From Polaromonas sp. (lineage in GTDB: Bacteria > Pseudomonadota > Gammaproteobacteria > Burkholderiales > Burkholderiaceae_C): a stretch of DNA of 33,400 nucleotides. Under the pieces are notes generated by a model, which searched no databases, had not been told where the DNA came from, and saw only the letters and a list, made by a program, of their open reading frames with translations. Positions 1-33,400 of the stretch are shown piece after piece. A program made the position numbers and the translations under genes. Within the stretch, counting starts at the first letter, position 1. The number at the start of each line of letters is the position of its first letter. Location: the NCBI RefSeq assembly GCF_012927415.1, contig NZ_JABBPF010000172.1:1-33400 (forward strand), read 5' to 3'.

Positions 1-34
1 AAAAAGGTGCCGGCGAGGCAGGGCGGCAGGGCTT

Positions 35-787
35 TCAGGGGGCCTGAAAGCCTGCGGCGCGGTAGGTGAGCACCAGCGTGTCACGCAGCCCGCTTTGCCC
101 TTGCTGGCCGTCAGCCGGGAAGATCGGTGTGGTCTCGTGAATCACCCGTTCGTCGTCAAGGAGTAGCGCTGTCAGCGGTTGCTGCATCAAAAATCGCACG
201 CCGTCAGGCCCATGAGCATCGAACACGCGCGTCTCACCTCCCTTGACGCCGCGCCGCGCCACCATCAACACCACCACAAAATCCACGCCGTCGCGATGCG
301 CGCCTTCGGGTGTGGGGCGACCGACGCCGCCGGCAGTATCAATACGGAACTGGTGCGCTTCGACATGCCAGCGCGGCACTGCCTTGACCTGCGCAAAAAG
401 GCGACCCAGGCTGGCCAGCAGCTCAAGCCAGGCGGATGCCTGGGCCACCGCAGGCTCGACCGGATCAAACCAGCGTTCAAACCCGCCATGCAGGGCGTTG
501 TATTCGGTTGGCTGCCAGTGCGCGCGATGCGGCGTCTGGGTCAATGCGCCACTGGGAAATTCCTGGATAAAACAGGCATGCCGCCGACGCCGGTAACAGC
601 CTCCGTCCCTGAGGTGGGCATCGGGCGGCAACCGGTCCCACGAGCCGGTCAGGTCGCCCCAGCGCTGTAGCCATTGCGGTGTCTGGAGTTGCAAGCTGGT
701 CGTGAAATCGGCCGGCATGAGCAGGCTCAAACCATCTTGGCGAAGGGCTTGAGCGGCTGGTTTTTTAACGGTGGCAATGTTGAACAT
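35..787 (-). CDS. 2OG-Fe(II) dioxygenase family protein (PF10014-like)
   Basis: A 250-residue protein that looks like a member of the 2OG-Fe dioxygenase family (PF10014, which includes amino-acid hydroxylases such as isoleucine 4-hydroxylase). The visible iron-binding set is an H-x-D motif (His164-Arg-Asp166 in AHRDGVDF) on the first strand of the core, followed by a strand with GGETRVFD and a distal His217 in VIHETTPI. Arg235 or Arg243 near the C-terminus could bind 2-oxoglutarate. The frame stays open 42 codons further upstream to 913, but that part has no family resemblance. The start at 787 gives MFNIATVKK and was chosen for that reason. The gene stands alone and diverges from the DUF1840 gene, so the context does not reveal the substrate. 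Family is fairly secure; substrate is unknown. Confidence 0.72.
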   Translation of the reverse strand: MFNIATVKKPAAQALRQDGLSLLMPADFTTSLQLQTPQWLQRWGDLTGSWDRLPPDAHLRDGGCYRRRRHACFIQEFPSGALTQTPHRAHWQPTEYNALHGGFERWFDPVEPAVAQASAWLELLASLGRLFAQVKAVPRWHVEAHQFRIDTAGGVGRPTPEGAHRDGVDFVVVLMVARRGVKGGETRVFDAHGPDGVRFLMQQPLTALLLDDERVIHETTPIFPADGQQGQSGLRDTLVLTYRAAGFQAP

Positions 788-965
788 GTCGTTTATTCTC
801 GCTGACCTGGCCTGCTTAAAAAGTGCACGCCCGGAAAAACCTGGACGGGGAACCTGAAAAGTAGTTGTCAGATAAAGAACGTCCGAAAAGAGGTGAAGCA
901 GACCTACACCCATGAAGCGGCCAGCTGCTCATAATGGATGGGTTATTAAACTGAGGAGCTCCAAA

Positions 966-1262
966 ATGCTGTACAAATTCAAATCAAAAGACCATGGGGA
1001 TGTGATCATGCTGGAGGCCAATGGCCGCCGGGTGCTGGAGATCATCGGCAAGAGCCCGGGCGACAAGGGAATTATCCTGCCCGAGCAGATGCCCGCCGCC
1101 ATCAAGGCCCTTGAAGACGCCATTGCGCTAGAGCAATCGGGCGATGAGGGCGCAGGCGAGGTGCCTGGCGACGGGCTCGGTTTGCACCAGCGCGCGGTTT
1201 CCTTCATCGACATGCTGCGGCGTAACCACGCGGCCGGCCACGATGTGGTTTGGGGCGTTTAG
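966..1262 (+). CDS. DUF1840 family small protein
   Basis: A 98-residue protein of the DUF1840 type, small cytoplasmic proteins of unknown function common in Burkholderiales. It opens with MLYKFKSKDHGDVIMLEANGR, a beta-rich start typical of the family, followed by an acidic helical middle (LEDAIALEQSGDEG) and ends with FIDMLRRNHAAGHDVVWGV, another familiar ending. The frame is open from 912, but ATG 966 is preceded by a good ribosome binding site (GAGGAG at about 952-957), so this start is preferred. A hairpin terminator follows at 1301-1328. There are no catalytic motifs and no function can be assigned. Confidence 0.8.
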   Translation: MLYKFKSKDHGDVIMLEANGRRVLEIIGKSPGDKGIILPEQMPAAIKALEDAIALEQSGDEGAGEVPGDGLGLHQRAVSFIDMLRRNHAAGHDVVWGV

Positions 1263-1300
1263 CCCGACGGGCGTGGCTTTCCTGGCGTTGGCGCCGTCTG

Positions 1301-1328
1301 AAAAAGGCCCTTGCGAGGGCTTTTTTTT
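1301..1328 (+). terminator. Rho-independent terminator after the DUF1840 gene
   Basis: An A5 run, the stem GCCCT-tgcg-AGGGC (1307-1320) and a run of eight T (1321-1328). With A-tract and T-tract on either side it can work in both directions, which suits its place between the convergent DUF1840 gene and the leftward Bug gene ending at 1338. Confidence 0.85.
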
Positions 1329-1337
1329 GTGGACAGG

Positions 1338-2354
1338 TCAATCGACCTTGGCGCCGGAAGTTTTTACCACCTGGGCCCACTTCTTGTGCTCGGCGTTGAT
1401 GAAAGCGGCAAACTGCTGCGGCGTGTTACCGCCAGGAACGGCACCCTGTGCGAGCAGCTTTTCCTTGATGGCGGGCGTGCTGAGCGACTTGGCCGCCTCC
1501 TGCTGGATGCGGTTGACGATTTCGGGCGGTGTGCCGGCCGGCGCCAGCAGGCCGAACCAGGAGCTGGCCTCGAAGCCCTTGAGCGCCGGGCCGCCCGCCT
1601 CTTCGACGGTGGGCACGTCAGGCAGGGCGGCCGAGCGCTGCGAACTGGTTACGGCCAGCGCCCTGAGCTTGCCCGACTTGATCAACTGCATCGACGAGGG
1701 CAGATTGTCGAACATCACATCCATGTCGCCGCCCACCAGCGCCATCAACGCAGGACCGGAACCACTGTAGGGGAAGTGGATCATGTAGGTGCCACTCATG
1801 GTTTTGAACAGCTCGCCGGCCATGTGGATGGAAGTGCCGTTGCCACTCGACGCCATATTGAACTTGCCCGGACTGGCCTTGGCCACGCGTATGAAGTCAG
1901 CCACGCTGTTGATGCCCGCCGCCCTGGCTTTTTCGGTGTTGACGATCATGACATTGGGTACGCCGGCCACCAGCGTGATGGGGGCAAAGTCCTTCTGCGG
2001 GTCAAACGCCATCTTGTTGTAAAGCGACTTGTTGATGCCGTGCGTACCCACGGTTCCCATCAGCAGCGTGTACCCATCGGCGGCGGATTTCGCCACTACG
2101 TCGGCGCCAATATTGCCGCCCGCGCCAGCCCGGTTCTCGACCACAAAGGGCTGGCCGAAAGCTTTCGACAGTTCGGGTGCCATCGCGCGGGCCAGAATGT
2201 CGGTGGTACCGCCGGGCGCAAAGGGAACGATGATTTTGACCGCCCTGGCCGGCCAGTTGCCCTGCGCAAAGGCTGAATTTGCTATGAAAATAATAGCTAA
2301 TAGTACCGAATTTATAAGGACGTGGCGGCGATTTCGCTTAAAAAATAGACTCAA
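1338..2354 (-). CDS. Bug/TctC-family periplasmic solute-binding protein (TTG start)
   Basis: Tripartite tricarboxylate transporter substrate-binding protein of the Bug family, which binds carboxylates or related small molecules in the periplasm. The mature part begins [26 protein letters not shown], the hallmark first strand and loop of Bug proteins. It carries a good Sec signal (KRNRR, a hydrophobic stretch, then AFA|Q). The frame is open to 2456, but an ATG start would put more than 30 odd residues before the signal. A TTG at 2354 has GGAG six bases upstream and gives 338 residues, the usual family length, so I chose it. A short palindromic repeat (2281-2297) lies inside the signal-peptide codons. 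No TctA/TctB membrane genes are nearby, so it is an orphan receptor; ligand unknown. Confidence 0.85.
2281..2297 (-). repeat. AGCTAT-N7-ATAGCAAA short palindromic repeat, copy 1 (inside a signal peptide)
   Basis: On the minus strand GCTAT, seven bases and ATAGC, preceded by A and followed by AAA. It matches copies at 24923-24939 and 25842-25858. Here it lies in frame within the signal peptide of the Bug protein and encodes roughly AIIFIA. Confidence 0.7.
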
Positions 2355-2439
2355 GTCTGTCTCCGGTGGGTGGTGGCTGGGGTTGGGACAAACGATAACC
2401 TGAGCCTGCAAGCGCTTCAAGAGGGTTAGTCCGCGCATG

Positions 2440-2468
2440 AAAAAGCCGCCCGGCAATCACCGGGCGGC
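2440..2468 (-). terminator. Rho-independent terminator after the second Bug gene
   Basis: A perfect 9-bp stem GCCGCCCGG / CCGGGCGGC (2445-2453 and 2460-2468) with a 6-base loop. Read on the minus strand it is followed by a T run (the A run at 2440-2444). It ends transcription of the Bug gene at 2490-3476 and so separates it from the downstream Bug gene. Confidence 0.88.
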
Positions 2469-2489
2469 CTGGCAAAAAGGCAGGATTGT

Positions 2490-3476
2490 TCAGTCGGCAA
2501 ATTTGCCGGCCGCTTCGATCACCGGCTTTAGTTTGGCAGTTTCGGCCGTTACGAACGCCTTGTGCGCGGCGGGCTCGACCCGATTGTCGGTCACCACCAC
2601 GGCGCCCAGGCCTTCTTCCTTCTTGATGAAGTCGGGGTCTTTCAGCGCCAGCTTGAGGGCTGTGTTAATTTGGGTGAGGACGGCCGGCGGCGTACCCTTC
2701 GGGGCGTATAGCCCGTGCCAGATGGTGAGGTTGAACCCCTTCAGCCCCATATCTTGAAGAGACGGCAGATCCTTGAGCATCTTGTTGCCGGACAGCGGCT
2801 TTGCGGTGGTCACGGCGAAGGCCTTGACGCGGCCTGCCTCGATCTGACCGCTGGTGTTGGTGGTCTGGTCGCACATCAGGTCGACCTGTCCACCAAGCAG
2901 CGCGTTCATGGCCGGCGCGGTCCCGCCGAAAGGAATCGTCGTCATGGCGTCGTTGGCCTTGATGGCCGCCTGCCACATCAGACCGCACAGGTGAGACGCT
3001 GAACCCAGCCCGGCATGGGCAATATTGAGCTTGCCCGCGTTGGCGCGAATGTAGTTTTCAAAATCGCGGTAGTTGTTGGCGGCCAGCTGGGGTTTGCCAA
3101 TCAGCGTCATCGGCACTTCGTTAATCATGCCCAGATATTCAAAATCTTCGAGCGGCTTGTACTGCAGCTTGCGATAAAGGGCCGGCGCTGAAGCCATGCC
3201 AATGTGGTGCAGCAGCAGCGTGTGGCCGTCAGGCGCGGCCTTGGCGACTTTGGTGGCACCGATGGTGCCGCCAGCGCCGTTGACATTTTCGACCACAAAA
3301 TTGGCATTGCCGCCCATGGCTTTTCGCAGCGCTTCGGCCAGGTCGCGCGCCACGCGGTCGGTCGGGCCACCGGCCGCAAACGGCACTACGATCGAGATCG
3401 GTTTGGAGCCGGGGAAGGTTTGAGCGTTGGCAAACAGGGCCGTCGCAGCGACAGCCAAAACTAGCAGGCGTTTCAT
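2490..3476 (-). CDS. Bug/TctC-family periplasmic solute-binding protein
   Basis: A second Bug-family receptor of 328 residues. The N-terminus MKRLLVLAVAATALFANAQ is a clear Sec signal peptide, followed by PISIVVPFAAGGPTDRVARDLAEAL and a VENVNGAGGTIGATKVAKA loop, both diagnostic for the family. AAGG near the first strand and the LHHIGM segment line the expected carboxylate pocket. ATG 3476 has AAGGA upstream. It is distinct from its neighbour at 1338-2354 (a diverged paralogue), and a terminator between them argues for separate transcripts. It lies in the same direction as the PaaK-like ligase upstream with an 84-base gap, so co-transcription with the CoA-ligase/ABC locus is possible but unproven. 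Ligand unknown. Confidence 0.9.
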   Translation of the reverse strand: MKRLLVLAVAATALFANAQTFPGSKPISIVVPFAAGGPTDRVARDLAEALRKAMGGNANFVVENVNGAGGTIGATKVAKAAPDGHTLLLHHIGMASAPALYRKLQYKPLEDFEYLGMINEVPMTLIGKPQLAANNYRDFENYIRANAGKLNIAHAGLGSASHLCGLMWQAAIKANDAMTTIPFGGTAPAMNALLGGQVDLMCDQTTNTSGQIEAGRVKAFAVTTAKPLSGNKMLKDLPSLQDMGLKGFNLTIWHGLYAPKGTPPAVLTQINTALKLALKDPDFIKKEEGLGAVVVTDNRVEPAAHKAFVTAETAKLKPVIEAAGKFAD

Positions 3477-3560
3477 GGGTGTGTCCTTGATCTGAAAGCG
3501 ATGAGTTTAGGGGCTCCACGCGGCCGCAATAGCGCGGGAACTACGTAAGGGCAATCCCTT

Positions 3561-4823
3561 TCATTTGTAGCTGCGCGCGTCCTCAATCACCTTGCCGTCG
3601 TTGGGGAGACTTCCAGGGGCCAGCAGCTGCACCGTGCCACGCAGCTTGGTGACATCGCGGATGACTTCGCTGATTCGCTGGTCGAGTCCCGAGTGGGCCG
3701 TTGCCGACCCGGTTGCCTCGACTTGAAAGGTCATACTGTCGTTTGCCATCTCGCCGCTCACCACCAGTCTGGCCTTGATCACTTCGGGAAAACGCCGGGC
3801 AATGTCTGCCACCTGCCCAGGATGCACAAACATGCCGCGCACCTTGACAGTCTGGTCGGCGCGACCCATCCAGCCCCTGATGCGTGTGTTGGTCCGCCCG
3901 GTCGGGCAGCTGCCGGGCAACAGCGCCGAGAGATCCCCAGTGCCAAACCGGATCAACGGGTAGTCAGGGTTCAGTGTTGTCACGACCAACTCCCCCACCT
4001 CGCCCTCGGCCACGGGGTCGCCGGTTCCGGGTCGAACAATTTCCACGATCACGCCTTCATCGAGCACCAGCCCTTCGCGCGCCTCGGTTTCGTAGGCAAT
4101 CAGGCCAAGATCAGCCGATGCGTAACACTGGTAGCCTGCGATACCGCGCTCGCCCAGCCAGTCGCGCAGGCTGGGCGGAAAGGCCTCGCCCGAAACCAGC
4201 GCACGTGTCACGGTGGGCAGCGGCACCTTCATTTCGGCTGCTTTTTCCACGATGATTTTCAGGAAGCTCGGCGTGCCGATGTAGCCCGCAGGCCGAAGTT
4301 CGGCCATGGCCTGCACCTGTTGTTCGGTCTGTCCGGTGCCGCCTGGAAACACGGAGCAGCCCAGGGCGTGCGCGCCGGTTTCCATCATGGAGCCAGCCGG
4401 CACGAAGTGATAGCTGAAGCTGTTGTGAATCAGTTGGCCGGGGCGAAAACCTGCCGCATACATGGCCCGTGCCATGCGCCAGTAGTCCTTGCGCGTGCCT
4501 TCAGGTTCGTAAATGGTGCCGGGGCTGGCAAACACACGGGGCATGCAGGCGCCGTAAGCCAGCGCGCTGAAACCGCCAAAGGCGTCGCCACTGGACTGTC
4601 GCGCGGCCCGCTGGCGCTCGAGCAATTCATGCTTGCGCGTGACCGGCAGGCGAGCCAGAGCGGCGCGGGGAATGGGGGCGGCGCCATCAATTCCCTGAAG
4701 GAGGGCGGCAAAAGCAGGGGCATGCGTTTGTGCATGGCTGATTTGCCTCGGCAACCCGGCCATCAGGGCAGTTTCACGGGTCGCCTTTGAACGCGTCTCA
4801 AGTGAGTCGAAAAATTGGGTCAT
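3561..4823 (-). CDS. PaaK-like (phenylacetate-CoA ligase family) AMP-forming ligase
   Basis: A 420-residue adenylate-forming enzyme related to phenylacetate-CoA ligases, expected to convert a carboxylic acid, ATP and CoA to acyl-CoA. Family signs are the Gly/Thr-rich phosphate loop GGTGQTEQQ, the CYASADLGLIAYE segment, and YPLIRFGTGDLSALL followed by IRGWMGRADQTVKVRGMFVHPGQV. The latter is the PaaK-type hinge with the conserved Arg-Gly-Asp region and the C-terminal small domain. ATG 4823 is preceded by GAGG. It lies 22 bases after the LivF-type gene, so it belongs to the transporter operon and probably acts on the imported compound or an intermediate. The actual substrate cannot be read from the sequence; aromatic acids are a fair guess from the family. 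Confidence 0.85.
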   Translation of the reverse strand: MTQFFDSLETRSKATRETALMAGLPRQISHAQTHAPAFAALLQGIDGAAPIPRAALARLPVTRKHELLERQRAARQSSGDAFGGFSALAYGACMPRVFASPGTIYEPEGTRKDYWRMARAMYAAGFRPGQLIHNSFSYHFVPAGSMMETGAHALGCSVFPGGTGQTEQQVQAMAELRPAGYIGTPSFLKIIVEKAAEMKVPLPTVTRALVSGEAFPPSLRDWLGERGIAGYQCYASADLGLIAYETEAREGLVLDEGVIVEIVRPGTGDPVAEGEVGELVVTTLNPDYPLIRFGTGDLSALLPGSCPTGRTNTRIRGWMGRADQTVKVRGMFVHPGQVADIARRFPEVIKARLVVSGEMANDSMTFQVEATGSATAHSGLDQRISEVIRDVTKLRGTVQLLAPGSLPNDGKVIEDARSYK

Positions 4824-4845
4824 TGGGTGTGCATCCTCAGGGTTA

Positions 4846-5655
4846 TCAAGCCAACCAGCGCTTGCGGCGTTTGTAACTTTTTACGTCTTTGAAGCTCTTG
4901 CGCTCGCCGCCACCCACACCCAGGTAAAACTCTTTCACGTCTTCATTGTTGGCAAGGTCGCTGGCGGCGCCATCCATCACGACGCGGCCACTTTCCATGA
5001 TGTAGCCATAGTCCGCATATTTAAGCGCCATGTTGGTGTTCTGCTCGGCAATCAGGAAGGTCACTTTTTCCTTTTCGTTCAGATCTTTGACGATGTTGAA
5101 GACTTCTTCAACAATCTGCGGTGCCAGCCCCATGGAGGGCTCGTCCAGCAGCACCATGCTTGGGTTGGCCATCAGTGCGCGGCCAATCGCGCACATTTGC
5201 TGCTCGCCGCCCGAGGTGTACGCTGCCTGAGACGTGCGCCGGGTTTTCAGGCGCGGGAAGTAGTTGTAGACTTTTTCCAGGTTGGCCGCGACTTCAGTCT
5301 TGCTCTTGCGAGTGTAGGAGCCAGTGAGCAGATTTTCTTCGATTGTCAGGTGGGCAAAACAGTGGCGGCCTTCCATGACCTGCAGCACGCCGCGCTGCAC
5401 CAGGTCGGCCGGCGACAGATTCTCGATGCGCTCGCCGCGCAGTTCGATCGAGCCCTTGGTGACCTCCCCCCGTTCCCCCTTGAGCAGGTTGGAGATGGCG
5501 CGCAGGGTAGTGGTCTTGCCCGCACCATTGCCGCCCAGAATGGCGACAATGCGGCCCTCAGGCACCCGAAGGGACACGCCCTTGAGCACGAGAATCACAT
5601 GATTGTAGATGACCTCGATGCCATTGACGTTGAGAACGATGTTTGAATCACTCAT
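4846..5655 (-). CDS. LivF-type ABC transporter ATP-binding protein
   Basis: ATPase subunit of a branched-chain amino-acid/amide type (HAAT) ABC importer, 269 residues. Walker A is GGNGAGKT (residues 41-48), the signature loop is TSGGEQQ (147-153, with T where LSGGEQ is more usual), and Walker B is VLLDEP (168-173). The usual LivF ends near residue 237. This one has about 30 extra residues ending in a strongly basic stretch (KSYKRRKRW). It works with the LivG-type ATPase (9588-10511) and the two permeases. Two strong hairpins separate it from the binding-protein gene upstream. Substrate is not determined; association with CoA ligases suggests organic acids rather than amino acids. Confidence 0.92.
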   Translation of the reverse strand: MSDSNIVLNVNGIEVIYNHVILVLKGVSLRVPEGRIVAILGGNGAGKTTTLRAISNLLKGERGEVTKGSIELRGERIENLSPADLVQRGVLQVMEGRHCFAHLTIEENLLTGSYTRKSKTEVAANLEKVYNYFPRLKTRRTSQAAYTSGGEQQMCAIGRALMANPSMVLLDEPSMGLAPQIVEEVFNIVKDLNEKEKVTFLIAEQNTNMALKYADYGYIMESGRVVMDGAASDLANNEDVKEFYLGVGGGERKSFKDVKSYKRRKRWLA

Positions 5656-5674
5656 GATGGTGTATCCGTTTAAA

Positions 5675-5733
5675 CCAGGTGAAAGGGCAGCGCTACTGTC
5701 CTTTCACCTGGCGGCTCCCGGGAGCCGCCTTTT
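5675..5733 (-). promoter_or_regulatory. Two adjoining strong hairpins between binding-protein and LivF-type genes
   Basis: A perfect 12-bp inverted repeat (CCAGGTGAAAGG at 5675-5686 and its complement at 5700-5711) abuts a perfect 20-bp palindrome (5710-5729). On the minus-strand transcript they lie between the binding-protein stop (5804) and the LivF-type start (5655) and lack a following U run. They are more likely mRNA-stabilising or partial attenuating structures than a full terminator. Read on the plus strand the second one is followed by TTTT. Confidence 0.6.
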
Positions 5734-5803
5734 CAGTTATTCAGGCTGCGGTTTCCAGCGCTGGACGAGTCCGCGCTGTAGACCGCAAATCAGTGCCCAA
5801 ATC

Positions 5804-7135
5804 TCAGGACTGGCAATCTGCTGCGGCGCGCCGCGTCATCTTCTTGTCGGCCAGGTATTTGTCTGAAGCTGCCTTGACCAGGGGTTTGAGAATCTGATCG
5901 TCAGCCTGGATGAAGTCGGAACTGAAATTCCATTTGCTGCCGTCCCAGGTCTGAACGCGGGCCGAGGTCGAGCCCATGTGGTCGGAACAGGAAGTGGACA
6001 GCGGACGCATGACGCCCGAAAATCCCAGTGCGTCCAGCCGCTTCTGGTCGAGAGCCAGGTTCTCCAGGCCCCAGCGAACCTGCTCGCCGGTCATGACCTT
6101 GCCTTTGCCAAAGCGTTCCTGGGCCCGGCGCACTGCCTCAATGCTCAGCATCTGGATGATCACGCCACGGGTGTACAGCACCTGGCCGACTTCATCCTTA
6201 GGGCCACTTCCCTGGCCTTTTTCGTGGACATATTTCAGTATGTCCTGGATCACCTTGGGCTGCTGGCCAGAGGTGTTGAGCGCCAGCGCGTTGTAGCCTT
6301 TGGCGCCTTCGCCGACGTCCTTGACGTCAGGTTCTGCACCCGCCCACCACACGCCATACATCTTTTCACGTGGATAGCCGGTGGCTTGCGCTTCCTTCAG
6401 CGCTGTCGAGTTCATCACACCCCAGCCCCACAGCATGACGTAATCAGGGCGGCTCTGGCGCACTTGCAGCCAGGCTGATTTCTGCTCGACACCCGGCGCC
6501 GTGACGGGAATCAGCTGAAGCTCGAAGCCATGCATCTTCGCGCGCTCTTGAAGCAGCGGAATCGGCTCCTTGCCAAACGGGGAGTCGTGATAGACCAGCG
6601 CGATTTTTTTGCCCTTGAGCTTGTCCAGGCCGCCTTCCTTTTTGCCGAGGTGCTGGACTAAAATATCGGCGCCGGTCCAGTAGCTGCCCATCAACGGGAA
6701 GTTCCACTTGAAGGCCATGCCGTCCTGAGCGACGGACAAACCATATCCCAGCGTGATCAGCGGAACTTTGTCGGTCGCCACCTTTTCAGTCAATGCAAAA
6801 GTGATGCCAGTAGCCTGGGGGTCGAAAATGGCCACGCCAGGGCGGCTTTTGAGGCGCTCGTAGCATTCCACGCCGCGGTCGGTGGCATAACCGGTCTCGC
6901 ATTCTTCATAAGTCAGCTTGACGCCATTGATGCCGCCGTCGCGGGCGTTGACCATCTTGAGATAGTCCTGCTTGCCGTTGGCCCAAGGCACACCATTGGG
7001 AGCATAGGGGCCCGTGCGGTAAGACAGCAGCGGGAAAAACTGCTCCTTGGCTTGGGCAAATGCGCTGGTCGTCACCATTGACGAAGCGCCAGCGGCTACT
7101 GCAGCCACCGCCAGAACAAACATGCGAATCTTCAT
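5804..7135 (-). CDS. ABC transporter substrate-binding protein (Peripla_BP_6/LivK-like)
   Basis: Periplasmic receptor of the amino-acid/amide ABC family, 443 residues. The start at 7135 (MKIRMFVLAVAAVAAGASS...AFA|Q) gives a normal signal peptide and has AGGAGA upstream. The frame is open 16 codons further but that part is not signal-like. The mature part has LTYEECETGYATDRGVECYERLK and a GVAIFDPQATGITFALTEKVATDKVPLITLGYG core, typical of the Peripla_BP_6 subgroup found beside CoA ligases. It sits between the LivM-type and LivF-type genes and is the resident binding protein of this transporter. A second receptor gene lies at 12601-13791. Ligand unknown. Confidence 0.9.
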   Translation of the reverse strand: MKIRMFVLAVAAVAAGASSMVTTSAFAQAKEQFFPLLSYRTGPYAPNGVPWANGKQDYLKMVNARDGGINGVKLTYEECETGYATDRGVECYERLKSRPGVAIFDPQATGITFALTEKVATDKVPLITLGYGLSVAQDGMAFKWNFPLMGSYWTGADILVQHLGKKEGGLDKLKGKKIALVYHDSPFGKEPIPLLQERAKMHGFELQLIPVTAPGVEQKSAWLQVRQSRPDYVMLWGWGVMNSTALKEAQATGYPREKMYGVWWAGAEPDVKDVGEGAKGYNALALNTSGQQPKVIQDILKYVHEKGQGSGPKDEVGQVLYTRGVIIQMLSIEAVRRAQERFGKGKVMTGEQVRWGLENLALDQKRLDALGFSGVMRPLSTSCSDHMGSTSARVQTWDGSKWNFSSDFIQADDQILKPLVKAASDKYLADKKMTRRAAADCQS

Positions 7136-7258
7136 TGTTGTCTCCTGAAAATTAAAAAAGCAAAGCACTGGAAAAACTGTCACACCGGAAAATCGGAAAA
7201 CGCTTCACTGACAAAAAACACCTGGCTTGTTTTGAGTCATCCTTTCTCGCGCCAAGGG

Positions 7259-8335
7259 TTAGTGCGGGAAGGGCCACAGGCGAAGCTTTTGCTTGGCCGT
7301 TGACCAGAGCTTGGCCAAGCCGTGCGGCTCCACAATCAGGAACCAGACGATCAGGCCGCCGAAAATCATCAGCTCAGCATGCGAGACGCCGGCGGTGGAA
7401 ATTTCGATGCCGAAAGCCCCCAGCAGCACTGGCAGGATCTGGTTCAAGGCGATGGGCAGTACCACGATAAAGGCGGCACCAAAGAAGCCGCCCATGATCG
7501 AGCCCAGCCCGCCGATGATGACCATGAACAGCAGGCGAAACGACTGGTCCACCGAAAACGCCGCCGGTTCCCAGGCACCCAGATAGACAAAAGCCCAGAG
7601 TGCGCCGGCCACGCCAATAATGAAGGAGCTGACCGCGAACGCGCTAAGTTTGGCGTACATCGGGCGAATGCCAATGACTGCGGCGGCCACGTCCATGTCG
7701 CGGATGGCCATCCACTCGCGGCCAATCGCGCTGCGCACCAGATTTTTGGCCAGCAGCGCCACGACAGCCAGCACGCCAAGACAGAGCAGGTATTTGCTCG
7801 CCGCGCTCTCGATGGGCAAGCCGAACACTTGCAGGTTGGACACCGACACGGAGCCAGATGGCGAGTCCAGCGTGAACCACTTGATGCGCAGGAACATCCA
7901 GTCGCTGAAGAACTGCGCGGCCAGCGTGGCCACCGCCAGATACAGGCCCTTGACGCGCAGGCTTGGCAGGCCGAACAGGATGCCGAACACGGTGGCGCAA
8001 AGGCCACCCAAAATCAGTGCCGGAATCAGCGGCATGCCGGGAATGCGCATGAAAAAGTTGTAAGCGCCGTAGGCACCAACGGCCATGAAGGCGCCGGAAC
8101 CCAGTGAAATTTGCCCGCAATAGCCCACCAGAATGTTGACGCCGAGCGCAGCCAGCGACATGATGACAAAGGGAATCAGGATGGCGCGAAACACGTAGTC
8201 GCTGGCCAGCATCGGGACGGCCACAAACGCCACGGCGAGGATCAGCCCCATCGCGATGCGGTCCTGCAGAATCGGGAAGATTTGCTGGTCCGTGCGATAG
8301 CTGGTTTTGAATTGACCGTTTTCTCTATAGAACAT
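7259..8335 (-). CDS. LivM-type ABC transporter permease
   Basis: A 358-residue inner-membrane permease of the branched-chain amino-acid type. It has many hydrophobic segments, the family element GYCGQISLGSGAFMAVGAYGAYN near residues 70-95, the ATP-binding-subunit contact loop around GREWMAIRDMDVAAAVIGI, and GGLGSIMGGFFGAAFIVVLP near the C-terminus. It pairs with the LivH-type permease at 8495-9424. The first 30 residues are polar (FYRENGQFKTSYRTDQQ), as in this subgroup. No good ribosome binding site precedes ATG 8335, and the 159-base gap upstream contains a GC-rich repeat. Confidence 0.92.
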   Translation of the reverse strand: MFYRENGQFKTSYRTDQQIFPILQDRIAMGLILAVAFVAVPMLASDYVFRAILIPFVIMSLAALGVNILVGYCGQISLGSGAFMAVGAYGAYNFFMRIPGMPLIPALILGGLCATVFGILFGLPSLRVKGLYLAVATLAAQFFSDWMFLRIKWFTLDSPSGSVSVSNLQVFGLPIESAASKYLLCLGVLAVVALLAKNLVRSAIGREWMAIRDMDVAAAVIGIRPMYAKLSAFAVSSFIIGVAGALWAFVYLGAWEPAAFSVDQSFRLLFMVIIGGLGSIMGGFFGAAFIVVLPIALNQILPVLLGAFGIEISTAGVSHAELMIFGGLIVWFLIVEPHGLAKLWSTAKQKLRLWPFPH

Positions 8336-8396
8336 AAGGGTACGATGCTGTTAGGTCGCCATGGAAAAAGTGTTTTGTGGGGCCGTGCCCCGTTCA

Positions 8397-8488
8397 GCAG
8401 GGGCCGCGGAACCGGCTCCGCCGGGCCGCAGGCGCAGCGGCCCCCCCCGGGGGGCAGTGCAGTACACGAAGTGACAAGCGTGGGGGCC
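8397..8488 (-). repeat. GC-rich dispersed repeat, copy E1
   Basis: Read on the minus strand it starts with CCCCCACGCTTGTCACTTCG, continues with a C6/G8 run and TGCGGCCCGG, and ends with GGTTCCGCGGCCCCTGCT. It aligns along its length with copy E2 (9434-9526, plus orientation) and its first half with E3 (10366-10430). It sits in the LivH-LivM gap. Confidence 0.7.
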
Positions 8489-8494
8489 TCATAT

Positions 8495-9424
8495 TCATAC
8501 GCGGTCAATAATTTTTTCACCGAACAGGCCTTGCGGCCGGTACAGCAGAAAACCGAGGGCCAGTACGTAGGCAAACCAGATTTCAATGCCGCCACCGACA
8601 AACGGGCCTAGATAGACCTCGGAAAGCTTCTCGCCCACGCCGATGATCAGACCGCCGATGATGGCACCCGGCACGGAGGTGAGGCCGCCCAGAATCACCA
8701 CGGGGAGCGCGCGCAAGGCGATGGTCGCCAGTGAAAACTGCACGCCCAGCTTGCTGCCCCAGATCATGCCGGCCACCAGCGCCACCACGCCCGCCACGCA
8801 CCAGACAATGACCCAGATGCGGTTGAGCGGGATGCCGATGGATTGCGCAGCCTGATGGTCATCGGCCACGGCGCGTAGTGCCCGCCCGGTAGCGGTCTTC
8901 TGAAAAAAGACGCTCAGCAGGGCCACCAGTACCGCCGCAATCAATGCGGCATACAAGTCTTCCTTGTTGATCAGGATGCCGCCCGGGAACACCGAGTCCA
9001 GCGCGAAGATGGGGTCTTTGGGCATGCCAATGTCGATCTTGTAGATGCTGCCGCCAAAAAGCGTCTGGCCCAGTCCTTCCATGAAATAGGCGATGCCCAG
9101 TGTGGCCATCAGCAGCGTTGCGCCTTCCTGGTTGACCAGGTGGCGAAGCACCAGGCGCTCGATGAGCCAGGCCACCATAAACATCACGACGCCGGCCATG
9201 GCGAAGGCGATGATGTTGGCAAAGAGCAGACTGTTAATGCCGGTCCATTGCGGAATCCATTCAGAGAACCGGGCCATGGCCAGTGCCGCGAACAGCACCA
9301 TCGCACCTTGGGCAAAGTTGAAGACGCCGGAGGCCTTGAAAATCAGCACAAAGCCCAGGGCGACCAATGAATACAGCATGCCTGCCATCAGGCCACCCAA
9401 CAGTGTTTCAAGAAAAAAAGCCAT
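8495..9424 (-). CDS. LivH-type ABC transporter permease
   Basis: A 309-residue integral-membrane permease of the branched-chain amino-acid type. It begins LETLLGGLMAGMLYSLVALGFVLIFKASGVFNFAQGAM, the standard LivH opening, and contains the coupling loop TATGRALRAVADDHQAAQSIGIPLNR and GGLTSVPGAIIGGLIIGVGEKL. It forms the transmembrane channel with the LivM-type protein. It is flanked on both sides by copies of one GC-rich repeat in opposite orientation (E1 and E2). Family assignment is secure; substrate is not known. Confidence 0.93.
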   Translation of the reverse strand: MAFFLETLLGGLMAGMLYSLVALGFVLIFKASGVFNFAQGAMVLFAALAMARFSEWIPQWTGINSLLFANIIAFAMAGVVMFMVAWLIERLVLRHLVNQEGATLLMATLGIAYFMEGLGQTLFGGSIYKIDIGMPKDPIFALDSVFPGGILINKEDLYAALIAAVLVALLSVFFQKTATGRALRAVADDHQAAQSIGIPLNRIWVIVWCVAGVVALVAGMIWGSKLGVQFSLATIALRALPVVILGGLTSVPGAIIGGLIIGVGEKLSEVYLGPFVGGGIEIWFAYVLALGFLLYRPQGLFGEKIIDRV

Positions 9425-9433
9425 TATTTTCTT

Positions 9434-9526
9434 ACCCTTGTCGCAGGCTCGCTGCGCGTCGCTGCCTCGCCCCTTGCAGGGGATGCCGCTTGCGGCCCGG
9501 CTAAGCGGGTTCCGCCGCCGCTGCTT
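9434..9526 (+). repeat. GC-rich dispersed repeat, copy E2
   Basis: Shares with E1 (reverse complement) the blocks CTTGTC, a C-run/G-run hairpin (CCCCTTGCAGGGG), TGCGGCCCGGC, and GGTTCCGC followed by CTGCT. It occupies most of the gap between the LivG- and LivH-type genes. Confidence 0.65.
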
Positions 9527-9587
9527 GAAAGTGACACATTCGTGCCCCGGAAATTTGTTGAAGCCATGATGGTATTGCCGTTCCGGG

Positions 9588-10511
9588 TTAGTGACTGGTG
9601 CCGAGGTAGGCGCTGATCACGTCAGGGTTGTTGCGCACCTCGTCGGGTGTGCCATCGCCAATTTTTTTGCCATAGTCGAGCACTACGACGCGGTCGGAAA
9701 TATCCATGACCACACCCATGTCGTGCTCGATCAGGACAACCGTGGTGCCAAACTCGTCGTTGACATCGAGCACAAAGCGGCACATGTCCTGCTTTTCTTC
9801 CACGTTCATTCCGGCCATGGGTTCATCGAGCAGTAGCACCTGCGGCTCCATCGCCAGGGCGCGGCCGAGGTCTACGCGCTTTTGCAGGCCATAAGGCAAC
9901 TGCCCGACTGGCGTTTTTCGGTAGGCCTGGATTTCCAGGAAGTCGATAATCTTTTCAACTGCCTCGCGGTGTCTGAATTCTTCCTTTTGCGCCGGCCCGA
10001 TGCGCAGCGCCTGCAGCAGCAGATTGCTCTTGATCTTCAGGTTGCGGCCCGACATGATGTTGTCCAGCACGCTCATGCCCTTGAACAAGGCCAGGTTCTG
10101 AAAGGTCCGGGCTACGCCCATCACCGCCACCTGGTGACTGTTCATGTGTTTAAACGTCTGGCCGCGAAAGGTGATGGAGCCCTGTTGCGGCGAGTACACG
10201 CCATTGATGCAGTTGAGCATAGAGCTTTTGCCCGCTCCGTTGGGGCCGATGATGGCGCGAATTTCATGCTCTTTAACATTGAAGGAAATGTCGTGCAAAG
10301 CCTTGACCCCGCCAAAGCTCAGGCTGATGTTCTGCACGTCAAGAATGACGTCACCGATTATTTTTGCCCCCACGCCTGTCGCTTCGCGTACCACGCTGCC
10401 CTCCGTGAGGGCTGAGCTTGCTTGGGGCGACCAGGCGCTGCATTCGTTCGATCCCGCACGGGGTTCTGCGTGGGCTGTGCCTGCGTCTGGAGTTAGGTTC
10501 GCTGTTGTCAT
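9588..10511 (-). CDS. LivG-type ABC transporter ATP-binding protein with repeat-derived N-terminal extension
   Basis: ATPase subunit of the importer, 307 residues. Walker A is GPNGAGKS (89-96), the signature is LPYGLQKRV (205-213), Walker B is VLLLDEP (225-231), followed by the LivG insert MAGMNVEEKQDM and the switch histidine in LIEHDMGVV. The ABC fold starts near residue 55. The preceding 54 residues are low-complexity and include a stretch (about 28-49) encoded by a copy of the GC-rich repeat E3. ATG 10511 overlaps the TGA of the ligase gene (ATGA), with AAGG upstream, so translation from this start is well supported. A GTG nearer the domain (about residue 47) is a weaker alternative. Confidence 0.92.
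   Translation of the reverse strand: MTTANLTPDAGTAHAEPRAGSNECSAWSPQASSALTEGSVVREATGVGAKIIGDVILDVQNISLSFGGVKALHDISFNVKEHEIRAIIGPNGAGKSSMLNCINGVYSPQQGSITFRGQTFKHMNSHQVAVMGVARTFQNLALFKGMSVLDNIMSGRNLKIKSNLLLQALRIGPAQKEEFRHREAVEKIIDFLEIQAYRKTPVGQLPYGLQKRVDLGRALAMEPQVLLLDEPMAGMNVEEKQDMCRFVLDVNDEFGTTVVLIEHDMGVVMDISDRVVVLDYGKKIGDGTPDEVRNNPDVISAYLGTSH
10366..10430 (+). repeat. GC-rich dispersed repeat, copy E3 (inside the LivG-type coding region)
   Basis: GCCCCCACGCCTGTCGCTTCG followed by CGTAC, CTGCCC and GAGGGC matches the first half of E1 on its reverse strand almost base for base (CCCCCACGC-TGTC-CTTCG-GTAC-CTGCCC-CCG-G-GGG). It lies in frame in the N-terminal extension of the LivG-type protein. 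Confidence 0.68.
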
Positions 10512-12454
10512 GCTGCAGCCTTCACGGGGACAAACGTCTGGGTATCGCCAATCTTGAGCGTGGCGCTGACGCTGCCACTGCGGCCGTCTTCGAACTTGAC
10601 CACGGTTTCAATAAACTGTTCGGATTTGTCGCTGTAGAGGGCGTCGATCAGCGGCTGGTATTTCTCGGCGATGAAGCCGCGGCGCACCTTGTTGGTACGC
10701 GTCAGTTCGCCGTCGTCCGCATCGAGTTCCTTGTGCAAGACCAGAAAGCGGCTGACTTGCGAGCCGGCAAGCAAGGCGTCTTCGCTCAAGTCGGCATTGA
10801 CCTTCTCGACACACTCCTTGACGAGTTGATAAACCTCGGTCTTTTGTGCGAGATCGGTGTAACCCGCATAAGGCAGGTTGCTGCGTTCGGCCCAGTTGCC
10901 AACCGCGTCAAAATCAATGTTGATGAAAACGCAGGCTTTTTCCCGGCCATCGCCGTAAGCTACGACTTCCTTGATGTATGGGAAGAACTTGAGCTTGTTC
11001 TCGACATACTTGGGCGCAAACATGGCGCCATCATTGACGCCGCCCCTGATGTGGCCCACGTCCTTGACGCGGTCAATGATCTTGAGGTGGCCATTCGCGT
11101 CGATGAAGCCGGCGTCGCTCGTGTGGTACCAGCCATCGGCGGTAAGGACCTCGGCCGTCGCAGCCGGATTTTTGTAGTACTCCTTAAGCAGGCCGGCCGA
11201 CTTGACCATGATTTCTCCGTTGTCGGCGACCTTGATCTGCACTCCCTTGATGGGTACGCCGACCGTGTCGGCGCGCGCTTCGTTGTCCGGCTGAAGGCAG
11301 ACAAACACGGCGGTTTCGGTGGAGCCGTAAAGCTGCTTCAGGTTGATGCCGATGGAACGGTAAAAAGTGAAAAGATCCGGGCCTATGGCCTCGCCAGCGG
11401 TGTAGGCCACGCGCACCCGGGAGAAACCCAGGTTGTTGCGCAGCGGGCCATAAATCAGCAGGTTTCCCACACCGTAGAGCAGGGTCTGCGCAAGGCCTAC
11501 CGGTTTGCCCTCCATGCGGGCAGGTCCGACGCGTTTGGCCACATCCATGAAATAGTTGAAAATGCCGCGCTTGATGCGTCCTGCATCCTCCATCCGAATG
11601 GTCACGCTTGTGAGCAAGCCCTCAAACACCCGCGGCGGTGCAAAATAATAAGTAGGTCCGACTTCCTTGAGGTCAATCGTCACCGTACTCGCGTTTTCCG
11701 GGCAGTTCACCACATAGCCGCAGGCAAGCCATTGCGCATAACTGAAAATGTTCTGGCCGATCCAGGCGGGCGGAAGGTAGGCCAGCACCTCTTCGCCTGA
11801 AGTGAGCTTGTCAAATTCGGCACCCGCCCGCGCGCGGTCCAGCAAGGTGTTGTGGGTGTGGACCACCCCCTTGGGGTTACCGGTCGTTCCGGAGGTAAAA
11901 AACATCGCAGCCACGTCGTCCGGGCTGGTTTTGTCCACTTCTGCCCTGAACAAGGCGGGTTGGCTTTTGCTCAGTGCCAGACCGGAGTCGATCAGCAAGT
12001 CCAGCGATACCAGCCCGGGTTCGTCGTATTTACGCAGACCCCGCGGGTTGTCGAAAATGATGTGGCCGAGGTCTGGACAGCGGTCGCGAATTTCGAGGAG
12101 TTTGTCGACTTGCTCCTGGTCTTCGACCATTGCAAAGCGGACGTCGGCATTGGTGATGGGGAAGACGCATTCAGCACCTACCGCGTCCTGGTACAGCGGA
12201 ATCGGAATCGCGCCCAGCGACTGGGCGGCCAGCATCGTGGCATACAGGCGTGGGCGGTTGGCGCCGATCACCACCATGTGCTCGCCACGCTTCAAGCCGG
12301 CCTTGTGCAGTCCACACGCAATGTGTTCAACCAGCTGGGCCATGCTGGCCCAGCTGCAGGCCTGCCAGATGCCATATTCTTTCTCGCGCATGGCGGGAGC
12401 TTCCGGGCGCTCGGCGGCATGTTTTAGCAGCAGTTGTGGGAACGTGGTCTGCAT
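10508..12454 (-). CDS. FadD/FAA1-like AMP-dependent acyl-CoA ligase
   Basis: A 648-residue acyl-CoA synthetase of the long-chain type. The ATP phosphate loop is TSGTTGNPKG (187-196). Further motifs are YGSTETAV (the A5-type adenine site) and GWYHTSDAGFIDANGHLKIIDRVKDV (hinge and C-terminal domain entry), with the long C-terminal domain of the COG1022 group. It activates a carboxylic acid to its CoA thioester in the cytoplasm. ATG 12454 has AAGGA five bases upstream. Its stop overlaps the LivG-type start (ATGA), so enzyme and transporter are translationally coupled, which suggests it traps the imported acid as CoA ester. Its own promoter lies at about 12507-12557. Chain length or aromatic preference cannot be told from sequence. 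Confidence 0.92.
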   Translation of the reverse strand: MQTTFPQLLLKHAAERPEAPAMREKEYGIWQACSWASMAQLVEHIACGLHKAGLKRGEHMVVIGANRPRLYATMLAAQSLGAIPIPLYQDAVGAECVFPITNADVRFAMVEDQEQVDKLLEIRDRCPDLGHIIFDNPRGLRKYDEPGLVSLDLLIDSGLALSKSQPALFRAEVDKTSPDDVAAMFFTSGTTGNPKGVVHTHNTLLDRARAGAEFDKLTSGEEVLAYLPPAWIGQNIFSYAQWLACGYVVNCPENASTVTIDLKEVGPTYYFAPPRVFEGLLTSVTIRMEDAGRIKRGIFNYFMDVAKRVGPARMEGKPVGLAQTLLYGVGNLLIYGPLRNNLGFSRVRVAYTAGEAIGPDLFTFYRSIGINLKQLYGSTETAVFVCLQPDNEARADTVGVPIKGVQIKVADNGEIMVKSAGLLKEYYKNPAATAEVLTADGWYHTSDAGFIDANGHLKIIDRVKDVGHIRGGVNDGAMFAPKYVENKLKFFPYIKEVVAYGDGREKACVFINIDFDAVGNWAERSNLPYAGYTDLAQKTEVYQLVKECVEKVNADLSEDALLAGSQVSRFLVLHKELDADDGELTRTNKVRRGFIAEKYQPLIDALYSDKSEQFIETVVKFEDGRSGSVSATLKIGDTQTFVPVKAAA

Positions 12455-12513
12455 TCCGGTCCTTGTATTCGTTTAACTCAGCTTTTTTTAGGAAAAGCTG
12501 CTGGCATGACGCG

Positions 12514-12557
12514 AATATAGGACGGTGTTTGACGTTAAGTTGTCTTTGTGACGACAA
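12514..12557 (-). promoter_or_regulatory. Predicted activator-dependent promoter of the ligase/transporter operon (site A)
   Basis: On the minus strand a TATATT -10 box (12519-12514) predicts a start near 12507. The palindrome TTGTC-N8-GACAA (12540-12557, core TGTC/GACA centred at 12548.5) would then be centred at -41.5, the classic class II activator position of Crp/Fnr proteins. No good -35 box is present, as expected for an activator-dependent promoter. Site B (13853-13868) has the same core and the same spacing. Confidence 0.62.
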
Positions 12558-12573
12558 TTTCCGGGTAAGTCCT
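12558..12573 (+). repeat. 16-bp inverted repeat, left copy
   Basis: TTTCCGGGTAAGTCCT, the exact reverse complement of 13889-13904. The pair encloses the second binding-protein gene. The left copy directly abuts operator site A. Confidence 0.75.
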
Positions 12574-12600
12574 AATGGGGTGTGCCCGGATATGGCCCTG

Positions 12601-13791
12601 TTATCGGATAAAGCGCCCATTACGCGAAACCATTGTGAGTTCCACGAAGCGCGAAGCGCTGCTGGCCGAGTCGGTGAAGTTGACCTCGAAGCCGCCAAAG
12701 TCGTGGCGCTTGATACCCCAGGAGCTTTCCATGAAGCTGCTGCGCGTGGGGTTGCGGCCGGCGCGTCGCAGTGCCTCGCTAAAAACGCGGGCGTTGATAT
12801 AACCCTCAAGTGCGAGATGCGAAACTTCAAGCGTCACGCCGGCGGCCTTCCATGCCTGCTGGAATTCGCGCACTAGCGGCACCACGGTGTTGCCGGGCAG
12901 CGGAACGACCTGCGATACCGAAATGCCCGTCGCGTCATCGCCCATGGCCTTGAGCGTGGCGGCCGCTCCCATGACGGACAGGGCATACAGCGGCAGGCCC
13001 TTGCGCAGCTGGCGTATCGCTTTGACGAAATCGACGGTGGGCTTGCCGGCCAGACCAAGCAGCACCGCTTCGGGTTGCGAGCTCGCGACCCTGGTCGCCG
13101 CTGCGCCAGCGTCGGAAGAGTTGTTTTCCACCGTCACGATGGCCGTTGCGTCCAGTTTGTGTTTTGCCATCGACTGCTGGGTCGCAGTGAACACTTCCTT
13201 GCCGAAGGAATTGTTCTGGTAGACGATGGCGATGCGTTTGATGCCAATGGTCGCGAGGTGCTGCACCAGTTGCTCGGCTTCATCGGCATAGCTGGCACGG
13301 ATGTTGAAAACATTGGGAGCATTTTTTGGCCGCGCCAGCAAGGCCCCCGAAAAGGGTGCGAAAAATGGCAGGCCCGATTCAATCACCTGAGGCAGCATGG
13401 CCTCGATCATCGGTGTTCCCATGCAGCTGAAGAGCGCAAAGTTGTTGCGGTCCTCGATAAAACCCTTCACATTGGTCAGCGCGCGCTTGACGTCGTAGCC
13501 ATCGTCAACCGCCGTGAGCTCGATGAGGCGACCATTCACGCCGCCTTTGGCGTTGATAGCCGCAAAGCAAGCCTTGGCCCCTTGATGCATGGCCTGGCCC
13601 AGCGTCGAAAGCGGGCCACTGAGGTCCACAGATTGCGCTATTTTTATAGCTCCGGTTTCGTTTGCCCGGGTTGGCGCATGAAAAATTGCCGGTAAGGCCG
13701 CAAGCGCCCCGAGGACACCTCGCCGAGTTAGCCGGTCAGTGCCGCAAGCGGGTTGGCCCTCTTGCTGGGGAGTGGTGGAGTTTGGAGTCAT
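12601..13791 (-). CDS. ABC transporter substrate-binding protein (Peripla_BP_6), second receptor, possible Tat signal
   Basis: A 396-residue periplasmic binding protein of the LivK-like family. The N-terminus has a polar leader, then LTRRGVLGALAALPAIFHAPTRA. The twin arginine plus moderate hydrophobicity suggests Tat export, although the motif is not a perfect match. The mature part has IKIAQSVDLSGPLSTLGQAMHQGAKACFAAINAKGGVNGR, the standard start of this family, and VYQNNSFGKEVF mid-domain. It is upstream of the ligase gene with a 147-base gap holding a separate promoter, so it may be both co-transcribed and independently expressed. GAGGAA precedes ATG 13791. It diverges from the Crp/Fnr gene. 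It probably supplies another ligand to the same permease. A short palindromic repeat (13637-13650) falls within codons 48-52. Confidence 0.88.
   Translation of the reverse strand: MTPNSTTPQQEGQPACGTDRLTRRGVLGALAALPAIFHAPTRANETGAIKIAQSVDLSGPLSTLGQAMHQGAKACFAAINAKGGVNGRLIELTAVDDGYDVKRALTNVKGFIEDRNNFALFSCMGTPMIEAMLPQVIESGLPFFAPFSGALLARPKNAPNVFNIRASYADEAEQLVQHLATIGIKRIAIVYQNNSFGKEVFTATQQSMAKHKLDATAIVTVENNSSDAGAAATRVASSQPEAVLLGLAGKPTVDFVKAIRQLRKGLPLYALSVMGAAATLKAMGDDATGISVSQVVPLPGNTVVPLVREFQQAWKAAGVTLEVSHLALEGYINARVFSEALRRAGRNPTRSSFMESSWGIKRHDFGGFEVNFTDSASSASRFVELTMVSRNGRFIR
13637..13650 (-). repeat. AGCTAT...ATAGC short palindromic repeat, copy 2 (coding)
   Basis: On the minus strand AGCTAT, a four-base loop (aaaa) and ATAGC, encoding AIKIA just after the signal peptide of the second binding protein. 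The loop is shorter than in the other copies (four bases against seven). Confidence 0.55.
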
Positions 13792-13825
13792 GCATTCCTC
13801 TTTGTAGGGTAGTTGGGCGACTGGG

Positions 13826-13868
13826 ATGCTATGCTTTTAGCGGACAATGAAATGTCCATCTGACGACA
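13826..13868 (-). promoter_or_regulatory. Predicted activator-dependent promoter of the second binding-protein gene (site B)
   Basis: The palindrome core TGTC-N8-GACA (13853-13868, centre 13860.5) shares its sequence TGACGACAAT with site A. A TAGCAT -10 candidate at 13831-13826 lies at exactly the same distance from the palindrome centre as TATATT does at site A (29.5 to 34.5 bases). This predicts a start near 13819 and activator binding at -41.5. Confidence 0.58.
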
Positions 13869-13888
13869 ATCCAAGGGTGCTCCCTCTC

Positions 13889-13904
13889 AGGACTTACCCG
13901 GAAA
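13889..13904 (+). repeat. 16-bp inverted repeat, right copy
   Basis: AGGACTTACCCGGAAA, exact reverse complement of 12558-12573. It lies between operator site B and the Crp/Fnr start codon, within the probable leader of the regulator gene. Confidence 0.75.
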
Positions 13905-13918
13905 AAAACTGGCGATCC

Positions 13919-14626
13919 ATGTCCACTGACCTGACTCTCTACCAGCGCCGCAGGAAGCCCACGCTTGATGAAGTCCAGGGCATTCCATGGATGCCACTGC
14001 TGCGCCCGGATGAGCGCGCGCGCGCGATGGCCGAGTTGGTGGTGGGCGACGCCGCAGCCGGTGACTATGTCTGCCGGGTTGGCAAACCGGTGACTTACTG
14101 GTTTGGCGTGGTGGAAGGACTGCTCAAGATGAGCGCCGATGATGCGCAGGGTATGACCATGACGTTTACCGGCGTGCCGCCCGGCGGCTGGTTCGGGGAA
14201 GGAACGGCTCTTAAACGCGAGCCCTACCGCTACAACATCCAGGCACTGCGAAAAAGCGTCGTTGCCGGCTTGCCCGTCGACAGTTTTCACTGGTTGCTTG
14301 ACCACTCAATTGGCTTTAACCGCTTTGTCATGAATCAGCTCAACGAGCGTCTCGGGCAATTCATCGCGGCGCGGGAAATTGACCGCATGAACAACCCTGA
14401 TTTGCGCGTCGCGCGCAGCCTTGCCGCGCTGTTCAATCAGGTGCTGTATCCGGGCGTGGGTGAGATTCTACGCATTACGCAGCAGGAACTGGCCTATCTG
14501 GTCGGGCTATCGCGCCAGCGCGTCAACGAAGCGCTGAGAGCGCTGGAAAAACAAGGCACGATTCGCGTGGAATATGGCGGCCTGCGCGTGCTGGACATTT
14601 CGGCGCTGCGCTCCAGCAAGGGTTGA
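13919..14626 (+). CDS. Crp/Fnr-family transcriptional regulator
   Basis: A 235-residue regulator with an N-terminal cyclic-nucleotide-binding-like beta-roll (about residues 40-120, GKPVTYWFGVVEGLLKM...PPGGWFGEGTAL), a dimer helix (about 130-160), and a C-terminal winged helix (ILRITQQELAYLVGLSRQRVNEALRALEKQG, recognition helix about 198-208). No cysteine cluster for an Fe-S centre is seen, so it is not a classic Fnr. The frame is open from 13847, but that start would place operator site B inside the gene. ATG 13919 (MSTDLTLYQRR) is favoured. Divergent from the second binding-protein gene, it most likely activates the transport/ligase promoters. The effector is unknown; an acyl-CoA or the transported acid would be logical. 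Confidence 0.88.
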   Translation: MSTDLTLYQRRRKPTLDEVQGIPWMPLLRPDERARAMAELVVGDAAAGDYVCRVGKPVTYWFGVVEGLLKMSADDAQGMTMTFTGVPPGGWFGEGTALKREPYRYNIQALRKSVVAGLPVDSFHWLLDHSIGFNRFVMNQLNERLGQFIAAREIDRMNNPDLRVARSLAALFNQVLYPGVGEILRITQQELAYLVGLSRQRVNEALRALEKQGTIRVEYGGLRVLDISALRSSKG

Positions 14627-14718
14627 ACAGAAAGTGGCTGTAGCGCTCGATTGGCGGCCCTACAGGAAGCCATTGAATTCATGGCAATGAAGCATTGAAA
14701 CATGCCTTTTAGAGCCGG

Positions 14719-14767
14719 ATTTTTACGCTTTTTTTATACGGCGCCATCTTTCTTCTACCCCGTTTTT
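14719..14767 (+). promoter_or_regulatory. Predicted KdpE-binding region upstream of kdp (bipartite T-rich element, copy 1)
   Basis: TTTACGCTTTTTTTAT (TTTACG at 14722) followed 38 bases later by CCGTTTTT (14760-14767). The T-rich block resembles the known E. coli KdpE target upstream of kdpFABC, as I remember it. A third TTTTACGT block lies at 14797-14804. The same two-part pattern with identical spacing occurs at 19870-19918. Confidence 0.6.
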
Positions 14768-14816
14768 ACGTCTCGACAGATAACCTTCTTCTATCGTTTT
14801 ACGTGGGAGAAGGTCA

Positions 14817-14921
14817 ATGGATATTGCTTTTGTTGTCGGTATGGTGTTCCTGTGGGGCGTGATGGCTTTGCTGGTCTGGAGTTTTAAAAGGCTCGAAAAA
14901 CCGCCAGGAGGTCGCTCATGA
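14817..14921 (+). CDS. 34-aa single-span membrane peptide upstream of kdpF
   Basis: A short gene encoding MDIAFVVGMVFLWGVMALL... followed by a basic, Gly-rich tail ([12 protein letters not shown]). It would be one transmembrane helix with its C-terminus in the cytoplasm. GGGAGAAGG lies just upstream of ATG 14817, and its stop overlaps the kdpF start (ATGA), so it is the first cistron of the kdp operon and translationally coupled to KdpF. By size and position it could be a second KdpF-like stabilising peptide of the Kdp complex. This is an inference; no characterised homologue comes to mind. Confidence 0.72.
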   Translation: MDIAFVVGMVFLWGVMALLVWSFKRLEKPPGGRS

Positions 14922-15016
14922 TCGGCCTCGACGTGCTTTACGGCTTTGGCGGCGTTTGCGCAGTCATGCTACTGGCTTATCTCGTTTACGCGCTGATCTG
15001 CGCTGAGGAGTTTTGA
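14918..15016 (+). CDS. kdpF: KdpF, small subunit of the K+-transporting Kdp ATPase
   Basis: A 32-residue hydrophobic peptide ([21 protein letters not shown]..., ending CAEEF) with a single transmembrane helix. Size, hydrophobicity and position directly before kdpA match KdpF, which stabilises the KdpFABC complex in the inner membrane. The start overlaps the preceding small gene (ATGA) and the stop overlaps the kdpA start (TGATG), showing tight coupling. It ends in EEF, like many KdpF peptides whose C-terminus is acidic. Confidence 0.88.
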
Positions 15017-16815
15017 TGAGCAGCGCTTCATGGGGCCTGCTGGCTGTTTTTCTTGGGGTGTTGCTGGTCACTTCCTGGCCGCTCGGCATCTGGCTGGCAC
15101 GCATCAGTTCCGGCAGACTGCCGGGCTGGATGCAGCGGCTGGAAGCGCCGCTCTACCGCCTGGCGGGCACCTCTGCCGACAAGTCGATGAACTGGTGGCA
15201 GTACGCACTCGCTTTGCTGGCCTTCAATGCCGTGGGCCTGCTGGTGGTTTATGCACTGCAGCGCCTGCAGGCCGTGCTGCCGCTCAATCCGGCCGGCATG
15301 GTGGCCGTCTCGCCGGATTCGGCTTTCAACACCGCCATCAGTTTTGTCGCCAATACCGACTGGCAAGGTTATGCCGGCGAGTCCACCATGAGCTACCTGA
15401 CGCAGGTGCTGGCGTTGGCGGTGCAAAACTTTTTATCCGCCGCCACCGGAATCGCGGTGGCGTTTGCGCTGTTTCGTGGTTTTGCTGCACGCTCCACCGG
15501 AATGATCGGCAACTTCTGGGTGGACGTGACGCGCATCACGGCCTGGTTGCTGGTGCCGCTGTCGCTGGTGTTGGCACTGCTTTTTTCAGGCAATGGCGTG
15601 ATCCAGAATTTTGACGCCTACAAGGACGTGGGCACGCTGGAAACCACAAGCTACCAGCAGCCCAAAAATGGCCCTGATGGCCAGCCGCTGAAAGACGCGC
15701 AAGGTGCCGCAGTCATGGAAAACGTGAAAACCGGCACGCAGACGCTGGCCATGGGCCCTGTGGCTTCGCAGGAAGCGATCAAGCTGCTGGGTACAAATGG
15801 TGGCGGTTTTTTCAATGCCAATTCAGCCCACCCCTTTGAGAATCCGAACGCGGTCACCAATTTCTTCCAGATGCTGGCGATTTTCCTGATTCCGGCTGCG
15901 CTGTGCTTTGCCTTTGGCCGCGAGGTCGGCGACCGACGTCAGGGCTGGGCCATTCTGGCGGCGATGACGGTAATGTTTGTCATTGCCGTGGTGGCCATCA
16001 CGCCGGCAGAGCAGGCGGGTAACCCCCTGCTGAGTCCACTTAACGTGGATCAGACGGTCAGTGCCCTGCAGTCGGGCGGCAACATGGAGGGCAAGGAAAC
16101 CCGCTTCGGCATCACCGCCTCCAGCCTGTTTGCGGTCATCACCACGGCGGCGTCTTGCGGCGCCGTCAATGCCATGCACGATTCCTTCACGCCGCTGGGC
16201 GGCATGGTGCCGATGGTGATGATGCAGCTTGGTGAAGTGGTGTTTGGCGGCACTGGCACCGGCCTGTATGGAATGCTGGTGTTTGCCATCCTGGCGGTGT
16301 TCATCGCTGGTCTGATGATTGGCCGCACGCCGGAATACCTGGGCAAGAAGATCGAGGCGCATGAAATGAAGCTGACGTCGATTGCCATTCTGGTCACGCC
16401 CATCGTGGTGCTGGCCGGAACCGCCATTGCCGTGTTGGCGGGGGCCGGCAAGGCGGGCGTGGCCAACCCGGGCGCGCACGGGTTTTCAGAAATTCTCTAT
16501 GCGCTGACTTCGGCAGCCAACAACAACGGCAGCGCCTTCGCCGGGCTGTCAGCCAACACGCCGTTCTACAACACCTTGCTGGGTCTGGCGATGTGGTTTG
16601 GGCGCTTCGGTGTGATCGTGCCGGTGCTGGCGATTGCCGGCAGCCTGGCGGCCAAAAAACGCCTGCCTGTCACGGCAGGAACCATGCCGACTCATGGCCC
16701 GTTGTTCGTCGGGCTGCTGATTGGCACCGTGTTGCTGGTGGGCCTTCTCAACTATGTGCCTTCGCTGGCGCTGGGTCCGGTAGTCGAGCACTTAATGCTG
16801 TGGCCTGGTCAATAA
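15016..16815 (+). CDS. kdpA: KdpA, K+-binding and channel subunit of Kdp ATPase
   Basis: A 599-residue polytopic membrane protein of the usual KdpA size. It belongs to the SKT superfamily and forms the selectivity filter of the high-affinity K+ pump. Recognisable stretches are [18 protein letters not shown] (first filter region), [21 protein letters not shown] (second), [22 protein letters not shown] (third) and [16 protein letters not shown] (fourth). ATG 15016 overlaps the kdpF stop; a TTG one codon upstream is less likely. It acts with KdpB, KdpC and KdpF in the inner membrane. Confidence 0.97.
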
Positions 16816-16841
16816 ACCGCAAGGTCAATGAAATCACAACC

Positions 16842-18917
16842 ATGATTACCAAAAAACCATTTGTTTTGCTCGATCCGGCGCTGCTCAAGCCGGCCATTGT
16901 GGCGTCGTTCACCAAGCTGAGTCCGCGCGTGCAATGGCGCAATCCAGTGATGTTTGTCGTTTATATCGGCAGCATCTTGACGACCTTGCTGGGCCTTCAG
17001 GCGCTGCAGGGTCAGGGCGAGGCGCCAGCAGGCTTCATTTTTGCTGTGGCTTTGTGGCTGTGGTTCACCGTGCTGTTCGCCAATTTCGCCGAAGCGCTGG
17101 CCGAAGGCCGCAGCAAGGCGCAGGCCGCTTCACTGCGGAGCCTGAAAAAAAGCACCTGGGCCAAAAAGCTGAAGGAGCCCAGACATGGAGCGTCCTGGTT
17201 GCCCGAGCAGGCTGAAAACCTGCGCAAGGGCGATGTGGTGCTGGTGGAAGCTGGCGACATGATCCCGCTGGACGGTGAAGTCATCGAAGGCGTGGCGTCG
17301 GTCGACGAGAGCGCCATCACTGGCGAATCTGCACCCGTGGTGCGCGAGTCGGGCGGTGACTTTTCATCGGTCACCGGCGGCACGCGAGTCCTGTCCGACT
17401 GGCTGGTGGTGCGTGTCTCGGTCAATCCGGGCGAATCGTTCCTGGACCGCATGATCAGCATGGTCGAGGGCGCCAAGCGCGCCAAGACGCCAAACGAAAT
17501 CGCCCTGACTATTTTGCTGGTGGCGCTGACCATCGTGTTTTTGATTGTCACGGTCAGCCTGCTGCCGTTTTCAATCTTCAGCGTGGCGGCAGCCGGTTCG
17601 GGGAAGGTCGTCAGCATCACTGCCCTGATTGCCCTGCTGGTCTGCCTGATCCCGACCACCATCGGCGGTTTGCTGTCGGCGGTCGGTGTGGCGGGCATGA
17701 GCCGCATGATGCAGGCCAATGTGATTGCCACGTCGGGCCGCGCGGTGGAAGCGGCCGGAGATGTGGACGTGTTGCTGCTCGACAAGACCGGCACCATCAC
17801 GCACGGCAATCGCCAGGCCTCCGCTTTCCTGCCAGCGCCGGGCGTGTCGCAGGCCCAGCTCGCCGCATGCGCCATGCAGGCCTCGATGGCTGATGAAACG
17901 CCCGAGGGCCGCAGCATCGTGACGCTGGCCCAAAAACTCGATGCGGTGCAGGTGCTGATCGGCGCTACTACTGAAGTACCCTTCACGGCCCAGACCCGCA
18001 TGAGCGGTATTGATTTGCAAAAGCCTGACGGCAGCACGCGCCAGCTGCGCAAGGGCGCCGTCGATGCCATTCGCAAACACGTCGAGGCGCTGGGCGGAAG
18101 CGTGCCTTTGGAAGTGACACGCGCGTCCGATGATGTCTCGCGCCGCGGCAGCACGCCGCTGGCGGTGGCCGACGGCAGCAGCGTCCTTGGCGTGGTGGAG
18201 CTAAAAGACATCGTCAAGTCCGGCATCAAGGAGCGCTTTGGCGAACTGCGCCGAATGGGCATCACGACCATCATGATCACCGGCGACAACAAGCTCACGG
18301 CGGCGGCGATCGCGGCGGAAGCAGGCGTAGACGACTTCCTGGCCGAGGCCACGCCGGAAGACAAGCTCAAGCTGATTCGCCAGTATCAGGCCGAAGGCCG
18401 CCTGGTGGCCATGACCGGCGACGGCACCAACGACGCCCCCGCGCTGGCGCAAGCCGATGTGGCGGTGGCCATGAACAGCGGCACCCAGGCGGCCAAGGAA
18501 GCAGGCAATATGGTCGATCTGGACTCGAACCCGACCAAGTTGCTGGAGATTGTCGAGACCGGCAAGGCCCTGCTGATGACGCGCGGTTCGCTCACCACCT
18601 TCTCGATCGCCAACGACGTGGCCAAGTACTTCGCCATCATCCCGGCGATATTTGTCACCACCTACCCGCAGCTGGCGGCACTGAATGTGATGCGCCTGGG
18701 CAGTCCTTCCTCGGCCATTTTGTCGGCGGTGATTTTCAATGCATTGATCATCATGTTTTTGATCCCGCTGGCGCTCAAGGGGGTGAAGTACCGCGCCGTG
18801 GGTGCGGCCGCGCTGCTGCGCCGAAATCTGCTGATTTACGGACTGGGTGGGTTGATCGTGCCCTTTATCGGAATCAAGGCCATCGACCTGTTGCTGGTCG
18901 CCCTGAATTTCGCCTGA
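16842..18917 (+). CDS. kdpB: KdpB, P-type ATPase subunit of Kdp
   Basis: The catalytic subunit, 691 residues, a P-type ATPase that drives K+ import. The phosphorylation motif is [10 protein letters not shown] with Asp at residue 314. The actuator loop has [10 protein letters not shown], the nucleotide/phosphatase domain has [31 protein letters not shown] (about 525-555), and the M4 segment is [15 protein letters not shown]. The open frame extends far upstream inside kdpA. The ATG at 16842 ([19 protein letters not shown]) matches the family start and leaves 26 bases after the kdpA stop. Its ribosome binding site is weak (AAGG about 15 bases upstream). Confidence 0.97.
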
Positions 18918-18956
18918 GCGACAAGACTCAGACAACAAGCTTCATAAGGATCTCCC

Positions 18957-19529
18957 ATGAAAAACATTCTTCGTCCCGCACTCGTTCTGTTCTTCGTGCT
19001 CACGCTGCTGACTGGCGTAGCGTATCCGCTGGTGGTGACCGGGGCCGCGCAACTTCTCTTTCCAAATCAGGCCGGCGGCAGCCTGATACTGCAGGGCGGC
19101 AAGCCCGTGGGTTCAGACCTCATTGGGCAGAATTTCAGCGACCCTAAAAACTTCTGGGGCCGCCCTTCGGCCACTGGCCCCATGCCATACAACGCCTCTG
19201 CCTCCAGCGGCTCCAACCTAGGGCCACTCAATCCCGCACTGACCGATGCGGTCAAAAGTCGGGTGGAAGCGCTCAAGGCGGTAGATCCGGGCAACACGGC
19301 AAAGGTACCGGTTGACCTCGTGACCGCGTCGGCAAGTGGGCTTGATCCGCACATCAGCCCCGCCGCCGCCCGCTATCAGGTCGCGCGTGTTGCCAAAGCC
19401 AGAGGCATTCCCGCCGATAAGGTGCAGAGCCTGGTTGAGCGGCAGACCGAAACTCCGTTGTTCGGCTTTCTGGGTGAGCCACGCGTCAATGTCCTGCGAC
19501 TGAACCTGGCATTGCAGGCTACTCGCTGA
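18957..19529 (+). CDS. kdpC: KdpC, periplasmic-facing subunit of Kdp ATPase
   Basis: A 190-residue protein with one N-terminal membrane helix ([24 protein letters not shown]) and a soluble domain carrying the family motifs [35 protein letters not shown] and [28 protein letters not shown]. KdpC helps K+ binding by the pump. AAGGAT precedes the ATG. It ends the kdpFABC block, and no clear terminator was seen in the 450 bases that follow. Confidence 0.96.
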
Positions 19530-19982
19530 AATGCGCGCGAATGACCTGTGCCGGGCATGCATTGGCGCGGCAGGGTAAACGCCTGGCTGGACAAAGGCAT
19601 CGCTCGCAGCGGGCCAAGTTGGCGGATCCGGCTGGACGAGCAGCGCAGCCACGCTTGACCCTAATTAACTTCGAAGCAGTACCGATACGCGTGCCGGCTT
19701 TTACGACTTCTGCAAGCGAACGCCCTGCGGGCTCCTGACACCCGACGGTTGATACGCCATGGCTGGCACCGGCCTGTCAATTTCCGGGCTGAGTTCTTGC
19801 TGCACAGGCTTGCCTTGCGCCGGTTAGCCCAAGAAAAAATACAGCTGCCGATCCGGCGGTCTGCAGCGTTAATTTACGGTTTTTTAATCAATAGCCAACC
19901 AGTTTAAGTACCGTTTTTCTACCCACACATTCAGAATTTGCAGATCGATCGTTCTGCTAAAAATTGTAGACAAAAGGACATC
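19530..19982. other. 453-base gap after kdpC
   Basis: No convincing gene. A 65-codon frame at 19541-19738 has no ribosome binding site and no family resemblance. The right part (about 19865-19925) is AT-rich and holds the second bipartite T-rich element, so this is probably a promoter region for the gene at 19983. Confidence 0.6.
19870..19918 (+). promoter_or_regulatory. Predicted KdpE-binding region upstream of the 115-aa gene (bipartite T-rich element, copy 2)
   Basis: TTTACGGTTTTTTAAT (TTTACG at 19873-19878) and CCGTTTTT (19911-19918). The 38-base spacing is identical to that at 14722/14760, and GCCA also matches at the same offset between the two blocks. This suggests the same regulator binds in front of kdp and in front of the accessory genes. 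Confidence 0.58.
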
Positions 19983-20330
19983 ATGGCTTACGCTGCTTAT
20001 CGTGAATCGTTTGGTGCGAACAGTTCCTGTTGGCTGCCTGAAGAACGTCGGTTACGGCTAGCCCGGAAGCCGGTGGTGCTGGACGTCACCGTCCCGAGCC
20101 GGGACGCGTTTCGGGTGCGCCGCTTGCTGGCCGGCTTTCCAGATACCGGCGTTGTGCGTTGCGTGCCAAGGCCGCGCGATAGCCTGGTGCGTCTGGAGAT
20201 ACGGTTGCCGGCTGATCGGGTGGCCGATGTCATGCATCTGCTCATGACCGCCCTTTCGAGCGGCGAGATGGGCTCGCTGAACTCGTGGCAGCGTCACCTG
20301 ACCACCCATGGGATGACCCATGGATTCTGA
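19983..20330 (+). CDS. Unknown 115-aa protein in the kdp locus, possible ferredoxin-like (ACT/P-II type) fold
   Basis: A cytoplasmic protein without signal or membrane segment. After a polar first 30 residues the pattern VVLDVTVPSRDAFRVRRLL (strand-helix), then VVRCVPRPRDSLVRLEIRLP (two strands), then DRVADVMHLLMTAL (helix) reads as beta-alpha-beta-beta-alpha-beta, the layout of ACT or P-II-like domains. I do not recognise the family. AAAGGACA lies just before ATG 19983; the frame is open to 19938 but without a ribosome site. It is between kdpC and the porin/kdpDE genes, behind a T-rich element like the one at kdp, and its end overlaps an ATG in the next frame (20320). A sensory or modulatory role in K+ homeostasis is inference only. 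Confidence 0.72.
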   Translation: MAYAAYRESFGANSSCWLPEERRLRLARKPVVLDVTVPSRDAFRVRRLLAGFPDTGVVRCVPRPRDSLVRLEIRLPADRVADVMHLLMTALSSGEMGSLNSWQRHLTTHGMTHGF

Positions 20331-21306
20331 TCTTGTGCGCTCCGCAGGCGCGTTGGCGGCTTTGCGCTGCCGCCAGGCTTCGCAGGGTTCATTGTGTGGC
20401 GCGCGATATCGCCGGCAGGCGCAACGACAAGGATTGAGTCCTTACCGCATCAGCCGTCTGGACATCGCCGGCAGGCGGTTGCACGCCAGCTTCAACTATT
20501 TCGCAAACCAAGGAAATCGAAGGAGCCCGAAAAAACACCTGTTGCCTTTTGCCGCCTGCCTTCTGTGCGTTGCGGGCGCCGCACGGGCGCAAACAGTCGA
20601 CACGCCTGCCGCCGAACCCGCTTCGCCCCATACCCTGACCGGCAATGTGGCTGCGGTTTCCGACTACCGCTTCCGTGGCGTCTCGCAAACTTACCGCCAT
20701 CCAGCCATACAGGGCGGCTTCGATTACACCCATGACAGCGGTTTTTACCTGGGCAACTGGAATTCCAGCGTCTCGGCCAACTCTTTCAACAATGGTGCAA
20801 GTCTGGAAGTTGATTTGTATGGCGGCTTCCGCTTTCCGGTAGCCAAAAACCTGAGCGGCGATGTTGGCGTGATTCGCTATCTGTATCCGGGCGCCAGGCT
20901 CAACAGTGCGCTGGCGACGCCGACCGGCAACAAGTACGACAACACCGAGGTCTACTTCGGACTCACGCAAGGCGCCTTCAACGCCAGGCTTTCGTATGCG
21001 GTTAGCGATTACTTTGGCCTGAACGGCAGCACTGCAGGCTATGCTTATTTCAACGCCTTGCCAAACCGCGGGAATTCCAAGGGGACGATGTACCTGGACC
21101 TTAACTACAACGTTGATTTGGGCAACCAGGTCACCTTGGGTTTGCATGCCGGGTACACCAGCGTTCGCCGTTACAGCGAGCTTTCCTACACGGACTACAA
21201 AATTTCCGTGGGCAAGGAATTTGCCGGCTTGAACCTCAACCTGGCATGGGTCGGCGCCAACGCCGACAGCGGGTTCTACCAGGCGGCCGACCCCCGGGCG
21301 GGCTGA
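20320..21306 (+). CDS. TorF-like (TIGR02001) putative outer-membrane porin; start uncertain
   Basis: The C-terminal 220 residues match the TorF/TIGR02001 family of small outer-membrane beta-barrels: HTLTGNVAAVSDYRFRGVSQTYRHPAIQGGFDYTHDSGFYLGNWNSSVS, then alternating aromatic strands to LNLAWVGANADSGFYQ. A signal peptide core (KKHLLPFAACLLCVAGAARA|Q) starts near 20530, but no ATG or GTG stands in front of it. The open frame begins at ATG 20320, which overlaps the previous gene and would add about 70 non-signal residues. TTG 20479 is a possible real start. AGGAG at 20521-20525 sits where the ribosome site for an ATG before KKHLL would be, suggesting a lost start codon. Its place before kdpD suggests an outer-membrane path for K+; this is inference. 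Confidence 0.75.
   Translation: MDSDLVRSAGALAALRCRQASQGSLCGARYRRQAQRQGLSPYRISRLDIAGRRLHASFNYFANQGNRRSPKKHLLPFAACLLCVAGAARAQTVDTPAAEPASPHTLTGNVAAVSDYRFRGVSQTYRHPAIQGGFDYTHDSGFYLGNWNSSVSANSFNNGASLEVDLYGGFRFPVAKNLSGDVGVIRYLYPGARLNSALATPTGNKYDNTEVYFGLTQGAFNARLSYAVSDYFGLNGSTAGYAYFNALPNRGNSKGTMYLDLNYNVDLGNQVTLGLHAGYTSVRRYSELSYTDYKISVGKEFAGLNLNLAWVGANADSGFYQAADPRAG
20408..20477 (+). repeat. 14-bp direct repeat in the porin leader
   Basis: ATCGCCGGCAGGCG occurs at 20408-20421 and again at 20464-20477. It lies in the stretch between the end of the 115-aa gene and the porin signal peptide, which does not look like normal coding sequence. Confidence 0.6.
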
Positions 21307-21450
21307 ACCCGAAAAAACTGGCGAAAACAGCGCTTGTGGTTTCAGTCGGCAAAACCTTCTGACGCAAAATCAAAGTCATGAAAGCGGCACCTGCCAGTTG
21401 CGACAGTGTTACGCTTTCGCAGGCATTTTTGACTCCAACAACTTCTCCTG

Positions 21451-24150
21451 ATGGCGCATAACCCCGATTTCCGGCCTGACCCCGACCAGCTGCTCGATCA
21501 ACTCAGGGAGCATGAAGCGCGATCAAGCCGTGGCAAGCTACGCATTTATTTTGGCGCCAGCGCGGGCGTCGGCAAAACCTACGCCATGCTCAGTGCCGCC
21601 CAGCGGGAGCTGAAAGCCGGGCATGATATTCTGGTCGGAGTGATCGAAACACACGGACGCAGCGAAACGGCCGAACTTCTGGCCGGGCTTGAGCAATTGC
21701 CGCTGCGCGAGGTGCCTTACCGCGGCCGGACCCTGCAGGAGTTCGATCTGGACGCGGCGCTGGCGCGCAGGCCGGCCGTGCTGCTGGTCGACGAGCTGGC
21801 GCACAGCAACGTAAACGGCTCGCGCCACCCCAAGCGCTGGCAGGACGTACAGGAATTGCTGGAGGCCGGCATCGACGTCTGGTCGGCGATCAATGTCCAG
21901 CACCTGGAAAGCCTCAATGGCACGGTCGGTGCCATCACCGGCATCCGGATCAACGAGACCGTGCCCGACACGGTACTGGATGCGGCCGACGAGATCATTC
22001 TGGTCGATGTCACGCCGGACGAGCTGACGGCGCGGCTCAAGGCCGGCAAGGTCTACCTGCCGCAACAGGCCGAGCGAGCGGCACAAAACTTTTTCCGCAA
22101 GGGCAACCTGATTGCGCTGCGCGAGATTGCCTTGCGGCGCACCGCCGAGCATGTCGAAGACGATGTGCGCAGCTACCGGGTCCAGAAATCCATCGCCCCG
22201 GTGTGGAACACCGAAGGCGCGTTGCTGGTCTGCATCGGGCCGCGCGAAGGCGCCGAGCAGGCCGTTCGCACGGCGGCCCGGCTGGCCGGCCAGCTCAATG
22301 TGCGCTGGCATGCGGTCTATGTGGAAACTCCGCGCCTGCAGCGGCTCAAGGTGATTGAACGGGACCGGATTCTGGCGGTCATCAAGCTGGCCGAAGAACT
22401 GGGCGCTGCAACGGCTGTGCTGGCAGGCGGCGATGTGGCCGCCGAACTGGTGACGCAGGCGCAAGTGCTCAACTGCGCCACGCTGGTGGTGGGCCGGCCC
22501 GTGTTGCCGGGCTGGTCTGCATTGTGGAGCGGGCGCACCATGACGCGCCGGCTGGCCATGCTGGCCCCCACGCTGGACATTGTGGAGGTGGGCCATGCCG
22601 AAAGTGCCCGGCGGCTGGTTCGGGCCGTCCAGCGCCCCGATGAAGAAGCCGCCACCGCCTGGCAAGAAAGCTTGCCGCGTTATGCCTGGGCTGTTGCCGG
22701 CAGCGTGGCCGTTACGGTGCTTGCGACGCCGCTGGTGAATTTTTTCGACCTGGCCAACATCGTGATGCTGTTTTTGCTGGGCACGGTGCTGGTGGCGCTG
22801 AAGCTGGGGCGTGGTCCGGCGGCGCTGGCGGCTTTCCTCAATGTCGCAGCCGTTGACGTCTTTTTTGTGGCGCCGCGCCTGTCGTTCGCGGTCAGCGATG
22901 TGCAGTATCTGGTGACCTTTGCCGTCATGCTGGTGGTGGGGCTGCTGACGGGCCAGCTGACGGCGGGCCTGCGGTTTCAGGCGCGCATTTCTTCCAGCCG
23001 GGAGCGCCGCGCGCAGTCGCTGTTCGAGCTGACGCGCGAACTGTCGGCCGCCTTGCTGCATTCGCAAGTGGCCGAACTGGGCGAAGCGGCGGTGCAGCGC
23101 AATTTCGGCGGGCAGGCGCTGGTCTTGATGACCGATGCCAGGGACCAGCTGGTGCTGCCTGACCACGCGCCTCCGGGCTTCGATGCGAACGTGGCCGACT
23201 GGGCGTTTCGCAATACCCAGCCAGCCGGCCTGGCGACCTCCACTCTGTCCGCCCAGTCGTGGCATTACGTGCCGCTGAAAGCGCCCATGCGGGTGCGCGG
23301 CGTGCTGGCGCTGCAGCCGGCGCAGCCGCGCTGGCTGCTGATCCCCGAACAGCTGCAGCAGCTCGATACGCTGGCGCGGCAAATCGCCATCGCGCTGGAG
23401 CGCGTGCACTATGTGGACATTGCCCAGCAGGCGGTGGTGGAAATGGAGTCGGAGCGGCTGCGCAACACGCTGCTGGCGGCCATCTCGCACGATGTCCGCA
23501 CTCCGCTGACAGCACTGATCGGGCTGGCCGAGTCGTTGCAGCGCTCGTTGCCGCCGCTAGGCCGCCAACAGGCCGGGATGGTCCAGGCAATGACCCAACA
23601 GGCGCGCCAGCTCAATGCCCTGGTGACCAATCTTCTGGACATGGCACGGTTGCAGAACGGCGGAGTTAGCCTGCACAGCGAGTGGCAGTCGGTCGAAGAG
23701 GTGGTTGGTTCGGCGATTCGGGCCGCGCAACCAGCGCTGGAGGGGCAGGCGCTCAGGACCGAGATGCCGCCGGATTTGCCGCTGGTCGAGTTCGACGCCG
23801 TCCTGATGGAGCGGGTGCTGGTGAATCTGCTGGAAAACGCCGCCAAGTACGGCGCGCCACCTCTTGAGGTCAACGCCCGCGTGACACCGGACAGTCTGGT
23901 GCTGACGGTGCGCGACCACGGGCCGGGGTTGCCGCCGGCCATGCGGGGCCGCGAGGCCGAGCTGTTCGAGAAATTTACCCGCGGCCAATCCGAGTCCGCC
24001 ACGCCCGGCGTGGGGCTGGGGCTCGCCATCTGCAAAGCCATCGTGGACGCGCACCGGGGGCAGATTGTGGCTGGCAACGCCCAGGACGGGGGGGCGGAAT
24101 TTACCCTGACCCTGCCGCGCCGCGCCCCACCGGTTCCGGCGCTTGACTAA
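21451..24150 (+). CDS. kdpD: KdpD, K+-sensing histidine kinase
   Basis: An 899-residue sensor kinase of full KdpD size. The N-terminal KdpD domain has GKLRIYFGASAGVGKTYAML (Walker A 35-43) and VDELAHSN (113-120). A USP-like domain follows (about 250-370, LLVCIGPREGAEQAVRTAARLA), then four membrane segments (about 405-505), a linker/GAF-like region, the HisKA box SHDVRTPLTALIGLAESL with His680, and an ATPase domain with NLLENAAKYG, VRDHGPGLPP and GVGLGLAICKAIV. It phosphorylates KdpE when K+ is limiting. ATG 21451 lacks a clear ribosome site (CTTCTCCTG precedes it), so translation may be weak. The kdpE gene follows after 9 bases. Confidence 0.96.
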   Translation: MAHNPDFRPDPDQLLDQLREHEARSSRGKLRIYFGASAGVGKTYAMLSAAQRELKAGHDILVGVIETHGRSETAELLAGLEQLPLREVPYRGRTLQEFDLDAALARRPAVLLVDELAHSNVNGSRHPKRWQDVQELLEAGIDVWSAINVQHLESLNGTVGAITGIRINETVPDTVLDAADEIILVDVTPDELTARLKAGKVYLPQQAERAAQNFFRKGNLIALREIALRRTAEHVEDDVRSYRVQKSIAPVWNTEGALLVCIGPREGAEQAVRTAARLAGQLNVRWHAVYVETPRLQRLKVIERDRILAVIKLAEELGAATAVLAGGDVAAELVTQAQVLNCATLVVGRPVLPGWSALWSGRTMTRRLAMLAPTLDIVEVGHAESARRLVRAVQRPDEEAATAWQESLPRYAWAVAGSVAVTVLATPLVNFFDLANIVMLFLLGTVLVALKLGRGPAALAAFLNVAAVDVFFVAPRLSFAVSDVQYLVTFAVMLVVGLLTGQLTAGLRFQARISSSRERRAQSLFELTRELSAALLHSQVAELGEAAVQRNFGGQALVLMTDARDQLVLPDHAPPGFDANVADWAFRNTQPAGLATSTLSAQSWHYVPLKAPMRVRGVLALQPAQPRWLLIPEQLQQLDTLARQIAIALERVHYVDIAQQAVVEMESERLRNTLLAAISHDVRTPLTALIGLAESLQRSLPPLGRQQAGMVQAMTQQARQLNALVTNLLDMARLQNGGVSLHSEWQSVEEVVGSAIRAAQPALEGQALRTEMPPDLPLVEFDAVLMERVLVNLLENAAKYGAPPLEVNARVTPDSLVLTVRDHGPGLPPAMRGREAELFEKFTRGQSESATPGVGLGLAICKAIVDAHRGQIVAGNAQDGGAEFTLTLPRRAPPVPALD

Positions 24151-24159
24151 ACACCGCCT

Positions 24160-24858
24160 ATGCCTAATCCCGTTGTCGTAGTGGTGGAAGACGAGCCGCA
24201 GATCCGCCGCTTTGTGCGCAGCGCGCTGGAGAGCGAGGGCTGGCAGGTGTTCGAGGCCGACACAGCGCAGCGCGGCTTGAGCGAAGCCGGCACCCGCAAG
24301 CCCGATTTGCTGGTGCTCGACCTGGGCTTGCCTGATCGCGACGGCCTGGAGCTGATCCGCGACGTGCGTGGCTGGTCGGCCGTGCCTATCATTGTGCTGT
24401 CAGCGCGGGCCGACGAGGCCGACAAGATTGCCGCGCTGGACGCCGGCGCCGACGACTACCTGACCAAGCCTTTTGGCATCGGTGAACTGCTGGCCCGGGT
24501 GCGCGCCAATCTGCGCCGGCCGCGCGTCGCCAACCCTGACGGCAGCGTTGAGGAGCCGCTGTTCAGTTTTGGCGATGTGGTGGTGGACCGGCAGGCGCGG
24601 CTGGTGCGGCGCGGCGGGGTCGAGGTTCATCTGACGCCGCTTGAGTACCGGTTGCTCACGGTGCTGGTCAGCAACGCTGGCCGCGTGCTGACACACCGCC
24701 AGCTGCTGCGCGAGGTGTGGGGGCCATCGCATGCCGGGCAGAGCCACTACCTGCGCATTTACATGGGCCATTTGCGGCAAAAGCTGGAGGCCGACCCTGC
24801 GCAGCCCAAACACTTGCTGACGGAAACAGCGGTGGGCTACCGGCTGCTGTTATCCTGA
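24160..24858 (+). CDS. kdpE: KdpE, OmpR/PhoB-type response regulator
   Basis: A 232-residue response regulator. The receiver has the acidic pair Glu10-Asp11, the phospho-acceptor Asp54 in LLVLDLGLPDRDG, Ser81 and Lys103 in YLTKPFGIGELLARV. The C-terminal winged helix (about 130-232) ends with VEVHLTPLEYRLLTVLVSNAGRVLTHRQLLREVWG and HYLRIYMGHLRQKLEADP...GYRLLL, the KdpE/OmpR pattern. It is coupled to kdpD by a short gap and expected to activate kdpFABC through T-rich sites such as 14719-14767. No strong ribosome site is visible. A small hairpin (TCCGG-tttt-CCGGA, 24862-24875) follows the stop. Confidence 0.96.
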   Translation: MPNPVVVVVEDEPQIRRFVRSALESEGWQVFEADTAQRGLSEAGTRKPDLLVLDLGLPDRDGLELIRDVRGWSAVPIIVLSARADEADKIAALDAGADDYLTKPFGIGELLARVRANLRRPRVANPDGSVEEPLFSFGDVVVDRQARLVRRGGVEVHLTPLEYRLLTVLVSNAGRVLTHRQLLREVWGPSHAGQSHYLRIYMGHLRQKLEADPAQPKHLLTETAVGYRLLLS

Positions 24859-24922
24859 AGGTCCGGTTTTCCGGAATTTCATGCCAAATCAGCCTGTTGT
24901 CCAGGTTTTACGGCTGCTGACA

Positions 24923-24939
24923 GCTATAAAATAGATAGC
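24923..24939 (+). repeat. AGCTAT-N7-ATAGCAAA short palindromic repeat, copy 3
   Basis: AGCTAT (from 24922), seven bases, ATAGC, then AAATG. The final AA directly precedes the ATG of the pseudouridine synthase gene, so the palindrome occupies its ribosome-binding region. Confidence 0.72.
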
Positions 24940-24941
24940 AA

Positions 24942-25790
24942 ATGCAAGAATCCCCCAAACCCAAAGCAGTGACTCCGCCCGCCAGCAGGGCAGTACGCAT
25001 TCCCAAGCCTGCCCCGTCTCTTCCAGGCTCGCCGGTGCCAACCGTGCGGCTGAACAAGCGCATGGCCGACCTGGGCCTGTGTTCGCGCCGCGAGGGCGAC
25101 GACTGGATCGCCCGTGGCTGGGTCCGCGTCAACGGCGTTCCCGCTGTCATGGGCCAGCCGGTGGCACTGGATGCGCGCATAGAAGTGGCGCGCGAGGCCG
25201 AGCAGCAGCAGCGCCAGCAGGTCACCATCCTGATCAACAAGCCGGTCGGCTATGTCAGCGGCCAGGCCGAAGACGGCCACCAGCCCGCCGTGGTGCTGGT
25301 GCAGCCGCAAAACCGCTGGAGCGAATGCAACAGCCGCATGCGCTGGGGCCATGAGCAACTGCGCGGCCTGGCGCCGGCCGGCCGCCTCGACATCGACTCG
25401 ATCGGCCTGCTGGTGCTGACGCAGGACGGCCGCGTCGCGCGTCAGCTGATCGGCGAAGGTTCTGACATTGAAAAAGAGTACCTGGTGCGCGTCAGCTACG
25501 GCGCTGAAGCGCTCAACGTGCAAGCCGTTTTCCCGCGTGAAAAACTCGCCCTGCTGTGCCACGGACTGAGCCTGGACGGGCAGGCGCTGCGGCCAGCGCA
25601 GGTGAGCTGGCAAAACCCCGAGCAGCTGCGGTTTGTGCTCAGGGAGGGCAAAAAACGCCAGATCCGGCGCATGTGCGAGCAGGTCGGGCTGTTTGTGACC
25701 GGGCTCAAGCGGGTGAGGATAGGCCGCGTCAACCTGGGCCATTTGCCGATTGGCCAGTGGCGCTATCTGGCGCCGCACGAGCAGTTCTGA
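24942..25790 (+). CDS. rluF: 23S rRNA pseudouridine synthase, RluF type
   Basis: A 282-residue RsuA/RluB/E/F-family pseudouridine synthase. After a 35-residue basic, Pro-rich leader comes an S4 RNA-binding domain (VRLNKRMADLGLCSRREGDDWIARGWVRVNG, about 35-80), then the catalytic domain with the motif LAPAGRLDIDSIGLLVLTQDGRVA, where Asp150 is the expected nucleophile. EGKKRQIRRMCEQVGLFVTGLKRVRIGRVNL near the end is the typical C-terminal motif. The combination of S4 domain and internal pattern suggests RluF (U2604 of 23S rRNA), but RluB/RluE-like specificity is not excluded. The ATG lies immediately after a palindromic repeat and lacks a normal ribosome binding site. Confidence 0.85.
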   Translation: MQESPKPKAVTPPASRAVRIPKPAPSLPGSPVPTVRLNKRMADLGLCSRREGDDWIARGWVRVNGVPAVMGQPVALDARIEVAREAEQQQRQQVTILINKPVGYVSGQAEDGHQPAVVLVQPQNRWSECNSRMRWGHEQLRGLAPAGRLDIDSIGLLVLTQDGRVARQLIGEGSDIEKEYLVRVSYGAEALNVQAVFPREKLALLCHGLSLDGQALRPAQVSWQNPEQLRFVLREGKKRQIRRMCEQVGLFVTGLKRVRIGRVNLGHLPIGQWRYLAPHEQF

Positions 25791-25812
25791 CCGGTTTTTT
25801 CAATAAAACCGG
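25791..25812 (+). terminator. Hairpin after the pseudouridine synthase gene
   Basis: A perfect 8-bp stem CCGGTTTT / AAAACCGG (25791-25798 and 25805-25812) directly follows the stop codon. There is no T run afterwards, so it may be a weak terminator or a 3' end-protecting structure. Confidence 0.45.
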
Positions 25813-25841
25813 CTCTCGTCCAATGAGTACGGTCACAGTTA

Positions 25842-25858
25842 GCTATTAAATAAATAGC
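25842..25858 (+). repeat. AGCTAT-N7-ATAGCAAA short palindromic repeat, copy 4
   Basis: AGCTAT (from 25841), seven bases and ATAGC followed by AAA, in the gap before the alpha/beta hydrolase gene. Same consensus and spacing as copies 1 and 3. Confidence 0.72.
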
Positions 25859-25895
25859 AAACATCGCGCTGGCCAAACACCTGCACAATCGGCGC

Positions 25896-27245
25896 ATGAG
25901 CACACTTTCTCCTGACGGCGAGGCCCCGCCCCGTTTCTCCAGCCTGCCCGCCTGGCTGCATGTTTCCGACATCCAGGGACTGGCGCAACTCGCCACGCAG
26001 GCCGCGCTGGGCGTCACAGGGCTGGCCGAAAACGTCCAGGGCAATGTCTACAAGGCGGTGGCGGCGTTGCTGGGGCCGTTCGGGGCCAGGTTTGTCGACC
26101 ACGCGCCAGGGGGCAGCGGTGTTAGGTCCGCCGGAATCACCGGGCTGGTCTACGGCGGCGTCAAGGGCATCACCCGGCTGGCCGGCGGGACCGTTAACGC
26201 CGTGCTGTCGGGGGTGGTGCCGCTGGTCGGCGAGCAGCGCTCTTCACGCCGGCGCGAAGCCATGCTGGCGGCCCTCAACGGTGTGCTGGGCGACCATTTG
26301 CAGGCAACGGCCAACCCGCTGGCGATCAGCATGAGCCTGCGCCACCAGGGCGAGTCCCTGCCGCTGGAAAAAGCCGCCCTGGCGCAGCGCCTGCCTGCCG
26401 CAACCAGCAAGGTGCTGGTGCTGATTCATGGCCTGTGCATGAACGACCTGCAATGGCGCACCCACGCCGCTGCAGGCGCGCCCCGGCAGGAGCACGATCA
26501 CGGCCTGCAACTGGCCGATGCCCTCGGCTATACCCCCGTTTATCTGCACTACAACACCGGTCTGCATACCTCCAGTAATGGCCAGCAACTGGCCGCACTG
26601 CTGGAGCAACTGTTGCAGGCCTGGCCGCAGCCGGTGCAGGAGTTGACGCTGCTGGGTCACAGCATGGGCGGCCTGGTGGCGCGCAGCGCGTGCCAGCAGG
26701 GCGCCCAAACCGGCTGCGCCTGGCCTGCACAGCTCAAACGGCTGATTTTTCTGGGTACGCCACACCACGGTGCGCCGCTCGAGCGCGTGGGCCACTGGGT
26801 CGATGCCATGCTGGAAAAACAGGCCGTTACCAGGCCCTTCGCCAAAATCGGCCAGATACGCAGCGCCGGCATTACCGATTTGCGCCATGGCAATTTGCTG
26901 GAGGCCGACTGGCTGGATGCCGGCCGCTTTGAAAGCGCGCGAGATTCCCGGCAAATCCTGCCGCTGCCCGCCAGCGTGGCCTGTTACGCCGTGGCCGCCA
27001 CCACCGTAACGCACGATAGCGGGCCACTGGCGCCGGTCAGGCGGGCCCTGAGCCACAAGATGATCGGCGACGGGCTGGTGCCGCTCGAAAGCGCATTGGG
27101 CCAGCACGAAAAGCCGGAGCGCTGCCTGGCGTTTGCACCCGAAAACCAATGGATTGCCCATGGCATGGGCCATCTGGAGTTGTTGAGCCGGCCGGAAGTG
27201 ACGCGGCAGCTGGTGGACTGGCTGCGGCGCCCGCTGGCCGCCTGA
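25896..27245 (+). CDS. Alpha/beta hydrolase (PGAP1/lipase-like esterase)
   Basis: A 449-residue protein with a lipase-type alpha/beta hydrolase domain in the C-terminal two thirds. The oxyanion strand is KVLVLIHGLCMNDLQW (His178-Gly179), the nucleophile elbow is LLGHSMGGLVAR with Ser256, and LIFLGTPHHGAPLERVGHWVD (about 283-303) is the sequence typical of PGAP1/GPI-deacylase-like and triacylglycerol-lipase-like proteins. A late Asp (GDGLVPLES) and His (IAHGMGHLELL) could complete the triad. The first 165 residues form an unrecognised helical region with Gly-rich segments (GVKGITRLAGGTVNAVLSGVVPLVG) that may touch the membrane. No signal peptide. The gene stands alone; substrate unknown. Confidence 0.82.
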   Translation: MSTLSPDGEAPPRFSSLPAWLHVSDIQGLAQLATQAALGVTGLAENVQGNVYKAVAALLGPFGARFVDHAPGGSGVRSAGITGLVYGGVKGITRLAGGTVNAVLSGVVPLVGEQRSSRRREAMLAALNGVLGDHLQATANPLAISMSLRHQGESLPLEKAALAQRLPAATSKVLVLIHGLCMNDLQWRTHAAAGAPRQEHDHGLQLADALGYTPVYLHYNTGLHTSSNGQQLAALLEQLLQAWPQPVQELTLLGHSMGGLVARSACQQGAQTGCAWPAQLKRLIFLGTPHHGAPLERVGHWVDAMLEKQAVTRPFAKIGQIRSAGITDLRHGNLLEADWLDAGRFESARDSRQILPLPASVACYAVAATTVTHDSGPLAPVRRALSHKMIGDGLVPLESALGQHEKPERCLAFAPENQWIAHGMGHLELLSRPEVTRQLVDWLRRPLAA

Positions 27246-27728
27246 TTCTGGTTTCGGGCTTACGCATGCCGGCGTGCGGGGGGCGCCGGTACAGGCCTAG
27301 TTTGTCCCGCGCTCTCATCCCCTTTTTGCCGCAAGCTTCTCTGCCGAAAGATAAAGGATGGGTTTGTGCTTGGTCAAGCTACAGGGTCTTCATGGATTTA
27401 ACCTGGTGCCGCCTGGGGATAACCCTTAAAAAACCGAAGCACCTTGAAATTATTGGTTGCAATTGACGCATATGGAACCACTCAAAGCCTTGAATTTCCA
27501 CAATTAGATACAAGTTCTGCGGCGCCTTAGATTGGTCGAACTTGATGCGCTAACTGGTTGAATTCGTGAATTATTTCATTGTTTGTCGATTGAGGCTGGT
27601 TGTTGCCGTAAAAGATTTCGCTTACGATAAGTGACGTTTGAAGTGATTCCAGTGAATGTGGTGTTAATTGCTGCAGGCGACATGTAAGTTAGGTAACACG
27701 CGGCGAGGCCGCAGAACAGGAAATTGTT
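27246..27728. other. 483-base gap upstream of the pilus operon
   Basis: No gene seen. The part from about 27420 to 27700 is visibly richer in A and T than its surroundings. A possible promoter is TTGCCG (27603-27608) with GATAAG 17 bases further (27626-27631), about 100 bases before the pilin start. This is a weak match and no repeat or operator is evident. Confidence 0.4.
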
Positions 27729-28256
27729 GTGAAAAAGAATGTTTTTGCCAAGTTTGCGCTGATTGCTTTGGGAACTTGCGCTGTTGCAGCTTCTGCCGCG
27801 ACAAGCACTGCAACCTTTCAGGTGCTCATGAAAGTCCAGAGTTCGTGCGCGGTGACGGCTGGGTTAGCTTCCAACATCGATCTGGGCCCCCAGTTGTCGA
27901 CTGCGACCGCCCTGACTGGTAGTAGCACTATCAGCGTGACCTGCTCCAAGAAGACGCCGTACTTCATCGGCTTGGCGCCGTCCAACGCCAACACGCTGGG
28001 TCTGGGTTCGATGGCTGCGCTGAATGTAGCGCCGGTCACCGGCAATACCGACGCCGTTCCCTACCAGCTCCGTTCCGCGACGGGCATTGCTGGCGCCATC
28101 TGGGGCAATACTGCAACCGCCACGGCCGTTGGTAATGGCGTGAGCGGTACCGGTACCGGTGGGTCGCAATCGATTCCGGTTTATGCCACAGCTGCAAGCG
28201 CCAACTTCACGCCCGACAGTTATGCCGACACGGTTACAGTTACCGTGAATTACTGA
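27729..28256 (+). CDS. Csu-type pilin, spore coat U (SCPU) domain protein
   Basis: A 175-residue secreted protein, the likely major subunit of a Csu-family (archaic, sigma/pi-like) chaperone-usher pilus. The start is GTG with AGGA seven bases upstream. The signal peptide is KKNVFAKFALIALGTCAVAASA|A. The mature domain carries Cys40 in VQSSCAVTA and Cys72 in ISVTCSKKTPYFIGLAP, probably a disulfide pair, then TGNTDAVPYQL and the closing strand SANFTPDSYADTVTVTVNY. The last motif recurs in the tip protein at 31357-32361, which fits a common fold. It opens a four-gene operon with chaperone, usher and tip genes. Confidence 0.9.
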   Translation: MKKNVFAKFALIALGTCAVAASAATSTATFQVLMKVQSSCAVTAGLASNIDLGPQLSTATALTGSSTISVTCSKKTPYFIGLAPSNANTLGLGSMAALNVAPVTGNTDAVPYQLRSATGIAGAIWGNTATATAVGNGVSGTGTGGSQSIPVYATAASANFTPDSYADTVTVTVNY

Positions 28257-28266
28257 TAATCGTGTC

Positions 28267-29004
28267 ATGACCCGCCGCTTGCGATATTCCCTGATTACCG
28301 CATTCTGGCTGGTGTGCGGAATGGCTGCAGCAAGCGGCCTGCAGGTGTCGCCGATCACGCTGACCCTGCCGCCGACGCAAAACGCTGATGGCCTCTGGCT
28401 CAGCAACACCGGCGACAACGTGGTGAGCGCGCAGATCCGGGTCTATCGCTGGACGCAGGAGGGTTTCGAGGACAAGCTAACACCTTCGCGCGGCCTGCTG
28501 GTCAGTCCGCCGATGTTGCAGTTGCCCGCCGAGGGCCGTCAACTGATCCGGGCGATCCGTGCCGGGGCGCCGCCCAATGGCGCGGGGGCCGTGCAAGAGG
28601 CTTATCGCATCATCATCGATGAACTTCCGGTGGACACGCAGGGCAAGAAGGGCTTGCAGTTTGTACTGCGCTATTCGGTGCCGATTTTTGTTCAGCCCGC
28701 CGGGGAGCCGCCCATCGCGCCTCAACTGCGCTGGGCTGTGCGCGATGAAGCGGGTACGGCGTTTCTGGAAGTTGCCAACAGTGGCGGCAGCCACGCCCAG
28801 TTGGCTGATTTGAGTTTTACCGATACCGCCGGTCGCCGCACCGCAGTGCATGCCGGGCTGCTCGGCTATGTCTTGCCAGGTGCGAAAATGCGCTGGGCTT
28901 TGAAGCCCGCCGCAGCGACCTTCACCGCTGGCGGCAGCTGGGAAGCAATGATCAATGGCAATACAGCGCAGCAAAACATCCAGACGGCTGATAGCCCTCG
29001 TTGA
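28267..29004 (+). CDS. Fimbrial periplasmic chaperone (PapD/CsuC type)
   Basis: A 245-residue chaperone with signal peptide (RRLRYSLITAFWLVCGMAAA) followed by two Ig-like domains. The N-terminal domain has LQVSPITLTLPPTQNADGLWLSNTGDNVVSAQIRVYRW and VSPPMLQLPAEGRQLIRAIR. The G1 region LQFVLRYSVPIFVQP provides alternating hydrophobic residues for donor-strand complementation of pilins. The second domain begins near PQLRWAVRDEAGTAFLEVANSGGSHAQL. It folds pilins in the periplasm and delivers them to the usher. It begins 10 bases after the pilin stop and overlaps the usher gene by 50 bases. Confidence 0.92.
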   Translation: MTRRLRYSLITAFWLVCGMAAASGLQVSPITLTLPPTQNADGLWLSNTGDNVVSAQIRVYRWTQEGFEDKLTPSRGLLVSPPMLQLPAEGRQLIRAIRAGAPPNGAGAVQEAYRIIIDELPVDTQGKKGLQFVLRYSVPIFVQPAGEPPIAPQLRWAVRDEAGTAFLEVANSGGSHAQLADLSFTDTAGRRTAVHAGLLGYVLPGAKMRWALKPAAATFTAGGSWEAMINGNTAQQNIQTADSPR

Positions 29005-31360
29005 GGGATTGTTTCTGCTGCATGGTTTGCTGATGTCTGCGGCGCATGCCGTGAGCACGCCGCCGCCAGTCGCTACCTCACCGCTGCTGATCTCTGATGC
29101 CGGCGAGAGCCAGCTCGCTGGATCTCGCGGTACTGATCTTTATCTGGACCTAAGCCTCAACGGCATGCTGCGCGGTCTGGTGCCCTTCGGTTTGCGCGAT
29201 GGCGAGCTGTGGGCCAGTGCGGCTGTTCTGCGCCAACTCGGCTTCGTGCTGCCGGCGGGCAACTTCGATCAGGTGCGTGTGGCCAGCCTGCCGGGTGTGC
29301 AGGTGCAATTCGACGCCGGGCGCCAGAGCGTGGCGATTACAGCGCCGCTGGCGCTGCTCAAGCTACCCACCACGGTGATAGGCGAGACCCCTGCCACCGC
29401 GCAAGCCGTGAGCACCTCACCCGGCATACTGCTCAACTACGACCTGTATGGAACGCAGGGCAGCGGCAACACTTCAAGCCTGAACGCCTTCACTGAAATT
29501 CGCGCTTTCAACGGCAGCGGGGTGCTAAGCAACACTACGCTGATGCAGTCGTCGCGCAGTGAAAGCGCGGGAGTGCAAGGCCATACGGCGCGGCTCGACA
29601 CCACCTGGAGCCGCTCCTTTCAGGATGAGCTGTTAACGCTGCGTGTGGGCGACACGCTCACCGCCGCGCTGCCCTGGTCGCGCGCCACGCGCATTGGCGG
29701 CATTCAGTTGTCGCGCAACTTCGCGCTGCAGCCCTATAAAACCACCGCGCCGCTGCCCGCGTTCATCGGCTCGGCCACCTTGCCGTCCGAAGTGGAGCTG
29801 TATGTCAACGGCATGCGGCAGTACCGCGGCCAAGTGCCGGCCGGCCCGTTCCAGCTCAACACCCTTCCCAATATCAACAGCACCGGTCAGGCGCAGGTGG
29901 TGCTGACCGATGCCCTGGGCCGCGCTACCACGCTTAATTTTTCGCTTTATGACACGCACCAGTTGCTGGCCAAGGGCTTGTCTGACTGGTCTGTGGACTT
30001 GGGCGCGGTGCGTCAGAACTACGGCCTGAGCTCTTTCGACTATGGCCGTGATCCAGTGGCAAGCGGCACTTGGCGCTACGGCGTCAGCGACAGTTTCACG
30101 CTGGAGACGCACGGCGAAGCCACACGCGGATTGGCTGCGGCCGGCGCTGGCGGCGCATGGCAGCTCGGGGGCCTCGGGCTTTTGTCGGGCGCGGTAGCCC
30201 AAAGCAGCCACGGCGCGGGCAACGGCACGCAGTTCAACCTCGGCTACAGCTGGCAAAACCAGCACCTCAACTTTGGCCTGGACAGCACCCGCACCCGCGG
30301 CGATTACCGTGACGTAGCCTCGCTCTATGGCAGTGCTACGCCCACCGGAACCGGTCGCACGCTGGTCGGCTACAGCACCGAAAACCTGGGCAGCTTTGGT
30401 GCGACTTACCTTTACTTGCGCTATGCCGGGCAGGATGCCACGCGGTTTGCAAGCGCCTACTGGTTCAAGTCGCTAGGCCGCTCGGCCTCGTTCAATGTCA
30501 GCCTGAACCAGAACCTGGCCAAGCCCAGCGAGCGCAACCTGTTCGTCGGCGTGAGCTGGGCGCTGGACGGAGGCACCAGCATCAGCACCGGCCTGCAGCG
30601 CGACAACACTCGCACCAGCTACACCGCCGACGCCCAGAATTCGGCGCCCAGCGAGGGCGGCTTTGGTTGGCGCGCGGGCACCCGCGTGGCCGAGGGCCAG
30701 AATGGCGGCCAGGCCGAACTCAACTATCTGGGCCGCTATGGCCGAGTGGCCACCGGCGTCAGCATCTTTGGCGACAGTCGCTATGCTTACGTCAACGCCA
30801 GCGGTGGGCTGGTGTTCATGGGCGGCCAACCCTTTGCTTCGCGGCGTATCGACAGTGCGTTTGCCGTGGTCTCGACCGATGGCGTGGCCGGCGTGCCGGT
30901 GATGCTGGAAAACCGCAAGATTGGCCTGACCGACAGCAAGGGCATGCTGCTGGTTGTGCCGCTCAACGCCTACCAGAACAACCAGCTGGCGATTGACCCG
31001 ATGCAGCTGCCCGCCAGCCTGCGCCTCACCAGCACCAAGATGATGGCAACGCCGAGTGATCGCGCCGGCACCCTGGTGCGATTCGGTATCACGCCGATAC
31101 GCGCGGCCTCCATCCTGCTGGTTGATGCCGCCAACCAGCCAATGCCCGTGGGCAGCCTGGTGCGTGTTAACGGGCAGGGGGGCGAACCGGCGTTGGTCGG
31201 CTTCGACGGCGTGGTCTACCTGGATACGCTGGACACCCATAATGTGTTGAACGTAGTAACGCCTGACGGCGCTTGTCGCGTAAGTTTTGACTACCTCAAA
31301 GACGGCGAGGGCATTCCTGAAATCGGGCCACTGCGCTGTGTTAAGGACACATCTCAATGA
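28955..31360 (+). CDS. Fimbrial outer-membrane usher (FimD/PapC/CsuD type)
   Basis: An 801-residue usher that assembles the pilus at the outer membrane. The signal peptide is MAIQRSKTSRRLIALVEGLFLLHGLLMSAAHA, and this fixes the start at 28955 despite the 50-base overlap with the chaperone gene. The N-terminal domain has DLYLDLSLNGMLRGLVPFGLRDGELWASAAVLRQLGF. The barrel and plug region has RIGGIQLSRNFALQPYKTTAPLPAFIGSATLPSEVELYVNGMRQYRGQVPAGPFQLNTLP, the best usher signature. The C-terminal domains include GVAGVPVMLENRKIGLTDSKGMLLVVPLNAYQNNQLAIDP. Shorter than FimD (about 830-880), as usual for Csu ushers. Its stop overlaps the tip gene start (ATGA). Confidence 0.94.
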   Translation: MAIQRSKTSRRLIALVEGLFLLHGLLMSAAHAVSTPPPVATSPLLISDAGESQLAGSRGTDLYLDLSLNGMLRGLVPFGLRDGELWASAAVLRQLGFVLPAGNFDQVRVASLPGVQVQFDAGRQSVAITAPLALLKLPTTVIGETPATAQAVSTSPGILLNYDLYGTQGSGNTSSLNAFTEIRAFNGSGVLSNTTLMQSSRSESAGVQGHTARLDTTWSRSFQDELLTLRVGDTLTAALPWSRATRIGGIQLSRNFALQPYKTTAPLPAFIGSATLPSEVELYVNGMRQYRGQVPAGPFQLNTLPNINSTGQAQVVLTDALGRATTLNFSLYDTHQLLAKGLSDWSVDLGAVRQNYGLSSFDYGRDPVASGTWRYGVSDSFTLETHGEATRGLAAAGAGGAWQLGGLGLLSGAVAQSSHGAGNGTQFNLGYSWQNQHLNFGLDSTRTRGDYRDVASLYGSATPTGTGRTLVGYSTENLGSFGATYLYLRYAGQDATRFASAYWFKSLGRSASFNVSLNQNLAKPSERNLFVGVSWALDGGTSISTGLQRDNTRTSYTADAQNSAPSEGGFGWRAGTRVAEGQNGGQAELNYLGRYGRVATGVSIFGDSRYAYVNASGGLVFMGGQPFASRRIDSAFAVVSTDGVAGVPVMLENRKIGLTDSKGMLLVVPLNAYQNNQLAIDPMQLPASLRLTSTKMMATPSDRAGTLVRFGITPIRAASILLVDAANQPMPVGSLVRVNGQGGEPALVGFDGVVYLDTLDTHNVLNVVTPDGACRVSFDYLKDGEGIPEIGPLRCVKDTSQ

Positions 31361-32361
31361 AAGTTCTGTCACTGTTACTCGCGCACCTGTGCCCGCTATG
31401 GCTGATGCCGGGCACCTCGCACGCCGCCGACCCGGTGGTTTGCAGTGCCTCTATCAGCGGTGGGCTCAACTTTGGCAGCAGCATCGAGCCGCAAATCCCG
31501 GGCAATAGCGATGTATCTTCTAGCCTGAGTTACACCTGCACCAACACTACCAACACAGCCTACTGGGTCACCGTGTGCTTCAACATCGCTGACGGGCCGC
31601 TTGGCGTCAGCGGCGGTCGCCGGCAAATGAGCGGACCGGGTGGCAATGTCGGCTTCCAACTCTACACGGATGCTGCCCGCACGCTGGTTTGGGGAGCCAT
31701 CAACAGTAGCAACTTTCCGACGCCGGTTCGCCCTGCCAATTTCCAGATTTCGAAGAACGCAAGTGCGACGGCATCGATTCCCATATACGGGCGACTCTTC
31801 GGCGGCCAGGCGAACGCAACGGCCGGCAACTACACCACCAGCTTTGCCTATCCGAATGTCCAGATCACCGGCAGCTTGCAGACTGGCAGCAGCAGCGGTG
31901 GCAGCTGCGGCAGTGCTGGCACCGATGCAGCCGGTTTCGCCAGCTTCCCGGTCAGTGCCAGCTACGTCAACAGCTGTACAGTTACAGCCACCGACCTCGA
32001 CTTTGGAACACAGAATTCTACCGCCGTCAACGTTGGGCCCACCGGCAACGGCTTGGTCAACATCGTATGCTCAAAAGCCGCCCCTTATACCATCGGCCTG
32101 AAGCCGAATAGCACCAATTCCACGGTGGGCGCCGGCACGATGACGGGTCTTACATCCGGCAATACTGACAAGGTGCCGTACCAGCTTTACGCCAACGCCG
32201 GTCTAACCATCGTATGGGGTGATACACCGGGCAGCAACACCATCCCCGGCACCGGTACCGGTGCGGTGCAGCCAGCCGTCTCAGTCTACGGCAAAGTGCC
32301 AAGTGCCAATTTCACCCCTGACAGTTACCAAGACACCGTGACGATCAACGTCAGGTATTAA
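31357..32361 (+). CDS. Two-domain SCPU tip protein of the Csu-type pilus (CsuE-like)
   Basis: A 334-residue secreted protein with two SCPU domains. The first is at about 25-172 (VVCSASISGGLNFGSSI...SLSYTCTNTTNTAYWVTVCFN). The second is at about 205-334 (NSCTVTATDLDFGTQN...VNIVCSKAAPYTIGLKP...SGNTDKVPYQLY...SANFTPDSYQDTVTINVRY) and resembles the pilin at 27729-28256. A Ser/Gly linker (SSSGGSCGSAGTD) joins them. This layout matches CsuE-type tip adhesins, where the N-terminal domain binds surfaces and the C-terminal one joins the rod. The signal peptide is MKVLSLLLAHLCPLWLMPGTSHA|A. It is translationally coupled to the usher gene and closes the operon. Confidence 0.9.
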   Translation: MKVLSLLLAHLCPLWLMPGTSHAADPVVCSASISGGLNFGSSIEPQIPGNSDVSSSLSYTCTNTTNTAYWVTVCFNIADGPLGVSGGRRQMSGPGGNVGFQLYTDAARTLVWGAINSSNFPTPVRPANFQISKNASATASIPIYGRLFGGQANATAGNYTTSFAYPNVQITGSLQTGSSSGGSCGSAGTDAAGFASFPVSASYVNSCTVTATDLDFGTQNSTAVNVGPTGNGLVNIVCSKAAPYTIGLKPNSTNSTVGAGTMTGLTSGNTDKVPYQLYANAGLTIVWGDTPGSNTIPGTGTGAVQPAVSVYGKVPSANFTPDSYQDTVTINVRY

Positions 32362-32693
32362 TAGGGTGGTTCTGCATTTCCCGCAGTCCCTCGTCTGTTG
32401 AATCAGCCCTCATCTTTGCTTCCTGACTTAAACCATTTCTGGTGTACGTTGCACTGATGTGGCATGCTATTTATTTGTAAATTAATGCCGGACAATCAGG
32501 AAACCGCCTCTGGCGTTTTGACAATATCCTTCTCCGGCAAGACCAGCGCGTCGCACCAGGTAGATGCTGCAGATATCTGGGGGCTGGGCTGCTATTGCGC
32601 ATAATCCGGACTTGATAAATCGCGGCTGCGCCCCTATTTCCGGATGTTCCGCGGTGTTCAAACTTCATTCCCTCCATTTTTCTTCATAATTCA
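32362..32693. other. 332-base gap between the pilus operon and htpG
   Basis: No gene seen. It holds a degenerate half of the GCTAT palindrome (32466-32470, framed by GGCAT/ATGCC), a weak hairpin CGCC-tct-GGCG followed by TTTT (32505-32519) that might end the pilus transcript, and the sigma-32-like promoter of htpG. Confidence 0.5.
32611..32639 (+). promoter_or_regulatory. Sigma-32-like heat-shock promoter of htpG
   Basis: CTTGATA (32611-32617), a 13-base spacer and CCCCTATTT (32631-32639) agree well with the sigma-32 consensus CTTGAAA / CCCCATNT. It lies about 55 bases before the htpG start codon, and htpG is a classic heat-shock gene. Confidence 0.78.
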
Positions 32694-33400
32694 ATGAGCA
32701 AACAAACCCGTCCCTTCCAGGCCGAAGTCGCCCAGCTCCTCAAGCTGGTTACCCATTCGCTCTATTCCAACCCCGAAATCTTCCTGCGTGAGCTGATCTC
32801 GAACGCCTCCGACGCCTGCGACAAGCTGCGCTTCGAGGCGCTGAATGACGCCGGGCTGTATGAAAACGATGCCGAACTCGGGGTGCGCGTCAGCTTCGAC
32901 CCGGCTGCCAAGACCCTGACCATCACCGACAACGGCATCGGCATGTCGCAGCAAGAAGCCATTGATCACCTGGGCACGATTGCCAAGAGCGGTACCCGCG
33001 ACTTCATGGCCAAGCTCTCGGGCGACCAGAAAAACGATGCGCAGCTGATCGGCCAGTTTGGCGTCGGCTTTTACTCCGGCTTCATCGTGGCCGACAAGAT
33101 CACCGTGGAAAGCCGCCGCGCCGGCCTGGCAGCCGCCCATGGCGTGCGCTGGGTCAGCGACGGCACGGGCGAGTTCGACGTCAGCGAGATCGAGCGTGCC
33201 GAACGCGGCACCAGCGTCACACTGCACCTCAAGGACGATGCCAGCGACTACCTCAACGCCTGGAAGCTCAAGAGCATCATCAACAAGTATTCCGACCACA
33301 TCTCGCTGCCCATCCTGATGCCCAAAGAAGAGTGGAAGGACGGCGAAAACGACCAGCCCGGCGAGATGGTGAAAACCGGCGAATGGGAGACCGTCAACCA
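32694..33400 (+). CDS. htpG: HtpG, Hsp90-family molecular chaperone (3' end outside the window)
   Basis: The first 235 residues of a protein expected to be about 630-660 long; it runs off the window end. It opens [50 protein letters not shown], with the GHKL ATPase motifs: Glu33 and Asn37 in [10 protein letters not shown], Asp79 in TITDNGIGM, the lid [16 protein letters not shown], and [16 protein letters not shown] (about 120-135). It is an ATP-dependent cytosolic chaperone. The sigma-32-like promoter at 32611-32639 fits heat induction. No clear Shine-Dalgarno precedes ATG 32694. Confidence 0.97.

Follow-up and report, generated by a model that had tools for sequence, protein, structure and literature searches.

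Two T-rich elements in a single stretch of Polaromonas DNA (the window, 33,400 nt, analysed at full length), one upstream of the kdp operon and the other upstream of a gene for a 115-aa uncharacterised protein, here named p115, probably derive from KdpE promoters of one design. We are less confident that the second works well in this genome. The basis is the sequence of the elements, their spacing and conservation, and a distribution among relatives in which p115 genes directly behind kdpC have no site while those elsewhere usually have their own.

The kdp promoter and its relatives

The kdp element, TTTACG-N5-TTTATA, comprises two direct repeats of the TTTA(T/C)A type 5 bp apart. This pair, box A (14722..14738; all features here are on the plus strand), is made up of half-sites at 14722-14727 (TTTACG) and 14733-14738 (TTTATA), and is conserved in 20 aligned elements from Polaromonas and family loci. 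Box B (14754..14770) includes an off-consensus half-site position (14754-14759) and a TTTACG (14765-14770) that lies inside the CCGTTTTT stretch, and 10 nt past it is a -10-like hexamer, TAACCT (14781..14786). Spacing is constant across the 20 aligned elements, which were used to train a 58-bp ungapped matrix, and all 20 have NANNNT at offset 59. The half-site at +32 is a conserved, off-consensus sequence in Polaromonas. Most further matches keep the same spacing, and one (L199) deviates by small indels. Downstream are sm34 (14817..14921), a 34-aa ORF with one hydrophobic stretch recognised by eye, which is found in most of the Polaromonas kdp loci fetched and matched no family in a family search, then kdpF and kdpA (14918..16815; kdpF TIGR02115, E 8.3e-7) and kdpB and kdpC (16842..19529; KdpC PF02669, 1e-76), with kdpA and kdpB named by gene order and relatives.

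When the family was scanned, matches at E<=0.003 were returned from 56 of 299 genomes, and in the new loci built from the strongest of these matches only, the element precedes kdp in every case (27/27). Across 71 loci (2.38 million positions) that were selected for holding kdp or p115, 58 distinct sites scored at least 10 bits, of which 46 are before kdp (19 of them training members), 11 before p115 and one elsewhere. Two unexplained places in these loci score 2-3 bits. Boxes ahead of kdp are weak in L055 and L056, both family relatives. Genus-scan matches L200-L205, which scored below 9 bits and had neither kdp nor p115 behind them, were taken as chance.

Outside the training set, 46 kdp upstream regions from the order and class were collected and the 28 with a box of at least 14 bits were kept. 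Such a box was missing from 18 of the 46; 15 of these are true misses and in three (L130, L141, L171) a contig end gave the wrong stretch, leaving the 28 unaffected. Half-sites were found at +43 in 17/28 and at +32 in 7/28 of the retained promoters, as well as at -21 (8/28) and -32 (6/28), while other offsets had a mean of 0.29 and a highest count of 4, at +13. Shuffled flanks gave at most two half-sites at +43. TANNNT is present at +59 in 14/28, and in no more than two at any other offset between 50 and 74. A layout with half-sites at 0, 11, 32 and 43 and a -10-like hexamer at 59 is therefore recurrent in promoters that did not contribute to the matrix, and as a rule it appears selective enough for likely KdpE targets to be picked out by sequence. 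It also hints that KdpE makes a second contact in kdp promoters.

It is possible, though we consider it doubtful, that RNA polymerase or some other factor, and not KdpE, recognises box B, and that its spacing is core promoter structure. Box B occupies the -35 region, its distance from the -10-like hexamer is fixed, in Polaromonas its first half departs from the consensus, and the E. coli KdpE footprint (-72 to -50) covers box A only and ends upstream of box B in the available text of PMC3264566. Against this, the second half is TTTAYR-like in the 17 promoters counted above, and the half-sites at -21 and -32 relative to the best box occur as if, in those promoters, the downstream box were the better of the two. 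The half-site also begins at about -28, which is outside the usual sigma-70 -35 hexamer.

KdpE would be the natural reader of these elements, as their half-sites agree with the E. coli ones and the DNA-contact residues of E. coli KdpE, R193, R200 and T215, are all kept in the window KdpE, which is 67% identical to it. The gene for this presumed reader of both elements (kdpE, 24160..24858; NF007820, 359 bits, cut-off 325) follows that of the sensor kinase (kdpD, 21451..24150; PF02702, 3.6e-96), for which NF007793 KdpD was the best match at 1050.9 bits, under its cut-off of 1123. The likeness of the first element to the E. coli KdpE site, proposed in the earlier note, is borne out by the half-sites and their 6-5-6 spacing.

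The second element, ahead of p115

The two elements begin with TTTACGCTTTTTT (14722-14734) and TTTACGGTTTTTT (19873-19885), both read directly in the window. With up to one mismatch allowed, the T-rich 13-mer has exactly two matches in the window, at 14722 and 19873; 100 dinucleotide shuffles gave a mean of 0.05 matches, and none contained two. In both elements CCGTTTTT is found at +38 from the start, and the pattern TTTACGSTTTTTTN{19,33}CCGTTTTT occurs in the 3.65-Mb genome (G000; 3,647,902 bases) at these two places alone, with no matches there for the reversed-pattern control. As this pattern was picked after the fact, models excluding the tested site were also applied. The earlier note's observation of TTTACG[C/G]TTTTTT at both positions, with CCGTTTTT 38 nt on, was confirmed and is unique in G000. 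The note regarded the latter as the second part of one element; the 38-nt spacing is real, but the sequence is really a half-site in its own right, shortly before the -10-like hexamer. GCCA, offered as a further matching feature, is indeed present at +21 in both, but few relatives share it (L036 does), the orthologues of the second site in L033 and L077 are without it, and its common presence is probably due to chance.

Box A of the second promoter (19873..19889) has an intact TTTACG (19873-19878) followed by a degenerate TTAATC (19884-19889), and both halves of box B (19905..19921), TAAGTA (19905-19910) and TTTCTA (19916-19921), are degenerate. The KdpE direct-repeat sequence is thus found in the first half-site alone, one good half-site of four. 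The TTTCTA position reads TTTACG in G207 and G272. The -10-like hexamer, CAGAAT (19932..19937), is again at offset 59, where G272 has CAGAAT and G207 has CAAGAT.

When the window was scored with the 20-site matrix, 14722, a training member, ranked top with 73.5 bits and 19873 second with 11.2 bits; the next non-overlapping place scored -12.8 bits. When the kdpC-p115 gap was shuffled 2000 times and scanned on one strand, 11.2 bits was never reached (best 7.5), and the best score in 60 shuffled windows scanned on both strands was -0.6 bits. A second matrix, derived from the p115-upstream sites of other genomes minus two same-clade orthologues, gave 28.1 at 14722, 10.3 at 19873 and -5.3 at the next place. 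In local mode, the 20-site model gave 19873 5.2 bits (E 0.9), level with or under chance matches, and the element was not among the matches in a scan of its own whole genome with E up to 10. For these two reasons the 19873 copy is called degenerate. A sigma-70 promoter scan of 19450-21500 found none where 0.5 were expected, and two terminator-like sites were found there where 3.1 were expected; neither count is informative.

The earlier proposal depended on conservation in relatives, and this was found: the kdp element is in the 20 aligned loci, and G207 and G272, the nearest two genomes that have this gap, carry the second element in the corresponding position before p115 (44.5 and 31.0 bits, respectively). 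The window's own score is far under those of its relatives, yet above all 2000 gap shuffles. More broadly, p115 has its own element in 0/34 copies directly behind kdpC (33 distinct, as L053 and L109 are identical) and in 11/15 copies elsewhere, counts that exclude matches below 45 bits (L057, L058, L059) and the repeat records L079-L085. Of the three copies below 45 bits, only L057 has a site. The four separated copies without a 10-bit site are L055 (5.5), L056 (-2.2), L078 (-33.5) and L112 (-13.3). In several relatives, p115 appears to share the control of kdp. This would link potassium starvation to a conserved protein that has no name, via its own KdpE-type promoter in the 11 of 15 separated copies scored.

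The region behind p115 looks damaged in the window. The position of a small hydrophobic ORF of 41-48 aa (20320..20460), open in L033, L051 and L077, changes frame in the window. It is followed by a putative porin of the Gcw_chp/TorF family (20521..21306; open frame from 20320) that is well over the curated cut-offs (PF09694, 1.8e-56, 192 bits against 24 for Pfam; TIGR02001, 8.7e-48, 163 against 47 for NCBIfam), but is without the ATG present in G207 and has an odd start. The earlier note placed both the unknown gene and the porin in a K+ starvation regulon under a single regulator, most simply KdpE. The support for this regulon is comparative; given the degenerate second element and the odd start of the porin in this genome, p115 is the better-supported target and the porin the weaker one. 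In the TorF/Gcw_chp family, the porin's link to KdpE is seen in some genomes only (G194 L057 and Variovorax L102).

A less probable reading is that the kdp element is the only working operator here, and that what lies ahead of p115 is left over from an ancestral KdpE promoter and is decaying. The three off-consensus half-sites, the drop to 11 bits from the values in the nearest relatives, the frame change in the small ORF and the porin's missing ATG are all consistent with decay. However, the element has kept its first half-site and T-tract as well as its spacing and -10-like hexamer, the p115 frame is open and kdpDE lie behind it. It is very improbable that the likeness of the two places is due to chance: spacers often contain poly-T runs, the pattern was post hoc and the local model gave only 5.2 bits, but the shuffles, the uniqueness in the genome, both matrices and the correspondingly placed sites of G207 and G272 argue against it. 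Even less credible is another reader such as a CRP-like protein, whose gene (at 13847) immediately precedes kdp in the window and also in several Polaromonas loci. Sites of the CRP type are usually inverted repeats, whereas the element is a KdpE-type direct repeat, and it is present where no such gene was found in the stretch fetched around kdp (e.g. L034, L050, L053).

A weak likeness of p115 to P-II proteins

The p115 gene (19983..20330) belongs to a kdp-linked family with weak P-II-like profile matches. Its product is similar in length to P-II proteins (GlnB/GlnK) and includes a G-x-[I/M]-G stretch recognised by eye. P-II proteins made up 10 of 11 PDB matches to the profile from alignment A4 (best E 0.044), 5 of 7 from A5 and 6 of 12 from A1, where other proteins rank first. 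The best E of 0.044 is not a significant profile match to the P-II superfamily, comparison by hhalign gave E 0.023 and a probability of 2%, and no P-II family was among the Pfam and NCBIfam matches of 31 p115 members with E up to 1. The likeness to P-II signal proteins is therefore weak and unproven. An origin of p115 from DUF3240 (hhalign E 0.036, probability 1.4%) was rejected, though this was a poor test as some sequences in the set read P-II-like. The papers found on P-II-like proteins with kdp mainly concern c-di-AMP.

A KdpE promoter model and its E. coli counterparts

If both elements are KdpE promoters of one design, phosphorylated KdpE would bind box A (about -71 to -55 in E. coli numbering) via a pair of TTTAYR half-sites with an 11-bp offset, and box B, a partly degenerate pair at about -39 to -23, 32 bp or approximately three helical turns downstream. 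Box B would occupy the -35 region and end 10 bp before the -10, like PhoB at phoA, and RNA polymerase would be recruited when K+ is low. Expression of sm34-kdpFABC would come from the first promoter. The second, ahead of p115, the porin and kdpDE, would hold p115 in the K+-starvation regulon where it is not directly behind kdpC. As p115 and the porin are followed by kdpDE on the same strand, the second promoter may also feed back on its own regulator. We infer KdpE binding, box B occupancy, the K+ response and any activity of the window's degenerate copy from sequence.

No description of a KdpE regulon in Betaproteobacteria was found in titles and abstract openings, which covered few subscription papers. 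We suggest, only speculatively, that many kdp promoters, perhaps including that of E. coli, hold an unrecognised second KdpE box at a PhoB-like position, and that Comamonadaceae-type bacteria control p115 in this way, as a new P-II-like signal protein tuning KdpFABC or KdpD. If true, p115 would be the potassium counterpart of GlnK.

The E. coli KdpE site, TTTATA-N5-TTTACA, has the same 6-5-6 half-site layout as the window kdp element, but one box is described in the available text of PMC3264566, whereas here a further half-site position is found repeatedly 32-43 bp downstream. The distance from the box to the -10-like hexamer is the same in E. coli kdp, while the window locus differs in having an extra promoter of the same kind ahead of p115. 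The E. coli kdp promoter has TTTGCG at +32, TTTGCA at +43 and TACCCT at +59. The half-sites score 4.8 and 4.9 bits, respectively, and as a place at +77 outscores both (8.5 bits), E. coli alone proves nothing on box B.

The E. coli phoA promoter reads TGTCAT-5-TGTCAC-10-TATAGT, which we take to be a pho box followed by the -10. The layout here is the same as that of the PhoB pho box, a 6-5-6 direct repeat and then 10 nt to a -10-like hexamer, which in our case was placed by sequence. The phoA repeats are of the TGTCA type and those here TTTAYR, so the comparison concerns layout only and no membership is claimed. PhoB and KdpE belong to the same response-regulator family (PMC3264566, available text).

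Conservation of the elements ahead of kdp and p115

The earlier note had placed TTTACGCTTTTTT at 14722 and TTTACGGTTTTTT at 19873, with CCGTTTTT at +38 from both, and all three blocks were found as described. In the 3.65-Mb genome (G000) the combined two-block pattern occurs at only these 2 places, and the reversed pattern, used as a control, had 0 matches. On the plus strand, the gene order is a CRP-like regulator (13847), sm34, kdpF, kdpA, kdpB, kdpC, a 453-nt gap, p115 (19983–20330, an uncharacterised 115-aa protein), a small ORF, a Gcw_chp/TorF porin, kdpD and kdpE. The element at 14722 lies ahead of kdp and that at 19873 ahead of p115.

The conservation in relatives for which the earlier note had called was seen for both elements. 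That of kdp is kept with constant spacing in 20 aligned kdp upstreams, 16 from the genus (window included) and 4 from family relatives. R1, a sequence-only model of these 20, matched in 34/87 genus genomes at E≤0.1, where six weak matches checked were not kdp, and in 56/299 family genomes at E≤0.003. The check for kdp downstream of the family matches covered the strongest, and all 27 loci newly made from these had the match ahead of kdp. Ahead of kdp, only weak boxes are present in the family relatives L055 and L056, and in L199 the spacing of the element is altered. In the kdp upstream of L044 (3730–3760), inspection by eye showed a run of three KdpE half-sites, each 11 bp from the next.

When a 58 bp matrix built from kdp elements only was used to score the window, 19873 was the second-best place (11.2 bits; next −12.8), exceeding all 2000 shuffles of the kdpC–p115 gap. 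A matrix built from p115-upstream sites of other genomes picks out both window places. The nearest genomes with this gap, G207 and G272, have sites of 44.5 and 31.0 bits at the same place, starting 105–106 nt before p115 versus 110 nt in the window. Across 71 loci chosen for holding kdp or p115 (2.38 million positions), 58 distinct sites scored at least 10 bits, of which 46 are before kdp (19 of them training elements), 11 before p115 and 1 elsewhere; two unexplained places score 2–3 bits.

The most telling evidence for the second element is a contrast among p115 copies with matches of at least 45 bits. Where p115 is no more than 80 nt behind kdpC, a site was found in 0/34 (one genome counted twice), whereas 11/15 copies located elsewhere, including that in the window, have their own. 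Nine of the 11 sites start 95–110 nt before the p115 match. The best scores for the four separated copies that lack a site are 5.5 bits at −95 (L055), −2.2 at −95 (L056), −13.3 at −96 (L112) and −33.5 (L078). Among p115 matches below 45 bits, L057 has a site (36.3 bits), and L058 and L059 have none. A single kdp locus, L074 (9441–10541), contains two p115 copies, the second with its own KdpE-type site (46.1 bits).

The second element in the window is degenerate. TTTACG is kept at 0, and TTAATC, TAAGTA and TTTCTA are found at 11, 32 and 43. The element scores 5.2 bits with R1 in local mode and was not among the matches of a genome-wide R1 scan of G000. The small hydrophobic ORF behind p115 (MDSDL..., 20320–20460), whose start overlaps the p115 stop, is open in L033, L051 and L077 and has a frame change in the window, where the porin is also without the ATG of G207. 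Locally, the second promoter is possibly weak or in decay; assembly errors are another possibility. What links the porin is its position behind p115 in the window, G207 and G194 (L057), together with a site of 5.1 bits in Variovorax L102. In G194, kdp has its own site on a contig other than that of L057. A similar small hydrophobic ORF was seen by eye directly 3′ of kdpC in L054.

Distribution of p115 and neighbouring genes

Named p115 relatives found with one peptide pattern (n=37) are from Polaromonas (7, the best-matching), Variovorax (29) and Pseudorhodoferax (1). Counting the window's own genome each time, p115 is present in 11/87 genus genomes, 12/200 family genomes (some matches weak) and 3/300 order genomes (one match weak, with an internal stop), and p115 is therefore mainly a family-level gene. 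No Pfam or NCBIfam family matched the window p115, and 31 members searched at E up to 1 returned scattered single matches, none to P-II. When p115 profiles were compared with PDB, P-II accounted for 10/11 matches for A4 (best E 0.044), 5/7 for A5 and 6/12 for A1, with other proteins on top in the last. With hhalign against local P-II proteins, E was 0.023 and the probability 2%. P-II likeness is a lead only.

The CRP/FNR-like regulator gene (13847–14626), directly ahead of kdp, stays near kdp in many Polaromonas loci. A 34-aa ORF with a single hydrophobic stretch, sm34 (14817–14921), precedes kdpF and is present in most Polaromonas kdp loci fetched; no family was found for it. ORF translations from 27729–32361 resemble those of a chaperone-usher fimbrial cluster.

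A proposed two-box promoter and its presumed reader

Half-sites were mapped around the best KdpE box (0/+11) in 46 kdpA upstreams that had played no part in training, taken from genomes of the order and class. Of these, 28 had a box scoring 14 bits or more and 18 did not; in 3 of the 18 the stretch was wrong owing to a contig end. Half-sites recur at +43 in 17 of the 28, −21 in 8, +32 in 7 and −32 in 6; the remaining offsets average 0.29 (largest 4, at +13), and with shuffled flanks the +43 count never exceeded 2 in 300 runs. A TANNNT hexamer is at +59 in 14/28 and at any other offset from 50 to 74 in at most 2, and NANNNT is at +59 in 20/20 training elements. The phoA upstream, TGTCAT-5-TGTCAC-10-TATAGT, has the same layout as box B (+32/+43) of the kdp promoters. 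The recurring half-sites, the +59 hexamer and this layout suggest a pair of KdpE boxes spaced by 32 bp, with the downstream member where PhoB sits. As the +32 half-site is off-consensus in Polaromonas, box B would rest mainly on +43. The kdp upstream of L042 has two overlapping matches at 32-bp spacing (3640 and 3672; 24.6 and 28.3 bits), as expected of two boxes. The E. coli kdp upstream has TTTGCG at +32, TTTGCA at +43 and TACCCT at +59; as a place at +77 outscores both half-sites, E. coli alone is weak evidence for box B.

In L045 (12279–12932), the stretch immediately after kdpE has a KdpE-like site of two boxes (23.8 bits), followed by a PTS EIIA-2 (PtsN-like) gene (PF00359, 2.4e-27). EIIA-Ntr acts on KdpD in E. 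coli.

The window KdpE is 67% identical to that of E. coli; the two share SHYLRIYMGHLRQKLE exactly, R193, R200 and T215 are conserved, and the window protein should read the same half-sites. Among the literature matches listed, none described a KdpE regulon in Betaproteobacteria. E. coli KdpE is reported to bind TTTATA-N5-TTTACA, with a footprint from −72 to −50 (PMC3264566); the window kdp element is TTTACG-N5-TTTATA. Four species had known KdpE sites as of 2017, according to a paper in which the mycobacterial site is A-rich (PMC5401905), whereas the site described here is T-rich.
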